Shown: in pieces, positions 1 to 64,000 of the stretch
Layout of the letters: the number at the start of each line of letters is the position of its first letter
Numbering within the stretch: position 1 is the first letter of the stretch
IMG/VR virus record: IMGVR_UViG_3300042386_001233
Coordinates: 62,001-126,000 of that record
From: a virus
Reading direction: 5' to 3' (one strand)
DNA: 64,000 nucleotides
The notes under the pieces: generated by a model
What the model saw: the letters and a program-made list of their open reading frames with translations, nothing else
Database searches by the model: none
What the model was told of the DNA's origin: nothing
Translations under genes and position numbers: made by a program

Positions 1-3000
1 TAAGAGTGAGATGTAGTAAATTTAATAGGGTTGCTATTAGTCAGATAGGTGCGGTATTTGTTCCAATTAGTACGGGTTTTACAGTTAGGGAATTTATTGG
101 GATGATAGGATCAGTACCTGAAACAGAGGTTGTTAAATTAGATGAGCTGTATAAATTCTCAACAAAAAGAGCATTTACACAAACAGCCTCTGCAAATTTA
201 AGCATAACTTATAATTTAGAATCTAACACAATAGCCAAAATTTCATCAATATATATTGAAAAAATACGAAGTAATATCTCTGGATGTGAACAGTGCTATA
301 GTTTGTATGAGCCTAAATTACGAGCAGTAAAAACTATGGTATTTACCGGCGCTAGTAGAGTTAGGGCTGTTAGGTATAGTCGTATTAATAAAGCCCCAGA
401 GGGTTTCTTGTTCTATAAATATAAAAGTCAGGCCGGACCAGGACTAATATCTGCTGCTACGATTGAGACGGTAAGTTTTGGATATCCAGATATAACAACA
501 GCACAATCTCCACCCGTAAAAACATACGGAGGGTATAATAATAATGTTATTAATAGTTTTAATATTCAAAATAATATTAATAGCACTGTTTATAGCTCTA
601 CCATTCCTGGTTTATCAAGGCCAACATCAAATACTGGAGATTCTATATCGTTGGCTGCCGCACAACCATCAACACTCCCTCCTGTAACGGGTTTTCCTTT
701 GGATGCGGTTAATGATCAAAGTTCAGCTAAGCACAAACTATGTTATCAACGACAATTGCCATATGTTGGCGGTGGGCCTATAACATTTAATAAAGGAGTT
801 TTACACCCCAACAGCGGATGGATACCACATACCTCTAGTGATTATGCTATTCACGCTAATCGTAGTAGTGTTTTAAAATTTAATCCAGGAGCCAGAAGCA
901 CCTTTAGTTTTATTGGTCCAAAATTATCTAATATTAGCTCAACATCGGCAAATATTTCTGATAATGTTGTTGAGCCAAATACTTTGTCTAGCTCTGTTGA
1001 ACTAAGAATAGCTCCAAATGTTCAATGGAACCCCGCATGCGAATGTGAAGCAAGTGAGGGGGCTGATATAGAACTGTATAACAATAATCAAAAGCATAAA
1101 GAGTCTATCGATACAACAACAAATAGATCATCTCATGGTTATAGATACTTGAACGGAGGACAACCAAAACCGATAGAACGAACAGCACTAACTAATGAAG
1201 CAACATATAATGATGAATTTGGAACAGATCAGGACGATGATACTTTTACGTATTCTTTTGCTGTAACCGGACCAGCATCAGTACCCAGCGAAGTTAATGG
1301 TAGCGACGGCAAAAAACATTTACGAATTCCAACGGTACAAGATTTTGGCATAAAAGATATTGAGGTCAAGCTAAATTTTTTGAACTATATCAATACTAAA
1401 AATCTCGTGATATGGCTTGAAGTTCAGCCTGATGGTACAGAGTTGCGGTCTCGCAAAGCGAATAACTTGGGAATATATCCTTCTCCAATAAGGGCTTCGC
1501 AAAAATTTTTAGATCAAACTATTCCATCTCCCATTGTTTCTGGAACTTCGTATCAACCAGGGTCGTCTTCTTCTCTACTATATAATAATATTCCCAATAC
1601 TAAAATAGCAAATTATTTAGATGGTTTACTTAATGCTGAAAATGATGTTCCTGGTGGACCATTAAGGCTATTATTATTGAATCAAGAACATATAGAAAAT
1701 AATGGATATAATTTTAGCGTTAAATTTACTGACAATGCTTCTAAATATAATGTTCTATATGATCAAAATATCGTAACTGGAACACCAGCAACTACAGCAA
1801 CATTCTTTCCATTAAACCAGCTCGCAGACATAGATAAACAACAAAATATAATTAGACATAACGGAACAGTTAAACCATCCCTAGCAGCCAATTCATACTC
1901 TGATAGACAATCTTGTGAATTTAGTAAAGTCTTGCGAAATAATAGATTAAATATTACAGCAGCTAGTTTTAGCAAATTCAATACTAACACTTTATTTAGA
2001 AACACCCCTCCAGAAACTGGTCCTTGTTCAGAACGATCACCAAAACAAAAACAAGGAGACTTGAACGGTGCTACAAAATTCACTTTAAAAATAATGGTGC
2101 TAGATGAAACAGACGACCTGTCTCCTAATGATACTTTGATAAATAACCAATATCTAACAGGATTATCATCTTCATCAAAAACACAAAGCTCTACTGATAT
2201 TTTCAACTCTTTGTGTAATTGGGAGCTGATACTACATGTCGGGGATGTTCCAAAGTTTGTTCCACATACTAATCCGAACTTGGCTTCTTATGGAAATTGT
2301 GATGTCTTATCTTTATTAGACTATGATAAAAATTTAAAATATCCAGGGTATAGCTTCATTGCTGATTTAACAAATTATCAACACTTATTGCCATTAGCAA
2401 ATATTGACGCTCCAAATACTGCGATAGCAGATACTTCTTTATGCTTAACTAGCAAAAATGATCCAGTGGGCAGAGGTTTTGTTGTTAGGCCTGTAGAATT
2501 TCCTTCATATGCTATTGTACAGATTGTGGCGTCGTTGATACCATCTACTACTGGAACTCTTATAGGAACAGCCACAACCCCAGGATTAGGATATGGTCAA
2601 GGATTTAATGCTATTATTAGTTGGTTTGGAGAAAGTAGATTTTTAAGCAATCTAGAAGATTCTGGTAGACAAATTTTTACACAGTCATATACTAAATATC
2701 CGTTTGGGTCTTCGGAAAAAATTCTACTCAATGTCAAAAAACCAGACTCACTATGGTATTCATTAGAAGCGACTATAATGAAATATCATAATACTCCGAT
2801 TCTTCAGTTAAAAAAACACAACTATGTTAAAGTTCAAAGAGGAGTCAGCAAATACGCCACAGAATTTGGTTTTGGTATAGTTAGTGAATATCAAGAACTA
2901 ATAGATTTAAAGAATATACCAGAAATTTCCTTGTCTTGCGATGGAACTCTACCATTTCCAGCGGCTAGTATCACATATCCTACAACCAACTATGGTAATC

Positions 3001-5684
3001 GTATTATTAATTATGGAGATTTAGTTAATGTTACTGTTACTGGTTGTCCAGCTGGTACTGCTAGTAACGATGGTCTGTATGTTACACTAGATACTGGATG
3101 GACTAAAATTACTGATCAGTCCATAGAGAATCTAACAAAGTCAATCTCCTTTTTAAAACATAATTCAGTATTGTCTTATAGTAATAGCTTATTTTATAAT
3201 GGATTAAATACAGACATAACAGCTTCTAAGGTTATAATTTGCCCTACTCGTATACCATATGATATATTTCTGGTTGGAGATACAGTAGAGTGCTATTCAA
3301 AAGACGATAGACTATTATCTTCTGGGGGCAGTATAACTACTGTTAATATCGTTAAAAAAGGACTAATAAATAAGAATAACAAACTATACTCTGTTTTTGT
3401 ATTAAATGCCGCCATCACTAACCAAGACACTATCTCGCCCACTTCTGCAACAAATACATTACTAGTATACTCTAACAATACAACTAAAGAAAATAGAATT
3501 AGTAAGGATTATAATGCGTGGGGACTTGATTCTAATGGATATATTAAGGAAACTCCTCCATATGCTGGGTTTTCTGCTCATAGTGTTGGTTCTTACGGTA
3601 ATATGTCTCCTTTTGTTAACAAGAATTTATTAGATAAAAATTTTAGATATAACTCACTACAGGCAGCACACAATATCTTAAATAATCATGAAAATGATAA
3701 AATTCAAAAAAATAAATTGATTGTATATAATTATAGTAATGGTTCTCTTTCTGGAATATCTGCTTTTTCTAATGATATGGCCTGTGGATTTTCGTATAAT
3801 GAAAATGATTTATACGATAGTTCTATTTTTCAAACTAAAACTTCTAATGTAGCTATTGCTCCTGAAAACACAAGACAAGTGGATGGCGATTTTAGTAATT
3901 TGTCAGATAGTTTATTTGAGCAAATTAAAAATACAACAGGATACAATGAAACCAATTATTCTTTTATGTATGTTAGAACCTCATCCTCATCAACAAATCG
4001 TGCAGCTGCTACAATTCCATTATCAGGATACGTTACAATAGAGAACAATTATGAAGAGTACGTGCCTATTAAATTTGTAGACTTAACTAATATTATATCA
4101 AGATTAGCTACTATAGATACATTAAAGATACAGACAACACTAGAAAATATTGTTGGAGACGAGAGTCAAACTTCTACTATTCTTGCGTCTTCAAATATTA
4201 AATATATAGAAAAGCATATGAACAAGTTGGTCAAAGACGATCCTAGTAGTTGTCATAGACCCGGAGCTGTTATAGCTGATTGTCCAAAATTAAGAACCCA
4301 AACGAAACTCAATAAACTATATGTAGAGCGGACAGATCTGATTAAATTATTAGAGCAGCAAGCTGTTCAATCTGCGTCGATAACATATTTTGACGATTCT
4401 GGGAATAGACAAACAAGTACTGGCACAATTATTGCAGAGAGTAGTAGTTCTATCTCTTTAGACACTAGTGGAGGCATAACAAAAATTGCTAAATCTAGTA
4501 TTATTAATACAGACACAGAATATGGCTTAGCTAGATCTTTTACAAGAAAAGACCTGTTAGCAGCAGACCATATGCATAAGGTATCGTCGGATATTTTACC
4601 CAAAATAGAACCAGTGATAACTACTAATACTGACAGTAGCATAAATATACAATATTCTGGGGTTAATCTTAATCATTATTGGATTAATATTGACCCAAAA
4701 CAATCTTGTGTTTTAGATTTTACTAGTAATCCTAAAGTATTAGACTCTACAGAATATTTTTGTATAGAAGCCAATGTATCTAGCATGAATGCATTTGGTA
4801 GTACAGTGGTTGCAAATAATAACGTATGTCCAGATTTTGCTTCCAAAGAAAATGTTCCACAATTTCCAAGCGACGCTATCGGAGATGAGGGGTTTTCTTC
4901 GGCAGTATATAGGACATATAAATATACTATTCCTTTCAATACTGTTGAAAGAAACAAAACAGCATTGTCGCGTGAATATCCGGCGATTACTGGTTGGACT
5001 AAATATACCAAAGAAAGATTTTTTAATATAAACGCTGATAATAGCTTAGGCATTGGTGGAGCTGGGGATGAGACAACTGTACAGTCTAAAGAAACATATT
5101 GGATACCACTAATTAATAATACTCCAACCCATAATGATGGTTCGGCAGATACTCAGTCTGTTCCGGGAATCCCACAATGCCAAACTGATTCTCCTAGTCC
5201 TCCTGGGTTTGGTTTAATTGGTTCTGCATTTTCTGGAGGACTTGTGATTGGTGGAGGAAGGGTCGGAACTAGCACCAGAGTACAAAATATTTTCAATCTA
5301 GACGACATAACCTCTATTGATGTTCAAATTAAGAGAATACCAAGAATGTTAAGAGGTTGCGATATACTAGGAACAGTATATAGATATGGTAATCGCAACA
5401 TATTTAGACAACAATCATCATCTAATCCTAGAGTACCTTTTGAAGTAGATGGAATTGGATTGAATGGACCAATAAATAACGGACTATACTGCTGGATTTG
5501 TCTGCAACAGAGACTATCAGATAATAGTCTAAGATACGCTCCCCTTCCTCCTTTTTTTCAACATCAAAACGAAATGATATTTAGGAGCTTTTTTGGTAGT
5601 ATAGATAGGATAGAGAATAGAACAGATCTTATGGTACCCTATTACCCATGGGAGCTTATTCCTTATGAGTATTCAAGAAGTTGA
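1..5684 (+). CDS. Giant virion-type structural protein (5'-partial)
   Basis: An open frame of about 1892 codons from the left edge to a TGA at 5682-5684. There is no in-frame stop before the GTG at position 6, so the true start probably lies outside the window. The protein is rich in Asn, Ser, Thr and Tyr, has few charged runs, no membrane segment and no enzymatic motif that I recognise. This composition and length fit tail, baseplate or fibre-type virion proteins, but no family is identified. It lies on the plus strand, opposite to almost everything else, and overlaps the next gene by 20 nt, which suggests translational coupling. The role is inferred from size, composition and context. Confidence 0.75.
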   Translation, partial: RVRCSKFNRVAISQIGAVFVPISTGFTVREFIGMIGSVPETEVVKLDELYKFSTKRAFTQTASANLSITYNLESNTIAKISSIYIEKIRSNISGCEQCYSLYEPKLRAVKTMVFTGASRVRAVRYSRINKAPEGFLFYKYKSQAGPGLISAATIETVSFGYPDITTAQSPPVKTYGGYNNNVINSFNIQNNINSTVYSSTIPGLSRPTSNTGDSISLAAAQPSTLPPVTGFPLDAVNDQSSAKHKLCYQRQLPYVGGGPITFNKGVLHPNSGWIPHTSSDYAIHANRSSVLKFNPGARSTFSFIGPKLSNISSTSANISDNVVEPNTLSSSVELRIAPNVQWNPACECEASEGADIELYNNNQKHKESIDTTTNRSSHGYRYLNGGQPKPIERTALTNEATYNDEFGTDQDDDTFTYSFAVTGPASVPSEVNGSDGKKHLRIPTVQDFGIKDIEVKLNFLNYINTKNLVIWLEVQPDGTELRSRKANNLGIYPSPIRASQKFLDQTIPSPIVSGTSYQPGSSSSLLYNNIPNTKIANYLDGLLNAENDVPGGPLRLLLLNQEHIENNGYNFSVKFTDNASKYNVLYDQNIVTGTPATTATFFPLNQLADIDKQQNIIRHNGTVKPSLAANSYSDRQSCEFSKVLRNNRLNITAASFSKFNTNTLFRNTPPETGPCSERSPKQKQGDLNGATKFTLKIMVLDETDDLSPNDTLINNQYLTGLSSSSKTQSSTDIFNSLCNWELILHVGDVPKFVPHTNPNLASYGNCDVLSLLDYDKNLKYPGYSFIADLTNYQHLLPLANIDAPNTAIADTSLCLTSKNDPVGRGFVVRPVEFPSYAIVQIVASLIPSTTGTLIGTATTPGLGYGQGFNAIISWFGESRFLSNLEDSGRQIFTQSYTKYPFGSSEKILLNVKKPDSLWYSLEATIMKYHNTPILQLKKHNYVKVQRGVSKYATEFGFGIVSEYQELIDLKNIPEISLSCDGTLPFPAASITYPTTNYGNRIINYGDLVNVTVTGCPAGTASNDGLYVTLDTGWTKITDQSIENLTKSISFLKHNSVLSYSNSLFYNGLNTDITASKVIICPTRIPYDIFLVGDTVECYSKDDRLLSSGGSITTVNIVKKGLINKNNKLYSVFVLNAAITNQDTISPTSATNTLLVYSNNTTKENRISKDYNAWGLDSNGYIKETPPYAGFSAHSVGSYGNMSPFVNKNLLDKNFRYNSLQAAHNILNNHENDKIQKNKLIVYNYSNGSLSGISAFSNDMACGFSYNENDLYDSSIFQTKTSNVAIAPENTRQVDGDFSNLSDSLFEQIKNTTGYNETNYSFMYVRTSSSSTNRAAATIPLSGYVTIENNYEEYVPIKFVDLTNIISRLATIDTLKIQTTLENIVGDESQTSTILASSNIKYIEKHMNKLVKDDPSSCHRPGAVIADCPKLRTQTKLNKLYVERTDLIKLLEQQAVQSASITYFDDSGNRQTSTGTIIAESSSSISLDTSGGITKIAKSSIINTDTEYGLARSFTRKDLLAADHMHKVSSDILPKIEPVITTNTDSSINIQYSGVNLNHYWINIDPKQSCVLDFTSNPKVLDSTEYFCIEANVSSMNAFGSTVVANNNVCPDFASKENVPQFPSDAIGDEGFSSAVYRTYKYTIPFNTVERNKTALSREYPAITGWTKYTKERFFNINADNSLGIGGAGDETTVQSKETYWIPLINNTPTHNDGSADTQSVPGIPQCQTDSPSPPGFGLIGSAFSGGLVIGGGRVGTSTRVQNIFNLDDITSIDVQIKRIPRMLRGCDILGTVYRYGNRNIFRQQSSSNPRVPFEVDGIGLNGPINNGLYCWICLQQRLSDNSLRYAPLPPFFQHQNEMIFRSFFGSIDRIENRTDLMVPYYPWELIPYEYSRS

Positions 5685-6072
5685 CAACTCTTGGTTTTGT
5701 ACTTTTATTGAAGCTGGTTTAGACACTTATATATGTTCTAAATGTGGAACCAGAATAATGTCAGATGATGGACCACCCCCACTTATGTGCAGTATGCCTT
5801 CTGTCAAAACAGATCAAGAACAGTTAGCATCATTTTCCACAAAAGTTAAAAGCTTCATTAATGCAGCATCGGAGCATTTACAAAATGGAGCAAAACTCTG
5901 CTCTGATGAACAGATAGAACAAAGATATAGAATATGCCATGGTTGTGAGCATTTTATCAACTCTTCTTGCAATAAGTGTGGATGTCCTATTGTTCGCAAT
6001 AAAAGATTTATCAGCAAACTATCTTGGGCTTCTTCCGAATGTCCAGTCGGCAAATGGGGGAAAGAGGATTAA
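5665..6072 (+). CDS. Small Cys-rich zinc-binding protein following the giant structural gene
   Basis: 135 aa. The ATG at 5665 lies inside the end of the upstream gene, with a GGGAG box about 10 nt before it. Two Cys clusters are visible: CSKCG near residue 24 with a further Cys near 42, and a C-terminal CHGC...CNKCGC...CP-GKW pattern at about residues 92-130. The pattern suggests two zinc-binding units. I cannot name the family. Coupling to the giant gene suggests a structural, assembly or chaperone role. Its TAA stop shares the palindrome TTAA with the stop of the convergent minus-strand gene. Confidence 0.75.
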   Translation: MSIQEVDNSWFCTFIEAGLDTYICSKCGTRIMSDDGPPPLMCSMPSVKTDQEQLASFSTKVKSFINAASEHLQNGAKLCSDEQIEQRYRICHGCEHFINSSCNKCGCPIVRNKRFISKLSWASSECPVGKWGKED

Positions 6073-6084
6073 CTCTTCTTCCCC
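6057..6084. terminator. Hairpin at convergent gene junction (possible bidirectional terminator)
   Basis: GGGGAAAGAG (6057-6066) can pair with CTCTTCTTCCCC (6073-6084) with a small bulge, over the shared stop codons of the two convergent genes. Neither side is followed by a clear T-run, so intrinsic termination is uncertain. The location at a convergent junction is the main support. Confidence 0.3.
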
Positions 6085-6416
6085 GCCTTGCCCTCTGCTT
6101 GATCTTTGGACCATTTATGCCAACCCTTGTTAGGCAGTATTGTTCCGTTATCATCTTTCCTCTTTGGAAATAATGTTCCACCCTTTTTGTGTTGACCAAA
6201 AGCAAGAATTGCTCCACAGTCTGCACAGCGAAGTTCATAATAATCATTACCTTCAACGTTTCTAACGATAAATCTTAAATTGGTTGAAGAACACAAGCCA
6301 CACTTTTCTTCTGCAAAAATTTCTTGAATTACGGCTAGTTCCTTAAAAACTTCTTTTTGGCCAGAACCTTCTAATTCAAAGGTTAGTTTATCACTAGCTT
6401 TATATATTACTTTCAT
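6069..6416 (-). CDS. Zinc-ribbon phage protein of unknown function
   Basis: 115 aa from the ATG at 6416, which has GGA about 8 nt upstream; an upstream in-frame TTG at 6428 is less likely. A four-cysteine ribbon is visible (CGLC in the middle of the protein, then CADCG about 25 residues later), followed by a basic Lys- and Gly-rich C-terminus ending in KAGKKS. This suggests a nucleic-acid-binding zinc ribbon. It starts 2 nt after the stop of the Rad52-like gene and may be co-translated with it. The function is unknown. Confidence 0.7.
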   Translation of the reverse strand: MKVIYKASDKLTFELEGSGQKEVFKELAVIQEIFAEEKCGLCSSTNLRFIVRNVEGNDYYELRCADCGAILAFGQHKKGGTLFPKRKDDNGTILPNKGWHKWSKDQAEGKAGKKS

Positions 6417-6418
6417 AA

Positions 6419-7165
6419 CTATTTCCAATCTTTAGAATACCCAACAATACTATTCGATATCTCATTGGTGTTCTGCTGATACTTAGACAATAGCCTAATT
6501 ACAGTTACAGCATCCTCATGAGAGATTCCGTAAATATTGTCAGTTGGTAGTTGATTATCTGAGAAAAGCCTCATTACATTAATATTAAGTCTCTGGGCCA
6601 TAACGTCAATGAAATTAATCTGATTATTACTAATCTTAGAAACAGTGTTTAAATCAGGATTATCTTCAATTTCCTTAGATATTTCTTCAGCAGCAACTAC
6701 TTTCCTGAGTCTCAATGCTCTACGAAGTGCCCTACCCTCTGCCCTAGTTTCAGCAACAGCTACCGGATGGTTGCGATATATCTTGTCGCAATTACCCCAA
6801 TAAACGTCCGCAGCGCCGTCAACAGTCACAGTATTTAAATCCTGTGTGTCACTTGACTGGTTTTTTAAAAGATAGCTTATAGAATGAATAACGGTGGCTC
6901 TTTTTTCATTGTCTGGACTGGGGGCTTGAGCAACCGCACTGGTTGACGATATTACCTGACAATTTAAGGCCAATTCAAAAATACGACGCAAACCATCTGT
7001 AGTAGGATTGCCAGAAATTTTCTCATCATCAGATAAAAGACCTAGTACATAATCTGTCCATTCTAGATCGGTAATCTTAGGCAACGCTACAACATCACTT
7101 TCGGGAGTTGGTGCTACTTTGTTTTCTACTTCTTTGTCCTTGCTCTTATCAACCTTGGCCATCAT
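6419..7165 (-). CDS. Putative Rad52-like single-strand annealing protein
   Basis: 248 aa; ATG at 7165 with AGAGGA about 7 nt upstream. The central stretch, at about residues 130-157, reads VAVAETRAEGRALRRALRL. An Ala/Glu/Arg-rich helix of this kind, with a paired Arg-Ala pattern, is typical of phage Rad52/Sak-type annealing proteins, where it precedes the end of the core domain. The N-terminal 30 residues are charged and probably disordered; the C-terminal 80 residues may be a helical extension. It lies with replication and nuclease genes, which fits recombination. The family call is tentative; an unrelated DNA-binding protein is possible. Confidence 0.45.
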   Translation of the reverse strand: MMAKVDKSKDKEVENKVAPTPESDVVALPKITDLEWTDYVLGLLSDDEKISGNPTTDGLRRIFELALNCQVISSTSAVAQAPSPDNEKRATVIHSISYLLKNQSSDTQDLNTVTVDGAADVYWGNCDKIYRNHPVAVAETRAEGRALRRALRLRKVVAAEEISKEIEDNPDLNTVSKISNNQINFIDVMAQRLNINVMRLFSDNQLPTDNIYGISHEDAVTVIRLLSKYQQNTNEISNSIVGYSKDWK

Positions 7166-7168
7166 AAA

Positions 7169-7966
7169 TTAGTCCTCTATAGTTAGAATTAATGGTATTT
7201 TAGATTGCTCACAAGATTTAATTGCTTGTAATAATCTCTCTAAGATAATTGTTCCTCTAGCATTTGAAAAATCTTTTGTTTGTTTGATTCTGATCAGATG
7301 CCACCCCTTACCAGTGATTAGTCCTTCTTTCTTTTTATCGTACTTTATATTTCTGCTCAGAGATTGCTCTCCCCACACTGGCTCAAAATGAGAAGGGCCG
7401 TCAACCTCAATAGCTGTACCAATACTAGGCAGGAACAGGTCGATCTGCAACTTGGTGGTAACAAGAGACTGTTCCTTATGAAACTCCACATGTAAACCAG
7501 AAGATAGCAGGTTCTTTAGTAAGAATTTTTCTAATTTTGATCCAACTTTACTAGATTGTCTTATAGCAACAATAGCTGCTTGTTGCATATTTTCTTTTTG
7601 ATTATGGTCTAATTTTTCCCAATTGGCTTTTGCTTTAGCTTTACGAGATTCTAATTCAGAAGCATCCAATGACTCCCATGAATTAAGAACACCCATACCA
7701 ATTTTATTTTTAATTTCTAACGATCTCTCTTGACCCTTTGTGGGATGCTTGTGTTTTCCTGTATTTAGAGCATTTTTTTGAGCGTCTGACTTATTGCGAA
7801 TTGTTATTTGAAATCTTTTAGCATCTCTTCTAACCTTATTTGCATAAGTTGACCATGCTGTAGCAATGTCAGCAAAGCTTTTATTCAATTCTTCATACCA
7901 TGTTCTGATAATCTTCTCTTTTTCTTTATCAGATAAATTGTCATATATATTTTGAGAGTTCTTCAT
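7169..7966 (-). CDS. Vsr/DUF559-like PD-(D/E)XK endonuclease with modular N-terminus
   Basis: 265 aa. The C-terminal half has a restriction-endonuclease-like core: IDLFLPSIGTAIEVDGPSH at about residues 172-190 supplies the Asp and the E-x-D/G metal ligands, followed by a K-rich strand and GWHLIRIKQ. The N-terminal 120 residues contain a helix-turn-helix-like segment and a K-H-rich stretch resembling nuclease-associated modular (NUMOD) DNA-binding repeats. This suggests a free-standing homing-type nuclease. It overlaps the upstream gene by 26 nt. Its insertion between a Rad52-like gene and a glycosylation cluster fits mobile behaviour; target and mobility are inferred. Confidence 0.6.
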   Translation of the reverse strand: MKNSQNIYDNLSDKEKEKIIRTWYEELNKSFADIATAWSTYANKVRRDAKRFQITIRNKSDAQKNALNTGKHKHPTKGQERSLEIKNKIGMGVLNSWESLDASELESRKAKAKANWEKLDHNQKENMQQAAIVAIRQSSKVGSKLEKFLLKNLLSSGLHVEFHKEQSLVTTKLQIDLFLPSIGTAIEVDGPSHFEPVWGEQSLSRNIKYDKKKEGLITGKGWHLIRIKQTKDFSNARGTIILERLLQAIKSCEQSKIPLILTIED

Positions 7967-8399
7967 AAGTAAATTGCTCCACTGTGGCTATTGGGCGTTT
8001 CCAACACATAGAATATAGGTCGTTTAGAACTGGACTGGTTACAATTATATCAAGATTCTCTTGCTCATAAATAGATCTCCACTGTTCATACATTCCGGTA
8101 TTGGTTTGTGTCCAATGGGTATCAGATGTAAATAGTATACGCTTGCTAATATTTGGGAATTGATTACTCAGAATAACACTAGGCATATCAAATAGTATTA
8201 GTTTTCCATCAAAAAACTGTGCTTGTTGAAGATGAAAAATTGGAACATTAAAAGTGTTACTTTTTTCCGAATAACTATTGAACACTACATGTTGCTGGTA
8301 TGGGCGACGTTTAATAAATTGTTCTACAGTATTTAGAATACTGTCATAAGTCTTGTTATTTAAAAGCTTTATTAAGACAAATCCTATATCTTCATTCAT
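7941..8399 (-). CDS. Hypothetical protein at the end of glycosylation cluster 1
   Basis: 152 aa, no recognised motif. It is soluble and mixed alpha/beta by appearance, with a hydrophobic strand (KLILFDMPSVIL) near residues 66-77 and a later DIIVTSPVLND strand that resembles the edge of a Rossmann or GT-B-like fold. Its ATG overlaps the stop of the upstream gene (ATGA), so it is probably co-translated with the putative glycosyltransferase before it. It may be a sugar-transfer accessory protein; the function is not assignable from sequence alone. Confidence 0.6.
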   Translation of the reverse strand: MNEDIGFVLIKLLNNKTYDSILNTVEQFIKRRPYQQHVVFNSYSEKSNTFNVPIFHLQQAQFFDGKLILFDMPSVILSNQFPNISKRILFTSDTHWTQTNTGMYEQWRSIYEQENLDIIVTSPVLNDLYSMCWKRPIATVEQFTYEELSKYI

Positions 8400-9139
8400 A
8401 GTTTAAATAACTCTCTTAAAAATTTGTTATACGTAATATTAGTATGATATGTGTTTTCTGGTAGACTAGAAGTATAGCTATTATCTTTAATTTGGTCTAA
8501 GGAGACAACTATAGCCCCGCAAGACTTTGCCTCATTGGTATAGCTAAATCCAGCATCTTGTTTTAAGTCTAGATAATACTTATGCGTCTGCAATAGATTG
8601 GCTCTATTCTGTTCTGTTAACATACCAAGATTTTGGTAGTGCCTAATACTAGGGCAGTTGAAAAGCTTAATTGGCGTGGAACTATTTGGATATAGCAAAT
8701 CAAGTAGATCGTTAGGAATAGAAGCTAATCCATCCATAAAACAAACTATACCATCTTTTTTATTGTCATTTGTGCTAGTGCTATAAAATAGTTGATCATT
8801 AACCAACCCTAATGGAATAGCTACATCATAAGTATCATCATATCCAATATGGACTACTCTACATTTTTGAGGCAGTAAGGTCTTGACATTCTCATATGAC
8901 TTATTGTCAATATGAAAAAAATAAATGTTGGTACTATCGCTATAGTCCTCACAGAATTGTAAAATTTCTTTATTTACTAGACTGCCAGAGAATATGCAGT
9001 ATTCCGGCTTATGTCTAAAGAATGTTTGATATAGATTATTTCCTATTGATATATCTATTATCATAATATCTTCAAAAGATAAAGCAGAACAGTTTTGAAC
9101 AAACTTTTCCGAGCTTTGCTGTACAAGAATAGATCTCAT
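8396..9139 (-). CDS. Putative GT-B-like glycosyltransferase or related protein
   Basis: 247 aa. It alternates hydrophobic strands and helices (IMIIDISIG, CIFSGSLV, RVVHIGYDD, GIVCFMDGL) as in GT-B folds. The C-terminal part (GFSYTNEAKSCGAIVVSLDQ) resembles the acceptor/donor-site turn in GT-B enzymes, where a residue after ASCGA positions the donor. It overlaps both neighbours by 4 nt, as throughout this cluster. The glycosyltransferase call rests mainly on fold-like pattern and context. Confidence 0.45.
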   Translation of the reverse strand: MRSILVQQSSEKFVQNCSALSFEDIMIIDISIGNNLYQTFFRHKPEYCIFSGSLVNKEILQFCEDYSDSTNIYFFHIDNKSYENVKTLLPQKCRVVHIGYDDTYDVAIPLGLVNDQLFYSTSTNDNKKDGIVCFMDGLASIPNDLLDLLYPNSSTPIKLFNCPSIRHYQNLGMLTEQNRANLLQTHKYYLDLKQDAGFSYTNEAKSCGAIVVSLDQIKDNSYTSSLPENTYHTNITYNKFLRELFKL

Positions 9140-9807
9140 ATAAATACTTTAGCTTTTGGCAAATCCTTAATAGTATTGATTTTCATAATTTTGGTTTTAT
9201 TCAGGTAGTGTTTGCTTAATATTGTGTTAGACGATAGCATTTCATTAAGCAACTCAAACAAATACATTTGACTAGTTTTATTTTGTTGAACTATGACCGA
9301 CAAATTATTAATAGCATCCTTATCCAAGTAAACACACTCTGCCCAAGGTTCTGGCAAATCGTAGAAAATATATTCTGTAACAGACTGAGTTAGTGCACAA
9401 CCTAAGTTAAAGTTTTCTTTGGCTTTGTCAAGAAGAAAAAGCTTTGAATGTCCAGACAGCAGTAGTTTATTTAGGGTATTTTTTTTCATCAATATCCCGT
9501 TATTAATAATCAAAAGATGTTTTGGAGAATATTTTTCTAAATACAGTCTTATGGATTCTCCTTGATTAGTTTCTTTGTAGGTTGGATTAAAAGTATATTC
9601 TATACTCAATTCGTCTAGAACAGAATGAACTTTCTCGGCTTCAAATCCAGTAGCAACAGTTATTTGTGTTTTTATATCAAGATTTTTAATATTGTGTATT
9701 TGATATTCTAGTACCTTTGTGTGCTTCTTAATATCTAAAAGGGCTTTTGAGCCTAATGACTTCATCCCTTTTGTTATTTCTGGAACCAGAATCAAAACAT
9801 GTAACAT
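9136..9807 (-). CDS. Putative sugar nucleotidyltransferase-like protein (GT-A fold)
   Basis: 223 aa. The N-terminus, LILVPEITKGMKSLGSKALLDI, follows the pattern of nucleotidyltransferases (hydrophobic strand, Gly-rich loop, Lys, then K-x-L). It continues with VLEYQIHNIKN and ITVATGFEAEKV, which match the second strand and helix of the NTP_transferase fold. The usual L-A-A/G-G-x-G-x-R signature loop is degenerate, so activity could be altered. It would supply or modify an NDP-sugar for the neighbouring glycosyltransferases. It is separated from the upstream gene by only 4 nt. Confidence 0.5.
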   Translation of the reverse strand: MLHVLILVPEITKGMKSLGSKALLDIKKHTKVLEYQIHNIKNLDIKTQITVATGFEAEKVHSVLDELSIEYTFNPTYKETNQGESIRLYLEKYSPKHLLIINNGILMKKNTLNKLLLSGHSKLFLLDKAKENFNLGCALTQSVTEYIFYDLPEPWAECVYLDKDAINNLSVIVQQNKTSQMYLFELLNEMLSSNTILSKHYLNKTKIMKINTIKDLPKAKVFI

Positions 9808-9811
9808 CGTT

Positions 9812-10228
9812 TTATATACTTACTCTTTCGATATTGATACTAATATTATATTCAGCATAGTTAATATTGATTAGTTTAAAAACGTTTGTATCTAATGTTG
9901 TTAAGATATCTTCGATAATTACTATGTTGTTTTTGCCTCTTAATGAGTCGAAGATTTGGGATGATGGTATTTTAGAATTTAAAAAATCCTCAAATAATTT
10001 CTTAAAGTTAGTTAGACTAATAGTAATCTGTCCTTGAGGCTTAATCTTGGATAGGGACTGTTTGATAATTGTTTGTAAGCTAGATTTTTCTTGGTACTCT
10101 AGACATGAACACAAAATATTATCGGCAGAATGATTTATAATCTGTTCTATGTTATTTGTTAAGATTTTTTGATATCCAGAAATATTAGATACCGGTTCTG
10201 AAATACTAACTATATGATAATTTCTCAT
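9812..10228 (-). CDS. Short methyltransferase-like protein, possibly truncated
   Basis: 138 aa. The segment ADNILCSCLEYQEKSSLQTI followed by SLSKIKPQGQITISL (about residues 34-72) resembles the post-I, motif II and III part of class I SAM methyltransferases (aspartate-bearing strand, helix, then L-x-P-x-G-x-L). The glycine-rich SAM-binding motif I expected upstream is not present, so this is either a divergent or a truncated enzyme. ATGA overlap with the upstream glycosyltransferase-like gene. Confidence 0.45.
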   Translation of the reverse strand: MRNYHIVSISEPVSNISGYQKILTNNIEQIINHSADNILCSCLEYQEKSSLQTIIKQSLSKIKPQGQITISLTNFKKLFEDFLNSKIPSSQIFDSLRGKNNIVIIEDILTTLDTNVFKLININYAEYNISINIERVSI

Positions 10229-11103
10229 GAAACAAAGAACTCCTCAAGTTTTATTTTTTGTAATAGTGTGTTGACGCTGCTATAAAATGCATTAAAGCTA
10301 TGATTGGATTGTATCCATGATTGATTGTGTAAAATATCCTCTTTGCTAAGCTCATCATTAATAATAGAGTTTAGTACTGTGTTAATATTACTATAGTCAA
10401 ATAGTAGTGTTATCCCTTTAATCTCTGGATTATGGCTTGTGGAAGTTATTGTTTTACATCCTAGATATTGGGAAATAAGAACATTCATAGGATTGTATAT
10501 GTCAATACATACTTTATATTTAGACATAATACTATATAGTGTATTGATTGAATCAATATGCTGCAATCCATTGATTATTTGTGCTGTTGGGAATTCATTT
10601 TTAATATGCTGATATAAATTATTAATTTCTTGACTATTATTTGCATTCATAATCAAAATAGATTCTGTTTTCTTTATATTATTAAGATCTTCGAATACTG
10701 GTATTCCATATGGTACTATTATATTCTTTTCATCAATATCACAGCCCCAAGCTTTTAATGTTTGAATATCAGAAAATATTTTTGTTGTATCATGTAATTG
10801 GTTTTTTACTAAAGCAATGTCTTCTTTTTTAAACTTTACCGGAGGACCATTATGGAACCAAACCATATCTATTAAATGCTGATTATGAGCTAGCATTTTG
10901 GTTTGCTGAGTATGCTCCAAGAAATTATTGCTCCAAAACAAGTCATAATAATAGTTTTGTAAACTACTATTTGTCTGATATAGATTAACTTCTAGTAACC
11001 CTGCTAGTAAATCAAAAGTATTATTTGTTGGAGAATACAGAATATTAGTATTTTTATTAACATACTTATATGCTATATTGTATATAGGATTAGAATAACT
11101 CAT
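10225..11103 (-). CDS. Putative GT-B glycosyltransferase
   Basis: 292 aa. The N-terminal part looks like an acceptor-binding domain (DLLAGLLEVNLYQTN, MVWFHNGPP). The second half begins with a linker VPYGIPVFEDL, typical of GT4-like enzymes (V-P-N/Y-G-I/V), then SILIMNANNS and a late CIDIYNPMNVLISQYLGCKTI. This last segment occupies the place of the E-x7-E donor motif of GT4, but the Glu residues are missing. Probably a divergent GT4-like enzyme in cluster 1. Confidence is moderate on fold and low on activity. Confidence 0.55.
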   Translation of the reverse strand: MSYSNPIYNIAYKYVNKNTNILYSPTNNTFDLLAGLLEVNLYQTNSSLQNYYYDLFWSNNFLEHTQQTKMLAHNQHLIDMVWFHNGPPVKFKKEDIALVKNQLHDTTKIFSDIQTLKAWGCDIDEKNIIVPYGIPVFEDLNNIKKTESILIMNANNSQEINNLYQHIKNEFPTAQIINGLQHIDSINTLYSIMSKYKVCIDIYNPMNVLISQYLGCKTITSTSHNPEIKGITLLFDYSNINTVLNSIINDELSKEDILHNQSWIQSNHSFNAFYSSVNTLLQKIKLEEFFVS

Positions 11104-11104
11104 T

Positions 11105-12106
11105 TTATAGATATTTATTAATGTGATTTGTTTTAAACAAAGAGGCCGTGTTGTGTATCTGTCTCACTTCTAGATATTTTTTAATGCTGCTATTTATTGT
11201 TTGAGAAGATATCTTTAAAGATCCAGCTTGATTAATTTTATTAGACCCATCAGTTAAACTAAAGATATAGTCAGGATCAATCTTGATAATATTCTTCTTT
11301 AAGCTATTGGCTATTTTTAGATTAATACTATTTGATCCATAGTCAACAGCATCAATAAAGACATCTCCAGACTTATGGGCTGCATATATGTTATTTAAGT
11401 CTGATGTTATTGGAGCAATAATGACTCTGTTTATTGAGTATTTTGTGTCCATACTATTGTAAGTTTCTTTGATAAATTTCTCCAATTCAGCCTTTTCAGA
11501 TGAGGATATATCCAGAGTGAACAAAACCAATACTATATCTTTAGATCTTAGATTTCCAATAAATGATACTATAGTATCATATATAACTCTGACATTTGTT
11601 CTATAATTGCATACCATGTATAGTTTTTCACTATTGTTTAGTAGCCCTATATTAAATCCAGCTTTATAAGATGAATCAACATCAAAAACATAATCTATGT
11701 TCTTAACTAGTTTTTGCAATGTGGGGTAAGCTTGAGAAAACCTGATAACATCTGGCTTGTTGTCTACTAATATTCCGTCAAACCTTAGGACTTTATCTAT
11801 AACATCTTTTGGTACAAGGTTCGTATCTATAATTGGTATTAATATGTTTCTGTCTACCGAATCTATAACACAAGCCTTATTCAAAGGAACATGCTGAATA
11901 ACAGTATCAATCTTTGATAAGTGTATATTTTCTTGACGACATAGAGCTTCGTCTATATTCTTTATAGCACATTTACTATCAAGAAATATTGGTCTTAGTG
12001 ATATATTTTTTGATCGGTCGCTAAGCATGTTTTGTATTAATGCTGTTGACCACAATCCATTAATATCTCTTTGTCGATATGGTCCAATGTATAGAGTATT
12101 ATTCAT
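11105..12106 (-). CDS. Putative GT-B glycosyltransferase
   Basis: 333 aa. It begins MNNTLYIGPYRQRDINGLWS, a GPYRQ-x-x-G-W/L-type start seen in phage and bacterial GT4-like proteins. Two Rossmann-like halves are visible: an N-terminal half with ILIPIIDTN, and a C-terminal half with KLYMVCNYRTN, DIVLVLFTLDIS, RVIIAPITSDL and a DVFIDAVDYGSNSINLKIANSL segment where the donor-binding motif is expected. Spaced 1-2 nt from both neighbours, so one transcription unit with the 555-aa GT4 enzyme upstream. Confidence 0.55.
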   Translation of the reverse strand: MNNTLYIGPYRQRDINGLWSTALIQNMLSDRSKNISLRPIFLDSKCAIKNIDEALCRQENIHLSKIDTVIQHVPLNKACVIDSVDRNILIPIIDTNLVPKDVIDKVLRFDGILVDNKPDVIRFSQAYPTLQKLVKNIDYVFDVDSSYKAGFNIGLLNNSEKLYMVCNYRTNVRVIYDTIVSFIGNLRSKDIVLVLFTLDISSSEKAELEKFIKETYNSMDTKYSINRVIIAPITSDLNNIYAAHKSGDVFIDAVDYGSNSINLKIANSLKKNIIKIDPDYIFSLTDGSNKINQAGSLKISSQTINSSIKKYLEVRQIHNTASLFKTNHINKYL

Positions 12107-12108
12107 TA

Positions 12109-13776
12109 TTAGGTTACGTTTTTCAGGTGTGCGTATGTGATAAAATCTTCATCAAATTTAACATTATTATTCTTAACATTTTCTGCTTGATTATTATTAT
12201 CTATCATAGTATTAATATAGTCAAGAGTATTATTAAAATCAAAAGGAGCCATTGATGTAGCACTAGATTGTACAAATCCATAGTCTGCATTTTTAAGCAG
12301 TTCTAACATTTTGTATGATCCTATGAGTTCTGTTTCTTGGAAATTATTATTGCATATTCCAATAAGTCTATCAAAATGGGTCTGAGGATCAATATTTGAC
12401 TCTTTGATTACTGGTGTCTCATATTTTCCAGTATTCCATTTAGACCTATATCCCTTTGCATCTAATTCGTCAAAATACTTTTCCCATTTTTGAGCAATAT
12501 TATCCCAATTATAGTGCTGATGTGTCAGATCTTGAATTTCATGTCTTAATTTTTCTCTGGTTGGTTTTGGCTTATTGATAAAATCAATTATATAATTAGC
12601 TAAATCATTATTATCTGGATAAACCCGTAAAGCTTTTGTTTCTAGTTCTTTAAATAGAGTTTGTATCTTGATTGGGTAGGCTTTTAATTTTTTAACTATA
12701 TCACACATAGCACTATAATCCACGGTAGCTATCGGCACACCACAAGCCCCAGCCTCCACCTGCGGCATACCAAATCCCTCACAGATTGAGTACTGAACAT
12801 AAAGATCAAATATGTTGTATATGCTACTCAGAGTGTCAGAAGATACACCTTCTGTTACAGATGGAAAGGTCATGCTTTTGCTCATACATTTTACACAAAC
12901 CTTTTGTGGGCCAGTAAATACAGAGCACTGGGTTGTCTTACAGTTTTTACATATATAGGTGAATAGAACCCTATTACTAACTCTTGACTGTCTTAGTAGT
13001 TCAGGAATATCCCAACCCATATCAGGATAGCTAGTATGAAGATATAGATATAGATTCTCTCCCAAAGAACTATTAGAGGCTTCTAATCTATCTAGGACTT
13101 CTCTGAAAGTGGTAAATAATTCTGGTATTAGTTTGCGTTTTTGGTTACGCATAACTGATCCTATTATGATAGAATCAGGAGATAGTCCAAGCTGTTGTTT
13201 AATATCGCTTCTGTTTTTTATCTTAAAGGTATTAATATCCACGCCAGGGGAAGTAGTATCTATATAATTAATCTTGTTAGATGATTGCTCTTTAAGAACT
13301 TCCGCACCCCAATCAGAGTATGTAAAGACTGCATCTGCGTCTAAGAAGGTATCTATCCATTCTTCTTGCTGTGGTGAAGAATCTACTGTTGGCATTAATA
13401 TCCAATGGAAAAATTTTCTAAGAGGAGAGGATCCTTGGTAAGCACTCATCCAATAATCACGAACATCAATAACGATATCTGGTTTAAAGTCCAATAAAAC
13501 CTTTTCAAAACGCCAGCGTCCAAACTGATTGTCTACTCTGGACGAATATTCTTTATGTCTATGGTCTGAATCTTTAACAGCATTGGCGTAGTATTTCCAG
13601 TGAATAGATACATCCCTCGGATCATTAACAAAACCATAAGAAGCGAATTCTGCTATTTCATACTTATTGGTTTTGTGTAAACGAGTTAGTAGTTCTTTTG
13701 CATATATACCGAAACCAGAATGAATAAAACTGGCTTCAGAGCACATCAAGATTTTTAATTTATTGTTTTTTGTCAT
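12109..13776 (-). CDS. GT4-family glycosyltransferase with inserted Cys cluster
   Basis: 555 aa; first gene of glycosylation cluster 1. The N-terminus KILMCSEASFIHSGFGIYAKELL is a typical GT4 acceptor-domain start with the G-F/S-G loop. The donor-domain signature E333-G-F-G-M-P-Q-V-E341 (E-x7-E) followed by AGACGVPIATVDYSAM is intact, so a retaining NDP-sugar transferase is expected. Between the two, residues 276-297 hold a C-x2-C-x4-C-x9-C-x2-C cluster that is unusual in GT4 enzymes and looks like a zinc knuckle. The C-terminal 150 residues are an extension without recognised motifs. A hairpin with T-run just before the ATG may limit read-through from ssb. Confidence 0.85.
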   Translation of the reverse strand: MTKNNKLKILMCSEASFIHSGFGIYAKELLTRLHKTNKYEIAEFASYGFVNDPRDVSIHWKYYANAVKDSDHRHKEYSSRVDNQFGRWRFEKVLLDFKPDIVIDVRDYWMSAYQGSSPLRKFFHWILMPTVDSSPQQEEWIDTFLDADAVFTYSDWGAEVLKEQSSNKINYIDTTSPGVDINTFKIKNRSDIKQQLGLSPDSIIIGSVMRNQKRKLIPELFTTFREVLDRLEASNSSLGENLYLYLHTSYPDMGWDIPELLRQSRVSNRVLFTYICKNCKTTQCSVFTGPQKVCVKCMSKSMTFPSVTEGVSSDTLSSIYNIFDLYVQYSICEGFGMPQVEAGACGVPIATVDYSAMCDIVKKLKAYPIKIQTLFKELETKALRVYPDNNDLANYIIDFINKPKPTREKLRHEIQDLTHQHYNWDNIAQKWEKYFDELDAKGYRSKWNTGKYETPVIKESNIDPQTHFDRLIGICNNNFQETELIGSYKMLELLKNADYGFVQSSATSMAPFDFNNTLDYINTMIDNNNQAENVKNNNVKFDEDFITYAHLKNVT

Positions 13777-13781
13777 AAAAA

Positions 13782-13811
13782 ATAGACAGGGGCCTGCTCA
13801 TCACAGACCCC
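13782..13811 (-). terminator. Rho-independent terminator downstream of ssb
   Basis: On the minus strand GGGGTCTG (rc of 13804-13811) pairs with CAGGCCCC (rc of 13789-13796) around a 7-nt loop, an 8-bp stem with one G-T pair. It is followed six bases later by a run of six T (rc of 13777-13782). It lies between ssb and the GT4 gene, so it would end or attenuate the ssb transcript. Confidence 0.65.
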
Positions 13812-13841
13812 CGTTTATTGTTTCCTTACATTCTCATAAGA

Positions 13842-14213
13842 TTAAAACGCTACAGGTTCGGATGAGTCCTGCTTGCTGTTCTTTGTTAAGCGAGTGATCT
13901 TAGAAAAGTTATTTACTCTAACCTTAAGACTACTGTGCTTAACTCCGTCCTTTTCCCAGGTATCGTTCCTTAAAGATCCCTCGACCATAACCAAATCACC
14001 CTTCTTGAATGACTCAGCAATCATCTCGGCACCACTATCCCAAGCTTCACAATTAATGAAAGAAGTAATCTTGTCTTTGTCGCCACTAGCCTTCGTATAT
14101 TCACGAGATACAGCTACTGTAAAATTAACAACAGATGTTTGCTTGCCACCAGTATTAACAATCCTTAATTCTGGATCACGAGCAAGATTACCTCTAAGCA
14201 ATGTAATATTCAT
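13842..14213 (-). CDS. ssb: Single-stranded DNA-binding protein
   Basis: 123 aa from the ATG at 14213, which has AAGGAG about 10 nt upstream; an upstream in-frame start at 14249 is disfavoured. The start MNITLLRGNLARDPELRIVN is the bacterial SSB OB-fold signature, followed by the F-T-V-A-V-S and F-I-N-C-E-A-W strands and KGDLVMVEGSLRND. The C-terminal tail is short and ends EPVAF, a reduced version of the acidic DDDIPF tip that recruits partners. It coats ssDNA during replication and recombination. It has its own consensus sigma-70 promoter and a downstream terminator, so it can be expressed as a single early gene. Confidence 0.95.
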   Translation of the reverse strand: MNITLLRGNLARDPELRIVNTGGKQTSVVNFTVAVSREYTKASGDKDKITSFINCEAWDSGAEMIAESFKKGDLVMVEGSLRNDTWEKDGVKHSSLKVRVNNFSKITRLTKNSKQDSSEPVAF

Positions 14214-14256
14214 ATATATCAAACTCCTTGTAAAAAAGAAATCACGCAACTACTAC

Positions 14257-14284
14257 ATTATAGCAATGAGCCGTTGATTGTCAA
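14257..14284 (-). promoter_or_regulatory. Consensus sigma-70 promoter of ssb
   Basis: On the minus strand TTGACA (rc of 14279-14284) and TATAAT (rc of 14257-14262) are separated by 16 nt. Both hexamers match consensus exactly. The -35 box overlaps the TGA stop of the upstream polymerase gene, and the -10 box lies about 44 nt before the ssb ATG. Confidence 0.8.
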
Positions 14285-15906
14285 GTTATAGGCTCAAAAC
14301 ACTTTTCTACGATCAGACCGTCCTTGCTTTTGCTTTTATTTCCTGAAAAGACTAAAATATTACCTATAAATAAATAAGATCTATACTGGGAAAACTGTTC
14401 AGGAAAAAAGACCACAGAATCCAAAGTTCCGTATTGATCCTCTATGGTAACAAAAGCCATCTCTAGACCCGGATTCTTACCGCTCTTAGTTTTAGTAACA
14501 TTAACATTCCCAATCTCTCCTACTAAAACTATGTTTTCTTTTAGCAATGATGTCTTGAATGTTTTACAATTACAATTGGCCATAGTAATATCATAAACAT
14601 CAAGTTTAGAGCATGTGATACCAACCCCTAGTAAATCATTTTCTTGATCTGATAACCATTCTATTTTATCAATTAAGGAGTAAGGCGGATGTCCTAATGA
14701 TCTTATATAGTTCGCTATTGTTTCTTTTCGTCCTCTGATTAGTTTAGTTTCAGTATATAAAGCACTGAGAATGTCTATTATAGTACTATCTATCATGGTC
14801 TTTGAGTAAATATTAAATACCGTTTGCTCTTTTTTGGTTAATCCAGAACATATTTCATATTCGAAGAGCATCTCTGATCTATTTTTCTTATAGTAGTCAA
14901 ATGCGCCGCTACTAATCAAAGCCTTGGCTGCAACAGAGTTTATATTCATCAGAATATTGCCGACCATTTGTGGCCACGTTATATCATTAACATTCGTGTT
15001 CTTTGTTAGTTCTAATATTTTCTTGTATACAGACTGTCCTACCCCCTTTATGTCTGTTAAGCCAAAGTATATCTTTTGATTTTTCAATATGAAAAGCTCA
15101 TTTAAATTTCTAAAGTCAGGAATATGGACTTCTATATCCATCTCCATAGCATTTCTAACCAACTCTTTTATTTCCTGTTGAGGATCTATTTTGTCCTTAG
15201 CGAACCTGAGATATGATGCAAAAAAGATCTTGGGGAAATGTGCTTTAGCATACGCTGATAAATAAGCATTCATTGCATAGCTTATGGAATGACTAGCATT
15301 AAATAAGTATCTTTGTGATTTTTCAATCCATTCGAATATTTGTTCTGCTTCTGGTTCTGATAGTTTCCCAGTCTGCTTAGATCCTTCTATAAACTTCTTA
15401 CGGACTTTTGCCATTTTATCTGCTTGCTTTTTACCAATGGCTTTTCTTAGATCGTCTGCTTCTTGTAAATTGAAACCCGCTAGCTCTTTAGCTATAGACA
15501 TAGCCTGTTCTTGGTAAATCATTTCAGAATAGGTATGTTTTAAGATTGGCTCTAGTGCTGGATGGAAATAGTCAATAGACTCTAAGCCATTCTTTTTATC
15601 TATATAATGATTGCTTACGCTTTTACCATCTCTATGTGCCTCAAGACAACCCGGCCTAAGAATACTGATCAAGCCAGATAGCTGCTCAATATTTTGAGGC
15701 TTTAATTTCCGGGCCATGGTTTGTCCTAATCTGGACTCTAGCTGAAAACATCCTTTAGTATTGCCTTCGGATATCAGTTCCCATGTTTTATAGCATTCTA
15801 AACTAATGTTAGATAGTTTGGGAGAAAATTTTATTTTAGGAAATTCTCCACCCTTATCTAATACTTCAAATTTACATCCACAATCAAATACAAAAGAGTC
15901 TGACAT
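14281..15906 (-). CDS. DNA polymerase III alpha subunit, C-terminal half (fingers, helix-hairpin-helix, OB domain)
   Basis: 541 aa. From about residue 50 it follows bacterial DnaE immediately after the palm: TKGCFQLES, then ISILRPGCLE, YQEQAM, LRKAIGKK and FNASHSISYA (fingers). Later come the helix-hairpin-helix segment LTDIKGVGQSVYKKI and a C-terminal OB-fold (VLVGEIGNVNVTKTKSGK...). The N-terminal 50 residues, starting MSDSFVFDCGCKFEV, replace the missing palm and have no DnaE counterpart. The catalytic Asp residues lie in the separate gene at 16782-18650, so both chains must associate. GGAT precedes the ATG by 6 nt. Confidence 0.9.
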   Translation of the reverse strand: MSDSFVFDCGCKFEVLDKGGEFPKIKFSPKLSNISLECYKTWELISEGNTKGCFQLESRLGQTMARKLKPQNIEQLSGLISILRPGCLEAHRDGKSVSNHYIDKKNGLESIDYFHPALEPILKHTYSEMIYQEQAMSIAKELAGFNLQEADDLRKAIGKKQADKMAKVRKKFIEGSKQTGKLSEPEAEQIFEWIEKSQRYLFNASHSISYAMNAYLSAYAKAHFPKIFFASYLRFAKDKIDPQQEIKELVRNAMEMDIEVHIPDFRNLNELFILKNQKIYFGLTDIKGVGQSVYKKILELTKNTNVNDITWPQMVGNILMNINSVAAKALISSGAFDYYKKNRSEMLFEYEICSGLTKKEQTVFNIYSKTMIDSTIIDILSALYTETKLIRGRKETIANYIRSLGHPPYSLIDKIEWLSDQENDLLGVGITCSKLDVYDITMANCNCKTFKTSLLKENIVLVGEIGNVNVTKTKSGKNPGLEMAFVTIEDQYGTLDSVVFFPEQFSQYRSYLFIGNILVFSGNKSKSKDGLIVEKCFEPIT

Positions 15907-15908
15907 AT

Positions 15909-16607
15909 TTATCCAACGGTAAATGCTGATTTAAATTTTACTTTATTCGAAATATTACGATGTAGTCTAAGAAAACGAATTAAAATATCTGCCGTATCCT
16001 TAACGTCTTTAAGAGCATCGTGAGCGCCCTCTTTACTAATTCCTAGATAGTCTCTAAGGTTATCTAGTGTATAGTTTTTAAGTTCATTATTTCCTTCAAA
16101 CCAATAAAAAACCAAATTCATCAAATCTATAACATCTCTTGGATAAAAAAGATCTGAACGACCCTCTTTATTAAGATTGTCATATTTTTTACTAAGCCTC
16201 TCCATTATTCGTAAATCAAATCTGTTGATATTATACCCAGCAGCAATCGGAGCAGTAAAACATGATTTTTTACCGCTTGATCGTGAATGATACATATTCA
16301 GATATGATACAAATAATTGCCATCCATTTTCTTGCTTTTGATAGGACTTCCAGTCAGCTAAAATAGCATCTTTAGTACTAGACCTAACTTTCGCATGAAA
16401 GTCTAGAACATCAGAATCTCCATAAGCATAATCAATATTATTTTCTAAAGCTTCTGGCTTTATCGTAATATTAAATTCAGAATCTGGTATAACTTCTAGT
16501 CGATATGGATCGATCATTATAGCAGCAATCTGAACAGGACTACATGTGTCGGGATTAATCCCGTCGGTTTCAAGATCAAATACGCAAATTTTTTGTAAAT
16601 TAGCCAT
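15909..16607 (-). CDS. DEDDh 3'-5' exonuclease (DnaQ-like proofreading subunit)
   Basis: 232 aa. Exo I is CVFDLETDGINPDTC (D-x-E at about residues 10-12), Exo II is AAGYNINRFDLRIM, and Exo III is EGAHDALKDVKDTADI near residues 193-208 (H-x4-D), so the DEDDh active site looks complete. It would proofread for the split polymerase, between whose halves it is encoded. Its ATG overlaps the stop of the 59-aa gene, and its stop is 2 nt from the start of the C-terminal polymerase gene, so the four genes look co-translated. Confidence 0.9.
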   Translation of the reverse strand: MANLQKICVFDLETDGINPDTCSPVQIAAIMIDPYRLEVIPDSEFNITIKPEALENNIDYAYGDSDVLDFHAKVRSSTKDAILADWKSYQKQENGWQLFVSYLNMYHSRSSGKKSCFTAPIAAGYNINRFDLRIMERLSKKYDNLNKEGRSDLFYPRDVIDLMNLVFYWFEGNNELKNYTLDNLRDYLGISKEGAHDALKDVKDTADILIRFLRLHRNISNKVKFKSAFTVG

Positions 16608-16779
16608 TTACCACTACTACTGTTGAACCTGGGAAAAATGCCTTCTGGTTATTATCAGCTGCTACTTGACAGTTGATAGATCTGCAACAACTAACTCTGA
16701 CTTCTTCTGTCTTAACGTATTCAACATTGTTAACAGTGAATTTATCACCGAGCACTAATTCTTCAAATTTCTTTTCCAT
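16600..16779 (-). CDS. Small conserved-looking 59-aa protein between polymerase genes
   Basis: 59 aa. ATG at 16779 with GGAG 8 nt upstream; the stop at 16600-16602 overlaps the start of the exonuclease gene. The protein has a beta-rich N-terminus (LVLGDKFTVNNVEYVKTEEV), a VSCCRSINCQV motif with three Cys, and an FFPGSTVVVV end. The ribosome-binding site, the protein-like composition and coupling on both sides support translation. The function is unknown; by location it might assist the polymerase. Confidence 0.7.
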   Translation of the reverse strand: MEKKFEELVLGDKFTVNNVEYVKTEEVRVSCCRSINCQVAADNNQKAFFPGSTVVVVNG

Positions 16780-16781
16780 GA

Positions 16782-18650
16782 TTATTCTCCATATTTTAAT
16801 ATGTCTGATATTGTCATAATTTTATCCAACATAGCAACGCCCAGAATATCAAATTTAATTAAACCAAGACTTTCTAAATCCTGCATTTCCATACCGGCTA
16901 TGGCCTGTTTATTCTTTGTGTCATATACCATTGGACATACAGAACTAAGTTTTTTGCTACTAATAACTACACCAGCAGCATGTTTAGATTGATTTGACTT
17001 GGTTCCTTCCAGCCTGATTGCTTGCTCAAATCTTTTGGCCAGTGGTCCCTCCAGAACGTTGTCATTAGATATATAGCACCATTCCTTGAGTTTGTCAACA
17101 TTATTTTCTAAAGCCCAACGTATGATAGAAGCTTCTCCAGTATCTTCTTTCATTTCTTGCAATTCGTCTGCAATTTTTGCTTCGTCAGGAATACTTTTAG
17201 TAATTCTGTTCATTTCATCAAAGGATATATTACCATAAACTCTTAAAACTTCCTTTAAAGCTCCTCTACCTTTCATAGTATTAAAAGTTATCATTTGAGA
17301 TACTTTTTCTATTCCATATTTATCTTTAATATAGTCTATGACATATTGTCTTTTGGTAATTGGTACGTCCACATCAATATCTGGCATGGATATATGATCT
17401 GCAGTATTTCTTCCTTCGTTATAAAATCTCTCAAACAACAAATCATACTTAATAGGATTAATATCTGTAATACCGACAAGATATGATACCAAACATCCAG
17501 CAGCACTACCTCTACCCGGTCCTGGTAGCCATCCATTGGACTTAACATAATTGACAATATCTTGAATAATTAAAAAATAACTAGATAATCCAGCACCTTG
17601 TAGAACTTTTAATTCAAACTTGATACGATTAACATAGGTTTCGTGTTCAGACTCTGGAACTTTATCAGCAATCTTTTCTCTCCAGCCATCTCGACAAAGT
17701 TGTCTAAGATATTCGTCTGGATCAGCATTATTGGGACATTCAAACGTTGGAAGGGATGGCTTGCTCAATATATTGTATTCTTCACATAGCGAGTCTACAT
17801 ACAAAGTGTTTTCGATCTCTTCTTCTGTATGAATATCACTCATCTCTTCTGGAGATAGTATGTGATAATTATCTGACTGAAAAAAACAACTCAATGGAAC
17901 ATCTTGATTAGCTAATAGCTTTTTATTCACATCTACTAAAGTAGTCTTCAGATTGTTACATAGTAGAATTCTTTGGTCTATGGCGTCTTCTTTTGTGCAA
18001 TAATGAGCATCTGGTGTGCATATTACTTTTGTTTTTGTTTTACTGCCCAAAGAACGAACAAAATCTGTTATGTCTCTTTGTGCAGGATTGAGTGCTTGGT
18101 CCATAAGCTGTGCTTCTAAAAAGAAGTTCTCTTGACCAAATATTTCTTTCATTTTAGCTACAAAATCTATACCTATCTTATCCATTGTTCCAGACTGGTT
18201 TTCTAATAGATCTGGCAAGAGAGATCCCAAATGACCACAGAACCCTATAATATTCCCATCCAAAAAATTAGCTAGTCTGTCCATACTAATTCTTGGCTTA
18301 TGATAAAAATTTTCTTCTTTATTGGTTTCGGAAGCTATTGAGATTAAATTACGCCACCCCTTTAAATTCTTCGCCAATACTAAAAAATGACTAAGCTTGC
18401 TATTTTCTTTAGTTTTGATGTTAGAATCTTCATGGGAAATATAAAGTTCACAACCTAGTATTGGCTTTATATTTTGAGCTTTAAGAGCTTGGAAAAATTG
18501 AACACATCCAGAAATAGAACCATGATCAGTTAATGCACACGATTTAATCCCAGTGTTAGCACATCTTTGAGCAATCTGATGAGGCTTGCTGATACCGTCC
18601 AATAGGCTGTAGTGAGAGTGTGTATGCAATGCGGCATAAGTTTTAGTCAT
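16782..18650 (-). CDS. DNA polymerase III alpha subunit, N-terminal half (PHP and palm)
   Basis: 622 aa. The PHP domain starts at residue 8 (LHTHSHYSLLDG) and keeps the metal-ligand pattern: H9-x-H11, D42-H43, E68, H140, D214-x-H216. The palm has GPGRGSAAG at about 377-385, the catalytic pair D424-I-D426 in MPDIDVDVP, and the third Asp, D601, in LIKFDILGVAML. The protein then ends at residue 622, whereas an ordinary DnaE continues for 500 or more residues into fingers; that part is the separate gene at 14281-15906. All three polymerase aspartates are present. ATGA overlap with the upstream nuclease gene. Confidence 0.93.
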   Translation of the reverse strand: MTKTYAALHTHSHYSLLDGISKPHQIAQRCANTGIKSCALTDHGSISGCVQFFQALKAQNIKPILGCELYISHEDSNIKTKENSKLSHFLVLAKNLKGWRNLISIASETNKEENFYHKPRISMDRLANFLDGNIIGFCGHLGSLLPDLLENQSGTMDKIGIDFVAKMKEIFGQENFFLEAQLMDQALNPAQRDITDFVRSLGSKTKTKVICTPDAHYCTKEDAIDQRILLCNNLKTTLVDVNKKLLANQDVPLSCFFQSDNYHILSPEEMSDIHTEEEIENTLYVDSLCEEYNILSKPSLPTFECPNNADPDEYLRQLCRDGWREKIADKVPESEHETYVNRIKFELKVLQGAGLSSYFLIIQDIVNYVKSNGWLPGPGRGSAAGCLVSYLVGITDINPIKYDLLFERFYNEGRNTADHISMPDIDVDVPITKRQYVIDYIKDKYGIEKVSQMITFNTMKGRGALKEVLRVYGNISFDEMNRITKSIPDEAKIADELQEMKEDTGEASIIRWALENNVDKLKEWCYISNDNVLEGPLAKRFEQAIRLEGTKSNQSKHAAGVVISSKKLSSVCPMVYDTKNKQAIAGMEMQDLESLGLIKFDILGVAMLDKIMTISDILKYGE

Positions 18651-19687
18651 ACTGTTCCTGGGGCCTTGTATAATCCAATAGAGTGTTTCGGGTGCTTGTA
18701 CAAGTTCATTGTAGTGTCGATTCCGTAAAGATCAAGATCATGTTTTACCTGTTCACACTTTGTCATGGTTTGGCCAACAGAGCATGTTTGACCGTCTCTA
18801 TATTCTGTTATAGGAGTGACATTAGTATTGTCAAAAGTTGTTTTGCCAAAATGACATAATTTGTTACACATCCAGCTTTTATGTAATCTGGGTTTTTTAG
18901 TATTTTTAATAAGTTCGTACTTAGCCCTCAGCATGTTCTCTGTTTCTGCTAAGTCAGAATCATTAAAACATATAGTAAATGGACCTCCATCATTAATAAA
19001 ATAAATAGAGAACATTATATGGTTAATCTTAGGATATAAATGCTTAATAGCATAATGATATATTCTTAATTGAGGATCTCTTTCCAATTTTTCTTGAGTC
19101 TTTTCTTCTCCTGTAGCCCAGTCAAGTCTCCTACCAGTTTTCCAGTCTATAATTTCTATGGTGGTATCATTAACCAGAGTTATTAGGTCAATAGTTCCCT
19201 TAAGAGCTAAATTACCAGTAATCTTCTTATCTTCTACATCATACGAATATTTAGCCCATGGTTTAGATATCTCAAAGTCAAAGTGTTGTTCTGGACATAG
19301 AACATTTCTATTTCTAGGATCAAACATCCCATTGTTAAACTCGATTGCTTTATATACCCAAGCCCGACAATCTTTTAAGTCTTTGGGAGACCATTTATGG
19401 TGCTGTGTTTGTTGAGTATAATAATCGTAGACTTTATCAATAATTTCATCCAGATTATAGCTATGTACATTTATTAAACCAAAGACATCGTCTTCTACAG
19501 TGTCTAGATTGTCTTGTTGTGCCTTTTTAATAACTGCTAAAATTTCTAGAACTTTATGAGTTATTGTTCCTTTATCTGCCTTTTGACCAGACGGACCCCG
19601 CCACCCTAGTACATATTCAGCAAAATATTGCTGTTCACAGAGACTATGAGTATTGTAAGAAGAACTTCTAAAGTATGTTATTATCAT
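18647..19687 (-). CDS. RecB/Cas4-like PD-(D/E)XK nuclease
   Basis: 346 aa. The core is GTIDLI (Asp) followed by TTIEIIDWKTGRR (E-x-K-type) at about residues 163-186, then a Q-L-R-I-Y-H-Y motif (motif IV-V of RecB nucleases). A conserved-looking Cys at LCEQQYF near residue 17 and a C-terminal C-x3-C (MCNKLC) plus later Cys resemble the four-Cys iron-sulfur arrangement of Cas4 and AddB. It would process DNA ends during recombination or replication. It overlaps both neighbours by 4 nt within the replication operon. The iron-sulfur cluster is inferred. Confidence 0.75.
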   Translation of the reverse strand: MIITYFRSSSYNTHSLCEQQYFAEYVLGWRGPSGQKADKGTITHKVLEILAVIKKAQQDNLDTVEDDVFGLINVHSYNLDEIIDKVYDYYTQQTQHHKWSPKDLKDCRAWVYKAIEFNNGMFDPRNRNVLCPEQHFDFEISKPWAKYSYDVEDKKITGNLALKGTIDLITLVNDTTIEIIDWKTGRRLDWATGEEKTQEKLERDPQLRIYHYAIKHLYPKINHIMFSIYFINDGGPFTICFNDSDLAETENMLRAKYELIKNTKKPRLHKSWMCNKLCHFGKTTFDNTNVTPITEYRDGQTCSVGQTMTKCEQVKHDLDLYGIDTTMNLYKHPKHSIGLYKAPGTV

Positions 19688-20415
19688 GTAGTGAGTCCTA
19701 AGAGGTTTTCTAGTAATGTTTTAATTTGAGACACCTGATCATATATTGACGAATTAACATTATCTATAACGTAATCAAATTTAGACCAGTCAAATTTATC
19801 TTTATCTAATATGGATTCGCTAAGATGATCAGAATTATGTGGATTTCTAGTTAGTCTTAATACTTTGCCACCAATATTTTGAATTGACTCAACCTCGTTA
19901 GGAAAACGACAGTCTGTAATTATAGCAATATCTGGTTTTTCTCTGACTATTTTAGAGATGGTTGCTTTTACCCAAACGTCAGGATCTAATTTACGAAATA
20001 TGTCCGTTCCTATAATTTGCATAGCATCTCTGCCAGACAGCTGCTTGTTTTCCCATTGCAAATGTGTGGTTTGATTTTTTTCATCATCACTACCATAACA
20101 TTGATTATATTCCAATCCTAGAATATTCATGCAAATGTCTTGTTTTAAAACATCTGCAAAGTTATATATTTTGATTTTACTATATAGTTTTTGCAATAAG
20201 CTTTGGGCATTAATATCTGTCTTTGGTATTATGTGTGGTTGAAATAATCCTTCGTACTCTTTATTTCCGCCAAAATCAGAAAGTAGTATCTGTCCTTCGT
20301 CGTCTAGTAATACCTTTTCTGCCAAGCCTAGTTTAGACAGATGCAGAGATAATATAAAGTTACCAGCTGTTGTTTTGCCGGATTGTTTTCGTCCAGATAT
20401 ACCTAGCACTATCAT
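19684..20415 (-). CDS. Deoxynucleoside monophosphate kinase-like P-loop enzyme
   Basis: 243 aa. The P-loop is GISGRKQSGKTTAGNF at residues 5-20, and IAIITDCRFPNEVESI near 160-175 is the D-x-R-F-P-N-E motif seen in phage dNMP kinases of the T4 gp1 type. DAMQIIGTDIFRKLDPDVWV is a further conserved-looking core. It would phosphorylate dNMPs to dNDPs, joining the dCMP deaminase, dUTPase and RNR found elsewhere in the window. ATGA overlap with the primase gene. Confidence 0.75.
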   Translation of the reverse strand: MIVLGISGRKQSGKTTAGNFILSLHLSKLGLAEKVLLDDEGQILLSDFGGNKEYEGLFQPHIIPKTDINAQSLLQKLYSKIKIYNFADVLKQDICMNILGLEYNQCYGSDDEKNQTTHLQWENKQLSGRDAMQIIGTDIFRKLDPDVWVKATISKIVREKPDIAIITDCRFPNEVESIQNIGGKVLRLTRNPHNSDHLSESILDKDKFDWSKFDYVIDNVNSSIYDQVSQIKTLLENLLGLTT

Positions 20416-21581
20416 ATAGAGTATCCTTGTAGTTGTGGTAAAATATATTCATGAATATCTTTTGTAGACATTTCTGCAATATCGTTTGCTGTTAACTTAA
20501 TGTGTTTAATGTTATATGTTCTACAACATTTTTCTTCTATATTCTTAGCAGCAGCCTCGCCAGCCTTATCATTATCCATAATTGTTACTATGTTCATGGC
20601 TCCAGAAATATCTAATAACATCTTTTGCTTGTGACTTAATGATGCTCCAAAGATTGCCACAGAATTATGTATTCCTGCTTCTTCTAGTCTCCATACATTT
20701 CCAGGACTTTCTACCAGAATCACAGTATGAGAAGACGAGATATGCTCTTTAGCGAACCAATAATTATACAAATACTCTTGTGTTTTAAAGTTTTTATTAT
20801 GTCTCCATTTACAGTACTTCCATACCTCATTGTCAGATGGGCAATCTGATTCGGTTTTATGGAATCCTCCACATTTGATACATTTATTATAGAAGGTTCG
20901 TCCAGTACAACCTGTCATATTTTGACCACTATCATCATAAACAGGAACCACCGCCCTGTCACACATTTCCTTGTTAGGATCTAAGCAGTCTCCAACGTCA
21001 TATTTGCGCAATACGTCCTCACTGAAGCCCCTATTTAAAAAGTATTGAGATGGAATAGACAGAGCTTTAACCACAGATGATCTGGGAACAGTACCAAGAT
21101 TTATTGGCCTATCATTTGATTGAATATTTTTTATGGCATTTATAAAAGTAGATTTTTCTTTGGCTCTTTTTGAGACCTTGATATTGGCCAAATCAGACTT
21201 ACTAAAATCAATAGCAAACTCCAGAGCTTCACCAAAAGATACTACTGGATCTCCTGATTTAGACCATCCCTTTTCATGAGACAAACAACCTCTAATAAAC
21301 CCAATAATAGACGACTTAAAAATTTCTTCACATTGATGGGTTCTGCATTTCCAGTTACCTCTATAAGAGTCTCCTTGATGATACAGATTAAACGCGGAGT
21401 CGTTATCTCCTCCGTGGATTGGACAACTCATGATAACCATTTTATCAAGCATTCTATAAGATGTTATTCCGAGATGACTGAGTAAATTCTCTATATCATC
21501 ACAGACCACATCAGATAGATGCTTTAATTGATGCTGATCATACGAATGGTATTTCTTCTGCTTCTTCTTCATTATATTCAT
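20412..21581 (-). CDS. DnaG-like DNA primase
   Basis: 389 aa. The zinc-binding motif C53-x2-H56...C79-x4-C84 is of the CHC2 type. The Toprim domain has E292 (VILVESPGNV) and D337-N-D339 (IMDNDKAG), the metal-binding residues needed for primer synthesis. A second Cys cluster (CTGRTFYNKCIKCGG...C at about 226-248) is inserted before Toprim. It makes RNA primers for the helicase and polymerase. It overlaps the helicase gene by 44 nt; ATGs at 21581 and 21572 are both possible and neither has a good Shine-Dalgarno sequence. Confidence 0.9.
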   Translation of the reverse strand: MNIMKKKQKKYHSYDQHQLKHLSDVVCDDIENLLSHLGITSYRMLDKMVIMSCPIHGGDNDSAFNLYHQGDSYRGNWKCRTHQCEEIFKSSIIGFIRGCLSHEKGWSKSGDPVVSFGEALEFAIDFSKSDLANIKVSKRAKEKSTFINAIKNIQSNDRPINLGTVPRSSVVKALSIPSQYFLNRGFSEDVLRKYDVGDCLDPNKEMCDRAVVPVYDDSGQNMTGCTGRTFYNKCIKCGGFHKTESDCPSDNEVWKYCKWRHNKNFKTQEYLYNYWFAKEHISSSHTVILVESPGNVWRLEEAGIHNSVAIFGASLSHKQKMLLDISGAMNIVTIMDNDKAGEAAAKNIEEKCCRTYNIKHIKLTANDIAEMSTKDIHEYILPQLQGYSI

Positions 21582-23013
21582 TGTTACTAACTATAAATCC
21601 ATCTTTTTTGGTCTGAACGTTGTTAACTAATTCTAAACGAGTTTTACCTTCTACTATTTTGGCACACCAACCCTTCATGTGACAATTAATATAATCATTA
21701 TCGTCTAATCCTCCTCCGTGACGACTAATTAATGGCACTAACTTACGATTCCCATTATCTGGACCATCTTCAGCAATCTCCTCATCTGACTTTCTTTTAA
21801 AGATAGTGAAATTGCTACAGAGCCAAATGATTCTGTCTGATCCGCTAGCGGTATCTGTACTTTCCTTGGAAATACCGTCTCTGTTTAATTGTATAAAGGC
21901 TACTATTGGTACCTTATATTTAACGGCAAAGTTATGTAATGATGTCATCATGAAGCCAAGAACCTGATATTCTTTCATGTCTTGAGAGATACCGGCAGAG
22001 TCCATGAGCTTTAGATAGTCATAAAAAATTACGCACTCTTTAGCTGTGCCGTCATCATTAAGTCCAACCTCTTTAACTATCCACCTCCTCATTAATGCTA
22101 ATTGTTCTTCGAATGATTTGCCAGCAATACTATGATGATACAGTCTACTGGCTTTTAATTCAGCTACAGCTGCTTGCATTTTAGACATAGATCCTGGAGT
22201 ATCTGCAAACTTACCAGTTTCTATTTTGGATATTTCTAGTTCTGATGACATAGCAAGAATACGATGAACGTGGTCTTCCCTAGTCATTTCAGTATCCATA
22301 TTCAATACTGGTATTTTTAACTTACTAGCAATATAATAACCCATATTGTCTGATAGTAATGTCTTGCCCACCTTTGGTCTGGCCGCTATTACATTAACTG
22401 TTCCACGACGCAAACCCCCTCCAATAGACTGGTCATAAACTGGAAATCCTGTAGATATACCAATTTGATCTACTTTATGTTCTTGCAAAAACTTAATATA
22501 ATCATCAATGTCTTTGCCTATAGAAGATGGAGAAGAATCACCGTCAGTTGACAAAGAAGAAGAGAAATTAAAGATAGACTCTTCTGCTATACCTATAATA
22601 GAAGATATATTCTCTGACCCAGTAACATCTAATAGTTGTTCCTGAGCATTCTCTAGTTCTTTATGTAGTAATCTGGCTATTTCTAGCTTCTTGATTTTGG
22701 CAGCAAACTTCCTAACGTTTTCTAGATTAACTGGAAAATCGAATATAGCTTTTAAGTGCTGCGCTTCCTCTTTTTTGGATAAAACGTCTGATAGTCCCAA
22801 CTCTTGGGCAGACGAGTAGATAGATGCTAGATCTAGTTTAGTCTGAGGATTTTTATCACAGATATTCTTAATGCATTTATAAATTATTTGATTGCTGTCA
22901 ATAGTAAATGCGCCTTCTTGGATTATATCACAAATATCCAAGTAGGCATCTTCACCATACTTCAATATACCGCTCAGTACCGCTCTTTCTGCGGAAGGAT
23001 CACATAAAATCAT
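21538..23013 (-). CDS. DnaB-like replicative DNA helicase
   Basis: 491 aa. The N-terminal helical domain starts CDPSAERAVLSGIL (the DnaB A-E-x-A-V-L-G motif). The RecA-like core has Walker A ARPKVGKT at 211-218, IPVLNMDTEMT (catalytic Glu region), Walker B CVIFYDYLKLMD and PIVAFIQLNRD (sensor Gln). The C-terminus is acidic. It would be a hexameric helicase unwinding DNA ahead of the polymerase. It lies directly before the primase gene. A separate loader is not evident, though small helical proteins follow or precede it. Confidence 0.92.
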   Translation of the reverse strand: MILCDPSAERAVLSGILKYGEDAYLDICDIIQEGAFTIDSNQIIYKCIKNICDKNPQTKLDLASIYSSAQELGLSDVLSKKEEAQHLKAIFDFPVNLENVRKFAAKIKKLEIARLLHKELENAQEQLLDVTGSENISSIIGIAEESIFNFSSSLSTDGDSSPSSIGKDIDDYIKFLQEHKVDQIGISTGFPVYDQSIGGGLRRGTVNVIAARPKVGKTLLSDNMGYYIASKLKIPVLNMDTEMTREDHVHRILAMSSELEISKIETGKFADTPGSMSKMQAAVAELKASRLYHHSIAGKSFEEQLALMRRWIVKEVGLNDDGTAKECVIFYDYLKLMDSAGISQDMKEYQVLGFMMTSLHNFAVKYKVPIVAFIQLNRDGISKESTDTASGSDRIIWLCSNFTIFKRKSDEEIAEDGPDNGNRKLVPLISRHGGGLDDNDYINCHMKGWCAKIVEGKTRLELVNNVQTKKDGFIVSNNEYNEEEAEEIPFV

Positions 23014-23015
23014 AA

Positions 23016-23423
23016 TTACCCTGCTTGAGTTGAACAGTTATTACATTTGTATCTTGAGGCGCCCTCAAATATTAAACCAGGACTAACAATCTCTGTCTTA
23101 CCACAAATTCTGCATGTTACTTGTACTGGTTCAAACTCTCTCATTCTTGCTACCGGAGGATGTTTTGATAGCTTTTTGTCTATTGAACTATCTTCTTTAT
23201 GCATACTAAACTCTGGCATTTTAGCAAATTTATTTACCGATTCTTCGCTATCATTTTGAGTCCTGCCTCTTTGACGACTCTTTGTCTTCATTTTAGACTT
23301 TGAAGATTTGGTTTCTGTCTTTGCTTCTTGTTCAGGAGTTTGGTCATTGGGCAATAGACTTTGTAGTAGGTTTATTAACAACTTAACATTTTCTGGATTA
23401 TTTAGCACTTCTTTAGGATCCAT
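23016..23423 (-). CDS. Hypothetical protein with C-terminal zinc ribbon
   Basis: 135 aa. The N-terminal helix ends in a run of Lys/Ser/Thr (residues about 35-60), probably disordered. The C-terminus has VTCRICGKTEIV...YKCNNCSTQ, a C-x2-C/C-x2-C ribbon. It sits 2 nt before the helicase start and overlaps the upstream coiled-coil gene, so it belongs to the replication operon. It may be a nucleic-acid-binding accessory factor; the function is unknown. Confidence 0.65.
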   Translation of the reverse strand: MDPKEVLNNPENVKLLINLLQSLLPNDQTPEQEAKTETKSSKSKMKTKSRQRGRTQNDSEESVNKFAKMPEFSMHKEDSSIDKKLSKHPPVARMREFEPVQVTCRICGKTEIVSPGLIFEGASRYKCNNCSTQAG

Positions 23424-23904
23424 GACTCACCTTTGCTCTTTGAATGGACAACATGATATCAGATAAATTCTTTAAACTATTTGCTATATAAGATAGTCTG
23501 TCACTTCTTTGCTTAGCATACTTCTTAATACTGCTCAAAGACTGTGCTTTATCATTATGCTTTATGGCTTGTAAAGATTTTTCAATATAGCCATATCCTT
23601 TATAATTATTCACTTCATCCGCTATTGTCTCTTTAATAGACTCTTCAGCCCAATTCTGTCTGGCAATTTCTCTGTTAATTGTTCTTTGAACATGAAAAGC
23701 AAACTGTCCAAGTCTGTAGGATATTTGAGCACAATCTTCTGGAGATAGCTTCTCAATTTCATCACGAGACATTGTTAAATATGTGTTCATTTCTTGTTCT
23801 GACACACCATATGATTGAGCATACTCTGGCAGCGAAATACTCTTTTCGTATTCGTCAAGCACCTTATCCCAGTGTTGTAAATCTTCTTTCGCACTTCTAT
23901 TCAT
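23413..23904 (-). CDS. Hypothetical helical protein of the replication operon
   Basis: 163 aa, almost entirely alpha-helical by appearance, with long amphipathic stretches (SYRLGQFAFHVQRTINREIARQ; the C-terminal SLKNLSDIMLSIQRAK) and no enzymatic motif. It overlaps both neighbours by about 8-11 nt. A helicase-loading or structural accessory role is possible from its position between the RecA/nuclease pair and the helicase, but nothing in the sequence proves it. Confidence 0.6.
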   Translation of the reverse strand: MNRSAKEDLQHWDKVLDEYEKSISLPEYAQSYGVSEQEMNTYLTMSRDEIEKLSPEDCAQISYRLGQFAFHVQRTINREIARQNWAEESIKETIADEVNNYKGYGYIEKSLQAIKHNDKAQSLSSIKKYAKQRSDRLSYIANSLKNLSDIMLSIQRAKVSHGS

Positions 23905-24307
23905 TGTTGGTAATCCTTTGTTCCCATACTTCTGGAGATTCCATATATCCTAATACTATATATTTGATTCCATTTTTTTCACACCATTCTTGTTTATCAT
24001 GATCTCTTTTTTGAGACTTGAGAAAAGAAATTCTAGAATTATGATAGAATGGTATGAACTTATAATGCTGCTCTCCATGCACTTCTACCGACATCTTTAA
24101 TAGAGGAATATAAAAATCTAAATACAAAGTTTCCGATTTACGCAATGGTACTGGAACTTCCTCCAGTATTTGCATGGTTGGAAAATTTTTAGTCAGAATC
24201 TTTCTGGCTTCCAGATGAAAAGATGACTTATTTTGCATTTTACCCTTCGCAATGTAACCTGTCAAGTGCCAAGAATGAGAATTCCCATCCAAATCGACTA
24301 TATTCAT
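23897..24307 (-). CDS. Small PD-(D/E)XK nuclease (DUF559/Vsr-like)
   Basis: 136 aa. LDFYIPLLKMSVEVHGEQHY (about residues 68-87) supplies the Asp and E-x-H/G-E-Q-H metal-site pattern. It is followed by FLKSQKRDHDKQEWCEKNGIKYIVL, the K/R-R-D-x-x-K helix and final strand of DUF559-type nucleases. It overlaps recA by 4 nt, which suggests a recombination-associated role such as end or branch cleavage rather than a mobile element. It differs from the 265-aa nuclease at 7169 in lacking the modular N-terminus. Confidence 0.65.
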   Translation of the reverse strand: MNIVDLDGNSHSWHLTGYIAKGKMQNKSSFHLEARKILTKNFPTMQILEEVPVPLRKSETLYLDFYIPLLKMSVEVHGEQHYKFIPFYHNSRISFLKSQKRDHDKQEWCEKNGIKYIVLGYMESPEVWEQRITNNE

Positions 24308-25326
24308 TTATTAATTCCTAATACTTCTTTTACAGCATTTTCAACAGTAGCATAAGCGGTAGGATTTTCTAATAGATAGTTTCTTACCTTTTCTGACCCT
24401 TGGAATTTAGGCTTATCCTCTAATACGGTAATAGTATACCAAGCACCACCCTTATGAATAATACCAACATCGGAAGCTAGATTGATAATTTCGGTACATT
24501 TATCAATACCCTGACCGTATCTAATATAACTGGTTGTTGTTGCTCCGGGTGGTCCCAATGCTGAACATATAACTTGCCATTCTATCTCTTGTCCTATTTG
24601 AGTATTATCGGTACCCAGCAACCAAGGCTTGAATGTTTTTGCTCTGAGTTTGATATCAGTCTGATATGCGATAGCTTGCCCAGACTTTTCTTTAAATTCT
24701 GCACCATAACCAGTTGGATTACCCATTAAGTGAGTAATACCAATAACGATATTCTTATTAACAGGAATAACATTAGCGACTTTACGACAAAACTTAGCCA
24801 AAAGTTTAGCCCCGTCTGCTCTTTGCATTTTATCCATATCAGATGTAATTTCTGCTTCTGTACATAATGCAGAGTACGAGTCTATGATTAGAACACATCC
24901 AGGAATTTCATTAATAATTCTTTCTCCAATTTGCAGGTATTCTTCAGCGTGTAGAATCTTGCCTTGCTGAGAACCTATTACATGAAATCTAGAGAGGTCT
25001 AATGCTGGTATTCCTTCAAGATCTCTTTTCTTTAATCTACCTTCAATATTTAGGTAGTACACTTGACGACCTTCTTTAAAAGATCCATAAGCATATTCTA
25101 GTCTTTGTGCCGTTGCAGCAAAGTCTAGTGACGATGTTGTTTTACCACACTTTGGCTGTCCGGTAAGAACAACAAAACTACCCTCGGGTATTCCTCCGTT
25201 GAGAGCGATATCTAAAGCTGGACCAATAGGTATTGTTAAGATTTTTTTATCTACAATAGCATTACCAGACAAAATAATCCCATCACCAAAATTCTTATTA
25301 ACATCTTCTTTTAGCGTTGTAGCCAT
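24304..25326 (-). CDS. RecA-like recombinase
   Basis: 340 aa. Walker A is GQPKCGKT at residues 56-63, the catalytic Glu lies in YLNIEGR near 95, Walker B is CVLIIDSYSAL at 144-154, and the sensor/L2 region is IVIGITHLMGNPTG...KSGQA. It forms filaments on ssDNA and catalyses strand exchange; it would work with SSB and the Rad52-like and nuclease genes. The C-terminal lobe is short and not of the acidic E. coli RecA type, closer to phage UvsX-like proteins. ATG/TAA overlap with the upstream 139-aa gene. Confidence 0.92.
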   Translation of the reverse strand: MATTLKEDVNKNFGDGIILSGNAIVDKKILTIPIGPALDIALNGGIPEGSFVVLTGQPKCGKTTSSLDFAATAQRLEYAYGSFKEGRQVYYLNIEGRLKKRDLEGIPALDLSRFHVIGSQQGKILHAEEYLQIGERIINEIPGCVLIIDSYSALCTEAEITSDMDKMQRADGAKLLAKFCRKVANVIPVNKNIVIGITHLMGNPTGYGAEFKEKSGQAIAYQTDIKLRAKTFKPWLLGTDNTQIGQEIEWQVICSALGPPGATTTSYIRYGQGIDKCTEIINLASDVGIIHKGGAWYTITVLEDKPKFQGSEKVRNYLLENPTAYATVENAVKEVLGINK

Positions 25327-25745
25327 TATTCTAAATCTCGTAGTTTGGAAATGATATTTGGTTTACTGTTATTCGCTTTTCTATGTACTATATTATCTTT
25401 ACGATCATAGTCCATAGACAATTCCGTATTTTCCTGCTCCACTATCTTTTGGTATTGGTCTATAATAGCAAGAAGGTGTGGCGCTCGCAAAGAGTAAATC
25501 TTAGCTGATTTGGTATCATTCAAGGCTTTTATAATGGCTTTGGGATGGTATTTTTTAAGTAGTTTATTTGCTGATCCTATTTGGTTCCTATAATATGTTG
25601 ACCACTCTTTAGTCAACCAGAACCTATAGTGTAAATCTATGTTACTTAATTTGGCTTTATGTTCGCATATTATCTCAGTGATATACTGAGCAGCGGACAC
25701 ATCCTTACCATTAGAATACCTGGAGGGGTATTGAGCTTTATGCAT
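25326..25745 (-). CDS. Hypothetical protein upstream of recA
   Basis: 139 aa, basic and helical. W-rich segment HYRFWLTKEWSTYYRNQIGSANKLLKKY (about residues 39-66) and ALNDTKSAKIYSLRAPHLL suggest a DNA-binding or protein-binding helical domain; the C-terminal 35 residues are charged and probably flexible. The stop overlaps the recA start by 1 nt. No family recognised; a recombination or replication accessory role is inferred from coupling. Confidence 0.65.
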   Translation of the reverse strand: MHKAQYPSRYSNGKDVSAAQYITEIICEHKAKLSNIDLHYRFWLTKEWSTYYRNQIGSANKLLKKYHPKAIIKALNDTKSAKIYSLRAPHLLAIIDQYQKIVEQENTELSMDYDRKDNIVHRKANNSKPNIISKLRDLE

Positions 25746-26068
25746 TACTTGGACTTGTTTGGTCTAAAAATATTCTTTTCTTGGTTTCTTCCCTGCGATG
25801 ATTCTGCTTGCTTTCTTGTTTCGTCGGCAATTGCTGAAGCATCCTTGGTCATAATTGCTACATTGTTTAATTTCTTACCAGATGTATGGGTAATCATTAA
25901 ACTTTTAGCATTAGGTTTTGGTACAGTATTCATTTGAACATTGGCTTCCAGCACCTCGTTAATCTGCTTTTCTGACACTCCTAGTTCAGTCGATATCTTA
26001 TCAATACCTTCACCAGTGTGACTGAGCCAAAGAATAGCATACTTATTTGCTTTACTTAATTTAGCCAT
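25745..26068 (-). CDS. Small helix-turn-helix protein
   Basis: 107 aa from the ATG at 26068, which overlaps the previous stop as TGATG; the TTG three bases earlier is less likely. Residues 5-42 (KANKYAILWLSHTGEG, then IDKISTELGVSEKQINEVLE) form a clear helix-turn-helix resembling sigma-region-4 or resolvase-type DNA-binding helices. The remainder is polar, with a Lys/Asn-rich end. It could be a transcription regulator expressed with the replication genes; no operator is identified. Confidence 0.65.
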   Translation of the reverse strand: MAKLSKANKYAILWLSHTGEGIDKISTELGVSEKQINEVLEANVQMNTVPKPNAKSLMITHTSGKKLNNVAIMTKDASAIADETRKQAESSQGRNQEKNIFRPNKSK

Positions 26069-26448
26069 CAAATCTTCTCTCTTTCTGCTTTGTTAAGCCA
26101 TAATAAATTTTTAGAACAAAGGAATTGTAAATAACATTCAAATACTGCATAGCTAACCGGAGTAAAACGATTAGTTGGACGACAAGTATTATCAACTATG
26201 CTAGAAGATTTATCTTCTCCTAATTGAGAGATTGGATTATATAGCTTGTTGTTGGTTGATAGTCTAATAAAATATTGTGTAGGATTATTTGTTTTTGTAA
26301 TTTTTTTAGCTAGTACTTTATTGCTATCTGCATTAAGCATAGGGTTGCCACTGGAATCTACGTGGTCTTCATCTCCGACAAGACAGTAAAACTTATAATC
26401 TGTGGTGTCTTGCTTATTGTGATCAATAGTAAAAATGAAATCATTCAT
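26068..26448 (-). CDS. Hypothetical protein, paralogue of the 27142-27540 product
   Basis: 126 aa. It shares with the 132-aa protein encoded 0.7 kb upstream the ordered elements FYCLVGDEDHVD/YFCLRGSEDFID, VLAKKI/VVAKCI, YFIRLS...LYNPI/YYIKIS...VYNPI and a C-terminal YLQFLCSKNLLWL/YIQFLNTMNIAWL followed by an acidic-basic end. This is direct evidence for a duplicated family. Function unknown; soluble, mixed fold. Confidence 0.7.
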   Translation of the reverse strand: MNDFIFTIDHNKQDTTDYKFYCLVGDEDHVDSSGNPMLNADSNKVLAKKITKTNNPTQYFIRLSTNNKLYNPISQLGEDKSSSIVDNTCRPTNRFTPVSYAVFECYLQFLCSKNLLWLNKAEREKI

Positions 26449-26788
26449 TATTTATCTCCGATGCTTTCTCTGTTGCTTCTTTATCAGATTCCATAATACA
26501 TTTCTGCAGTTTGTTGAAGAACCCTGCCATGTACTCATGATAGTGCTTGTTCTGAGGTACGGGAACGTGATAATTCTGTTTGCAAATTTCATTAATTCCA
26601 ACAACATTGCCAGTTTCGTCTTGTTCTAAAACCTTAGCAGTTACAGTAATTACCAGCTCGTGTGGACACTCTAAGAGTTTTTCATATTCTTGTTCGATCT
26701 CATTTGATAATGTATTTTGTTTTAATATGCTCTCTAATACTGTATCGATAGCTTTCTTTTCTTCTTCCGAAATATTTTGCTCTGTCAT
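26441..26788 (-). CDS. Hypothetical acidic helical protein
   Basis: 115 aa from the ATG at 26788, which forms TAATG with the stop of the FmdB-like gene; an ATG at 26800 would overlap further. An N-terminal acidic helical segment (SEEEKKAIDTVLESIL) is followed by a beta-rich part with LLECPHELVITVTAKVL and a helical end. One H-rich stretch (HVPVPQNKHYHEYM) is present without a recognised metal motif. Unknown function; in a row of coupled small genes. Confidence 0.6.
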   Translation of the reverse strand: MTEQNISEEEKKAIDTVLESILKQNTLSNEIEQEYEKLLECPHELVITVTAKVLEQDETGNVVGINEICKQNYHVPVPQNKHYHEYMAGFFNKLQKCIMESDKEATEKASEINNE

Positions 26789-27138
26789 TATTTTGTCCAT
26801 TTGGTTTTTGTTTTAGGTTTTTTAATTTGAGACATTCCTTTAGGTAGATTGGCTATTTCTTCAGGATCTTTGTATGAATTATGTTTCTCGTGCAAAGACA
26901 TTCTTTGATCATCACTTAAAGAATCTCTGTTACGATTAGCTAGATCTCCCAATGTTTTAAGTTCACTAGAGTGTTTTCTTATAGAACAAGAAACGTTGAT
27001 GACATCGTCTTCATAAGATCTTTCTGTATTTTTTGCAGCGCAGTGTTGACACTTGGGGTGTTCTTTATAGTCTGAAAAATGAGCGAATAATTCAAATTTC
27101 TTTTCGCACTTATTGCATATGTAAGTATATGTTGGCAT
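26788..27138 (-). CDS. FmdB-type zinc-ribbon protein
   Basis: 116 aa. The N-terminus PTYTYICNKCEKKFELFAHF...CQHC matches the FmdB/putative regulatory zinc-ribbon family (P-x-Y-x-Y-x-C-x2-C...C-x2-C). The remainder is polar with a basic K/T-rich C-terminus. Such proteins are common in phages and are thought to bind nucleic acids or regulate; no specific role is known here. It sits between the two paralogous genes. Confidence 0.75.
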   Translation of the reverse strand: MPTYTYICNKCEKKFELFAHFSDYKEHPKCQHCAAKNTERSYEDDVINVSCSIRKHSSELKTLGDLANRNRDSLSDDQRMSLHEKHNSYKDPEEIANLPKGMSQIKKPKTKTKWTK

Positions 27139-27141
27139 AAA

Positions 27142-27540
27142 CTATTTTGTGTCTCTCTCTATTTCCTTTAGCCAAGCTATGTTCATAGTATTTAAGAATT
27201 GTATATATTTATCAAATATGATCTTATTGACTTCTTTAAAAGACCACTCTGTTTTACATACCTGGGTAATGATATTGTGTTTTTTGTCTTTGATCTTATG
27301 ATATTGAATAGGATTATATACTTCTCCAGTTGGACTAATTTTTATATAGTACCTATAATATTGACTGACACTACCAAAATGTTTAGGCTTTTTGTTTTGT
27401 ATGCATTTTGCAACAACATGCGGGGAGGATGAGTCAGATAATCTTGATCTATCATTATCATCTATAAAATCTTCACTACCTCTTAAACAAAAATACATTT
27501 CTACATCTTTATCTTGCTTAGCTCGAAATATGTGTTCCAT
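27142..27540 (-). CDS. Hypothetical protein, paralogue of the 26068-26448 product
   Basis: 132 aa; the second member of a local duplicated family (see the entry at 26068 for shared elements). Compared with its paralogue it has a longer loop (QNKKPKHFGSVSQYYRYY) before the central strand. It lies 3 nt before the FmdB-like gene and overlaps the HNH gene upstream by 23 nt. Function unknown. Confidence 0.7.
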   Translation of the reverse strand: MEHIFRAKQDKDVEMYFCLRGSEDFIDDNDRSRLSDSSSPHVVAKCIQNKKPKHFGSVSQYYRYYIKISPTGEVYNPIQYHKIKDKKHNIITQVCKTEWSFKEVNKIIFDKYIQFLNTMNIAWLKEIERDTK

Positions 27541-28135
27541 TACTTTTCTCGTATTGAATAAACGGTTCCCACTCTGATAATACCTGAGTGTTATCTATAC
27601 TAGACAATTCCTTATACCAAGGCAAGTACTCTACTGAGTATTTCGGCTCAACAGGAGATTGTAGTAGTGTCATTCCTGCTTCGTTAGGTGTTTTATTGCC
27701 CTTTTTATGGTTGCATGGTCTACAGGCAGTTACTATATTATGCCAATTAGTAGACGCTTTTCTGTTTGGGGCATATCTACTTTTAGGTATAATATGATCA
27801 TACGTTAATTGAGAATTAGAGCACTTTTGCCCACAATATTGACATGTAAAATTATCTCTAATAAATAGATTATGTCTAGAAAAATTAATCTTTCTACCGT
27901 AGAGATTAAAATATCTGATTGTTCTAGCAACAGATGGGACTGGAAATCTTTTCCCATTTGGACCATGAATATTCTTGTCTTTATAATAGTCTAGTATTTC
28001 AATACCATAACTACTATCGTTTTCATATTTCATAGACCAGACAATAGCCCTCTGCCAAGAGATAATTCGCAGAGGGGTCATGTCCGCATTTAATAATAAA
28101 CACTTACTGTGTTCAGCTTTGTTGCTCATAACCAT
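27518..28135 (-). CDS. HNH endonuclease
   Basis: 205 aa (an ATG at 28129 is an alternative start). The HNH core is C-x2-C (CQYCGQ), then YDHIIPKSR (DH), NIVTACRPCNHKKGN (N and the second C-x2-C, then N-H), at about residues 97-147. The N-terminus (LLLNADMTPLRIISWQRAI) is the conserved front of stand-alone HNH enzymes of this type. Such nucleases serve as homing enzymes or packaging helpers; here it lies within an early operon, so mobile origin is plausible but unproven. Confidence 0.85.
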   Translation of the reverse strand: MVMSNKAEHSKCLLLNADMTPLRIISWQRAIVWSMKYENDSSYGIEILDYYKDKNIHGPNGKRFPVPSVARTIRYFNLYGRKINFSRHNLFIRDNFTCQYCGQKCSNSQLTYDHIIPKSRYAPNRKASTNWHNIVTACRPCNHKKGNKTPNEAGMTLLQSPVEPKYSVEYLPWYKELSSIDNTQVLSEWEPFIQYEKSNGTHISS

Positions 28136-28844
28136 CTAGTTTAGATAAGATCTTAGCAATGATTGGATTACGCACTATATCACATGATTCTAGTCTGGCA
28201 CAACCAATCCCGTCTATTCCTTGTAAAGCTTCAATCATACTAGCAAAACCACCCTGTAAATGTCTGTTTAGGTCTGACTGACCAACATCTCCAGTTAGTA
28301 CCATTTTACTATCTGTGCCTGTGCGAGTTATTAACATTTTAAGTTGCTCATAGGAAGAATTCTGACACTCATCTGCTACAATAAAAGCATTATGAAAATT
28401 ACGACCTCTCATTAAACCTAATGGAACAACTTCAATTTTATTGTTTAGCTTTAAGGAAGTATACTGAGCAGTTGATATAAAATAGTTGACTTCATCAAGA
28501 ACAGGCAGAAGGTATGGATGTAATTTTTCTTCTGCCGACCCTGGAAGATAACCTATTTTTTCTCCTGCTTCAATTATAGGCCGAGTTATGATAATTTTCT
28601 TTACTTTTTCGTCAAGAAGATACTCTATAGCCATACCTATAGCAATGTGTGTTTTTCCGCTACCCGCTAACCCTTGACAAAAGGTTATTGTATTTTCTGC
28701 TATGGTTCTAATATACTCTTTTTGATTTTCACTTCTTGGTCTTAATCTATTTCTGTATACATTAACAACCTGCGTAGGCTCTAGAGGATTGGTAAGATTG
28801 ATTACTTTGGACTTCTTTTTGGCAGCTTTGTTGTTTTTTCTCAA
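28113..28844 (-). CDS. phoH: PhoH-family P-loop ATPase
   Basis: 243 aa from the TTG at 28844, chosen because AAAGGA lies 8 nt upstream; an in-frame start at 28880 has no such site and would overlap the promoter. Walker A is GLAGSGKT, and VADECQNSSYEQLKMLITR is the Walker B and following helix of PhoH. LVLTGD-type sensor (MVLTGDVGQSD) is present. PhoH is a frequent phage auxiliary gene, with ATPase and possibly RNA-related activity; its phage role is not settled. It is preceded by the GGTGTAT promoter-like motif. Confidence 0.9.
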   Translation of the reverse strand: MRKNNKAAKKKSKVINLTNPLEPTQVVNVYRNRLRPRSENQKEYIRTIAENTITFCQGLAGSGKTHIAIGMAIEYLLDEKVKKIIITRPIIEAGEKIGYLPGSAEEKLHPYLLPVLDEVNYFISTAQYTSLKLNNKIEVVPLGLMRGRNFHNAFIVADECQNSSYEQLKMLITRTGTDSKMVLTGDVGQSDLNRHLQGGFASMIEALQGIDGIGCARLESCDIVRNPIIAKILSKLDGYEQQS

Positions 28845-28879
28845 GAGTATTCCTTTGTAAAAACGGAGTATAATTACCA

Positions 28880-28900
28880 ATTATGCATTAATAATACACC
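28880..28900 (-). promoter_or_regulatory. GGTGTAT promoter-like motif upstream of phoH
   Basis: GGTGTAT (rc of 28894-28900) followed after 8 nt by CATAAT (rc of 28880-28885), 36 nt before the TTG start of phoH. It lies in one of the few noncoding gaps of this region. It is one of seven occurrences of the same arrangement in the window. Confidence 0.5.
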
Positions 28901-28915
28901 ATTGTTAATTTAATA

Positions 28916-29341
28916 TTATTTACCGCTAGAACCGAAGCCACCGTTAGATCTTGAGGTTTCTCCTAAGCTATTGGTCTCTTGAAATGTAACAGAATGATAG
29001 GTTTCAAAAATAATTTGTGCTATCCTATCACCACGTGAGATTTTGAACATATTGTTTTGGTCTGTATTGTACAAAACCACCCCTATTTCTCCTCTATAGC
29101 CGGGATCTATAACTCCAGCCAAGACATCTATACCATTTTTAAATGCTAGTCCAGACCGTGGTGCTATGCGACCATAGATGCCACTGGGCATGGATAGGGA
29201 GATACCTGTGCGAACTAGTTTTCTGGTTAATGGGAAAATAACCATATCTTCTACAGAATACAGGTCAGCACCAGCGTCATCAATATTAGCTCTTGATGGT
29301 GCTTTAGCTAACTCGTTTAGTTTTACAAAATCAATATTCAT
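28916..29341 (-). CDS. dut: dUTPase (trimeric type)
   Basis: 141 aa from the ATG at 29341, just after the RNR stop. All five motifs of trimeric dUTPases are visible in order: DDAGADLYS, PRSGLAFKNG, GVIDPGYRGEIGV, RGDRIAQIIF and the C-terminal P-loop-like RSNGGFGSSG that closes over the substrate. It hydrolyses dUTP to dUMP, supplying dTMP precursor and preventing uracil incorporation. It forms a nucleotide cluster with RNR and dCMP deaminase. Confidence 0.95.
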   Translation of the reverse strand: MNIDFVKLNELAKAPSRANIDDAGADLYSVEDMVIFPLTRKLVRTGISLSMPSGIYGRIAPRSGLAFKNGIDVLAGVIDPGYRGEIGVVLYNTDQNNMFKISRGDRIAQIIFETYHSVTFQETNSLGETSRSNGGFGSSGK

Positions 29342-29343
29342 AC

Positions 29344-31536
29344 TTATAGTAGACATGCTCCACCAGCACAGCTGATTTCTTCTATTCCTGCTGTATTGTC
29401 TTCTAGTTCTGATAATTGAGTGTAGTCAACCTTGGTAAACCCATTGAATAGATCACAATAGATCTTCCAATTATATACATCTTTCATGCAATATGTTAAA
29501 CGACGTAAATCAGAATCGAAGTATTTACTAGCAAAATTTGTCATTTTTGTCACAAACTTTAGCTTATTTGGATCGTCTGTTTCTTTAGTCTGATTTAGGC
29601 TGACATAATCACATGCTGCCCACAGATTATTATTAAAGGCATTCAAGCCTAATTCAATTAATCCAGAGCACCACAAGGCAGCATCTCCATATTCCTTTAC
29701 TATTTCTCTGCTAGTATAAACAGTAGTAAAAGGAGCCTGTGGATAATCTTTATCTCCACTTTGTGGTATCAATGATATGCCAGCAAAATATTTTCTATTA
29801 TCATAGATAAATCTAGCAACACTTTCCCATTCATCCGGCTTAACTGTTACTGTATTGCTAACGTTATGACTAAGATAGTCTTGTGTACATAGCGATCTAT
29901 TCTTTCCAGAATATACCCAATTTTTTTGAGTATCTTTAACAACCTTTAGCATCTCTACTGCCGGTAATTGATTCTTTAACTTTGCACCATCGGGTACCTC
30001 AATAGGAAACTTAATAACCTCATCAGTATTGTTAGCAGACCATGATGACTTTTCACATGCCTGTGGGTTTAGTTTCTTAAAGTATTGATACGGTGCTTCT
30101 AAGACATTCGCTTGAACGTGCCTAATATATCTTTTAGCATGGTGCGGGTGTATTCCGGAGCTAGTACCAAGCATACTGCTGCTCGTTCCTTCTGGCTTTA
30201 AACAGGTTACTCTAGCTGCTTGATTAATACCTATAGCTTTAGCCATTAGCTTGTTTGTTTCAACAGCGATCTTTGCTCCGTTCTTTAATGCTTTTTCTGT
30301 TAGCACCAAATCATGTTTTTCCATAGTTCCTGTTAATGAGACTCCCAACAAAGCTTCTCTCTCAAATATCTTACAACTAATTTCTCCAAGATAATCTAGC
30401 TTTGTAAATCCTGCTTGTAAAGTACCAATGATAGCTGCTGCTTTACATCTCTCATAAAAATCTTCTTCATCTTCTATTGATGAGCAGTTAATTGTGGAGA
30501 GATTACATCCTTGCCATCCACTCTTTCCGCTTTCTTCATCCACTGGCCACATACCGACTTCAACGCAAGGATTAAATGTCATTTCTGTAGAATCACTCCA
30601 AATAAATCCTGGCTCTCCGAATTCTTTCACAGACTGCATTAAAGCGTCGAACTCTTCGTATGTTGTTGAATCTTTTATTAGAAGTGCTGAGTTATTGCTT
30701 CTTGCTCTTTGTGGATTGTCCATATACCAATTGCCCGTTTTAGCTTTAGCCATTTCTATATCGTCATGACTGAATAAAGCCAAAGAAGCACTTCGTCGAA
30801 CACCACCAGATAAAACCGCGTCACTACTATGCATGATAATATCATAAGCATCAATTGGTCTAAGTTTCTTTTGACCATTATAGATACATCTATCTAGCAA
30901 AGTTCTGATTTTTTCTAGTCCGTTGGCTAGGGGTTCGTATCCAGGAGCTTTGCCTACTCCGGATGCTAATGATGATCCTTTTGGTCTAATATTGGAATAA
31001 TCAAACACTATGTGACTATTCTTATATTGTTTGAATTCTTCTACTGGCTTACTAAAGTAGGAACTTAGTAATACTCCAAGAGAATTTGCCCAGCCTTCGA
31101 TACTATCTTCAATTACGTATTTTACTGCTTGATCTTCTTTAACATCATGTTCTAGTGACGGTAGCTTGGATACATGATGCTTTTGAACACTGAATCCAGT
31201 ACCGGATCCACAGAGCAGTAACCAAAAACATTCTTGAAAAAATCTTAAGCGATCACAGTATGAACTTGTGCAATTATAGATTTTCGCATGTCTCTTTAGG
31301 ATAGGGTCTCCTCCAAACTGTAGTGCTCTTTGTGATCCAAGCACTTTTCTTTTTAGCATTAGTTCATATGCCCAGTCGATGTCGTTTGTAATGCCCTTGT
31401 CAGCATAAAAGGAATGCATCATATTCTTAACACGATCTACTGCTTCTTTCCATGTTTCTCTGCGATTTTTATCTTCAATCCAACGAGCATATTTGCTAAC
31501 GAAAGTATAGTTCTGTAATTCTTGCAGAGCTGACAT
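29344..31536 (-). CDS. Class II (adenosylcobalamin-dependent) ribonucleoside-triphosphate reductase
   Basis: 730 aa. C89 (NCTSSY) and C344 (GCNLSTIN) are the redox pair and C324 in NPCVEVG is the radical cysteine, with E326 beside it. The C-terminus CAGGACLL matches the C-E-G-G-A-C shuttle of the monomeric Lactobacillus-type RTPR, so C723 and C728 regenerate the active site. No small radical-generating subunit is encoded nearby, as expected for a B12 enzyme. It reduces NTPs to dNTPs for phage DNA synthesis and needs host cobalamin. AGGAG lies just before the ATG, inside the upstream small ORF. Confidence 0.93.
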   Translation of the reverse strand: MSALQELQNYTFVSKYARWIEDKNRRETWKEAVDRVKNMMHSFYADKGITNDIDWAYELMLKRKVLGSQRALQFGGDPILKRHAKIYNCTSSYCDRLRFFQECFWLLLCGSGTGFSVQKHHVSKLPSLEHDVKEDQAVKYVIEDSIEGWANSLGVLLSSYFSKPVEEFKQYKNSHIVFDYSNIRPKGSSLASGVGKAPGYEPLANGLEKIRTLLDRCIYNGQKKLRPIDAYDIIMHSSDAVLSGGVRRSASLALFSHDDIEMAKAKTGNWYMDNPQRARSNNSALLIKDSTTYEEFDALMQSVKEFGEPGFIWSDSTEMTFNPCVEVGMWPVDEESGKSGWQGCNLSTINCSSIEDEEDFYERCKAAAIIGTLQAGFTKLDYLGEISCKIFEREALLGVSLTGTMEKHDLVLTEKALKNGAKIAVETNKLMAKAIGINQAARVTCLKPEGTSSSMLGTSSGIHPHHAKRYIRHVQANVLEAPYQYFKKLNPQACEKSSWSANNTDEVIKFPIEVPDGAKLKNQLPAVEMLKVVKDTQKNWVYSGKNRSLCTQDYLSHNVSNTVTVKPDEWESVARFIYDNRKYFAGISLIPQSGDKDYPQAPFTTVYTSREIVKEYGDAALWCSGLIELGLNAFNNNLWAACDYVSLNQTKETDDPNKLKFVTKMTNFASKYFDSDLRRLTYCMKDVYNWKIYCDLFNGFTKVDYTQLSELEDNTAGIEEISCAGGACLL

Positions 31537-31676
31537 TATGATCTCCTAGTGTTTAGAATCGCCGCTAATCCGATTATAACAGCGGCATGAAAAGAATAAT
31601 TTATAGTGTCAATATTTGTATTAAAAAATCGTTGATACATATATACGACTGTTGAAATGTAAAATGCTATAGACAT
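31536..31676 (-). CDS. Small 46-aa membrane protein between deaminase and RNR
   Basis: 46 aa. ATG at 31676 lies 2 nt after the dCMP deaminase stop, and the TAA forms TAATG with the RNR start. The sequence has a hydrophobic C-terminal segment (FHAAVIIGLAAIL) that could span or touch the membrane, and a Tyr/Phe-rich front. Coupling on both sides supports translation; there is no strong ribosome-binding site. Function unknown. Confidence 0.45.
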   Translation of the reverse strand: MSIAFYISTVVYMYQRFFNTNIDTINYSFHAAVIIGLAAILNTRRS

Positions 31677-31678
31677 GA

Positions 31679-32143
31679 TTATACACCGTTAATATTTTTA
31701 ATCCAAGATAAATCTGGTCTTATCCTAACTATCTTAATGCCGCTCATTTGTACGAATAAATCAAATCTTTTTTTTGCATCTTCATCAAATAAGTGAGTAC
31801 CATGATCATCGGACATTACCACAGAAGTAACACCTTCTTGCCATAAAGCCATAATACAATCATTACAACTTTGACCAGTTACGTACGCTATACCATTATC
31901 TGGCCTAACAACACAATTACTTAAAGCATTTCGTTCTGCATGAATCATCCACGGATATTTTTCTGGGCGAGTCTTTGGAAGGTCATCATCATCTAATCCT
32001 CGGGGGTAACCATTGTAGCCCACGCCAAGAATTCTATTATTCTGATCTGTGATTACGCATCCGTGTTGGGTGTGAATATCATGACTTCTTTGAGACACCA
32101 CCTTTGACAAACCTAAAAAATAATCGGTCCAGATCGGTCTCAT
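31679..32143 (-). CDS. dCMP deaminase (zinc-dependent)
   Basis: 154 aa. The zinc ligands and catalytic Glu are H68-A-E70 and C93-x2-C96 (SCNDC). The front (DYFLGLSKVVSQRSHD, then GCVITD-N-RILGVGYNGYPRG) is the T4/eukaryote-type dCMP deaminase signature. It makes dUMP from dCMP, complementing the dUTPase for thymidylate supply. A neighbouring thymidylate synthase is not present in this window. Confidence 0.92.
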   Translation of the reverse strand: MRPIWTDYFLGLSKVVSQRSHDIHTQHGCVITDQNNRILGVGYNGYPRGLDDDDLPKTRPEKYPWMIHAERNALSNCVVRPDNGIAYVTGQSCNDCIMALWQEGVTSVVMSDDHGTHLFDEDAKKRFDLFVQMSGIKIVRIRPDLSWIKNINGV

Positions 32144-32258
32144 TATTTGTTACTATTTCCGAAGACATTTTTCTTGATGCCACACGCATCAAGAGTAGGT
32201 TATTATACGCAGAGGCCATGGATGTAGCAACAGCTCTGTTTAATTTTCTTCTTTGCAT
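32079..32258 (-). CDS. Small 59-aa basic protein overlapping the dCMP deaminase start
   Basis: ATG at 32258 lies inside the end of the upstream glycosyltransferase-like gene; the TGA stop is at 32079-32081. Residues 6-33 (KLNRAVATSMASAYNNLLL, then RVASRKMSSEIV) look like a compact helical protein. This frame fills the only gap between 32144 and 32239. It overlaps the deaminase gene by 65 nt, which is long for this genome and the main doubt; no strong ribosome-binding site is visible. Confidence 0.4.
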   Translation of the reverse strand: MQRRKLNRAVATSMASAYNNLLLMRVASRKMSSEIVTNNETDLDRLFFRFVKGGVSKKS

Positions 32259-33067
32259 CTGCGCTCTAGATTTTCATATAATTCATCATACTCTTTGAGC
32301 ATATAGTGGTGTAACTGATGTGAGTTTTTACTATGTAAAAAAGATCCATAAAAATCAGAAATACCATGAGAGGCTAATTGTTTATGTTCTAGTGTATTTG
32401 ACGCATACTTGATATTTAATTGATTTAATATACAGAATATAAAAAATGCTCTTTCATGAACATATGCGCCAAAAGGATCGTGTCTGAATACTTCTGTCAT
32501 TGGTAGAAACCAATCAACAAACTTATTAAGGATTTGTTTAGATAAGGTTATATTGGTTGTTGTTGGCCAAAATTTATACTGATGTTTGTTAGCGTCTACA
32601 AATTGTTGTAAGTCAATATTGTAAATTTTTTTAAGAGATATTGCTAACCATGGGGTGCTTTTATAGAATACATAATGGTCCGTGAGTGTTTTATTGTATC
32701 CTATAATATAATTATTCTTGTTGTATTTGTTAATTAAACCAGCATTTATTTGATGAAATTTGGTATCAAGTTCTATATCATATTCTAATAAGCAAATATT
32801 CTTATTTTGATAAAGACTGTTTTTGACAACAGCATACCAAGCGACAAAGCTACATAGATAAGGATATTCTTCTAAATTATATTTTAGATTTCTACAAATA
32901 ATAGTTTCGTGATCTAAGTGATTCAGCTTACTTGTTTTTCCATTTCCAACAAATAAGAACTTATAACTAGGAAGATTGCGAAAAATATTTTTATTTATTT
33001 GCTGATTAATAATATCTTGGTCATGACAAACTATAAAATAATCTATCTTACTACCAATAGGATCCAT
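32240..33067 (-). CDS. Putative glycosyltransferase (GT-A-like) of glycan module 2
   Basis: 275 aa from the ATG at 33067, with TAGGAAT about 10 nt upstream; a start further upstream at 33127 is unlikely. YFIVCHDQDI at the front and ICLLEYDIELDTKF near residue 100 (a D-x-E/D-like acidic strand end) fit GT-A-like or DUF4422-like glycan enzymes. HDPFGAYVHERAFFIF near the C-terminus may form the second catalytic loop. It is the last gene of the large glycan module. The substrate is unknown. Confidence 0.5.
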   Translation of the reverse strand: MDPIGSKIDYFIVCHDQDIINQQINKNIFRNLPSYKFLFVGNGKTSKLNHLDHETIICRNLKYNLEEYPYLCSFVAWYAVVKNSLYQNKNICLLEYDIELDTKFHQINAGLINKYNKNNYIIGYNKTLTDHYVFYKSTPWLAISLKKIYNIDLQQFVDANKHQYKFWPTTTNITLSKQILNKFVDWFLPMTEVFRHDPFGAYVHERAFFIFCILNQLNIKYASNTLEHKQLASHGISDFYGSFLHSKNSHQLHHYMLKEYDELYENLERRCKEEN

Positions 33068-33896
33068 TTTCAATATTCCTATATGACTCTGGAGTTTCTT
33101 CTGGGAGTGGCCTAGTCCAGTATTCATTAATAAAATTTTTAGAGCCGTGTCTATTATATTGCGCCCATCTATTTCCCATTATACCAAATAATAATTGGAG
33201 TGCCCCGCCCATATGAATAGCTGTTTTATTCAAATGTTTTTTAATGTAGGCTCCTAACGGAAGACCAAATGCCCCACACCCAATCAGAGCAACATCAAAA
33301 TCTATATTATTGATTTCATCTTGCATTGTATATAAACTATCAAACCAGTCATAATTCATATTATTACCGATATTTTGAATGGCTTTCATTGTTATTAATT
33401 CGAATTCTGGTAAAATATTAGTACCAACAAACAAATGCTGTCTATTCTTATAGTTCTGCTCTATGCTTTTTTGAAATGGATGTATAACTAAGACTCTTTT
33501 GTCTTTTAATGCTTCGGTCCAGGGATTTTGAGGAAAATGATATGGTTCTAATCCCCATAAATAAAAGGGTATAGCATTAGGACAATAGTTAGCAATAAGA
33601 CGACTATAATTAGGGGTACAACCAATGAAAGCTACGAGGTCTAATAACCCAATACAGTCGCTATATTTTTTACTAAAAGCATAAAGATAATCCTGATCAT
33701 TAGGATAAATCCCAGCAGGAGACCGAGAGTTTTGCACCATCTGATTGGTACAGGCTTTATTGTCTAGCAACATAGTACATACAATATCGCACTCTGTTAC
33801 ACCGGATCTGCCAACAAAAAATATTTCTTTTTTCTCAAGACGTTCTTTAATTAAATTATTGCCCTCTATTTCTCTTAAAATATTGATAGTAGTCAT
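33051..33896 (-). CDS. GT-D-like putative glycosyltransferase
   Basis: 281 aa. FFVGRSGVTECDIV near residues 26-39 and VALIGCGAFGLPLGAYIK (about 203-220) followed by KTAIHMGGALQLLFGIMGNRW are the hallmark strands of a family that I associate with GT-D-fold glycosyltransferases (SP_1767/DUF1792-like); the Gly-rich turn precedes an E/Q-containing helix. A W-E/N-R/P-rich end (NEYWTRPLPEETP) follows. The family attribution is from memory and moderate. It overlaps neighbours by 4 and 17 nt. Confidence 0.5.
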   Translation of the reverse strand: MTTINILREIEGNNLIKERLEKKEIFFVGRSGVTECDIVCTMLLDNKACTNQMVQNSRSPAGIYPNDQDYLYAFSKKYSDCIGLLDLVAFIGCTPNYSRLIANYCPNAIPFYLWGLEPYHFPQNPWTEALKDKRVLVIHPFQKSIEQNYKNRQHLFVGTNILPEFELITMKAIQNIGNNMNYDWFDSLYTMQDEINNIDFDVALIGCGAFGLPLGAYIKKHLNKTAIHMGGALQLLFGIMGNRWAQYNRHGSKNFINEYWTRPLPEETPESYRNIENGSYW

Positions 33897-35221
33897 AATA
33901 TAGTTTTATTTTGATTGTTTATTAAAAGAGTTATCCAATTAAAGAACTCATCCTGTACATTCATAATACTTGTTGGTTGATAGGGGTCAATTGGTATTTC
34001 TATAACATTTGTTGGCTTAGTTAGCTTGCCAAAAAAAGCCTCTTTACAGTCGTATGTAGAAAGCAATCTTCCCATAGAATAAAAGTCATCCGGGAATACT
34101 CTTCCTTTAGCCATAGTAAATAATGGTATATTATATAAGCATGGTATATTACATCCAGAACAATTAGTTCCAACAACGCCCATACAATAGTTTTGATAAA
34201 AACAAGCCTGTTTTTCAACTGAATATGCTATTAATACTTCTTCTCCATCAACAGATTTAGCCATATTAATTTCACTATCTGTACATGCTACAATAATAGG
34301 ATATAGTCCTCTTTTTTTAATTAGAGCACAAACATCTTTTAATTGTGCCGCAGAAGCCAAACCCGCCCTACGAGTATTATCTGAGTGTATTAAGACCGCA
34401 ATATATTTTTTATTTAAAACTATACCATTAGAATTTTTAAGTAAGATTTTATTGTTTTGAAATAAATCTTTAATAATGTCTGTACCATAGATACTTGGAA
34501 ATGTATTTTTAGAAATGCATCTGGTTAATGATTGATATTTATCAAGTTCGATATTTATACTATTATTGAGGATTACTGATTCTGAGATATGGCGTATATT
34601 ATGCATCCCATGGTTCCATGTGAATATTGGAGACCAATCAACATACCATATTTCATCAAGACCCATAATTTTATTAAAAGGCTTGACAAAAAATTTGGTC
34701 TTTTGATCTAATATTAAAATGTTATAGGTATCTTTAGATATTTCTTTTTGTGTATGTTCTTTAATTCTTACTATCGCTCTTAAGCAGTCTTGGAAGTGCT
34801 CCGTGCAGATAGCATTAGCGATATAGATTGTTTGTGGCTGTTTATTGGATAGTTTTATTTTTTCTAATCTAGTAATATCGTGATTTGTTTTCATGCTCTC
34901 TATACTATGACGAAAAAACTCACGAGCTTTAATTCTAACTTCTGATACATAGTCCCCTTTAGCACTTGGGGCGAGTTGTTCGTTTCCTGTCCAGGCCCCT
35001 TCTGAATTAATAGTTCCAATATATCTATTAAGGGACCACTTATAATTACCACAGCCATGTCTATTAAAATTGTCTGTAAAATCCCAAAATAGATTTTCTA
35101 AAAAGCAATGTACGGAATCACAATGAACGCACTTATAAGAGAATTCTGATCCTATAAATAGAATTTTTTGATGATCTTCCTTTTGGCAATTAGGGCATTT
35201 AAAGGTGGTTAAAGTTAACAT
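33893..35221 (-). CDS. Zinc-ribbon plus GT-B-like glycan protein
   Basis: 442 aa. The N-terminus has C-x2-C...C-x2-C (FKCPNCQKE, YKCVHCDSV), a zinc ribbon. The central and C-terminal parts look like a GT-B or GT9-like transferase: TIYIANAICTEHFQDCL, YNILILDQ, KYIAVLIHSDNTRR, YPIIVACTD, and GVVGTNCSGCNIPCLYNIPLFTM, which is the donor-side Gly/Cys loop. The zinc ribbon could bind an acceptor or protein partner. It lies within the coupled glycan operon. Confidence 0.5.
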   Translation of the reverse strand: MLTLTTFKCPNCQKEDHQKILFIGSEFSYKCVHCDSVHCFLENLFWDFTDNFNRHGCGNYKWSLNRYIGTINSEGAWTGNEQLAPSAKGDYVSEVRIKAREFFRHSIESMKTNHDITRLEKIKLSNKQPQTIYIANAICTEHFQDCLRAIVRIKEHTQKEISKDTYNILILDQKTKFFVKPFNKIMGLDEIWYVDWSPIFTWNHGMHNIRHISESVILNNSINIELDKYQSLTRCISKNTFPSIYGTDIIKDLFQNNKILLKNSNGIVLNKKYIAVLIHSDNTRRAGLASAAQLKDVCALIKKRGLYPIIVACTDSEINMAKSVDGEEVLIAYSVEKQACFYQNYCMGVVGTNCSGCNIPCLYNIPLFTMAKGRVFPDDFYSMGRLLSTYDCKEAFFGKLTKPTNVIEIPIDPYQPTSIMNVQDEFFNWITLLINNQNKTIL

Positions 35222-35904
35222 TTATTTTTAGCAGCAAACTCTAAACTTTTAATAGTGTCTGATAAGTTTTGTGTTGAGGAGTTATTATTGGTGTCTATAA
35301 AGTATTGAGCAATAGCTTCTAGAGTATTTTTTGATAAGTGCCAAGGGCTAGATATGGACTTTATATTATTAGTATTTTCAGTTATACAAAGAGACTCTTC
35401 TGATATAATTGTGTTTAAATCAATATATTGGGTCTTATTGTTTATTAGAGAAGGCTGAACCACCTCATCAAAATACATTTTTTTTCTCTCTTGAATTCTA
35501 GATCTCATGGATGTAGCACCTATATTGTGGTACATTTCTGATCTATGCCAAGCCGCAGGGGTATCAAAAATCATCATGTTCACATTTAGAGAAGATAAAT
35601 TAAGTAGAATTTCTCTCCATATTTTAAATAGAATAGAAGTTTTTTCGCATAATACTGCCGAGTTTGACCAAGCTGTTAGTACTATTATGTTGGATGGTCT
35701 TAAAGCAGAGAATAGGTAGGTGGTTCCGCACCTTCCCCATTTAACATCAAAAAAGTGATAGTTTTTATGGTTTTTCTTGAAAATCTCTTTTATCTCTAGA
35801 AGATAACAATATCCAACACCCAGAGTAAAATTACCTTCTAGTCCAACAACCTCATCCCAGTCTGAAGATGTTTTAAATTCATTGGTTAAGCTGTCATATT
35901 TCAT
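35215..35904 (-). CDS. Putative SGNH-like hydrolase
   Basis: 229 aa. NIIVLTAWSNSAVLC (about residues 72-86) corresponds to a strand and turn with Asn-Ser, and SSPWHLSKNTLEAIAQYF near residues 185-202 has the H-x-S/G motif and helix of the SGNH/GDSL C-terminal catalytic block. MMIFDTPAAWHRSEMY lies in the middle. If correct, it would deacylate or esterify a glycan. The usual front GDS motif is not obvious, so this is a fold-level guess. Confidence 0.35.
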   Translation of the reverse strand: MKYDSLTNEFKTSSDWDEVVGLEGNFTLGVGYCYLLEIKEIFKKNHKNYHFFDVKWGRCGTTYLFSALRPSNIIVLTAWSNSAVLCEKTSILFKIWREILLNLSSLNVNMMIFDTPAAWHRSEMYHNIGATSMRSRIQERKKMYFDEVVQPSLINNKTQYIDLNTIISEESLCITENTNNIKSISSPWHLSKNTLEAIAQYFIDTNNNSSTQNLSDTIKSLEFAAKNKC

Positions 35905-35975
35905 GTGATATTCTCTATGTAGTTTTTAATATAGTGATTATTAAAATCGGACGATAAAGTTACGAAACTTTCCAT
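35901..35975 (-). CDS. 24-aa coupled micro-ORF or remnant
   Basis: ATG at 35975 has a strong AGAGG box 6 nt upstream; the TGA overlaps the ATG of the next gene. The short peptide ends YIKNYIENIT. It may be a leader that couples translation, or the front of a truncated glycan gene. It occupies most of the gap before the SGNH-like gene. Confidence 0.3.
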   Translation of the reverse strand: MESFVTLSSDFNNHYIKNYIENIT

Positions 35976-35990
35976 TTTTACCTCTTTTTC

Positions 35991-36569
35991 TTAAATATGT
36001 ACATACCAGCAAGATATTGATTTTTCAAAAACTTGGGCAGAATGGCCGAAAATCTCTTCAACCGCAGTTGAAACCCCTTTTTCTTGATAATCATGTCCTG
36101 AGACGATTCCTCCTTTTTTAATTTTAGGCAACCATGCTTCTATATCTTTTTTTACATAATCGTACCAGTGGTTTCCGTCTATAAAAACAAAATCTAATGA
36201 TTCGTTTTCAAACAATGATGCGGCAGCAGAACTATCACTTTTTATAAGTTCAACAAAATGATTACATCCAACTTTATTTAATCTATTGACAACGAAATTA
36301 TACTTGTATTCACCAAGTTTTTTTAATCTATCTTCGTCAGACAAACCTTTTGTGTCATACAAAGATTCAATTTCTTCTTTGCCTGCCCAGGTGTCAAATA
36401 AATCTACTCCGTAAATTTTTACACCATCTTTGCTTTTGATTTTTTGCGCTAAAAAACTAATTGACAAGCCAAAAAACACACCAACTTCAACAAAAGTTTT
36501 AAAATTTTGTTTTGATATGAATTCGTAAAAGCTAGAATAGTTGAAATAATTAGGTTCATTTTTTACCAT
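35991..36569 (-). CDS. Class I SAM-dependent methyltransferase (Methyltransf_24-like)
   Basis: 192 aa from the ATG at 36569 with GAGG 8 nt upstream; the GTG at 36578 is unlikely. Motif I is FVEVGVFFGLSISFL (E-x-G-x-x-x-G) near residues 26-40. DFVFIDGNHWYDYVKKDIEAW is the metal-independent D-G-x-H motif typical of small glycan or cephalosporin-type methyltransferases, followed by KKGGIVSGHDY. Probably acts on a sugar or peptidoglycan-like group. The intergenic gaps on both sides are larger than elsewhere. Confidence 0.8.
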   Translation of the reverse strand: MVKNEPNYFNYSSFYEFISKQNFKTFVEVGVFFGLSISFLAQKIKSKDGVKIYGVDLFDTWAGKEEIESLYDTKGLSDEDRLKKLGEYKYNFVVNRLNKVGCNHFVELIKSDSSAAASLFENESLDFVFIDGNHWYDYVKKDIEAWLPKIKKGGIVSGHDYQEKGVSTAVEEIFGHSAQVFEKSISCWYVHI

Positions 36570-36618
36570 TGGCAACACCTCTTTTCTTGATTTATATATT
36601 AAGCCTACTTTTATTATC

Positions 36619-37449
36619 CTATACTTCCTTGTAGTTTTTAATCACACCGTTACAGAAATCATTTAAATGCGTATTTATATCAAGAACTTTAGAGCCTCCG
36701 CCATAATGAACCCAATAAAAATCTTCCGGTGCGGAGTTTGGGTCATGTGGATTTTTCAAATAAAATAGGAGAGAAGAGTCAATACCTTTAACTATCAGAT
36801 TACTATTTTTGGATGGAAGATATTCGGTCTTTATTAGTTTTGATAATGCAAAAGCCAATAATTCATCATATGAATTCCTATCCATTTGCTTTTCGTAGTT
36901 AATTAGCGATTGAGATTTTAGAGCATATACTACTCCCAAACACCATTTTTTTTGTTTTTCAACAGACCATTCTATAAGTTCTTCAATAGTAAAACCCCAA
37001 ACTTTGTAAAAGTCATTTGGATCCCATTGTTTTGTGCTTTTTATAATTTTTTCTTTAGCATCGAAGGAGCCACCGTCTCCGACCAACATTTCCGATTCTC
37101 CCAACATATCTTTTACAGCTGAGTTAAAATCAACTTTGCCAAACAAATACATGTCGGAATCAACCCAGCAAATAATTTCTTCTGGATGTTCTTTTGCAAC
37201 TTCAATGCACTTCGTAAATTTTTGCAAGTTTGAACTTGTTCTCCAAACTTTTACTCCTATATTATTCAAAAAATCCAAGTATTTAGATTCTTGTATATCT
37301 GATATTACATAGATATCTTGTGGAAGCAGCCCGCCATTTTTAATCAGTGAAACAGCGTGGGCCGCCGCAAACATCGGATAACGATATTGTCTTTCAAAGG
37401 GCGGTTCTTGGATCCACCCGGTCCATCTTGCAATCATCACTATTTTCAT
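36619..37449 (-). CDS. Putative GT-A glycosyltransferase
   Basis: 276 aa. IICWVDSDMYLFGKV near residues 92-106 is a D-S-D (DxD) motif on a hydrophobic strand, as in GT-A enzymes such as GT8 or related families. The front (AAAHAVSLIKNGGLLPQDIYVISD) resembles the first Rossmann-like part; YWVHYGGGSKVLDINTH is the late histidine region. It is an independent gene with short spacers on both sides. Confidence 0.6.
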   Translation of the reverse strand: MKIVMIARWTGWIQEPPFERQYRYPMFAAAHAVSLIKNGGLLPQDIYVISDIQESKYLDFLNNIGVKVWRTSSNLQKFTKCIEVAKEHPEEIICWVDSDMYLFGKVDFNSAVKDMLGESEMLVGDGGSFDAKEKIIKSTKQWDPNDFYKVWGFTIEELIEWSVEKQKKWCLGVVYALKSQSLINYEKQMDRNSYDELLAFALSKLIKTEYLPSKNSNLIVKGIDSSLLFYLKNPHDPNSAPEDFYWVHYGGGSKVLDINTHLNDFCNGVIKNYKEV

Positions 37450-37458
37450 ATTTATTCC

Positions 37459-37572
37459 TTAATTAAACCTATCAATTAGCCATTTTTCAGACCTACTATT
37501 ACTTGAGGGACCAATTAAATTACACCTAACTAAACTCTTTTTTCCAGCACATATCTGTGTATTAGTTCTCAT
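37459..37572 (-). pseudogene. Short protein-like frame, probable gene remnant
   Basis: An ATG at 37572 opens a 37-codon frame overlapping the end of the upstream GT gene and ending at a TAA at 37459. It has a sensible amino-acid composition (LVRCNLIGPSSNSRSEKWLI) but no ribosome-binding site. It fills most of a 112-nt gap. I read it as the tail of a deleted gene rather than an expressed peptide. Confidence 0.3.
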
Positions 37573-38191
37573 AAGAACGATAAGGGCTTTGAGTATATTT
37601 TTTGTTTTGTCTCCAGTCAACATGTATTAAATCTATATGTTCAAACAAATTAACGATAACAACGCCAGATTTTTCGGCATTTTTTCTAAAATGATTTTCG
37701 CAATGAAGAACTCCCAAGTTCCAATCTTTGTTAAAATCATAACTTATTTTTTTGTACACCCAAGCATCTTGTGAACAAATAGTAGATATGTGTTTTTTAT
37801 TGTCTGGGTTGTGATCTGCTGCTGATGGCACTATATTACCATCTTTGGTCAAATCTTTTCTTGTCAATAAGTACAGTGTTTCTTCCCATTCGTTTATTTT
37901 ATCCAAAAAACACAATGATTCATCAAAATAAACATCAGAATTAGATAGTATTTTTATATCTTCTGGATATTCTTTATCAGCATAGTCCATCCACATTTTA
38001 TAAGAAAGTCTTGTTTGTATTGGAACAACAATCAACTTTTTATTGAAAATTGTGTCAAATTCGCAATTATCAGTAAATAGAACTAGTTTGTCTATTCTTT
38101 CATTAGAAAGGTTTTGATATAAACAGTAAAGATTGTAAGTTAGAATTTCGGGTGTGGCTTTGAACCACTGGGTGAATAGTATTTTATTCAT
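37562..38191 (-). CDS. Putative GT-A-like glycosyltransferase
   Basis: 209 aa from the ATG at 38191, with AGGA 5 nt upstream. DIKILSNSDVYFDESL near residues 78-93 holds N-S-D-V-Y-F-D, a DxD-like acidic turn after a hydrophobic strand. Further motifs are LVLFTDNCEFD, and a histidine-bearing NLGVLHCENHF end. It fits a small inverting GT-A enzyme. The stop-start sequence TAATG at its start joins it to the decayed methyltransferase remnant. Confidence 0.5.
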   Translation of the reverse strand: MNKILFTQWFKATPEILTYNLYCLYQNLSNERIDKLVLFTDNCEFDTIFNKKLIVVPIQTRLSYKMWMDYADKEYPEDIKILSNSDVYFDESLCFLDKINEWEETLYLLTRKDLTKDGNIVPSAADHNPDNKKHISTICSQDAWVYKKISYDFNKDWNLGVLHCENHFRKNAEKSGVVIVNLFEHIDLIHVDWRQNKKYTQSPYRSYEN

Positions 38192-38317
38192 TAAGTCCTC
38201 GTGCATACAACTATGTCAGCAGGTTCGGGGATGGTTTCTTTTCCGGGCATTCCTGGGTCGTACTCGCATATAGGGAACGGCTTTTCTAACCATTTCTATA
38301 TTCTGTGTGTTGCTCAT
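38191..38317 (-). pseudogene. Remnant of a frameshifted, truncated methyltransferase gene
   Basis: On the minus strand, after a 1-nt shift from an ATG at 38317 (M-S-N-T-Q-N-I-E), the frame reads WLEKPFPICEYDPGMPGKET, then IPEPADIVVCT, ending in a TAA at 38191-38193. This is the ...YDP...P-x-P-A-D-[IL]-V-V-C-T stretch that precedes D-V-L-E-H in a family of SAM-dependent methyltransferases. The D-V-L-E-H part is absent and the upstream reading frame carries a TAG. It is therefore a decayed fragment cut off by the downstream GT gene. Confidence 0.65.
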
Positions 38318-38397
38318 GCTTACTCTCTATAAAATTCAGATGTAGATAAACCACGTTTCACATCTACTCCTTTGACTTTGGTCTAATTTAAATTTTT

Positions 38398-39030
38398 TCA
38401 CAATAATCTGCGCATCAATTCTAAATCCTCTAGTGTATCTAGTTGAAAACTTCTATATATAGGCATATTTACTATGCCCATTTTCCCGCTATATCTCAAA
38501 CCGGATTTTATTAAGCATTCTCTTTTAGTTATATAAATAGCACCATTTTCTACCCATTTTGCCTCCACATCTTGTCTCATTGGACGAGAAGTTGTGTCCC
38601 AATTGTCTGGACTTGTATTTAAATCCCACCTAGGATTCCAGTGTTCCTCATATGCACTAAAAATTGAATCATATTCGTTTATCATATCTAAACCACGATT
38701 AATATCATCTGGCAAAATTAATGGAGATGTTGGCTGAATAAAAACCAAGATGTCAAAATCTTGAAGACTAGCAAAGTGCAACAATGCTTCTTCGCTTTTG
38801 GATTTGTCTCCTGAAATATTTTCTGGTCGTTTAACTACATTAGATCCTAATTGCATGGCAACGCTAGCAATTTTATCGCAATTAGTGCTAACCCATACAT
38901 CATTGGCTTTGGATGCTTTGGCTGCGTCTATTGTATACTGGATTAAAGGCTTGCCATTAATATCAATGATATTTTTACCTGGTATGCCTTTGCTTCCTCC
39001 TCTAGCTAATATAAGTGTTTTTATATTCAT
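38398..39030 (-). CDS. neuA: CMP-nonulosonate synthetase (NeuA-like)
   Basis: 210 aa. The start TLILARGGSKGIPGKN is the diagnostic CTP-binding signature (A-R-G-G-S-K-x-I-P-x-K-N) of acylneuraminate cytidylyltransferases. QPTSPLILPDDI and the late FQLDTLEDLELM are further family blocks. It activates a nonulosonic acid (sialic, legionaminic or pseudaminic type) as CMP-sugar. Together with the NeuB-like gene 1 kb upstream it defines a nonulosonate pathway; no NeuC epimerase is seen in the window. Confidence 0.88.
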   Translation of the reverse strand: MNIKTLILARGGSKGIPGKNIIDINGKPLIQYTIDAAKASKANDVWVSTNCDKIASVAMQLGSNVVKRPENISGDKSKSEEALLHFASLQDFDILVFIQPTSPLILPDDINRGLDMINEYDSIFSAYEEHWNPRWDLNTSPDNWDTTSRPMRQDVEAKWVENGAIYITKRECLIKSGLRYSGKMGIVNMPIYRSFQLDTLEDLELMRRLL

Positions 39031-39087
39031 AATGTTTTATTTTATTTCTTTTACTCCCCAAATGTGTAGTACTTTTTTCATTTATTT

Positions 39088-40122
39088 TTAAGCCACTTTA
39101 TATTTTTTAAATATACTTGTATAACCAGATAAAGACTGCTTGCTTAAAATCTGGCATGTTTTTATTATGTTTTCACGCACGCTTTCGTTATTTTCTAAAT
39201 AGTATTTAGTTAAATTATAAATTTCGTTAATTTGTTCATCTAATAATGGAAATGTAAAAACGACAGGGTTTTTATACTCTAGTATTTTTTGGATGTGCAT
39301 AGTTTTATCACTATTACTTTCAAAAAATATACAAGGAGTTCCATTGAGAGATGCCATTATTGATGGATGAAATCGTCCAGAAATATAAACCTGAGCCATT
39401 TGTAGTTCTTTCATTCCCTGGTCTATATCACATTCTTTCGGTATTAATTCAAAGCCATGATCTTTAGCCAATTGTTCCATCCAATAATCTCCACCGCAGT
39501 TTTGCACTAATTTTACTTTTGCTAGTCCAGAAATCTTATCTATTAATTTTAAATATGATAATTTTTTATTTTCTATTTGATCATGATTAGGAGGAGATGA
39601 TCCCCCGCCCAGCAAAATATAATCTCCTGTTTTTATTCTGTGAGATTGCCAAGTAAACAACGCATCCGGGATATATGAATAGTCTAATTTGCTATCAATT
39701 AAATAACCCGAAATCGGATCTCTAATCACCAATTCACAACACTTAGACCAAGCTTTAAGTGCCCTATTATACGTTTCGTTATCAAAAGGAGTCTTTGGGC
39801 ATTTTGAAATCATTGCATTGACATATAAACATTTTTTGTTTATTTTGCCACAATATTCAATAACCATTAGATGTTTATCAAAATCATTCCTAATAGGAGA
39901 TCTAAATATTGGACTTCCTTCTCCATTAATTATTACTATGTCACATTCTTTTATATTTTTTTCTATTTTTGTAAAATCAGTTTTTATCAGTTCATTATTG
40001 CCAATCTTTAAAATTTTATCGGGTTTTAAAGCAGATTGTATTATTTGTAACAATGCTTTTGGAGTGGATCGACACCCCCAATTAAGCTGGTCTACATTAT
40101 ACCCTATATATAAAATTTTCAT
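39088..40122 (-). CDS. Polysaccharide pyruvyltransferase family protein
   Basis: 344 aa. YIGYNVDQLNWGCRSTPKAL at the front, DIVIINGEGSP near residues 60-70 (the G-E-G-S motif) and VYISGRFHPSIMASLNGTPCIFFESNSDK near 230-258 are the blocks of the polysaccharide pyruvyltransferase (WcaK/CsaB) family. It adds a ketal-linked pyruvate or a related acyl group to a glycan. It overlaps the neuB-like gene by 4 nt. Confidence 0.8.
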   Translation of the reverse strand: MKILYIGYNVDQLNWGCRSTPKALLQIIQSALKPDKILKIGNNELIKTDFTKIEKNIKECDIVIINGEGSPIFRSPIRNDFDKHLMVIEYCGKINKKCLYVNAMISKCPKTPFDNETYNRALKAWSKCCELVIRDPISGYLIDSKLDYSYIPDALFTWQSHRIKTGDYILLGGGSSPPNHDQIENKKLSYLKLIDKISGLAKVKLVQNCGGDYWMEQLAKDHGFELIPKECDIDQGMKELQMAQVYISGRFHPSIMASLNGTPCIFFESNSDKTMHIQKILEYKNPVVFTFPLLDEQINEIYNLTKYYLENNESVRENIIKTCQILSKQSLSGYTSIFKKYKVA

Positions 40123-40943
40123 TTTCTTAAACTACCCCTCTTTATTTTTTCATTTTCAAATAATATTCTTGGACCAATAGGATATTTTGTAGAATTTTCT
40201 ATATCCCTAATGCCTTTTACTAACTTAAATACACCAGCAGGCTCCAAACTACTTAAATGGTCACTACCCCACATATTATGATTCAATGTAATGTGCCTCT
40301 CGATCCATTCTGCTCCTATTGCTACGGCAGCAAAAGTAGAAACTAATCCATATTCATGGCCACTATAACCTATTTCTTTATTTTTCCATTTATTTTTAAG
40401 CCATTTGATATAGTTTAAGTTTATTTCTTCTACCGGACAAGGATATGTACTATTAGTATGCATTATAATGTCTGGATTGCATTCGTTTATACATCTACTT
40501 ATTTCTTCTTCAGTGCTCATGCCCGTAGAGATTATAAGTGTTTTGAATTTATTTCTAACATATTTACACAAATCTAAGTCTGTGATAGAAGCAGATGCTA
40601 TCTTAGTAATGTCTGAGTATTTGCTCATGATTTCAGCGCTGGGTTTGTCCCATACACTAGCAAAAAAAATAATATTTTTATTGTCAGCGTATTCTTTAAT
40701 TTCTTTAATTTGTGCTTCTTCAAACTCTATCTTTTTTTTGTAGTCTAGATAAGACATGTCTCCCCAAGTAGTAGATCTAATTTTATTTTTTTGATTTTCT
40801 GGAACACAAAGCTCTGGAGTTCGTTTTTGAATTTTTACAAAATCACACCCAGCAATAGACGCTATGTCTATTAATTGTTTGCATATATTAGCATCGCCAT
40901 TATGATTAATGCCTATCTCGGCTATGATTTTAGTTTTAAACAA
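40119..40943 (-). CDS. neuB: Nonulosonic acid synthase (NeuB-like)
   Basis: 274 aa. AEIGINHNGD at the front is the NeuB signature; VKIQKRTPELC, YSGHEYGL, ERHITLNHNMWGSDHLSSLEPAG (metal and PEP-site block) are present in order. It condenses PEP with a hexosamine derivative to form a nonulosonic acid. The usual C-terminal SAF/antifreeze-like domain (about 60 residues) is missing, making it shorter than the typical 340-residue enzyme; several phage homologues may also lack it. It overlaps the fragmentary gene upstream by 8 nt. Confidence 0.9.
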   Translation of the reverse strand: MFKTKIIAEIGINHNGDANICKQLIDIASIAGCDFVKIQKRTPELCVPENQKNKIRSTTWGDMSYLDYKKKIEFEEAQIKEIKEYADNKNIIFFASVWDKPSAEIMSKYSDITKIASASITDLDLCKYVRNKFKTLIISTGMSTEEEISRCINECNPDIIMHTNSTYPCPVEEINLNYIKWLKNKWKNKEIGYSGHEYGLVSTFAAVAIGAEWIERHITLNHNMWGSDHLSSLEPAGVFKLVKGIRDIENSTKYPIGPRILFENEKIKRGSLRK

Positions 40944-41223
40944 GGGTATTGTCCCGTTCTGTCTCTATGGGTTCTAAAAATATTACTCCGCGCCTTGCTC
41001 CTGCGGCTTCTTCATTGTATCTGTAGACGTATTTGTCTTTGCCATATACTATATCAAAAAATTGGATGACTGGTGGGCCGAATCTACACATATACTCTGT
41101 TGTTATTCCTTCAAAACTTCCAGTTTCTAATAGTAAATCAGGCTTATGCTTTTCAATTAGTTTACTATATTCTGCTTGTAAGAAGTAATCTCCATTAAAA
41201 GGATTTAACCCTAATGTATTCAT
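40936..41223 (-). CDS. Truncated methyltransferase-like protein
   Basis: 95 aa. Residues 30-46 (DLLLETGSFEGITTEYM) are the motif I of a class I SAM methyltransferase (E-T-G-x-x-x-G), with a typical helix before it. The next motifs (D-x-x-P and beyond) are absent; the remainder YGKDKYVYRYNEEAAGARRG is unlike the family. It is probably a deletion product that is still an open frame. The stop overlaps the neuB-like start. Confidence 0.45.
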   Translation of the reverse strand: MNTLGLNPFNGDYFLQAEYSKLIEKHKPDLLLETGSFEGITTEYMCRFGPPVIQFFDIVYGKDKYVYRYNEEAAGARRGVIFLEPIETERDNTLV

Positions 41224-41243
41224 GTGTTTAATTCCTTATTATT

Positions 41244-41963
41244 TTACTGTACTGTGTTTTTGAAAAATTTTAAACCTGTTATTAAACTATTTGGTGTGCC
41301 GTTATATACCGATACGCCTCTTTTTTCACACAATTCGCCATACTCACGGTATGAATTATTCATTTGATTCAGTATATTTTTTTGTCTTTCAAGATCTGAA
41401 TCGTTACAAACGCCTCCACGGCCCGTAAACCAAAACCACTCATTATACCCCATCCTAGACAAAACACTCTGAGATTCATCATAAAAATGTTTTGTTTCAC
41501 CAATATGGTTTACCCAACTATGATCTATTCCCATAACAAGTACTTGGTCAATGCTCTCTTGCTTAGCAACATAATAACCCATTTGCAAACCAATCTGAGC
41601 TATAGTTTCATAATGTCCCATGCGGTTTGGTATAGTTTCTGGGAATTGTCCATCATTATCCCAATAAATAACTTCATTATTTACAAATAAATTGTTATTT
41701 GTAACAATATGCTTATCCTTGATATGAATTAATACTTTTGTTTTTTTGTTTACACAAGTTTCACACTCTTTAAACCACGCAACTCCCATTTCATAAGTAA
41801 TAGGATGGTGCAAATGTCCAAAAATATGATACTTTACATTCATATTCTGAAATTCTGGGTGAACAAAAAAATTACTAATTGTAACACAAGGATTATCTTT
41901 TATTTTTTTTAAATCTTGGTCCTTAATAGATGGGCCGCAAGCAAATACATAGCAAGTTTTCAT
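41244..41963 (-). CDS. Putative sialyltransferase-like / DUF115-like protein
   Basis: 239 aa. The start YVFACGPSIKDQDLKKIK followed by TISNFFVHPEF matches the C-G-x-G/P-S-x-K/L...N-x-F pattern at the front of CstII-type GT42 sialyltransferases and DUF115 proteins, both CMP- or NDP-sugar-related Rossmann enzymes. DQVLVMGIDHSWVNHIGETKHFYDE supplies a later D-H and H block. With neuA and neuB close by, a CMP-nonulosonate transferase is a reasonable guess, but a non-sugar DUF115 protein cannot be excluded. Confidence 0.5.
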   Translation of the reverse strand: MKTCYVFACGPSIKDQDLKKIKDNPCVTISNFFVHPEFQNMNVKYHIFGHLHHPITYEMGVAWFKECETCVNKKTKVLIHIKDKHIVTNNNLFVNNEVIYWDNDGQFPETIPNRMGHYETIAQIGLQMGYYVAKQESIDQVLVMGIDHSWVNHIGETKHFYDESQSVLSRMGYNEWFWFTGRGGVCNDSDLERQKNILNQMNNSYREYGELCEKRGVSVYNGTPNSLITGLKFFKNTVQ

Positions 41964-42113
41964 ATATAATATTTTTTATAAGTTTTTATTGTTTCGTTAA
42001 AGTAATCATCATATATTGTTTTTAATGGTAATATTTCATTATACATACTCAATGATGTATACTCTTGATGCATTACAACATTTCGCAATTATCAACAAAT
42101 AGTACTTCATTTA
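41960..42113 (-). pseudogene. Decayed gene remnant with single-base frameshift
   Basis: On the minus strand one frame reads INEVLFVDNCEML and stops; shifting by one base at a GAAATG tract continues as NVVMHQEYTSLSMYNEILPL and onward to KTYKKYYI and a TGA at 41960-41962, which overlaps the next ATG. Restoring one A in the GAAA run joins both parts into a continuous protein end of about 45 residues. The 5' part is missing. It is the 3' tail of a lost gene of unknown type. Confidence 0.5.
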
Positions 42114-42958
42114 TGCCTCATGTGAAACTTAATTGTTTTGGACAGCCCATAATCCATATCAGTGTAATCAAATTTAAAGTTAGTATTTTTTGGAGAGTTA
42201 GCCGAAACAATTTGTTTTGAATTGTTGTATTTTATATCTATGCTCCTATTCATCTTATCCATAATAAGTTCATGTAGATTTTTTATTGTTATTGTATTCT
42301 TTGTATTAAAAACTATCTTATTACAATACACATTATTGTTTAAAAGGTGTTCTACTATTTTCAATATGTCATCTATGTATAATAAGTTAACTTGAGTTTT
42401 TTCATTACAATCAACAAATACTTTATCGTAGTTAGAAATCTTAAATATGGAAGCAGGAACAATCCTACTTTGTTCGCTAAATAAATCGTGCTCTCCATAG
42501 GCATTAGTCAAAAAAAGACACAATATCTTTATTTGTTCGGAGTAAGCTTTGATATAATAGTCTAAAACTTTCTTTGATAACAAATACCCAGAGTTGTTTT
42601 TTATCTCTGATAGATGAACATCACTTTCACTATATTGTTCGGCATCTCCGAAAACTCTGTATGTTGAAAATACTACTAATTTTGTTTTGAATTTTGAGCA
42701 CACAGAAAAAACATTGTGTAGAATTTTGTTGTTTCTTTCAAATATTTCTAAGTCATCAATATTACCTATGGAACTGCCGACCACTCCAGCACAGTTGATA
42801 ACGACTGTTGGCCTTATGCTATTAAGGTAAACAAACAATTCTTCATAATTTTCTAAGTTCAGATTGTCATTATAAAATACTTGGGAGTTGAATTTGCTTA
42901 TGAAATTCTTGCCAAAAAAGCCCCTTGATCCCAATATTAAAACTTTTTCTGCGTTCAT
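42107..42958 (-). CDS. NAD-dependent sugar epimerase/reductase (RmlD/WcaG-like)
   Basis: 283 aa. VLILGSRGFFGKNFI at residues 6-20 is the G-x2-G-x2-G dinucleotide-binding loop. VVINCAGVVG, VVFSTYRVFGD (Ser/Thr) and the catalytic Y-x3-K in SGYLLSKK (about 123-130) complete a short-chain dehydrogenase/reductase of the GDP-fucose synthase or dTDP-rhamnose reductase type. It prepares an NDP-deoxysugar for the module. ATGA overlap with the methyltransferase gene upstream. Confidence 0.8.
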   Translation of the reverse strand: MNAEKVLILGSRGFFGKNFISKFNSQVFYNDNLNLENYEELFVYLNSIRPTVVINCAGVVGSSIGNIDDLEIFERNNKILHNVFSVCSKFKTKLVVFSTYRVFGDAEQYSESDVHLSEIKNNSGYLLSKKVLDYYIKAYSEQIKILCLFLTNAYGEHDLFSEQSRIVPASIFKISNYDKVFVDCNEKTQVNLLYIDDILKIVEHLLNNNVYCNKIVFNTKNTITIKNLHELIMDKMNRSIDIKYNNSKQIVSANSPKNTNFKFDYTDMDYGLSKTIKFHMRHK

Positions 42959-43668
42959 GTCTTTATAGCAAAAGCTACTCCGTAACCAATCTCAGTAAAA
43001 CAATAATCAGTTAAGTTATTATGTTTGCTTATTACAGATTTCCATACATCTAATAAATAGCGGTGTTGAGGATGAGATATGTCATCAAAAACAAGAACTC
43101 CACCCACAGAAAGATAAGGTATAACATCTTCTAAATCTTTGGTTGCCCCCTCCGCAGAGTGATCTCCGTCTACGGTAATTAAATCAAATTTCAAATCTGA
43201 ATTTGTATTAAAAAAAGACGGTAATGTTTCATGACTGTTGCCGTTGATAAAATGAACTTTGCCACAATGTTCATGACGAGATAATTCTTGTTGTACAAAA
43301 TTTGATCCGGGATTATCCATATTGGCATAATTAGACACCCACATATCAAAAGCACAAATATCAACCGAAGGACATCCTCTTACAACAGTGCACGCAGACC
43401 GACCACGACGAACCCCTATTTCTAAATAATTTTTTGGCTTTAAAACTTTAGAAGCAGAGTATAATACATTGATAATATCCAAATAGAACCAATTTTTTCC
43501 ATAAAGATTAATACATTTGTTATACCATCTGTCAAGATATTTAACATAATCGTCTGTTGCTAATTGACGATGAAAAGATAGAATCTCTTGCCATGTTTCA
43601 TGGCTAGATGCTATATTAACCAAAGTAGCAGGATTCAAAAAAGCTTCACCGTAAAATTTTTTAGTCAT
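42955..43668 (-). CDS. Class I SAM-dependent methyltransferase
   Basis: 237 aa from the ATG at 43668; AAAGGAA is 8 nt upstream of it but only 2 nt from an earlier ATG at 43674. Motif I is KNYLEIGVRRGRSACTV near residue 80. FDLITVDGDHSAEGATKDLEDV (D-G-D-H) and LSVGGVLVFDDISHPQH are the later blocks of the Methyltransf_24 family. It is likely to methylate a sugar. It is one of three such enzymes in this module. Confidence 0.8.
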   Translation of the reverse strand: MTKKFYGEAFLNPATLVNIASSHETWQEILSFHRQLATDDYVKYLDRWYNKCINLYGKNWFYLDIINVLYSASKVLKPKNYLEIGVRRGRSACTVVRGCPSVDICAFDMWVSNYANMDNPGSNFVQQELSRHEHCGKVHFINGNSHETLPSFFNTNSDLKFDLITVDGDHSAEGATKDLEDVIPYLSVGGVLVFDDISHPQHRYLLDVWKSVISKHNNLTDYCFTEIGYGVAFAIKT

Positions 43669-43710
43669 ATTCATTTCCTTTAAGAAATCTTCTATCGTTC
43701 CAAGAACTCA

Positions 43711-44406
43711 TCAACATTTCTCCTTTGTCAAAAATTCTTCAATTGTAATCAAATTCAAGTAATAATTTCTTTTTGCGGCAAATTTATTGAACTCATAAAA
43801 AGGATTATCAAATTCGCAACACTTTTGACTTCCTTTTTTTATTATGCCCACCCCCATATCTTCGGTGTTCACAGAGTACATCTCTAAATCTGGTCTTGTT
43901 ACTCTCATCTTGTAGAAAGTTTTCCAAACAGTTCCATTCCAATATCCCAAATTAAAACCATAAGTGACTTTGTCAAATTGATTTGTTGAGACTTTGTACT
44001 GATAATCTTCTCGGGCAGTATGAATAGTTGCTGGATTTATGTCGTGAACTACAATTATCCCAGACGGACTCAGGTGGTTTAAGGAATTTAGTATGTCTTT
44101 TTCAACTTGCTCAGCAAGATGCAAGCCGTCAATAAATATTATGTCCCACTTATAATCTTTGTTTAAGTCCAAAGAACCCATATCAAGTAATTCAAAGAAT
44201 TTATCTGATGTAAATTTGTATGTTATTTTGTGATATTCTTCTGCAATTTTAGGATCATAATATTTTTCGTGTCCAGGGTCCACGGAATGTTTTGTGGGAC
44301 ATTCTATTTTATTAAAACATTCATCCGGTATTCTGACCCCTATTTCTAGATAGTTTTTGAATTTTTTGGTTTTTATCAAGTAATTTATTATATCATTTCT
44401 CCACAT
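43711..44406 (-). CDS. Class I SAM-dependent methyltransferase
   Basis: 231 aa from the ATG at 44406, which has GGAGG 8 nt upstream. KFKNYLEIGVRIPDE (motif I, with an unusual I-P in place of the second Gly stretch), WDIIFIDGLHLAEQVEKDI (D-G-L-H) and LSPSGIIVVHDINPATI form the usual order. The changed motif I may lower SAM affinity. It overlaps the upstream glycosyltransferase gene by 14 nt. Confidence 0.75.
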   Translation of the reverse strand: MWRNDIINYLIKTKKFKNYLEIGVRIPDECFNKIECPTKHSVDPGHEKYYDPKIAEEYHKITYKFTSDKFFELLDMGSLDLNKDYKWDIIFIDGLHLAEQVEKDILNSLNHLSPSGIIVVHDINPATIHTAREDYQYKVSTNQFDKVTYGFNLGYWNGTVWKTFYKMRVTRPDLEMYSVNTEDMGVGIIKKGSQKCCEFDNPFYEFNKFAAKRNYYLNLITIEEFLTKEKC

Positions 44407-45316
44407 CACAATTGCCTCCAAAGATATTGTAGAACATAGTTCCTGGTTTTATTTTTAACTTCATATCAGTATTAATGTATAATTTTGCATTGTTCTTATC
44501 CATCATCTCTCTGTGTAGGTTTATATGGTCATTATCGTCTGTTGGTTCTGAAAAATTTCTGGCATCAACACCTACATTGCATTTGCTGTCTTGACAAATT
44601 CCACACTTGTGCAAGCCCAAGTAGCTGCAACCCTTCATGCTCTTTAATCTGTATAGTCCCATGCCATTGAAACAAGACTGAACTGGTACTAGTTTGTCAT
44701 TTGATCTAGACGCTTCAAATATAATTTTACTGAATGTCTTTGTGTGTTGTCTGTAGTCCTGCTTCGGATAATAGCAAGTAGAAAAAACATTATTGGCAAA
44801 ATACGAGTCTTTGTGTCTTAATGCCCAGTAATCAAAGTAGTAAAAATCTTCATTGATACAACCCATCATGTCCCATTCATCAAGATCGTATTGAAAGCAT
44901 GTTAAAATTCCATCAATGCTTATCTCCCAAAAAACTTCATCTAAATCACAGTGCAAAGCATACTCATAAGTATTTTCTAGGCTGTTTTCAAATATGTATT
45001 TTAGAATAGAGTTTCTACAATAAGCTAATCTTTGTGTTCTAGAAGGCATTGTGTTTGCTAGACCATCTTCCAAGATGATGTGTTTTTTTATTTTGCTGCT
45101 ACTTTTTTTCCAATCTTTTAGTAGATTTCTTGTTTTGTCTGATGAATCATTTTCAAAAATAATGCACAGTACATTATCAAAAACATCAGATATCTTGTCA
45201 ATATTTGAAAAAGACTTTGCGAAATGTTCTTCTATGTTCCTTATTGAACCATAGATGATCAAGTTTGTTTTTTTAACCTTGTTTTTAGCTTCGTCTGGAG
45301 ATGATATTTTTTTCAT
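44393..45316 (-). CDS. CAP59/GT69-like putative glycosyltransferase
   Basis: 307 aa. IIFENDSSDKTRNLL, the T-x-R-x-x-x-L-A-Y-C-R-N segment (RTQRLAYCRNSILKYI, about residues 94-110) and HCDLDEVFWEIS (D-L-D-E as DxD) follow the pattern of mannosyltransferases related to fungal CAP59/GT69 and similar bacterial enzymes. A later C-x2-C cluster (HKCGICQDSKC) may bind metal. The DxD places it as a GT-A enzyme using an NDP-sugar. Confidence 0.6.
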   Translation of the reverse strand: MKKISSPDEAKNKVKKTNLIIYGSIRNIEEHFAKSFSNIDKISDVFDNVLCIIFENDSSDKTRNLLKDWKKSSSKIKKHIILEDGLANTMPSRTQRLAYCRNSILKYIFENSLENTYEYALHCDLDEVFWEISIDGILTCFQYDLDEWDMMGCINEDFYYFDYWALRHKDSYFANNVFSTCYYPKQDYRQHTKTFSKIIFEASRSNDKLVPVQSCFNGMGLYRLKSMKGCSYLGLHKCGICQDSKCNVGVDARNFSEPTDDNDHINLHREMMDKNNAKLYINTDMKLKIKPGTMFYNIFGGNCDVEK

Positions 45317-45347
45317 ATTTGTAGATTAGAAACCCATGTTTTTCTGC

Positions 45348-46157
45348 TTATGTTGAGAAATATTGGATTACTTTATTGTTAAAACTTTCTTTTCTATTGT
45401 ACTGATGAATAATTGAATACACCTTATTCAGATTGTCTGTGATTTTGATTCCGTCAATATTAATTCCATGACTATTGATTAGCTTATCAGAAAAACCAAA
45501 ACCAGCAGCTAACATCAGGCTAAAATTACTAGGAGCAAATTGATAGTTATAAGGATAAGGATATTGTTTAGAATAGATTATTTTCATTAATATTCCTTGG
45601 TCTGATCCGGTAAAACAACGATGTGTCTTATCGTGTTCAGAAACAATTAGACTACAAATAATATCTAAAGAAGTTTTGTCTCCTGCAATTATACCACTAT
45701 TAATTATTGGCTCTTCTATAAAACGATCTGCTATCTCATAACCATAAACATTTTTAATAATGTCATAATTCCACTGTATATCTTTAATTAAAGCATTTTC
45801 AGACGACAAAACCAACCCAGATTGATACGTTTCTAAGTCTAAGAAAGGATCTTTTTGCAAATAAACATCTGTGCAATCACTCAGTATTATATGGTGATAC
45901 GTAGTTTGACTAAGGTATTCTTTATATGCTTGAAATCTATCTATATAAAGGCTATCGATTTGTTTCTTGATTTTGACAATTGAAACATCGTAATCTTTTG
46001 CAAATTCTTTTATCTCTTCTCCCGAACCATCGTCAGAAGCATCTAGCAGAACAGTATCAAAGCTTTTATTTTTTAAGGAATAAGAGCTCTTTATAAACAC
46101 CTTTATTCCTTCAAGAGATTTTACGTTATAAAAATAACCAATTAATAAGTTTTTCAT
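45348..46157 (-). CDS. Putative GT-A glycosyltransferase
   Basis: 269 aa. TVLLDASDDGSGEEIKEF near residue 40, HIILSDCTDVYLQKDPF (D-C-T-D, DxD-like) near 89-105, and NSGIIAGDKTSLDIICSLI followed by CFTGSDQGILMKI near 170-205 are the ordered elements of GT8-type enzymes (acidic strand, N-S-G-I, D-Q). It could transfer hexose. ATGA overlap with the DUF1796 gene. Confidence 0.6.
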   Translation of the reverse strand: MKNLLIGYFYNVKSLEGIKVFIKSSYSLKNKSFDTVLLDASDDGSGEEIKEFAKDYDVSIVKIKKQIDSLYIDRFQAYKEYLSQTTYHHIILSDCTDVYLQKDPFLDLETYQSGLVLSSENALIKDIQWNYDIIKNVYGYEIADRFIEEPIINSGIIAGDKTSLDIICSLIVSEHDKTHRCFTGSDQGILMKIIYSKQYPYPYNYQFAPSNFSLMLAAGFGFSDKLINSHGINIDGIKITDNLNKVYSIIHQYNRKESFNNKVIQYFST

Positions 46158-46789
46158 AGTTTACCAATCCAATTATTTAAAAATTGATTTATAACCCTTG
46201 TTCTATTGTGTAGATAAATTCCCCAGTATTTATTATTTTTTTGTGATTCCTCCAAAGAAAACTCTGGCATACTTTGGGAAAGATCATATGTCCGAATATC
46301 CAAGTTTTTTTCCTCTTCTATCGTACTTTTACATAAATTACAGTTTAGTATAAGATGCATTTCAAATTTAAGCTTGGGATTTTTTCTAGTTAAAAATTGA
46401 TAAATGTTTTTTGACAACTTTATTTCATCTAGTTGCTCTGGTGTTGGCTTTGTTTTTAAAGAGGAACAATCAAAATGATGGTTAGAAGAATGGCCCAGCC
46501 TAATGAAAAGTAACTCATCGTTAACGGAATCTATTAATTGAAACAATCTCTCAATTCTTCTTTCATATTTTGTAATGTCTTTAGGAAAAGAATCATGCAT
46601 AAAGCGAATATAGTCGGTAGAACTTTCTCCATCGTTAGGGAAAAAATTATCGAACTTATTTTCCAATAAAATATCTATTCCATAGTAAGAAACTACCCAA
46701 TCAAAAGGATACGCTTCTTGTCTTATATTTTTATCTTTAAAATAACTGGCTAAAGAACAGTCTACGCCTAAAGATACTATGTGTTTCAT
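46154..46789 (-). CDS. DUF1796-like putative cysteine peptidase
   Basis: 211 aa. SLGVDCSLASYFKDKNIRQEAYPFDWVVS at the front follows the S-x-G-x-x-C...P-F-D-W pattern of the DUF1796 family (putative papain-like cysteine peptidases found in capsular and glycan gene clusters). HSSNHHFDCSSL supplies histidine candidates later. The activity in glycan clusters is not known. It is one gene inside a run of glycosyltransferases. Confidence 0.6.
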   Translation of the reverse strand: MKHIVSLGVDCSLASYFKDKNIRQEAYPFDWVVSYYGIDILLENKFDNFFPNDGESSTDYIRFMHDSFPKDITKYERRIERLFQLIDSVNDELLFIRLGHSSNHHFDCSSLKTKPTPEQLDEIKLSKNIYQFLTRKNPKLKFEMHLILNCNLCKSTIEEEKNLDIRTYDLSQSMPEFSLEESQKNNKYWGIYLHNRTRVINQFLNNWIGKL

Positions 46790-46803
46790 TTATAAATACC
46801 TGC

Positions 46804-47064
46804 TTAAGCTGGTGGTGCTGGTAGGGCCGTTCTTGTACAATTGCCACCCTCATTAACAAAACAATACGCATCACCATTACTAAAAACAGTAAAACCTAAC
46901 ATCTGAGCCACGGTCTTAAATTCTTCTGAAACATCCTCATACTTGGTGGGACGATAAACAACCGCACCATTCATCCCAAGAAAAGTAAGATATCTTCTCA
47001 CTGTATAACTAGTATCTTTTGGGATCTTAAAACCATCACTCTTGGTATATTCATCTTCTGTCAT
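46804..47064 (-). CDS. Hypothetical 86-aa protein
   Basis: Small soluble protein with a KSDGFKIPKDTSYTVRRYL front and FTVFSNGDAYCFVNEGGNC near the end; the C-terminus is Ala/Pro-rich. No family recognised. It overlaps the glycosyltransferase upstream by 4 nt, so it is probably co-translated with it. Confidence 0.55.
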   Translation of the reverse strand: MTEDEYTKSDGFKIPKDTSYTVRRYLTFLGMNGAVVYRPTKYEDVSEEFKTVAQMLGFTVFSNGDAYCFVNEGGNCTRTALPAPPA

Positions 47065-48116
47065 AAAACTTCCTTTGGTAATAGGCTTACATAATAGCTT
47101 TTAAATTGTTCTTTAAAAGAATCACACTGCCCTAGCGCCGACAAGAAAGACTCAAGCATTCCTTGTTTATTTTTTGGATTGGTATTTTTTTGCCACCATT
47201 TCCATGCGTTCAAAGAAATGAAATCATAAAACTCTCTATCTTGAAGCTTAGCATATGCGTCTACAAAAGACGACGGGCTTTGTAAATCAAATGCCACATA
47301 ATGATAATCAGGAATCAGCGGGTCGGCATATCCGATCTCAAACTTGGGAGATATACACGGAATACATTGGGCAAAATATTCATATTCTCTGTAGCAGGCG
47401 AGTCCCAGGCCGGGAAGAGTTAATCCTATTCTAGATCTAGATAGTTTTTCTTGGTAGTCTTGATACATTTTTTGAATAATAATATCTGCATAAACCAAGC
47501 CCTCAATACCTTTTGTTAAACCAAAAGGAACTGAACATAGACCAATATAAGACATCGGAGGAAAATATTTTTCAAGTAATCTGCAACTCTCTGAGCGTAC
47601 CATACCAGTATCTCTATTTGTTCTATCTGTTCCAGTGAATATTAAGTTTATATCTTTGTCAAAATTAGAAATCCAATTTTCACATGGCTTTGTTTTCCAT
47701 CTTCCATATTCCCAGGCGTGTCCAACCCATGGTACAACCTTATGTCTACAGCCTCCTAAAGTTTTACTTTTTTCATCATTGTCAATTCCTATACCTTTGT
47801 TATTATAAAAGCCTTCTTTCTCTCTATACGCATATTTAACAATAAACCAAGCATCAAAGTCATTTATAGCCGGAGTAATATAAGAAGTCTCTCTTTCATC
47901 TATTACAATAGGTTTACATCCCTCTATTCTGATAATAGTATAATGTTGACCGTGTGGATTCCCAAATTGTTCTTTTACGCATGGTCTGGAGTTGAGAGAG
48001 ATTTTCCAGTCTAGTTTTGACTCTAGTTCTTTAAAAAGTATACGGTACATCCAATCTACATAAGGGAAAAAAGTATTCTCTGCTGATCCCCTCATTGCTT
48101 GAATAGTAACGTTCAT
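47061..48116 (-). CDS. Putative GT-B glycosyltransferase (exostosin-like)
   Basis: 351 aa. The second half has NLIFTGTDRTNR, then SRSRIGLTLPGLGLACYREYEYFAQCIPCISPKFE (about residues 230-262), which resembles the donor-binding helix of exostosin-type and spore-coat-type glycosyltransferases (S-x-G-x...R-x-x-E). The first half (YVDWMYRILFKELESKLDW) would bind the acceptor. It is one of the better-conserved genes of the module. Confidence 0.6.
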   Translation of the reverse strand: MNVTIQAMRGSAENTFFPYVDWMYRILFKELESKLDWKISLNSRPCVKEQFGNPHGQHYTIIRIEGCKPIVIDERETSYITPAINDFDAWFIVKYAYREKEGFYNNKGIGIDNDEKSKTLGGCRHKVVPWVGHAWEYGRWKTKPCENWISNFDKDINLIFTGTDRTNRDTGMVRSESCRLLEKYFPPMSYIGLCSVPFGLTKGIEGLVYADIIIQKMYQDYQEKLSRSRIGLTLPGLGLACYREYEYFAQCIPCISPKFEIGYADPLIPDYHYVAFDLQSPSSFVDAYAKLQDREFYDFISLNAWKWWQKNTNPKNKQGMLESFLSALGQCDSFKEQFKSYYVSLLPKEVL

Positions 48117-48838
48117 TTAGTAATCTCCTTCAGAATACCAGTTTTATAGTATTCTCTAATAGCTTGGGCATAATCAGCCTTAGGAGGATCTCCTCCTTTA
48201 TAATATTTATTTCTTAGGTCAATGGGGTGCCATTGATGATAAAGGTCTGTGTCTGTTTCTCGAAACACTTTTAATCCATTTTTAATACAATTGTAAAGGA
48301 ATATAGTATCTTCTCCACCCCAACAATTCATAGAAATCCAAGGTGGCAACTTCAATAGATCTTTATGCCTAATCCATAAGTTACCCACACTCTCTAAAAC
48401 CTTATGTCCATTCAACCCATCTTCTGCCAAAAAATATGGAGCAAAAAACCCGACAGCATTGTCCGTGTTAAATCTAGCCTCTATACGCTCAATAAAAGAC
48501 TTTGTTACTATCACATCAACATCTAAATAGACTAAAAAGTCATCTTCAGTAAACAAATCACGAGAATAATTTAGACCCTCCCCCTTATCAAAAAATTCCG
48601 AATTTGTTTGAATTATCTCATAGTCTAGTTTGTCTTTTAATTTATTGGGCATCCAGTCGTATAAAGGATAGTCGTCAGAATGAAAATCATAAACATAAAG
48701 CTTATAATTAAATGAAGAGCTTGAGATAGCATTTATTATAGAATCTATACAATTAGGATAAAGATACAGCGTTTGCTGCCCATCTATTATCTTAGATCTA
48801 TTTTTAATAACTTGAAATATATTAATAGTCTGTGTCAT
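48113..48838 (-). CDS. GT-A glycosyltransferase with galactosyltransferase-type C-terminus
   Basis: 241 aa. FLVYLDVDVIVTKSFIERIE (D-V-D) is the DxD motif near residue 100, and SMNCWGGEDTIFLYNCIKN followed by DLYHQWHP near 170-203 is the Glyco_transf_7C W-G-G-E-D block of GT2/GT7/GT27 type enzymes, including chondroitin polymerases. It transfers a hexose or hexosamine. ATGA overlap with the gene downstream. Confidence 0.75.
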   Translation of the reverse strand: MTQTINIFQVIKNRSKIIDGQQTLYLYPNCIDSIINAISSSSFNYKLYVYDFHSDDYPLYDWMPNKLKDKLDYEIIQTNSEFFDKGEGLNYSRDLFTEDDFLVYLDVDVIVTKSFIERIEARFNTDNAVGFFAPYFLAEDGLNGHKVLESVGNLWIRHKDLLKLPPWISMNCWGGEDTIFLYNCIKNGLKVFRETDTDLYHQWHPIDLRNKYYKGGDPPKADYAQAIREYYKTGILKEITK

Positions 48839-48841
48839 AAA

Positions 48842-49090
48842 TTACCAATTATAACGAACCCAACTACCAAGAAAATCTGAGGTTTTATTTTTGATACTTT
48901 CAATTTCATTTAATAGCGTTGATTCTACTCTTTCAATCTTTAATATCTTTTCTACTAATTCGCCATTCTGTGTTTCTAGTCTCATTATGACCTGAAAACA
49001 CAAAGAAAGCATCCTTTGGATTTCAGCATCCTGTTCTGTATTATTTGTTGGCTTATAATTTTCTAATAACTTTTTTATATCTTCGTACAT
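48842..49090 (-). CDS. Small coiled-coil protein
   Basis: 82 aa, almost entirely charged helix with heptad-like spacing (MRLETQNGELVEKILKIERV...LNEIESIKNK) and a Trp-containing C-terminus. No enzyme motif. It lies between two glycosyltransferase genes and might organise a glycosyltransferase complex; this is only a guess from position. Confidence 0.55.
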   Translation of the reverse strand: MYEDIKKLLENYKPTNNTEQDAEIQRMLSLCFQVIMRLETQNGELVEKILKIERVESTLLNEIESIKNKTSDFLGSWVRYNW

Positions 49091-49100
49091 AATTGACTCC

Positions 49101-50288
49101 TTAATGTAAAACGCTTATTTCGGATAAACAAAGTTCTGAACATGGTCTATTTTTTGTATACAAAATAAATTTGATAGAGGAAAGCATAGTGTCTTCTGAG
49201 CAACTAATATAATCTTTAATATTAATAGAGTATGATGATACAAAATCTGTTTTGAATGGTATTCTTATTCGTTGAGTTTTTTGTTCTGTTTCATCATTAA
49301 TAAATGTTAGCTCTAAATCAGTAGGTATTTCTTGTTCTGACATCCATCCTTTGATAATAATTTGGTCACTGTTTTTAATTAAAACATTGGTCTCTATATA
49401 AAAAATAGTCCAATCATATATTCCTGTTGTATTGCAGGATAGATATTTTGTGCCGCTGTGGTCTTCTTTGATAAGAAGTTTTTTATAATCAGAGTTGACT
49501 ACAAAAGAGTCCTTATAATAGCCACATGGATAAAATCCGTTTCCAAAAAAAACAGTTTTATCGCTATCCGGGGTGGGATATTTGGGCGACGGAAATAATA
49601 GTTCACACCTATGAATAAGAGTATTTCTTCTATCTGTGAAATTTGGTCTTGTTGAAATTTTAGAATCTATTTTAGCAGGAAGCTCAATGTATCCGTCTTT
49701 ATCTGGGATTGGTAGGACCAGAGGTTTTTTACCAGATAGGTGGGTTGTTATATAACTAAATACAATATCTTCTCCATTCAAATTAGTGTTGACATCATAA
49801 AAAACAACATCAGACAATTTACAATATTCAACAGCATATAGCTTATCGAAGCATGTCGTTCTAGTGAGAACAACATCTACTTCTGTTGGTTCTTTAACAT
49901 TCTCTATTCTTCCTGGCCCCGGAGCACAGGTATATAATCCATTTTGAGGAATACGTCCTTCATAAGTATAAATTCTAGAATAGTCTCTTTCAAAGTGATT
50001 AATTAGGTTTTTTATATTTTTTTCCGATAATAAGATATCGTCATCGTTTACTATAACACATCTATTAGACGCTAAAAGAGCACCGATAAATCTAGTATTT
50101 AATCCAAAATCACTATTACAATTAATGGTTTTAACTTTGGATAAATTTAAATTAGAGACATAAAAAAACGAATTATTATTCCAAACAATTATTTCTTTAA
50201 CGCAACTATACTCTTGATATGCGGATAAAATAGTATTAATATTTTCAGGTCTATCCCAAGACATCATAACTATTGAACACTGTGTCAT
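49101..50288 (-). CDS. GT2/GT64-like glycosyltransferase with C-terminal beta domain
   Basis: 395 aa. CSIVMMSWDRPENINTIL at the front, VIVNDDDILLSEKNI (D-D-D) near residue 78 and LNGEDIVFSYITT near 170 are the ordered blocks of GT2/GT64 (EXTL2-like) enzymes: nucleotide strand, DxD, and the E-D base. Residues 245-395 form a beta-rich region (DWTIFYIETNVLIKNSDQIIIKGW) like a carbohydrate-binding module. The stop of this gene and the start of the downstream one overlap at TGA/ATG. Confidence 0.75.
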   Translation of the reverse strand: MTQCSIVMMSWDRPENINTILSAYQEYSCVKEIIVWNNNSFFYVSNLNLSKVKTINCNSDFGLNTRFIGALLASNRCVIVNDDDILLSEKNIKNLINHFERDYSRIYTYEGRIPQNGLYTCAPGPGRIENVKEPTEVDVVLTRTTCFDKLYAVEYCKLSDVVFYDVNTNLNGEDIVFSYITTHLSGKKPLVLPIPDKDGYIELPAKIDSKISTRPNFTDRRNTLIHRCELLFPSPKYPTPDSDKTVFFGNGFYPCGYYKDSFVVNSDYKKLLIKEDHSGTKYLSCNTTGIYDWTIFYIETNVLIKNSDQIIIKGWMSEQEIPTDLELTFINDETEQKTQRIRIPFKTDFVSSYSINIKDYISCSEDTMLSSIKFILYTKNRPCSELCLSEISVLH

Positions 50289-51115
50289 TATGAAGAGACC
50301 TTTTCTTCTACTATGAGAGGACTATTAAATAGAATATTTTTATTTTTCCCCCAGTAATGCACTATTTTACATGTGGTGGAAGGGTCGTTTTTAAGAGTAG
50401 TTTGTAGTTTGTTTTCTTTATTTCTGTACCATTCATTTATCATAGATCCGGCCGTGTTGTGGTCAATAGTGAAGTTTTTGTGTGAGTAGTCATATTTGAT
50501 GTGGTCTAAATAGCTTTTGATTATAGACTGATCAGTTCCCGGTATAATTTGATTAGAATTATGAAACCTAGGAATAAAATTGATAGACATAGCAAATCTA
50601 TAAATTTTATCCCAGTTATATATTAGATGTTTTGGATCATTCATAATGAACACACCAGAATTAATAAACGGAGGTAGAAAAATTGTTTCTGCTGGTATGT
50701 TTGGTTCATGGTCCAAGAAAAAAATTTGATCTTTGGTGGTTTCAAAAATACTGTTTAACTTGTCTATTGATCCTACTATAAATGCATCACAATCCATAAA
50801 CAAAAAAGGAAAATTAATTTGAGTAGTATTATATAGTTTAAATAAGAAGTTATGGTTAGAAATTACCATGTGTGCTTCGCAACCAAAATGAATACTTTCT
50901 GTGTGAGCAAATTTTTTGACTATCACAGATTTAAAAACACAGGTATCAGAAGATAGTATGGATTTTTTGAGACCATCTGGAAGAGGTTTAAAACTATAAA
51001 TATATACTGTGTCATATTTAGATAGCCATATTTTACATTGTTTGATCCAAGTGTAACATAGGTCAAAACTTTGTTTTTTTGACCAGTCATAGTTCATAAT
51101 TGTAACAATATTCAT
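50288..51115 (-). CDS. GT8-like glycosyltransferase
   Basis: 275 aa. INFPFLFMDCDAFIVGSIDKL (D-C-D) near residue 105, INSGVFIMNDP near 150, IIPGTDQSIIKSYL (D-Q) near 190 and CKIVHYWGKNKN near the end (H-Y-x-G-x-x-K, a GT8 hallmark) follow the GT8 order closely. It adds galactose or glucose retaining configuration if the family inference holds. Coupled to its neighbours by ATGA overlaps. Confidence 0.75.
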   Translation of the reverse strand: MNIVTIMNYDWSKKQSFDLCYTWIKQCKIWLSKYDTVYIYSFKPLPDGLKKSILSSDTCVFKSVIVKKFAHTESIHFGCEAHMVISNHNFLFKLYNTTQINFPFLFMDCDAFIVGSIDKLNSIFETTKDQIFFLDHEPNIPAETIFLPPFINSGVFIMNDPKHLIYNWDKIYRFAMSINFIPRFHNSNQIIPGTDQSIIKSYLDHIKYDYSHKNFTIDHNTAGSMINEWYRNKENKLQTTLKNDPSTTCKIVHYWGKNKNILFNSPLIVEEKVSS

Positions 51116-53013
51116 TTTTCTGTACTTTCTTTGGCCGGTGCCGAGTCCTTATTTTTAGCAGATGTCCAGCCCTTATGGAAAAGTATAGCTTCTGGATATT
51201 TTTTAATCAATCCCTTTTTACTTAAAAAGCTATCTTTTACAAATTCATGATATTCAGGATTATTTTGTTTATTTACACACCACCAAGAAGGGTAAAAATA
51301 TTTATGATTTAATATATTGACACTAATATCTGATTGCAAAGAATCAAACACAGACTGAACAAAATCTGGCCCAGTTGCCGCTACAACTCCATGTTTTCTA
51401 TTATTATCATATGAAATTCTCATTTGACCAATAAGATAAGCTATAATTGGATTCTGTATTGTTGCACCAAAAACCCCATTGGCACACCGTGTTGTGTTCT
51501 CATTTAAATATCCTTTGCCTATTTTTTTTCCTGTTTTTTCATAAGCAATTAGTATTCCGTAAGATGTTAGGTGCTGGATACTCAATAAAGATTTATCACC
51601 TAACCATATAGTATCAGAATCTATAAAAATACCACCAAACTGATTTAAGATTTCTACTCTAGCAATATCGGACTTACAATCGTATTGTGTTTCTTTGTCA
51701 AAAAGATCCCTATTGATCATCTTGAGATTCTTCAACTTTGCATCATCCCATAAAATATATCTAAAACCAGGATACTGTTTCATATAATCTACAGAAAAAG
51801 TTTTCATCATCTTTTTAATTGGTATGGGTATTGGTCCACCGATCCATATTTGATGAATAACAGGAGGAATAGTCCATCTAAAATCTCTGAAATAGTTTTT
51901 AGCAAAGCCTACGAACTCTGTTTTATCCATGTTGGCTACAGTTTTATCCATCTGTTCTATAGCATATATATCCATTGAGCTAATAGGGTCATCGTATCTA
52001 GTCTCTGGTGCTAGCCAAAAGTTAGGCCAGTTTTTGTTTCTTTTGGCCAGCATAAATTCTTTAGGAATATTATGACAAGACGGTAGTGGTTCTACTCCTG
52101 GAATATCAAACTGTATTTTTTTTCTAATCTTATAAATAGTCCTGTCTTTAGATCCATAGGATAAGCTTTTTAGATAAGTTGTGTCGTTAGACATATTTAA
52201 GTGATCGGGTATATTATGCTTAATAATTTCTTGATCAACTCTAACCATCTTTCCTAATTTAAACGCTATCTGACTAAATTCATCATCACAATAGTATCCA
52301 GTGTAACAGGGGTTGTATATGGGTTTAATTTGATTATAAAGTTTATTGCCGATAATTGCTAAGGTATTAGTTTTTTTATTATCTCCTGTATCAAACCATA
52401 ATACTCCGTCTAATCCTGGAAAATGTTTAATCATATTATCGATAATAATTTGATCATATCCATATTTTGTTACTATCATGTCATCAGAAGATAATATTAG
52501 TATATCAAATTGAACATGATCTATATGTAGATTGTACGCTTCTATTTTTGATCTGGTGTCCGCATAACAAATAGTCAGATTATCATAAGAATTTAATTTA
52601 GCAATAATTTTAGGATTATTCGTTAAAATATCATTATTGTCAACAGTAACAATAAAATGAATATTATCTTTATTTTGAGCATTCTCTGAAAAAGACTTAA
52701 TAGAATCTAATAACTGTTTTGGTCTACTAAGAGTTGGAATTTTAATCAATATTTTTTTATTGATACTAGATAATATTTCTGCATACTGGTCAGCATCTGT
52801 TTCTATTACCCTTGACCGAGCAAAGATCCTTTTTTCTCTATTTCCAAAGAATAGAAAATGCTCAATAGCACTTTTCTCGTTGTTTATTCCTGCTAGATTT
52901 AAATCTTGATTTTGCTCTAAATAATACTGCCAGTCAAAATTTTTAGGAAGTAGATGTATATATTTTTGCACCTCTTTTTCTATGAGATGACTACTGATCC
53001 ACTTATGAGTCAT
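51112..53013 (-). CDS. Bifunctional glycosyltransferase: GT2-like N-terminus plus GT32-type C-terminus
   Basis: 633 aa. Residues 24-59 (DWQYYLEQNQDL...HFLFFGNREKR) are a repeat found at the front of capsule-type enzymes (Y-L-x-x-N-x-D-L, then G-x-x-E-x-R). Residues about 90-310 carry a GT2-like domain (IKIPTLSRPKQLLDSI, ILILSSDDMIV). Residues about 383-480 are GT32 (DxD sugar-binding): VIHQIWIGG, YILWDDAKL, SDIARVEILNQFGGIFIDSDTIW. The two domains could transfer two sugars in sequence. It precedes the RgpF-like gene. Confidence 0.8.
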   Translation of the reverse strand: MTHKWISSHLIEKEVQKYIHLLPKNFDWQYYLEQNQDLNLAGINNEKSAIEHFLFFGNREKRIFARSRVIETDADQYAEILSSINKKILIKIPTLSRPKQLLDSIKSFSENAQNKDNIHFIVTVDNNDILTNNPKIIAKLNSYDNLTICYADTRSKIEAYNLHIDHVQFDILILSSDDMIVTKYGYDQIIIDNMIKHFPGLDGVLWFDTGDNKKTNTLAIIGNKLYNQIKPIYNPCYTGYYCDDEFSQIAFKLGKMVRVDQEIIKHNIPDHLNMSNDTTYLKSLSYGSKDRTIYKIRKKIQFDIPGVEPLPSCHNIPKEFMLAKRNKNWPNFWLAPETRYDDPISSMDIYAIEQMDKTVANMDKTEFVGFAKNYFRDFRWTIPPVIHQIWIGGPIPIPIKKMMKTFSVDYMKQYPGFRYILWDDAKLKNLKMINRDLFDKETQYDCKSDIARVEILNQFGGIFIDSDTIWLGDKSLLSIQHLTSYGILIAYEKTGKKIGKGYLNENTTRCANGVFGATIQNPIIAYLIGQMRISYDNNRKHGVVAATGPDFVQSVFDSLQSDISVNILNHKYFYPSWWCVNKQNNPEYHEFVKDSFLSKKGLIKKYPEAILFHKGWTSAKNKDSAPAKESTEK

Positions 53014-53933
53014 GATCCTATATATGTATTATTGGCTATTTTTACATATTTTCTAGTGTGTGGTTTGGTTAAATGATTCCAAACTATAGTAAATGTGCCC
53101 TCATCTCTATGCAATAGTCTACCTCTTACTTGAATATCCTCTTCTAAAAAAACATATCCACTATTTGTTATAGACAAATGCAGTTTATTCGTTGGAGATT
53201 TGGTATTTATTACACGAATAGTTTGATATTTTGCATAGTCTGTTAGTAAACCGTAGTGCTCACATATATAGCCAAATATTCTTTCTAGACTATGAGAGTA
53301 TGTAGCTCCTTTATTGTCTCTGACATATCCGACTTCTTGTCTCAGAAGGGGATCTAGATAACTTATAGAGCCCTTATTTAAAAAATTGTTGTACAGACTA
53401 CTTTTACCCATAAACATAGTACCAGCAGCGAACACTCTATTTTTTATGCTCTCTTTGGGTATTTGATAATATTGTAGGATCTCATCAATTTTGTTAGAGT
53501 TTGGACCCTCTTGATTTTTGAAGAGCAGAGCACGATGGCTAATTAAGCCAATTTTTTCGTGTTTTTGTAATCGATTAATGTTAGTATAAAAATTATTTCC
53601 ATTATTTCCTATTAAAGAATGAAGAAGAACTTTTCTCCACTCTATTTTATTCATTAGTATACTTTTTTTAGAATGAATTTTTAGAAATATATCTTGTTTA
53701 CAAGAATTATTAACAAAATCATTAATGAACGATAGAATATCAGCACCGGCATTAGGATAGTGACTGATTTTTAGATGTGGAAAGCCGCGTTCTGCTAAAT
53801 AAATTACTTCTTTAGTCTGAGTATCATGGCATAGTCCAAGATGAAGAACAATATTTTCTTTTATTGGAGACAACAGACTATAAAATTCATCCCATAAATC
53901 TATATGATACAGCCACAGATAAACATCGACCAT
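53010..53933 (-). CDS. RgpF-like (rhamnan synthesis F family) protein
   Basis: 307 aa. YPNAGADILSFINDF near residues 79-93, FLKIHSKKSILMNKIEWRKVLLHSLIG near 104-130 and AAGTMFMGKSSLY near 168-180 are the conserved blocks of the RgpF/DUF family, associated with transfer of sugars in rhamnan and related polysaccharides. It is the first gene of the large glycan module. No promoter-like GGTGTAT motif is visible just upstream (a 9-nt gap only), so it may be read through from the membrane-protein genes. Confidence 0.75.
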   Translation of the reverse strand: MVDVYLWLYHIDLWDEFYSLLSPIKENIVLHLGLCHDTQTKEVIYLAERGFPHLKISHYPNAGADILSFINDFVNNSCKQDIFLKIHSKKSILMNKIEWRKVLLHSLIGNNGNNFYTNINRLQKHEKIGLISHRALLFKNQEGPNSNKIDEILQYYQIPKESIKNRVFAAGTMFMGKSSLYNNFLNKGSISYLDPLLRQEVGYVRDNKGATYSHSLERIFGYICEHYGLLTDYAKYQTIRVINTKSPTNKLHLSITNSGYVFLEEDIQVRGRLLHRDEGTFTIVWNHLTKPHTRKYVKIANNTYIGS

Positions 53934-53942
53934 AAGGAAATA

Positions 53943-54194
53943 CTATTTACTAGTCGTAATTTTATTATAAAGCACAAGAGATAATGTCGCACCAGCAACA
54001 CCCATAAAAATACCTGCTGGACTTAGGCTACTATATTGACCAATCATATATAATATGGCTCCGCCCATGTAAGATCCTGCAACTCCTAGAGCTACGGTTT
54101 TAACAAAGCCGAAATTTTCTTCGCCAGGAACTAGGCTCTTAGCGATAGATCCAACGAATAAACCATAGACACACCATACTAATATATTAAACAT
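53943..54194 (-). CDS. GlsB/YeaQ/YmgE-type small membrane protein
   Basis: 83 aa from the ATG at 54194, with GGAG 7 nt upstream. Three hydrophobic stretches are visible: ILVWCVYGLFVGSIAKSL, VALGVAGSYMGGAILYMI and AGIFMGVAGATLSLVLY, with a G-x-x-x-G-rich pattern and the P-G-E-E/x loop typical of transglycosylase-associated (YeaQ/YmgE) proteins. Function in phages is unknown; it may affect the envelope. Confidence 0.75.
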   Translation of the reverse strand: MFNILVWCVYGLFVGSIAKSLVPGEENFGFVKTVALGVAGSYMGGAILYMIGQYSSLSPAGIFMGVAGATLSLVLYNKITTSK

Positions 54195-54585
54195 TGGCAT
54201 TCTCCACTAGTGTTTGAATCTCATCATCCGTGAGAATTTCTCCTGTTTCTAACAAAGCATCCAGAATACTTAATGAGTATTTATTATAATCTTCTTTGTT
54301 CATTTCTCTACGAAGAATTTTTTTAATTCTCATTTTAGTAAACCAACCTTTTCTTGAACTAAAGGTTTTTATTTGTTCACCATACATTGAATATTTATCT
54401 TGTGCTGTAGATTGGGAGGTTAGTTTATTCTTATTACATTCTTGTAGTATTCTTACACATGTTAGTATTATGCTTATCATCATTAAAATAGTAACAATAG
54501 CAAATCCGTACATATCGTCTTTAGGTACAGTAGACTTTTCTAAAATTTTAATAGCTATAGCTTTGAGTTTTTCATTATCAGCCAT
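54187..54585 (-). CDS. Membrane-anchored hypothetical protein
   Basis: 132 aa from the ATG at 54585 with AAGGAG 10 nt upstream. One transmembrane segment (MYGFAIVTILMMISIILTCVRIL) near residue 25 is followed by a charged cytoplasmic or periplasmic part with basic KKGWFTKMRIKKILRR. An acidic end follows. No family recognised. It overlaps the next gene by 8 nt. Confidence 0.7.
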   Translation of the reverse strand: MADNEKLKAIAIKILEKSTVPKDDMYGFAIVTILMMISIILTCVRILQECNKNKLTSQSTAQDKYSMYGEQIKTFSSRKGWFTKMRIKKILRREMNKEDYNKYSLSILDALLETGEILTDDEIQTLVENANV

Positions 54586-54590
54586 AGTAT

Positions 54591-54950
54591 TTATCTCCTT
54601 GGTGTTTTGGGAATTGGACAGTTTCCGTCTGGGCAATTTATTGGAGCTGAGTATATCTTGATTGGAGGAGCTGATGGAGTAATTGATTTGATTGGTCCCA
54701 CAGAAAGAGAACCTTTATCAATTTCACAATATGTGCAATCAATTTTAAGAATACCATCACCACTCATATACCAACCCTTACCCTTGCAAATTGGACAATC
54801 TTTTCTTTTATACTTTTGGGTGACTTCCTGTACATGCTTGGCTTTAATAATGCCTCCAGCAAGAGTCACAGGGGCTGTTGTGGAGCCATAGTAACTAGAC
54901 TCAGCAAACAACAAACTAACACAGAATAAACCAACAAATAATTTATTCAT
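54591..54950 (-). CDS. Exported protein with DnaJ-type zinc motif
   Basis: 119 aa. The N-terminus MNKLFVGLFCVSLLFAESS looks like a signal peptide with cleavage after FA. CPICKGKGWY and a later CTYC pair form one C-x2-C-x-G-x-G/C-x2-C zinc unit as in DnaJ, and NCPDGNC is a further Cys pair near the end. A secreted or periplasmic zinc-binding protein is unusual for a phage gene. It overlaps none of its neighbours and sits with the membrane-protein genes. Confidence 0.65.
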   Translation of the reverse strand: MNKLFVGLFCVSLLFAESSYYGSTTAPVTLAGGIIKAKHVQEVTQKYKRKDCPICKGKGWYMSGDGILKIDCTYCEIDKGSLSVGPIKSITPSAPPIKIYSAPINCPDGNCPIPKTPRR

Positions 54951-54951
54951 T

Positions 54952-55134
54952 TTATTTTCTCCATGGAAGAATATTGTCTACCAAATCTCTTAAAGGTTTT
55001 TTTGGTTTTGGCTTAACAGGACCATCTGGCTTATTCTCAGGAGAATTTTTATTAAATATCTTGATAATAGCCAAAATAAAATTTAGAAGCATTTGTATTG
55101 CTCTATTTAGAGCTATTCTATCTATTAATCTCAT
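54952..55134 (-). CDS. Small membrane protein with Pro-rich tail
   Basis: 60 aa. The front (RAIQMLLNFILAIIKIF) is a single hydrophobic helix, followed by a P-K-P-K-P-K-K-P region and an end with DNILPWRK. It resembles a spanin-like or anchor peptide but no family is recognised. It is the first gene of a minus-strand unit headed by the GGTGTAT motif 27 nt upstream. Confidence 0.6.
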   Translation of the reverse strand: MRLIDRIALNRAIQMLLNFILAIIKIFNKNSPENKPDGPVKPKPKKPLRDLVDNILPWRK

Positions 55135-55160
55135 AGAAATAATCTCTGTAGAAAGGAAGG

Positions 55161-55179
55161 ATTATAGTATAAATACACC
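55161..55179 (-). promoter_or_regulatory. GGTGTAT promoter-like motif upstream of the small membrane proteins
   Basis: GGTGTAT (rc of 55173-55179), a 6-nt spacer, then TATAAT (rc of 55161-55166), 27 nt before the ATG at 55134. It faces away from the plus-strand copy at 55204, so the two form a divergent pair in the gap 55135-55281. Confidence 0.6.
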
Positions 55180-55203
55180 AATTATAATTTAGTTTGTTTT
55201 TTA

Positions 55204-55223
55204 GGTGTATCCTTTATTATGAT
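55204..55223 (+). promoter_or_regulatory. Plus-strand GGTGTAT promoter-like motif with overlapping inverted repeat
   Basis: GGTGTAT at 55204-55210 is followed after 7 nt by TATGAT (55218-55223). A -35-like TTGTTT lies at 55194-55199, 18 nt before the same -10 box. An inverted repeat TGTATC (55206-55211) / GATACA (55221-55226) with a 9-nt loop covers the promoter and could be an operator. It would serve the Cys-rich gene at 55282. Confidence 0.5.
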
Positions 55224-55281
55224 ACATTCAACCCTCTAATTGGGGGTAACTTCTAATGTAAATTTTAAAAAGGCTAACTTT

Positions 55282-55452
55282 ATGACATATGATAATGATG
55301 GACCGATTTATAGTGTTTTGAATGGGAAACCGTGTTATTGCTGCAATTCGTGGGGGACCTGCGACAATTTTGGAGAGGCTATGTGTGCCAATATTGATGG
55401 CATATGCTACGGCGACTTCGAAACTTGTTGGGCCAATTTAGGAGATTGCTAA
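55282..55452 (+). CDS. Orphan eight-cysteine small protein on the opposite strand
   Basis: 56 aa from the ATG at 55282 with AAGG about 9 nt upstream; a TTG at 55240 would give a longer form. Eight cysteines (CYCC, then C-x4 to C-x7 spacings to the end), seven of them in the last 39 residues, and no Lys-rich tail suggest a disulfide-rich or metal-binding peptide. It is read against all its neighbours from a promoter-like motif of its own, and its stop overlaps the end of the convergent frame. A moron-like gene is possible. Confidence 0.6.
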   Translation: MTYDNDGPIYSVLNGKPCYCCNSWGTCDNFGEAMCANIDGICYGDFETCWANLGDC

Positions 55453-55534
55453 AATCTATCCTGGATATAATCTTTGATTATGTCGTAGATAAATCCGCCC
55501 CATAGTATTATTACTCCTGTGGCGGTCAGTTTTC

Positions 55535-56458
55535 TTATAGATAATCTTCGAATCCGTAGCTCGGTAGTTTTTGTAAAGGAAAGCCATCAAAACCACTAAA
55601 AGCATAAGAGCCATTAGCAGATAGCATTCCAGCAGCAACATCAGCGTGGATTAAAAACGACCCTTCTGGAATAGGACCCCATTCTGGATGTCCACCATCA
55701 TTCCATTTACCCCAGCTATTTTGAACGAGAAAAGCTGGTTCACTACCAGTATCATCACAAGCTATCCAGGCCATACAATGACCCCAGTTACCAGATGTTC
55801 TAGCAAATCCCTTTTTATCTCTAGTATTGCTAAATCCATAATTAGAGCATACAGCTAATCCATAACCATTAGCTAAAGCATCACGGGCTTCTTCTACTGT
55901 TCGTATTAATGAAGCAGTCTTGATCTGGTGATCGTTAGAGAGATCTAGTACTTTATCTGGAAGACCTCTACCGCCCCAGCCCGCCCCTAAATTACCATTA
56001 TATTTACTGAAATCTACAAAACCATAATTCTTTCTCACTACAAGACCACCAACCTTACTAACAAATTCAGCTGCTCTAGCACAACTCATACCCTGTCCAC
56101 TAAACCCTCTATATCCATAGATAGCTTCTGTTGCACCCCTTGCTATCCAATCCTCTCTCTCATTATGTATATCTATTTCTACAGCTCGGGTTACATCACA
56201 AGCATTTCGCGTTCCGTGACTAACACAATCTCCAGTAGTTTGTCTTTCATTATAAGGATGTTTATCAAACTTTAACACACTTTTGTATGGTGTTGAAAGC
56301 TTACCTTTGCCACTACCACTAATTTTTTTACTAGCATCTCCAAATAATGGATACTTGGAAGTTTCCATTAAGTGATCAAACACATGCTGTTCAAATAAAC
56401 AACCGCTAAAACCCTTACGATAATTGTCATATAATTCTTTTGGAGTATATCGTGGCAT
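55535..56458 (-). CDS. Papain-like (C1A-type) cysteine peptidase
   Basis: 307 aa. The oxyanion Gln and catalytic Cys lie in RQTTGDCVSHG near residues 72-82, the catalytic His in WGHCMAWIA near 220-228, and the Asn in FLVQNSWGKWN near 243-253 (N-S-W-G), so the catalytic triad of papain-type enzymes is complete. No signal peptide is present. In phages such enzymes could mature virion proteins or act in host lysis as peptide-cleaving factors; a holin-like gene lies 1.3 kb upstream. The four neighbouring upstream genes are small membrane-anchored or helical proteins. Confidence 0.88.
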   Translation of the reverse strand: MPRYTPKELYDNYRKGFSGCLFEQHVFDHLMETSKYPLFGDASKKISGSGKGKLSTPYKSVLKFDKHPYNERQTTGDCVSHGTRNACDVTRAVEIDIHNEREDWIARGATEAIYGYRGFSGQGMSCARAAEFVSKVGGLVVRKNYGFVDFSKYNGNLGAGWGGRGLPDKVLDLSNDHQIKTASLIRTVEEARDALANGYGLAVCSNYGFSNTRDKKGFARTSGNWGHCMAWIACDDTGSEPAFLVQNSWGKWNDGGHPEWGPIPEGSFLIHADVAAGMLSANGSYAFSGFDGFPLQKLPSYGFEDYL

Positions 56459-56949
56459 TATTTTGATCCCATGTTACAAGCCCAAGCTAAAGCATTAAGA
56501 CCTTCTGCAGCTTTAACTCGTAGCTCTTTGGATAGTAGAATATGATCATCGCCTATAGCTGCAACAACAACTTCTTTAGCTTCTTTTGCTAAATCTGGAT
56601 ATTTGCCTTTTATGTCTAGTTTAAGCATCACACCAGCTAAGCTATTTGCTTGACGAATTTCTTCAGTACTCTTAACTACTTCGTCTTCTCCATCAAGCTC
56701 CACAAGCTTTGCCAAATCAATGTAAAGATCTCTAAGTCTTTTAGCATCGTTTTTAGCCCCTGCTTCTTTTAGAAGAACAACAACATCATCTGCTTCTTTT
56801 TTGACGGCTGGGTCTGTTGGTTCTGGTAGCTCTAAAACATCAACTACTGCTGGTTTGTTTGGACCAAGAATATTTGAAAAGTCTGGCTTAAGCAAACCAA
56901 CAACAATTAATAGACCAGCTAATACTAGTAGTACGTTTTTTTGATTCAT
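56458..56949 (-). CDS. Membrane-anchored helical protein
   Basis: 163 aa. A single N-terminal hydrophobic segment (VLLVLAGLLIVVGLL) anchors a long helical and acidic domain with LLKEAGAKNDAKRLRDLYIDLAKLVEL. No enzyme motif. The stop overlaps the peptidase start by 1 nt and the start overlaps the upstream gene by 4 nt. Possibly part of a membrane complex with the peptidase. Confidence 0.6.
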   Translation of the reverse strand: MNQKNVLLVLAGLLIVVGLLKPDFSNILGPNKPAVVDVLELPEPTDPAVKKEADDVVVLLKEAGAKNDAKRLRDLYIDLAKLVELDGEDEVVKSTEEIRQANSLAGVMLKLDIKGKYPDLAKEAKEVVVAAIGDDHILLSKELRVKAAEGLNALAWACNMGSK

Positions 56950-57338
56950 GATACCTTATCCTCATTTTGTTTACTGCATACATTGGGACTTAAATATGGG
57001 AACATCTGGTCTGCTACCTTAACAGCTTCAGAACATCCGCTCTGAACAGCAAGATCACGAGTTTGCTTCCATGAAACTACTAGCTTAAAAAATGTATCTT
57101 CTGAATCTGTTTTCTTTGGAACAACAACAGGAGAAACAGCAGGAACATTTACTACTGGGAGAGAAGTATTGTCTGTTGCTCCTCTGAGTTTTTCAATCAT
57201 AGAACCTAATAGCTTTTGTACTGGATTAAGCTTATCCTTAAACATAACCCATAGTACGATACCAACACCAGCATATAGAGCCAAGTCCATTGTGCTCAAT
57301 CTACTACTAAACTCTTGGAAACTTTCTGTAAAATTCAT
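56946..57338 (-). CDS. Membrane-anchored protein with Pro/Val-rich linker
   Basis: 130 aa. A transmembrane-like segment (MDLALYAGVGIVLWVMF) near residue 20 is followed by a helix, a P-V-V-x-P linker and a C-terminal domain with two Cys (GCSEAVKVADQMFPYLSPNVC). It might be exposed on the periplasmic side. No family is recognised. Confidence 0.6.
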   Translation of the reverse strand: MNFTESFQEFSSRLSTMDLALYAGVGIVLWVMFKDKLNPVQKLLGSMIEKLRGATDNTSLPVVNVPAVSPVVVPKKTDSEDTFFKLVVSWKQTRDLAVQSGCSEAVKVADQMFPYLSPNVCSKQNEDKVS

Positions 57339-57349
57339 TTTAGCCTCTC

Positions 57350-57775
57350 TTATTTATCTGAAACTGATGGAGTTTTATCTACGTCCGGAGTAATTACAAC
57401 ACTTGGATCAATGAAAATGCCATTATTCCTAAAAGTAATGACAAAAGCATCAATTGAAGAACTTACTAAAAGCATTAACAATTGCTTGACATACTTCTGT
57501 ATAATAGGCTGTAAAAGTTTTGGCACAAATGGAAAATTCACTAAAGTAAAAACTTGATCATAAAAGTTGCTAATCATAGTCATAGCAAGTGTTTTTTTAT
57601 CAACCCCTTTAAGAGAGGGGTTATTATCTTCTATCTTTTGAATTACTTCGGCTGTAGCCAATTGCAATACGTTCCATGCTTGTGGCATTGCTACTGCTTT
57701 GGCGTTTTTAAGTATTTCTTTAGCTTTAGCTACTAAATTTCCAAGATCATTTACTGGCAGGTTTTGGTTTTCCAT
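57350..57775 (-). CDS. Hypothetical helical protein of the lysis/membrane block
   Basis: 141 aa. The order is an amphipathic front (NLVAKAKEILKNAKAVAMPQAWNVL), a central helix with ALAMTMISNFYDQVFTLVNFPFVP (partly hydrophobic) and a second hydrophobic stretch (LLQPIIQKYVKQLLMLLVSSSI). The pattern resembles phage membrane-associated proteins of unknown function that are found beside holins. It overlaps the holin-like gene by 29 nt. Confidence 0.65.
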   Translation of the reverse strand: MENQNLPVNDLGNLVAKAKEILKNAKAVAMPQAWNVLQLATAEVIQKIEDNNPSLKGVDKKTLAMTMISNFYDQVFTLVNFPFVPKLLQPIIQKYVKQLLMLLVSSSIDAFVITFRNNGIFIDPSVVITPDVDKTPSVSDK

Positions 57776-58079
57776 TTGTTTTTCTCTTTTTTCTTACTGT
57801 TGCTGGTTTGTCGTTCTTTTTGTTTGCTTCTTTTCTTTCTTCTGGAGTGGCTGTACTCCACCAAGTCTTTTTTAGGTCTGTTCTTCCTTTTACATATTTA
57901 AATAATACAGTTAGCTGTCCAATAATAAGGATTGTTGCTTCTAGACCTCTTGTAGTTTCTTGAATTAGGTCTTCTTTTTGAGAATTTTCACCTATAAGAC
58001 CCATAAGATATAATCCGCTAAAAATAAAACTAACTACTGTAAACCAAAATTCTGAACTTTTCCAACCGGGCTTAATCAT
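57747..58079 (-). CDS. Putative holin
   Basis: 110 aa. Two hydrophobic segments (FWFTVVSFIFSGLYLMGLI and ATILIIGQLTVLFKYV) separated by a charged stretch are followed by a strongly basic tail (RKKRKTNGKPKPASK), the layout of class II/III holins. It would permeabilise the inner membrane for lysis. It is the first gene after the GGTGTAT motif at 58110-58128. Confidence 0.65.
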   Translation of the reverse strand: MIKPGWKSSEFWFTVVSFIFSGLYLMGLIGENSQKEDLIQETTRGLEATILIIGQLTVLFKYVKGRTDLKKTWWSTATPEERKEANKKNDKPATVRKKRKTNGKPKPASK

Positions 58080-58109
58080 AATAGTTTATCTCCTATGTTA
58101 AAGACTGCT

Positions 58110-58128
58110 ATTATATACTATATACACC
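58110..58128 (-). promoter_or_regulatory. GGTGTAT promoter-like motif upstream of the holin-like gene
   Basis: GGTGTAT (rc of 58122-58128), 6 nt, then TATAAT (rc of 58110-58115), 30 nt before the holin ATG. It has the best -10 of the series together with the copy at 55161. Confidence 0.6.
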
Positions 58129-58129
58129 G

Positions 58130-58816
58130 CTACAAGATCTTATCTGATTTAGCAATATTCAAATCCCACCACAATGGCTGCATATTAGTATAGTGAAAAC
58201 AAATTTTTTGCTGTTCTGGATCAGAAAGGTCAAAACTGGCGCATGGAATTATGTGGTCAATATGCCATCCTTTGGGGCCATAGGCTTCCCAGTTCAGTCT
58301 AGGATCTTTATAAAATTGTGATTCCAGATGTTGTTTAAACTCTTCAATAGAACAACCCAATAATTCTGTTGTAGCTTGAGATTTATAGTATCCTTTAATA
58401 CTAGCTACTATTCTTTTTTGTAAAATACTTTTTAACCTATAAGAAAGATCAGAATAATATTTTTTATGCTGCCACTTATTTGCACTTTGTCTAATTTTTT
58501 CTTTATTATTAATCCTATAATTTTTCATATACTCGGGCTTATTTAGTCTTTGTTCTTTCTGATAAGCTAGCTTAGTTTCTCGTTGTCTTGAATATCTTTG
58601 TTTATCTATTGTTTTATTATGCTCTTTATTTTTAATTTTATAGTCTTTAGATTTTTTTATTCTATCTTCTCTATTTTTAATATATCTATTGTGCTGATTA
58701 GCCTTATCACAACTTTTACACTGAGCTAGTTTGCCATATTTACCAGTTTTACTATTCGGAAAATCATTAAGTTGTTTTGTAATATTACATTGATTACATG
58801 TTTTGGTTTGAGTCAT
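58130..58816 (-). CDS. HNH endonuclease, homing type
   Basis: 228 aa from the ATG at 58816. The N-terminus has a Cys cluster (CNQC...CKSC) with KTG-Y-R/G-K-L-A like free-standing homing nucleases; the middle is an extremely basic and Asn-rich region. The C-terminus has the HNH-like core: WEAYGPKGWHIDHIIPCASF (DH) and NMQPLWWDLNIAKSDK (N and H/K). It is situated between the tail-type gene and the holin-like gene and looks like an insertion. Confidence 0.8.
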   Translation of the reverse strand: MTQTKTCNQCNITKQLNDFPNSKTGKYGKLAQCKSCDKANQHNRYIKNREDRIKKSKDYKIKNKEHNKTIDKQRYSRQRETKLAYQKEQRLNKPEYMKNYRINNKEKIRQSANKWQHKKYYSDLSYRLKSILQKRIVASIKGYYKSQATTELLGCSIEEFKQHLESQFYKDPRLNWEAYGPKGWHIDHIIPCASFDLSDPEQQKICFHYTNMQPLWWDLNIAKSDKIL

Positions 58817-58834
58817 AATAAACACGGTTTAGTA

Positions 58835-59707
58835 TTATGCGTTTTGATCAACAAATCCGAAACAAACCGTACAATAATTTTCACTAACAGTATAATTGAA
58901 AGTTACAGTAGTTACAGTTCCATCTATTCGAATTATATTATATCCTTCTTCTCCGGTAAACTGAGAATATTGTGTAGCATTTACTGGATTTTGATATGTT
59001 GTAAGTGTTTCCCATATTGGAGTAAATGATGCTGATACTTGTACAGGAACTGGGGTACCTCCTTGACCAACGCTAGCAAATGCAACCAACGCGTCGGTAA
59101 CAGGTTGACTAAAAGTTGCAGTAAAAATACCAGATTGAGTATTCTTAATTTGAGTTCCACTAAGTGGTACTCCGTAAGCTTCGGGGAAGGTTGTGCCACC
59201 AACCATACCATCGTGGGCATCCATACCTCCGCCAGTTTGTGTTATTGAGATTGTGATATTGTTTTGACCAATTCCAGAAGCGGAGGTTGAAGTAACAGAG
59301 CTGATATTCATCCACTGAAACCCAGAACTACCAAAACTACAAAACTTCTCACCAGAATAAGGAGCTGGCCAGTTTACTAACCAAGGATAGCTTGCATAAC
59401 TATATGCTCTCGTAATCTCCCCTTCTGCTCCAATATAAAGCCATACTCCTGTCTCGTATCGGACAGTTTCGTCTCCATAGGTATAGGTCTCACGACCATA
59501 AGGAGCATATCCAATAGGAGCAAGAGTTCTGTCACCAGAAACCCATCCTATCATTTTGACACTAGCAACTGAATCTGTACAACTTTCTGATGTACTTCCA
59601 AATACTAGATTCTCGCCAAGGAATATTTTAGAAACACTATTATCTCCTAATTTAATAGAAGTTATGTTAGAGTTACTTAAAAATATATCACTATTTACTG
59701 TTGGCAT
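58835..59707 (-). CDS. Putative tail or virion surface protein
   Basis: 290 aa, beta-rich and Gly/Thr/Ser-rich, with repeated short hydrophobic strands (SNITSIKLGDNSVSKIFLG; ITISITQTGGGMDAHDG; IFTATFSQPVTDALVAFAS). No membrane segment. The front motif (F-L-G-x-x-S-I-x-x-I-x-L-G-x-x-x-V-x-K-I-Y/F-x-G) is typical of phage tail-fibre and appendage proteins. The role is inferred from this pattern and its place among late genes. Confidence 0.65.
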   Translation of the reverse strand: MPTVNSDIFLSNSNITSIKLGDNSVSKIFLGENLVFGSTSESCTDSVASVKMIGWVSGDRTLAPIGYAPYGRETYTYGDETVRYETGVWLYIGAEGEITRAYSYASYPWLVNWPAPYSGEKFCSFGSSGFQWMNISSVTSTSASGIGQNNITISITQTGGGMDAHDGMVGGTTFPEAYGVPLSGTQIKNTQSGIFTATFSQPVTDALVAFASVGQGGTPVPVQVSASFTPIWETLTTYQNPVNATQYSQFTGEEGYNIIRIDGTVTTVTFNYTVSENYCTVCFGFVDQNA

Positions 59708-59719
59708 ACAAATTTATCC

Positions 59720-59980
59720 TTAGCCATTAACTATGTATAGTGTATTAGTATCTTTTGTAGCAAGAGCATCGTAGTTGCTTTGAGAAATACTAATCATATT
59801 TGTTATACGAATAGAATTATTAACTAAGCTAGTATTGCTTTGAACTAAACCAGAATGAAGAACAGATACTGGGACTTTTTTTGTTAAAGCAGACCCTGAT
59901 GGATCGTCCATAATTAAAAATATATCATCACTAGTCAGAGCACTAGCTGCTGGAAATTCATTAATACGTTGTATACTCAT
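59720..59980 (-). CDS. Small virion-type protein
   Basis: 86 aa. The sequence RINEFPAASALTSDDIFLIMDDPSGSALTKKVPVSVL resembles the short beta segments at the front of tail-fibre and tail-appendage proteins of phages (D-x-F-L-x-x-D). It ends with ALATKDTNTLYIVNG, another fibre-like motif. It could be a tail-tip or fibre accessory. It is adjacent to the next small gene without a gap. Confidence 0.6.
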   Translation of the reverse strand: MSIQRINEFPAASALTSDDIFLIMDDPSGSALTKKVPVSVLHSGLVQSNTSLVNNSIRITNMISISQSNYDALATKDTNTLYIVNG

Positions 59981-60193
59981 TTAACCACCTATTACTGTTT
60001 GGTCGCCGACTAATTGAACAAAAATACCATTATAGAATCTATTATCATATTTTGTTTCAATATCACTAATTGTTGGAGTGTTTTTAACATACGTGTCGAT
60101 TGTTGAGTATTCTCCGGTAACTGTTGTTGTAACAACGGTTGTTCCGTTTTTTATTTGATTAGCACTAATTGCTTTATTTATATCGTTTGCCAT
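59981..60193 (-). CDS. Small hypothetical virion-region protein
   Basis: 70 aa. Mixed with polar beta-like stretches (TTVVTTTVTGEYSTIDTYV). No motif is recognised. It directly follows the coiled-coil gene and precedes the fibre-like small gene, all in one transcription unit headed by the GGTGTAT motif at 60552. Confidence 0.55.
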   Translation of the reverse strand: MANDINKAISANQIKNGTTVVTTTVTGEYSTIDTYVKNTPTISDIETKYDNRFYNGIFVQLVGDQTVIGG

Positions 60194-60196
60194 AAA

Positions 60197-60514
60197 TTAC
60201 CTTTCTATTCTGTCTTCTAAAGTTTCTAAAGTTTTGCCAAGCATTGCTATTTGAATTTTCAGTTCTGTCATAACTTCTGTATTTCTTTGAAGAGCCAGCG
60301 CGAAAGCTGCTTGACTTTCTTTGTTAGAAGCTAACCTTTCCATAATAAATTGTTTATCATGAAGGTATGGAGATTGTGTTTCTATCATAACCAAAACCTC
60401 TGATTTAGTTGCCATATTTCTACCAATAGCCACCCAAAATCCAACCATTGTTACTATAATTCCAATACTTGTTGTGGCTATGTTCTCCCAGAAATGAATA
60501 ATGGTTTCAGACAT
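60197..60514 (-). CDS. Membrane-anchored coiled-coil protein
   Basis: 105 aa. An N-terminal hydrophobic segment (TTSIGIIVTMVGFWVAI) precedes a helical, coiled-coil C-terminus (LKIQIAMLGKTLETLEDRIER). The layout resembles XhlA-type hemolysin-associated and phage lysis-accessory proteins, but the similarity is not decisive. It is the first gene behind the promoter-like motif. Confidence 0.55.
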   Translation of the reverse strand: MSETIIHFWENIATTSIGIIVTMVGFWVAIGRNMATKSEVLVMIETQSPYLHDKQFIMERLASNKESQAAFALALQRNTEVMTELKIQIAMLGKTLETLEDRIER

Positions 60515-60551
60515 TATGGAAGCCTTTTATAAGATTTTTAGAAAGTGTTAT

Positions 60552-60570
60552 TCTTTAGATATAATACACC
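60552..60570 (-). promoter_or_regulatory. GGTGTAT promoter-like motif downstream of a terminator
   Basis: GGTGTAT (rc of 60564-60570) followed after 6 nt by TAAAGA (rc of 60552-60557), 38 nt before the ATG at 60514. It lies 3 nt after the T-run of the Rho-independent terminator, the arrangement expected for a promoter that starts a new transcript. Confidence 0.6.
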
Positions 60571-60573
60571 TAT

Positions 60574-60605
60574 AAAAAAAGAACCAGAAAGATGATTCCT
60601 GGTTC
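60574..60605 (-). terminator. Rho-independent terminator after the virion protein gene
   Basis: On the minus strand GAACCAG (rc of 60599-60605) pairs perfectly with CTGGTTC (rc of 60581-60587) around an 11-nt loop, and is followed directly by a run of seven T (rc of 60574-60580). The upstream gene ends at 60635, about 30 nt before the hairpin. Confidence 0.85.
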
Positions 60606-60634
60606 TCTTCTTATTGGTAGAATTTAATTAACTA

Positions 60635-61177
60635 TTAGCCATTTTTAGCTGGATAGTTTTTTGCAATAGCAACAGGAGCGCCACTCTTGAATCTCATAGA
60701 ACCGGGAACGCTTCTGGTGGGACTAGCAGCATTATCTGTACCTGGGGTTTCTGTAACAGCTGTTGGGGCAGTTGTGAACCTACCTGTGTAAAGACTAAAG
60801 TAGCCAGCTCTGATAGCGGTTGCGGTGCCGGGTGATCTGTAGCTTTCTCTCTTGTTAATGCTTCTTAATTGACCAGGAACATTAGCTGTAGTTGATAAAG
60901 CACTACTGGCAACTCCACCAAGCTCTGAGGTTACTTTGGCAGTTATGGGCTTGACATGATCGTGGGCGATAGTTCCTTCAGAAATAGCCTTGTTTGTGTA
61001 ATCTCCATCAATAACTGTTGAAGCGAAAACACCAACATTTACTTGTCCTAGTGAACTATTCTCTAAGACAGAGGATACTGTGCCGACTCTTTTAGCTGTA
61101 CCGTGATTATTATTTGTAGAGCTACCACTCCAGTATGTGCCTGTTGAGGCTGCTCCACCTTGTTGAATTGTAGCCAT
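60635..61177 (-). CDS. Putative structural (head or tail decoration) protein
   Basis: 180 aa from the ATG at 61177, which has GGAG about 9 nt upstream. It is rich in Gly, Thr, Ala and Ser, without membrane segments, with short motifs such as GQVNVGVFASTVIDGDYTNK and GYFSLYTGRFTTAPT. This composition resembles decoration or major structural proteins. It has its own GGTGTAT motif upstream and terminator downstream, so a strong separate late unit is likely, as expected for an abundant virion protein. Confidence 0.7.
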   Translation of the reverse strand: MATIQQGGAASTGTYWSGSSTNNNHGTAKRVGTVSSVLENSSLGQVNVGVFASTVIDGDYTNKAISEGTIAHDHVKPITAKVTSELGGVASSALSTTANVPGQLRSINKRESYRSPGTATAIRAGYFSLYTGRFTTAPTAVTETPGTDNAASPTRSVPGSMRFKSGAPVAIAKNYPAKNG

Positions 61178-61221
61178 TTTATAAAACTCCATGAAGATTT
61201 AAGGAAAGAAACAAGTATATA

Positions 61222-61240
61222 CTTATTATTCGTATACACC
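61222..61240 (-). promoter_or_regulatory. GGTGTAT promoter-like motif upstream of the structural gene
   Basis: GGTGTAT (rc of 61234-61240), 6 nt, then AATAAG (rc of 61222-61227; TAATAA is one base earlier), 45 nt before the ATG at 61177. The -10 match is weaker than at 58110. Confidence 0.55.
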
Positions 61241-61253
61241 TAAAAACAGAGAA

Positions 61254-61895
61254 TTAGCTATTTATTAGCTGTAAACCGTTTAGGGAATTGATTCTTAAAC
61301 CGTATAATTGGTTATTTTTAACCATTTTTAGATGATTACTATTCCACAAATTACCATTACAGATAATATTGATATTTGGAACTTTCTTATTAATTAGAGC
61401 AGAAGCTATGATATTGTCGCCAATATCGTCTAAAGAGTATCCAGTTGAGGGATAGATTGTTTTAACATTAAAGTCATATAAGATTTGGGCAACTTTATAG
61501 AGCAGCTCGTAGGAGTATTGCCTATATTCTAAAACGTATCTTAGTTCAACATTTAGGGAAGAACATAGATTAGTTAATTGTTTAATGTCATCCCTAAACT
61601 TATCATACTTCCTGTTGCACAATAGCTGTGCTGGGCAAACTGCCTCAATTATATCAACATTATTTTTTAAACAAAAATCAACTACTGATAGTCTGGATTT
61701 TATATCTAACACACCCATTGGATAATCTATCGGGCAAGAAATCTTTGCAGCATTGTTTACTAAAGACTTTACAAGTCTGGCATATGGCGGAAGTACAGAT
61801 ATTGTCTGCACATTGTGTTTTAAAGCTTCTGTTAAGTTGCCTTGAATTTCGGCATCATTAGAAGCGATATCATAATATGAATATTCTAATAGCAT
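61254..61895 (-). CDS. DeoC-like aldolase-fold protein, Schiff-base Lys apparently missing
   Basis: 213 aa. TIM-barrel-type strands line up with deoxyribose-phosphate aldolases: TISVLPPYARLVKSLV, KISCPIDYPMGVLDIKSRL, DIIEAV and LRYVLEYRQYSYELL. The key lysine lies in the K-T-S-T-G motif of DeoC; here the segment reads KTIYPSTGYSLDD, so Pro stands where Lys is expected. It is probably catalytically altered or has a structural role. It is next to the ClpP-like gene in the late region, sharing one base with it. Confidence 0.65.
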   Translation of the reverse strand: MLLEYSYYDIASNDAEIQGNLTEALKHNVQTISVLPPYARLVKSLVNNAAKISCPIDYPMGVLDIKSRLSVVDFCLKNNVDIIEAVCPAQLLCNRKYDKFRDDIKQLTNLCSSLNVELRYVLEYRQYSYELLYKVAQILYDFNVKTIYPSTGYSLDDIGDNIIASALINKKVPNINIICNGNLWNSNHLKMVKNNQLYGLRINSLNGLQLINS

Positions 61896-62566
61896 TATTT
61901 TTTAAGTGAGTCTATATTGGGATATTTTTTAGTGCCAAGAATACCATCGGCAAAGCCGTAATATACTGCTTCTTCAGCCGTTAATATCCAATCGCATTTA
62001 TTAGCAAGTTGTGAGACTATGTGTTTTTTTGCCATCATTTTTTTCCAATTTTTCTCTTTAGCTATCATACTATTCATACACCTGTCAGTAAAAATATCAA
62101 CCATCTTATCACACTCGTTTTCGTTCCATCTAATGCCAGCCGCAGCAGCTTTGCTGTGTTCCCCATCCATACTAAATGACCCATAATGAATCATAACATG
62201 TGTATTTGGCATCAATATTCTAAGGTCGGCAGCTTGTAATAAAACACTACTAGAAGATTCTGCTTTAGCATAAGCGAGGATGATAACTTTAGCTTTTGAT
62301 GCCCTGACAGCATCATACATACCTAGGCAGTCTTGCCAGTCTCCTCCTGGTAAATGCATATGAACTAAAATTGGTTCTAGAGATAATAGGTTTAAGTACC
62401 TGAGATTTTTTTCAAGTACTATAGCAGACCTATAGTCAACACCACCTTCTTCACTATCTCCTAAATATGAATGTAGATATATTTCTCTGTTTTTTGTATC
62501 TATATTATATGAGTGTATTGATTGTAATTCGCTTTCAAGTTCAGTAAATGATTTGGCTGTTGACAT
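61895..62566 (-). CDS. ClpP-like serine protease
   Basis: 223 aa. VHMHLPGGDWQDCLGMYDAV near residues 68-87 is the P-G-G strand and helix of ClpP/SppA folds. IILAYAKAESSSSVLLQAADLRIL holds the nucleophile Ser (about 103-106), TAHVMIHYG-type NTHVMIHYGSF carries the catalytic His, and the third residue (Asp/Asn) is expected in the later CDKMVDIFTD region. As in other phages it could be a capsid-maturation protease or processing enzyme. Its context of structural genes supports a late role. Confidence 0.75.
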   Translation of the reverse strand: MSTAKSFTELESELQSIHSYNIDTKNREIYLHSYLGDSEEGGVDYRSAIVLEKNLRYLNLLSLEPILVHMHLPGGDWQDCLGMYDAVRASKAKVIILAYAKAESSSSVLLQAADLRILMPNTHVMIHYGSFSMDGEHSKAAAAGIRWNENECDKMVDIFTDRCMNSMIAKEKNWKKMMAKKHIVSQLANKCDWILTAEEAVYYGFADGILGTKKYPNIDSLKK

Positions 62567-62568
62567 TG

Positions 62569-63000
62569 TTATGATAGCTCCGAGTATACTCTCTTATTTA
62601 TATCTCTCATTACCGAAGAATCATCAAAAGCTTTACCAACAGCAATTCGGAATCTGTATCTAGTAAAAATATCTAGGGTTTCAACCCCATCGGTTTTTTC
62701 GATAACATCAGCAACTTTATGAGTAATATCAAAGTTAGTATGCCCAATCCAAAAATTAAAAATCTTTCCACTCATAGTATTATCAGTGACTGGTATAATG
62801 CCCATTGGCGTAGCAATAACTTTTACTCTTTGTGTTGTATTAATTATTTTATTCTCTTGCTCCTCATCATTAATGTTTTCAGTAGTACCATCTGATTCTT
62901 GTTCTTCATAATCTGCAAGATATGGATCATGCTCCAGCTCTTCTGCGTCATCAGATCCAAATGGATCAAGCCACTTTTGCCATGAGATAAGATTGATCAT
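62569..63000 (-). CDS. Hypothetical protein of the ClpP/DeoC-like unit
   Basis: 143 aa. The first 60 residues are very acidic and probably disordered. From GIIPVTDNTMSGKIFNFWIGHTNFDITH onward a compact domain follows (VIEKTDGVETLDIFTRYRFRIAVGKAF). No family is recognised. It starts a transcription unit with the GGTGTAT motif 40 nt upstream and ends 2 nt before the ClpP-like start. Confidence 0.65.
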   Translation of the reverse strand: MINLISWQKWLDPFGSDDAEELEHDPYLADYEEQESDGTTENINDEEQENKIINTTQRVKVIATPMGIIPVTDNTMSGKIFNFWIGHTNFDITHKVADVIEKTDGVETLDIFTRYRFRIAVGKAFDDSSVMRDINKRVYSELS

Positions 63001-63039
63001 ATAATTGATACTTTGTTTAAACTCTTATTTTTTTTAGAG

Positions 63040-63066
63040 ATACCATGTATAATACACCCATGGTAT
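63040..63066 (-). promoter_or_regulatory. GGTGTAT promoter-like motif inside an inverted repeat
   Basis: GGTGTAT (rc of 63052-63058) and a weak TGGTAT box (rc of 63040-63045) lie within a perfect 8-bp inverted repeat ATACCATG (63040-63047) / CATGGTAT (63059-63066). The motif occupies the 11-nt loop, which fits an operator or a structured 5' end. It precedes the ATG at 63000. Confidence 0.5.
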
Positions 63067-63096
63067 AGTAATAAGAAATTGGCCGACAAACAACAG

Positions 63097-63513
63097 CTAT
63101 TTGGAGTTAAATACAGATCTTGGTCTGATTAGTGGGCCATTATCAATTAGTTTTTTCTCAAATTCGGTTTTTATAACATCATAATATGATAGAACATTAT
63201 CATAAAATAATTGCTCTTTATCATTATTCGTGTTTTTGATTTTATTACGAATTGTTGTCAATAATTTTGGTTCCATTAGATTATTAGTAACATAAATCAA
63301 CAATTCTGCAAATTTCTCTGCTTCTGTTGAAATTTCAACTAGAGATAATTTATCTAACTTTGGATGCAAAACTATGATATCAACCATGTCGTCTGGATGT
63401 AGAATTACACTTAGACTATGCATCTCCTCTGCTATAGACTCTTCTTGGGTTTTTTCTTTAGCCACAGAGGGCTGTTTTTTACTTAGCCAATAACGAAAGA
63501 GTTCTTGTAGCAT
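63097..63513 (-). CDS. Hypothetical protein
   Basis: 138 aa. The front has FRYWLSKKQPSVAKEK and an acidic stretch; the middle shows MVDIIVLHPKLDKLSLVEISTEAEKFAELL, a helical region. The C-terminus ends with basic IRPRSVFNSK. No family recognised. It overlaps the upstream gene by 35 nt and belongs to the minus-strand unit that starts beyond the window edge. Confidence 0.6.
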   Translation of the reverse strand: MLQELFRYWLSKKQPSVAKEKTQEESIAEEMHSLSVILHPDDMVDIIVLHPKLDKLSLVEISTEAEKFAELLIYVTNNLMEPKLLTTIRNKIKNTNNDKEQLFYDNVLSYYDVIKTEFEKKLIDNGPLIRPRSVFNSK

Positions 63514-63829
63514 TTGGTGGTAGTATATCGGTGTTAAGATCTATGGTTCTAGTATAGCTATTTATTATAGTAGTTTCATAATTAACAAAACAAATATAAT
63601 ATATATCAAGCTGAGAAGTTATGATAATGTCAACTAATTTAGGATTTGTTCCAGAGGTTTCTTTTATACATCTATTCAACAGCATTGATAGAAGCTCATT
63701 AATGTCTTGATTAGGCTCTAGTTCAACAGAAGGCAGTCTTAGAGTATAATCAGCTAATGAGAGTATCTCATATCTGTTCTTGGAATGAATAAAAATTGGA
63801 ATAATAAGATTAAGCTGTGCATTTATCAT
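63479..63829 (-). CDS. Hypothetical protein following the sigma-like gene
   Basis: 116 aa from the ATG at 63829 (MINAQLNLIIPIFIH), which overlaps the end of the sigma-like gene by 20 nt; a longer frame starting at 63904 would lie inside that gene. It consists of beta and helical stretches (IIITSQLDIYYICFVNYETTII) without a recognised motif. Function unknown. Confidence 0.65.
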   Translation of the reverse strand: MINAQLNLIIPIFIHSKNRYEILSLADYTLRLPSVELEPNQDINELLSMLLNRCIKETSGTNPKLVDIIITSQLDIYYICFVNYETTIINSYTRTIDLNTDILPPNATRTLSLLAK

Positions 63830-64000
63830 AAGATCGAATAATATCCAGTGCTCTCTTAATGTTTTGCCTAATTGCTTCTCTAGAGACACCAAACTTTTTA
63901 CCAATATATGACAAAGTATGATTTTCTAGATAATACATTTTAATCTGTATTTTCTGTTTGTCAGATAAAATGCTATTATTCAGTAGCTGATCGATGCTTG
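63810..64000 (-). CDS. Sigma-70 region-4-like DNA-binding protein (5'-partial)
   Basis: The frame runs in from the right edge and ends at a TAA at 63810-63812. The visible 62 residues contain ILSDKQKIQIKMYYLEN, then HTLSYIGKKFGVSREAIRQN and IKRALDIIRSY, which is the region 4.2 helix-turn-helix of a sigma-70-type factor (L-x-x-I-G-x-x-x-G-V-S-R-E-x-I-R-Q-x-x-x-x-A-L). It may be a phage sigma factor that drives the late motifs, or another region-4-like regulator. The rest of the gene is outside the window. Confidence 0.75.
   Translation of the reverse strand, partial: SIDQLLNNSILSDKQKIQIKMYYLENHTLSYIGKKFGVSREAIRQNIKRALDIIRSYDKCTA

Follow-up and report, generated by a model that had tools for sequence, protein, structure and literature searches.

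Is the replicative DNA polymerase of this phage permanently made as two polypeptides, and would these work together as one enzyme? The question is raised by four minus-strand genes in the window (i.e. the whole stretch of 64,000 nucleotides analysed, positions 62,001 to 126,000 of IMG/VR virus record IMGVR_UViG_3300042386_001233). The complete record comprises 243,821 bp (~244 kb) and represents a jumbo phage. The four genes form a single block in the order N-half, p59, exonuclease, C-half (Table 1). A spacer of 2 nt separates N-half and p59, the genes for p59 and the exonuclease share 8 nt, and another 2 nt lie between exonuclease and C-half. In block order, the C-half is followed by the gene for SSB (13842-14249), while the N-half is preceded by genes for a PD-(D/E)XK nuclease, a dNMP kinase, a Toprim primase, and a DnaB-type helicase; the polymerase genes are kept next to those for helicase, primase, and SSB. 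On our reading, the locus most likely encodes a jumbo-phage replicative polymerase of the DnaE type whose chain is permanently broken in two between palm and fingers, and the two polypeptides would form an active pair by non-covalent contact.

Table 1. Features of the split polymerase locus (positions in the window)
Feature	Position	Strand	Product
N-half of DnaE-type Pol III alpha (PHP + palm + thumb)	16782-18650	-	622 aa
p59, small all-beta protein, clade-specific gap passenger	16600-16779	-	59 aa
DEDDh 3'-5' exonuclease, putative proofreading partner	15909-16607	-	232 aa; RNase_T
C-half of Pol III alpha (fingers + HhH + OB)	14281-15906	-	541 aa
New N-terminal hairpin of C-half, residues 1-32, with C9-x-C11	15811-15906	-	
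Catalytic Asp codon D424, N-half	17379-17381	-	
Catalytic Asp codon D426, N-half	17373-17375	-	
Catalytic Asp codon D601, N-half	16848-16850	-	

The preliminary description had proposed an alpha subunit split into two genes with a 59-aa gene and an exonuclease gene between them, and gene calls, Pfam, and the NCBI model TIGR00594 bore this out at the same coordinates. Pfam assigned PHP (6e-35) and DNA_pol3_alpha (palm/thumb, 5e-75) to the N-half, DNA_pol3_finger (9e-44) and HHH_6 (8e-10) to the C-half, and RNase_T (3.7e-12) to the exonuclease. The fingers, helix-hairpin-helix, and OB domains expected in the C-terminal gene were matched as well, the OB domain below threshold. Of the 1022 positions of TIGR00594, the N-half covers 2-572 and the C-half 581-1022, i.e. 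the joint cover is near-gapless. The PHP, DNA_pol3_alpha, DNA_pol3_finger, and HhH domains follow each other in DnaE order, but a single continuous alpha polypeptide was not found: wherever both halves were seen, they were encoded by two genes.

To place the junction, the halves were aligned to E. coli Pol III alpha, with the numbering anchored on a residue that we take to be D401. The limits of the Pol III alpha domains are reportedly those of Lamers et al. 2006. D424, D426, and D601 align to E. coli D401, D403, and D555, so that PHP (from Pfam) and all three catalytic aspartates are indeed found in the N-terminal gene. The junction aligns to E. coli 576/577-588, past the palm and ahead of the fingers. 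Two details of the preliminary description required adjustment. The N-terminal gene was said to end just after D601; its end is near this residue, but lies 21 residues past it. The new N-terminus of the C-half, given as 50 aa, is actually ~30 aa long, because homology resumes at about residue 31. The alignment upheld that the break is apart from the intein site of cyanobacterial DnaE and that the FNASHS segment is intact within the C-half.

Residues with expected roles in catalysis were conserved in both halves. D424, D426, and D601, together with K599, were invariant in 146/146 N-halves of relatives. In the C-half, R154, K155, K159, K160, N203, S205, and H206 (E. coli R709, R710, K714, K715, N757, S759, and H760) were invariant (n = 91 C-halves). 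The DEDDh set of the exonuclease (D11, E13, D131, H196, and D201) was present in 99-100% of the sequences (n = 158 relatives).

The same split was widespread among related phages, a search for which had been suggested as a check. IMG/VR was first scanned with the C-half, and together with two follow-up scans this yielded 111 distinct C-halves. The order N, (p59), exonuclease, C on one strand was found in all 111 distinct relatives (111/111), none of which was fused; p59 was present in 107 of these 111 close relatives. A second set of 121 loci combined three MAG contigs with 118 loci retrieved by scanning for a DNA pattern of the CGC hairpin. All loci of this set that hold both halves (102/102) are split and have the exonuclease between the halves, and again none is fused; identity reaches down to 42% for the C-halves and 47-50% for the N-halves. 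Scans with the C-half of phage phiT1 and with a basal N-half returned few loci.

A much deeper relative, L376 (identical to L380), is broken at the same place at 31-35% identity. It shares the neighbourhood (dNMP kinase, nuclease, N-half ... C-half, glycosyltransferase), and its glycosyltransferase is 37% identical to that at 12109-13776 of the window. Its gap holds a 111-aa ORF, RNase HII, and a Zn-ribbon ORF, with no exonuclease there. In the phylogenetic tree, the split clade including this deep syntenic relative (IMG037264) had a support of 100/100. Judged from this distribution, the division of DnaE into two genes is old and fixed in a large clade of uncultured jumbo phages.

For all four genes, dN/dS was 0.05-0.28 where dS was measurable, and elsewhere pN was far under the saturated pS; by this measure, both halves are under purifying selection. 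Median gene spacings in the relatives were 2, -8, and -4 nt, which suggests translational coupling of the block. Since both chains are under purifying selection and each carries a part of the active site, we infer that the two must assemble and that together they have polymerase activity. No PolA, PolB, or second C-family polymerase was detected in the record (which is possibly incomplete), and PF00136 (family B) had no match in its 243,821 bp. In the proposed mechanism, both chains would be translated, in a coupled manner, from one gene block. The PHP-palm-thumb chain would supply the catalytic metal-binding aspartates, and the chain of fingers, HhH, and OB the residues expected to touch the incoming nucleotide and DNA. 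Non-covalent association of the two would then give one active alpha subunit.

What could have taken the place of the original linker? The AlphaFold2 model of the C-half alone (from an alignment of 91 sequences) reached a pLDDT of 91.3 and a pTM of 0.83, and Foldseek matched it to Pol III alpha structures, e.g. 2hnh (3.7 A over 332 columns); the predicted stand-alone fold is therefore a confident one. In this model the first ~30 residues form a hairpin with strands at 4-6 and 12-17. C9, C11, and C38, the third lying just downstream of the hairpin, are invariant in 91 C-halves and absent from 11 sequences outside the clade, and the C-half of L376 retains the pattern as CTC...C. The conserved Cys hairpin, gained in place of the original linker, is plausibly a docking element that would stand in for it, and we hypothesize a docking or zinc role. 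The full version of this idea, i.e. an ancient, obligate two-subunit alpha in which the CxC...C hairpin is a (possibly zinc-dependent) docking element replacing the palm-fingers linker, is tentative and we regard it as rather unlikely. If it were true, assembly of palm, fingers, and exonuclease could be a regulatory step in phage replication, and additional split-intein or homing-endonuclease fractures would make a three-gene polymerase in some subclades. An interchain Zn site with C525 or C572 of the N-half (invariant in 146 N-halves) was also considered. This pairing was dropped because L376 keeps CTC...C, yet its N-half, as read by eye, has no equivalent of either cysteine.

The two other genes of the gap differ in how closely they follow the split. 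The model of p59 is a small beta-barrel (AlphaFold2 pLDDT 93.3) with weak likeness to the N-terminal domains of EF-P/eIF5A, and resembles many uncharacterised small phage proteins. A role as dedicated assembly factor became less probable, as p59 is absent in deeper split members and its fold is common among unrelated phage proteins. Its absence from the members of lowest identity, the most distant ones of the second set, indicates that p59 is not essential, and hence dispensable to the split arrangement. The exonuclease is kept throughout the main clade, with RNase HII and small ORFs instead in L376, the deepest relative. Given its place in the gap, it would act as the proofreading subunit of the split alpha; since the p59/exonuclease cassette is not universal, the evidence for this partnership consists of position and conservation. 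The sole cultured matches of the exonuclease, Bacteroides phages DAC19 and kin, lack a C-family polymerase next to it.

How the split arose is a separate matter, and one account of it fits the proposed two-chain polymerase. The palm/fingers linker may have been hit by a mobile element, either a homing endonuclease or a split intein, that was later lost, with other genes (exonuclease, p59, or RNase HII) filling the gap. Such elements break the N-half of present relatives. A canonical split intein is found at PGPGRG|SAAG of the N-half in L006, L007, L068, and L088, with another ORF between its parts; in L006 and L068 this ORF is endonuclease-like. A third break, immediately ahead of PDIDVD, occurs in L024 and L055-type members, together with a LAGLIDADG ORF and a new N-terminus of ~95 aa; Rfam gave no intron match at the L055 fracture. 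What the gap contains is not the same in the main clade and in L376, and T4-type phages provide a precedent for gene splitting by homing endonucleases (PMC2988022). At the palm/fingers junction of the window, however, intein and Rfam searches detected no remnant of an element, and simple fission (a new start and stop) followed by gene insertion fits equally. With elements elsewhere in the same enzyme and none at this split, a mobile-element origin is plausible but unproven, with a probability that we put somewhat short of even.

An alternative that denies the existence of an active polymerase fares far worse. According to it, the N-half is a PHP nuclease or accessory protein, the C-half a DNA-binding factor, and the genome is copied by the host replicase. 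Polymerase activity of the halves is indeed deduced from sequence, the PHP ligands of the N-half are mostly kept in the alignment of relatives, and a bacterial DnaN-type sliding clamp was not found in the 243,821-bp record. Inspection of the C-half by eye showed no obvious clamp motif, and a search of the record for a T4 clamp left the controls unmatched as well. Against this stand the invariant catalytic aspartates of the palm and residues of the fingers, the purifying selection, and the conservation of the genes beside helicase, primase, and SSB, which together make the alternative improbable.

Still less probable, and in our view very unlikely, is a covalent joining of the halves into one mature chain by a cryptic split intein, a trans-splicing intron, or recoding. 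Such elements have invaded the lineage on a large scale, as shown by the split inteins in the N-half of relatives and by cis inteins in the C-half of L338, L282, L361, and L160. The search of intein families nevertheless gave no match in either half of the window, in agreement with the preliminary description, whereas the intein-bearing control L006 did match, and Rfam reported no intron at the locus. Moreover, where an intein C-terminus would be expected, the C-half has a structured and conserved hairpin of its own; the halves are separated by another conserved gene, that of the exonuclease, and gene overlaps point to independent starts. Finally, the possibility that a single dnaE only looks divided, through an error of sequencing or assembly or through a frameshift, is refuted: 111 distinct sequences from numerous metagenomes share the architecture and have intact intervening genes.

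Split DNA polymerases as such are already known (phage PolB, cyanobacterial DnaE inteins, and a minimal Pol III of jumbo phages), and in the literature searched C-family replicases have a single-chain alpha, an intein-spliced one, or the minimal split form. New here is that a complete DnaE has been cut between palm and fingers and that this state is fixed across deep divergence. Whether palm and fingers of a replicase can function as independent subunits, and what substitutes for the covalent hinge between them, thereby becomes directly testable. Within the clade, one essential enzyme is found naturally fractured in several ways (plain split, split intein, and homing-endonuclease break), which is useful for understanding how gene fission turns permanent.

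Cyanobacterial DnaE likewise comes from two genes, but its break falls within the fingers (before CFN) and a trans-splicing split intein ligates the products. Fractured genes with split inteins were reportedly described by Dassa et al. 2009. Compared with the cyanobacterial case (cited in PMC3919608), the break here is at the palm/fingers linker and no intein was found. Fractured split-intein genes and the split-intein PolB of jumbo phage MIJ3 (PMC6892783) resemble our locus in having a polymerase gene in two parts with another gene in the gap. Their products are ligated by trans-splicing, whereas the main break here is without intein and the inteins of relatives are at another site.

Among cultured phages, tblastn retrieved relatives at no more than ~34-36% identity. 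Rossellomorea phage phiT1 (gp20/gp18; PV767480) also has its DnaE cut at the palm/fingers linker, and a small ORF separates the two genes. It is ~32% identical, its 49-aa ORF is unrelated to p59, its gap lacks the exonuclease, and it has no CxC hairpin. One tree required two changes for the phiT1 split, while in another a single origin was allowed by 54% of bootstrap trees. Other phages are broken elsewhere: Microbacterium phage Chivey between PHP and palm, and Jayan, SPbeta-like, and 8014-B2 at the PDIDVD codons.

The jumbo phages of group 2.2 have a minimal Pol III alpha that lacks other Pol III domains, is split into distant genes, and occurs alongside a family B polymerase (Iyer et al. 2021, PMC7824862). 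There, too, the catalytic subunit of a jumbo phage consists of two proteins expected to reconstitute one enzyme. Our locus, in contrast, has the full set of PHP, palm, thumb, fingers, HhH, and OB, its genes are neighbours in one block, and a second polymerase was not found in the record. By analogy, the best precedent for the proposed mechanism is the split PolB of Aeromonas phage 25, whose 43A and 43B co-purify and are active as a polymerase (PMC2988022). Like the two halves described here, gp43A/43B of Aeromonas phages 25 and 44RR form a replicative polymerase of two chains without inteins. They belong to family B and are limited to some T4-like phages, and what lies between their genes is a homing endonuclease or untranslated sequence, whereas here a replication exonuclease occupies the gap.

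In four relatives (L006, L007, L068 and L088), the N-half, i.e. the chain carrying the PHP, palm and thumb domains, is itself interrupted by a canonical split intein at PGPGRG|SAAG. The intein fragments are separated by an ORF of 264-283 aa, which is endonuclease-like in L006 and L068, and the polymerase of these four members is encoded by three genes. The C-half (fingers, HhH and OB domains) of other relatives carries cis inteins with HNH-like sequence at two different sites.

A second type of N-half break, represented by L055 and L024, lies immediately ahead of the palm motif PDIDVD. Here, a LAGLIDADG ORF occupies the break, and the second piece begins with an unrelated N-terminus of ~95 aa. 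Since neither an intein motif nor an Rfam intron was seen at this break, the palm itself seems to be made of two chains in these members. The interrupted N-half of L064 possibly reflects a deletion or an assembly error. Contigs of the same phage type (L362, L363 and L364) were assigned by binning to MAGs of Alphaproteobacteria, Flavobacteriales and Chitinophagia.

Position H140 of the window's N-half (18231-18233) is an invariant His of the PHP domain within the clade but Cys in 8 of the 11 outside sequences. The remaining PHP ligands checked were mostly retained in the clade, and PHP may be an active nuclease alongside the DEDDh exonuclease.

In the deepest split relative, L376, p59 and the exonuclease are replaced by three other genes. 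The glycosyltransferase-like gene keeps its proximity to the polymerase even in L376/L380 (37% identity).

Coordinates of features in the window and in collected loci (L) of relatives
Feature	Position	Details
L376 gap content	L376:2285-3475	111-aa ORF, RNase HII (210 aa), 80-aa Zn-ribbon ORF
Glycosyltransferase-like gene	window 12109-13776	directly downstream of SSB
Split intein, N-half	L006:3327-6406; L007:4044-7123; L068:4050-7126; L088:2077-5137	
Cis intein, C-half	L338:4570-7044	FNK|SHA
Cis intein, C-half	L282:1-2049; L361:1683-3301; L160:6001-8400	RPG|CLE
N-half break directly upstream of PDIDVD	L055:4126-7119; L024:4140-7133	likewise L056-L059, L061, L065
Interrupted N-half	L064:3205-4933	between residues 421 and 456; no inserted gene
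phiT1 split DnaE	L238:3986-7268	49-aa ORF in gap
Chivey DnaE-like polymerase	L242:2995-6346	PHP-only gene, then palm-to-C-terminus gene

Broken DnaE genes also occur in cultured phages. In Rossellomorea phage phiT1 (PV767480), the split point is the palm/fingers linker, as in the window polymerase, and both genes are annotated as 'DNA polymerase III subunit alpha', whereas Microbacterium phage Chivey is split at another domain boundary. In three phages of Gram-positive bacteria (Jayan, 8014-B2 and a Staphylococcus SPbeta-like phage; L239, L240 and L241), dnaE is broken at the PDIDVD codons, the same position as in L055; these breaks probably represent group I introns or homing sites.

What the first reader, a model, noticed from the sequence alone, without database searches (positions are those of the whole stretch)
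55161..63066. Repeated GGTGTAT element in front of late genes: candidate phage-specific promoter
GGTGTAT followed after about 6-8 nt by a -10-like box (TATAAT at 58110 and 55161, weaker at others) occurs upstream of starts at 28844, 55134, 55282 (plus strand), 58079, 60514, 61177 and 63000. All seven copies are in noncoding DNA and point toward the next gene, and one sits directly behind a Rho-independent terminator. A 7-mer like this would occur a few times by chance in 64 kb, but not with this placement. The element is distinct from the TTGACA/TATAAT promoter of ssb. A sigma-70 region-4-like protein at the right edge could be its reader.
Basis: seen in the sequence. Interest (0 to 1): 0.75.

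Follow-up and report, generated by a model that had tools for sequence, protein, structure and literature searches.

The report
Phage-specific single-element promoter, GGTGTAT
A short DNA word, GGTGTAT, in front of many genes of this large uncultivated phage and its relatives behaves like an on-switch (promoter), probably for one of the phage's own sigma factors, and the phages seem to purge backward copies of it from their genes.

Summary
In relatives, unbiased searches recover the word as the top noncoding hexamer or 7-mer and top EM motif in two non-overlapping locus sets. Noncoding copies near a start point towards it 95 times, away 0 times. Only 1 of 55 sites lies closer than 27 nt to the start codon (17.5 expected). 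26 of 32 diverged PhoH upstream regions keep it. Inside genes the backward word (TACACC) ranks 2nd-3rd most avoided of 4096 hexamers, while the forward word is near expectation; this favours a DNA-level promoter over an RNA element. Best reading: a single-block -10-type element, GGTG followed by an A/T-rich hexamer. Which one reads it, the start sites and 'late' timing are not shown. New variant of a known kind.

The parts
28894..28900 (-). GGTGTAT element (GGTGTATTATT), 56 nt before the TTG start (28844) of the PhoH gene
   Evidence: kept in 26 of 32 diverged PhoH upstream regions
31681..31687 (-).
   Evidence: conservation not tested
55173..55179 (-). GGTGTAT element, 45 nt before start 55134
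   Evidence: kept in relatives L052, L057-L059, L061, L068-L070, L072
55204..55210 (+). GGTGTAT copy on the plus strand, 78 nt before a 56-aa ORF (55282); weakest of the set
   Evidence: absent from L052 at this place
58122..58128 (-). GGTGTAT element, 49 nt before start 58079
60564..60570 (-). GGTGTAT element, 56 nt before start 60514
   Evidence: kept in L053 with the preceding T-run
60574..60606 (-). Hairpin plus T-run (terminator-like) directly upstream of the 60564 element
   Evidence: read directly (AGAACCAG...CTGGTTCT then T7; loop of 11 nt, outside the limits of the scan)
61234..61240 (-). GGTGTAT element, 63 nt before start 61177
   Evidence: kept in L053, L055, L056
63052..63058 (-). 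GGTGTAT element, 58 nt before start 63000 (gene upstream of the ClpP-type head protease)
   Evidence: kept as GGTGTAT or GGGGTAT in many relatives
63810..64000 (-). 3' end of sigma-A (199 aa; continues to genome position 126409, outside the window); candidate reader 1, with region 4

Best explanation
GGTGTAT is the core of a phage-specific promoter class in a lineage of large uncultivated phages. It is a single-block element at the -10 position: GGTG (first base sometimes A, third sometimes G) immediately followed by an A/T-rich TATWWW hexamer, with no -35 box; by inference transcription starts a few nt after the block. Host RNA polymerase core carrying a phage-encoded sigma factor reads it, after the first genes have been transcribed from ordinary TTGACA/TATAAT promoters clustered elsewhere in the genome. 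Of two sigma-like proteins, the region-2-only one near the terminase (sigma-B, outside the window) is slightly the more likely reader; the region 2 + region 4 one at the window edge (sigma-A) is the alternative. Shown by computation: the element, its placement, direction, conservation, lack of a -35 and of a separate TATAAT, avoidance of backward copies, a separate host-like promoter class, two sigma-like genes. Inferred: that it starts transcription, which sigma reads it, the start position, the timing.
For: (a) Unbiased discovery: GTGTAT and GGTGTA are the two most enriched noncoding 6-mers around sigma-A (1e-45, 1e-42; Shine-Dalgarno AAAGGA 1e-18); GGTGTAT is the top 7-mer in 38 loci filtered to share no sequence with those (43 noncoding, 25 coding, 1e-48). 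EM finds GGTGTATatt.t in 37% of near-relative upstream regions (LL 148 vs 39 shuffled), aTTTGG.GTATt in far relatives (45 vs 34).A.tGGTGTATT in the second set (142 vs 46). (b) Orientation 44/0, 39/0, 12/0 sense/antisense. (c) 1 of 55 sites closer than 27 nt to the start codon, 17.5 expected. (d) Kept in 26 of 32 diverged PhoH upstream regions; AGTGTA or GGTGTA follows the terminase stop codon, and GGTGTA recurs in the 3' end of the next gene ahead of the following start, in most relatives. (e) TACACC is rank 3, 3 and 2 of 4096 hexamers most avoided in genes against synonymous-codon shuffles (45 vs 192, 19 vs 121, own 15 vs 53); forward GGTGTA 145 vs 166, 65 vs 59, 22 vs 35; unrelated phages 6 vs 12 (T4) and 18 vs 22 (Mel-JY01). 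(f) No -35 and no separate TATAAT; GGGGTATTAT and GGGGTATAAT variants place TAT at the start of a -10 hexamer. (g) Host-like promoters cluster at 159-216 kb as a different class. (h) Two sigma-like genes, both present in long contigs of relatives.
Against: No RNA data. Orthologous sites are not independent, so k-mer P values overstate significance. In the own genome alone the motif is weak (EM LL 31 vs 24 shuffled). Gene calls come from a simple script. Some relatives (L073, L076) show no noncoding GGTGTA near sigma-A. Three PhoH contigs gave no sigma-A hit, though they are fragments. The codon shuffle does not preserve codon-pair context. The sigma-B fold model is of low confidence (pLDDT 65) with weak matches (E 0.06 or worse, though almost all to sigma factors).
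Confidence: 0.72

Rival explanations
1. It is a promoter read by the host's own primary sigma factor as an extended -10 promoter; no phage sigma is involved.
For: TG sits just upstream of a -10-like hexamer, and some early promoters of this genome also have GTG directly before the hexamer (GTGTAGAAT). Extended -10 promoters can work without a -35 (general knowledge).
Against: The hexamer is the poorly conserved part and GGTG the invariant part, the reverse of a sigma-70 promoter; TG abuts the hexamer rather than standing one base away; a clear TTGACA/TATAAT class exists separately; the phage encodes two sigma-like proteins.
Confidence: 0.15
2. It is the binding site of a phage activator or other DNA-binding protein that helps RNA polymerase, not the core promoter itself.
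For: An oriented conserved word upstream of genes would look the same; the genome has other candidate DNA-binding proteins (for example the D5-like regulator next to sigma-B).
Against: No core promoter (-35 or -10) is enriched near it on either side, and some sites leave only about 16-20 nt between the first G and the ribosome-binding site.
Confidence: 0.07
3. It is an RNA-level element in the 5' untranslated region (translation enhancer, processing or stability site).
For: It lies in 5' leader positions of many genes, in the sense direction only.
Against: Backward copies are avoided inside genes while forward copies are not: an RNA element would select on the transcribed strand. Distance to the start codon is variable (27-63 nt in 54 of 57).
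Confidence: 0.04
4. Chance: a 7-mer that happens to lie in front of several genes.
For: The raw genome-wide count is not unusual.
Against: Placement P 7e-8 in the window, top motif in two independent locus sets, orientation 95/0.
Confidence: 0.02

Closest known systems
phiEco32 middle/late promoters read by phage sigma gp36 (tAATGTAtA; PMC8948821, PMC4331800)
   Same: Single conserved element, no -35, a shared TGTAT core, phage-encoded sigma, host-type promoters for early genes; gp36 lacks region 4, as sigma-B seems to here.
   Different: GG instead of AA before TGTAT; homology of sigma-A or sigma-B to gp36 was not tested directly; start sites (6-8 bp downstream there) are unmapped here.
T4 late promoters read by gp55 (8-bp TATA box; PMC2988020)
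   Same: Single box at the -10 position followed by A/T-rich DNA, no -35, small phage sigma with similarity to region 2 only.
   Different: GGTG is the conserved part rather than the TATA sequence; the phage is not T4-like (PolIII-alpha-type polymerase); dependence on gp33/gp45 not shown.
Phage 7-11 late promoters read by gp47 (GTAAtg-16-aCTA; PMC8948821)
   Same: Phage-encoded sigma with its own promoter class in front of non-early genes; gp47 has region 4, like sigma-A.
   Different: Bipartite; no second element was found here.
Bacterial extended -10 promoters (sigma-70)
   Same: TG just upstream of an A/T-rich -10 hexamer; -35 dispensable.
   Different: TG abuts the hexamer, GG precedes it, and the hexamer is poorly conserved.

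Membership tests
Single-element promoter of a phage sigma (phiEco32 gp36 / T4 gp55 kind) | One conserved block, no -35 element | tested here: met
   (TTGACA-like 13 vs 14.3 expected); no informative upstream column
Single-element promoter of a phage sigma (phiEco32 gp36 / T4 gp55 kind) | Repeated, oriented, in front of genes | tested here: met
Single-element promoter of a phage sigma (phiEco32 gp36 / T4 gp55 kind) | Genes behind it are middle or late | not testable with these tools
   Only inferred from gene functions and from the separate TTGACA class
Single-element promoter of a phage sigma (phiEco32 gp36 / T4 gp55 kind) | Phage encodes a sigma without region 4 | tested here: inconclusive
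   sigma-B: only Sigma70_r2 found (21.9 bits vs cut-off 24 for the protein; 24.0 in the genome search), no region 4 hit, but C-terminal helices of unknown nature; sigma-A has region 4
Single-element promoter of a phage sigma (phiEco32 gp36 / T4 gp55 kind) | Transcription starts 6-9 nt after the block | not testable with these tools
   Only indirect: minimum 27 nt from element to start codon at all but one site
T4 late promoter | TATA-box consensus of gp55 | tested here: not met
   EM matrix GGTGTATatt
T4 late promoter | gp33 and sliding clamp gp45 as co-activators | tested here: inconclusive
   PF02916 not found in the genome, but the control genomes were silent too; gp33 not searched
phiEco32 gp36 promoter | tAATGTAtA consensus | tested here: not met
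   GG precedes TGTAT
sigma-70 -35/-10 promoter | TTGACA, 16-18 nt, TATAAT | tested here: not met
   this class exists elsewhere in the genome
   8 seen vs 8.6 expected at spacing 5-9

The most novel reading that the evidence does not exclude
A previously undescribed sigma/promoter pair that runs much of the genome in a lineage of large uncultivated phages, in which the GGTG flank rather than the A/T hexamer carries the specificity, read by a Cys-rich region-2-only sigma (sigma-B), with a second phage sigma (sigma-A) serving another step, and with directional purging of antisense copies from coding DNA.
Probability: 0.4. Interest if true: 0.72.

Novelty: new variant of a known kind. Interest (0 to 1): 0.6.

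Why it matters
No isolated phage close to this lineage was found in the collection searched, so its promoter logic must be read from sequence. The one-sided avoidance of backward copies inside genes is a sequence-only test of promoter function that could be used on other uncultivated phages. The authors of the 7-11 study predicted that further phage sigma/promoter pairs would turn up (PMC8948821); this is a candidate.

Tried and rejected
Raw 7-mer count: uninformative genome-wide (32 vs 27 for the reversed word). TATAAT box 6-8 nt downstream and -35 upstream: both at chance. EM on the own genome only: finds the TTGACA class first, GGTGTAtt weakly on the late side. A T4-like phage: rejected, the DNA polymerase matches phage PolIII-alpha-type records and no close isolate was found. 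Sigma-A as the only sigma: rejected after a second region-2 protein turned up. Phage-encoded RNA polymerase: RpoB family absent with working controls; T7-type polymerase not found, but its control was silent. Profile comparison of sigma-A with sigma-B: no similarity. Residual motif search in upstream regions lacking the element: only a TTG.C (-35-like) motif, no bipartite class for the other sigma. The first EM script timed out. Literature search for GGTGTAT with promoter: no paper.
Full report
Setting. The window is bases 62001-126000 of a 243,821-nt virus record: an AT-rich phage (33% GC) with a ribonucleotide reductase, dCMP deaminase, PhoH, DnaB, a DNA polymerase, a ClpP-type head protease, an rIIA-like gene and a large terminase. 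No close isolate was found: best terminase match 26%, head protease 28%, sigma-A two short partial hits, sigma-B none. The polymerase matches phage PolIII-alpha-type records, not T4 gp43.

The observation. Noncoding DNA is 3.35% of the window and 0.21 copies would be expected there. Genome-wide the word is not over-represented as such.

Conservation. A search with the sigma at the right edge brought 36 loci from related uncultivated phages, most at 59-100% identity. In 24 of them, counted on the sigma gene's strand, GTGTAT and GGTGTA were the two most enriched noncoding hexamers of all, ahead of Shine-Dalgarno words. A second set, fetched with PhoH and a structural-region gene and filtered to share no sequence with the first (38 loci), again gave GGTGTAT as the top 7-mer. 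EM motif discovery recovered the element in both sets and a GG[GT]GTAT version in far relatives. Twenty-six of 32 nonidentical PhoH upstream regions keep it while their surroundings differ. Behind the terminase stop codon most relatives carry AGTGTA or GGTGTA, and GGTGTA recurs in the 3' end of the following gene, ahead of the next start; the own genome has AGTGTAT behind its terminase.

Anatomy. The matrix is G G T G T A T and then A/T-rich. There is nothing at -35, and TATAAT-like boxes 5-9 nt downstream are at chance. The distance from the first G to the start codon is 27-63 nt for 54 of 57 nonredundant sites; in a separate count only 1 of 55 sites lies closer than 27 nt against 17.5 expected. 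Some sites have the ribosome-binding site only about 16-20 nt after the first G (for example GGTGTATTATTATTTAAAGGAGCTTTTATG), which leaves room for a start site only if the -10 hexamer is the element's own TATTAT. Variants GGGGTATTAT and GGGGTATAAT agree with that reading.

Direction. Noncoding copies within 130 nt of a start point at it 95 times and never away. Inside genes, against synonymous-codon shuffles, the backward hexamer TACACC ranks 3rd, 3rd and 2nd most avoided of 4096 in three data sets (45 vs 192, 19 vs 121, 15 vs 53), while forward GGTGTA is near expectation. Over the three relative sets together it is 64 vs 322; control hexamers of similar make-up give ratios of 0.63-1.57, and two unrelated AT-rich phages give 6 vs 12 (T4) and 18 vs 22 (Mel-JY01) (T4's count is too small to exclude mild avoidance). 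An RNA element would not be selected against on the untranscribed strand; a promoter that fires antisense would.

Two promoter classes. TTGACA-N16/18-TATAAT promoters (23 strict noncoding cases, all between 159 and 216 kb) form a separate class, also seen on the left of sigma-B in relatives. GGTGTAT is enriched elsewhere, though a few copies also lie in the 165-225 kb region.

Who reads it. The right-edge protein (sigma-A, 199 aa) has Sigma70_r4 (E 6e-11), a strongly conserved N-terminal domain and a sigma-like fold. A search of the rest of the genome found a second sigma-like gene (sigma-B, 225 aa, genome 227096-227773) with region 2 only, a Cys-rich stretch and an almost invariant region-2 segment; four ORFs lie between it and the terminase. 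Several long contigs of relatives carry both. By precedent, sigmas without region 4 (phiEco32 gp36, T4 gp55) read single-block promoters and one with region 4 (7-11 gp47) reads a bipartite one (PMC8948821, PMC2988020). That tilts towards sigma-B, but it is an argument by analogy and nothing computed here decides it.

Timing. Genes behind the element include PhoH, unidentified small proteins, the gene before the head protease, and genes behind the terminase. Middle or late use is suggested; timing could not be tested.

Limits. Genes were called by a simple script; relatives are fragments; enrichment P values treat orthologous sites as independent; the codon-shuffle test keeps each gene's codons but not codon-pair context; the sigma-B model has low confidence.

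Noticed in passing
L047:264-11470 (G000:C1:205264-216470), also parts of L046: At least 11 copies of an 80-90 nt GC-rich noncoding repeat (framework CGTAAGT..ATAAGGACTTACGTC..CGGCCCGCCCG..CGTAAGTC) with nested inverted TAAGTCCTT words, on both strands; ACTTACG is also the top noncoding 7-mer around sigma-B in relatives (69 noncoding, 43 coding). Function unknown.
   Followed up: partly
G000:C1:159241-215652: 23 strict TTGACA-type promoters; CGATA occurs 14 times in their spacers at a variable offset (8-14 nt before the -10), unexplained.
   Followed up: partly
G000:C1:227096-227773 (L180:3096-3773): Second sigma-like gene with region 2 only and a Cys-rich segment; 144 stretches in the viral collection encode a relative, yet no match in the collection of phage records.
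   Followed up: yes
window 63064-63071 (-) and the same place in L052-L081: TTACTATA is conserved a few nt upstream of (or in place of) GGTGTAT before the gene starting at 63000: possibly a second, host-like -10 box.
   Followed up: no
window 14281-18650 (-): DNA polymerase split into two ORFs (16782-18650 and 14281-15906) with a DNA-polymerase-exonuclease-like ORF between them.
   Followed up: no
coding DNA of the relatives: Palindromes such as CTCGAG, CGATCG, GTCGAC and CTGCAG are strongly avoided (CTCGAG 0 vs 46 expected), probably host restriction pressure.
   Followed up: no
window 58130-58759 (-): Endonuclease-VII-like ORF among the genes of this cluster with a GGTGTAT element directly behind it.
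   Followed up: no
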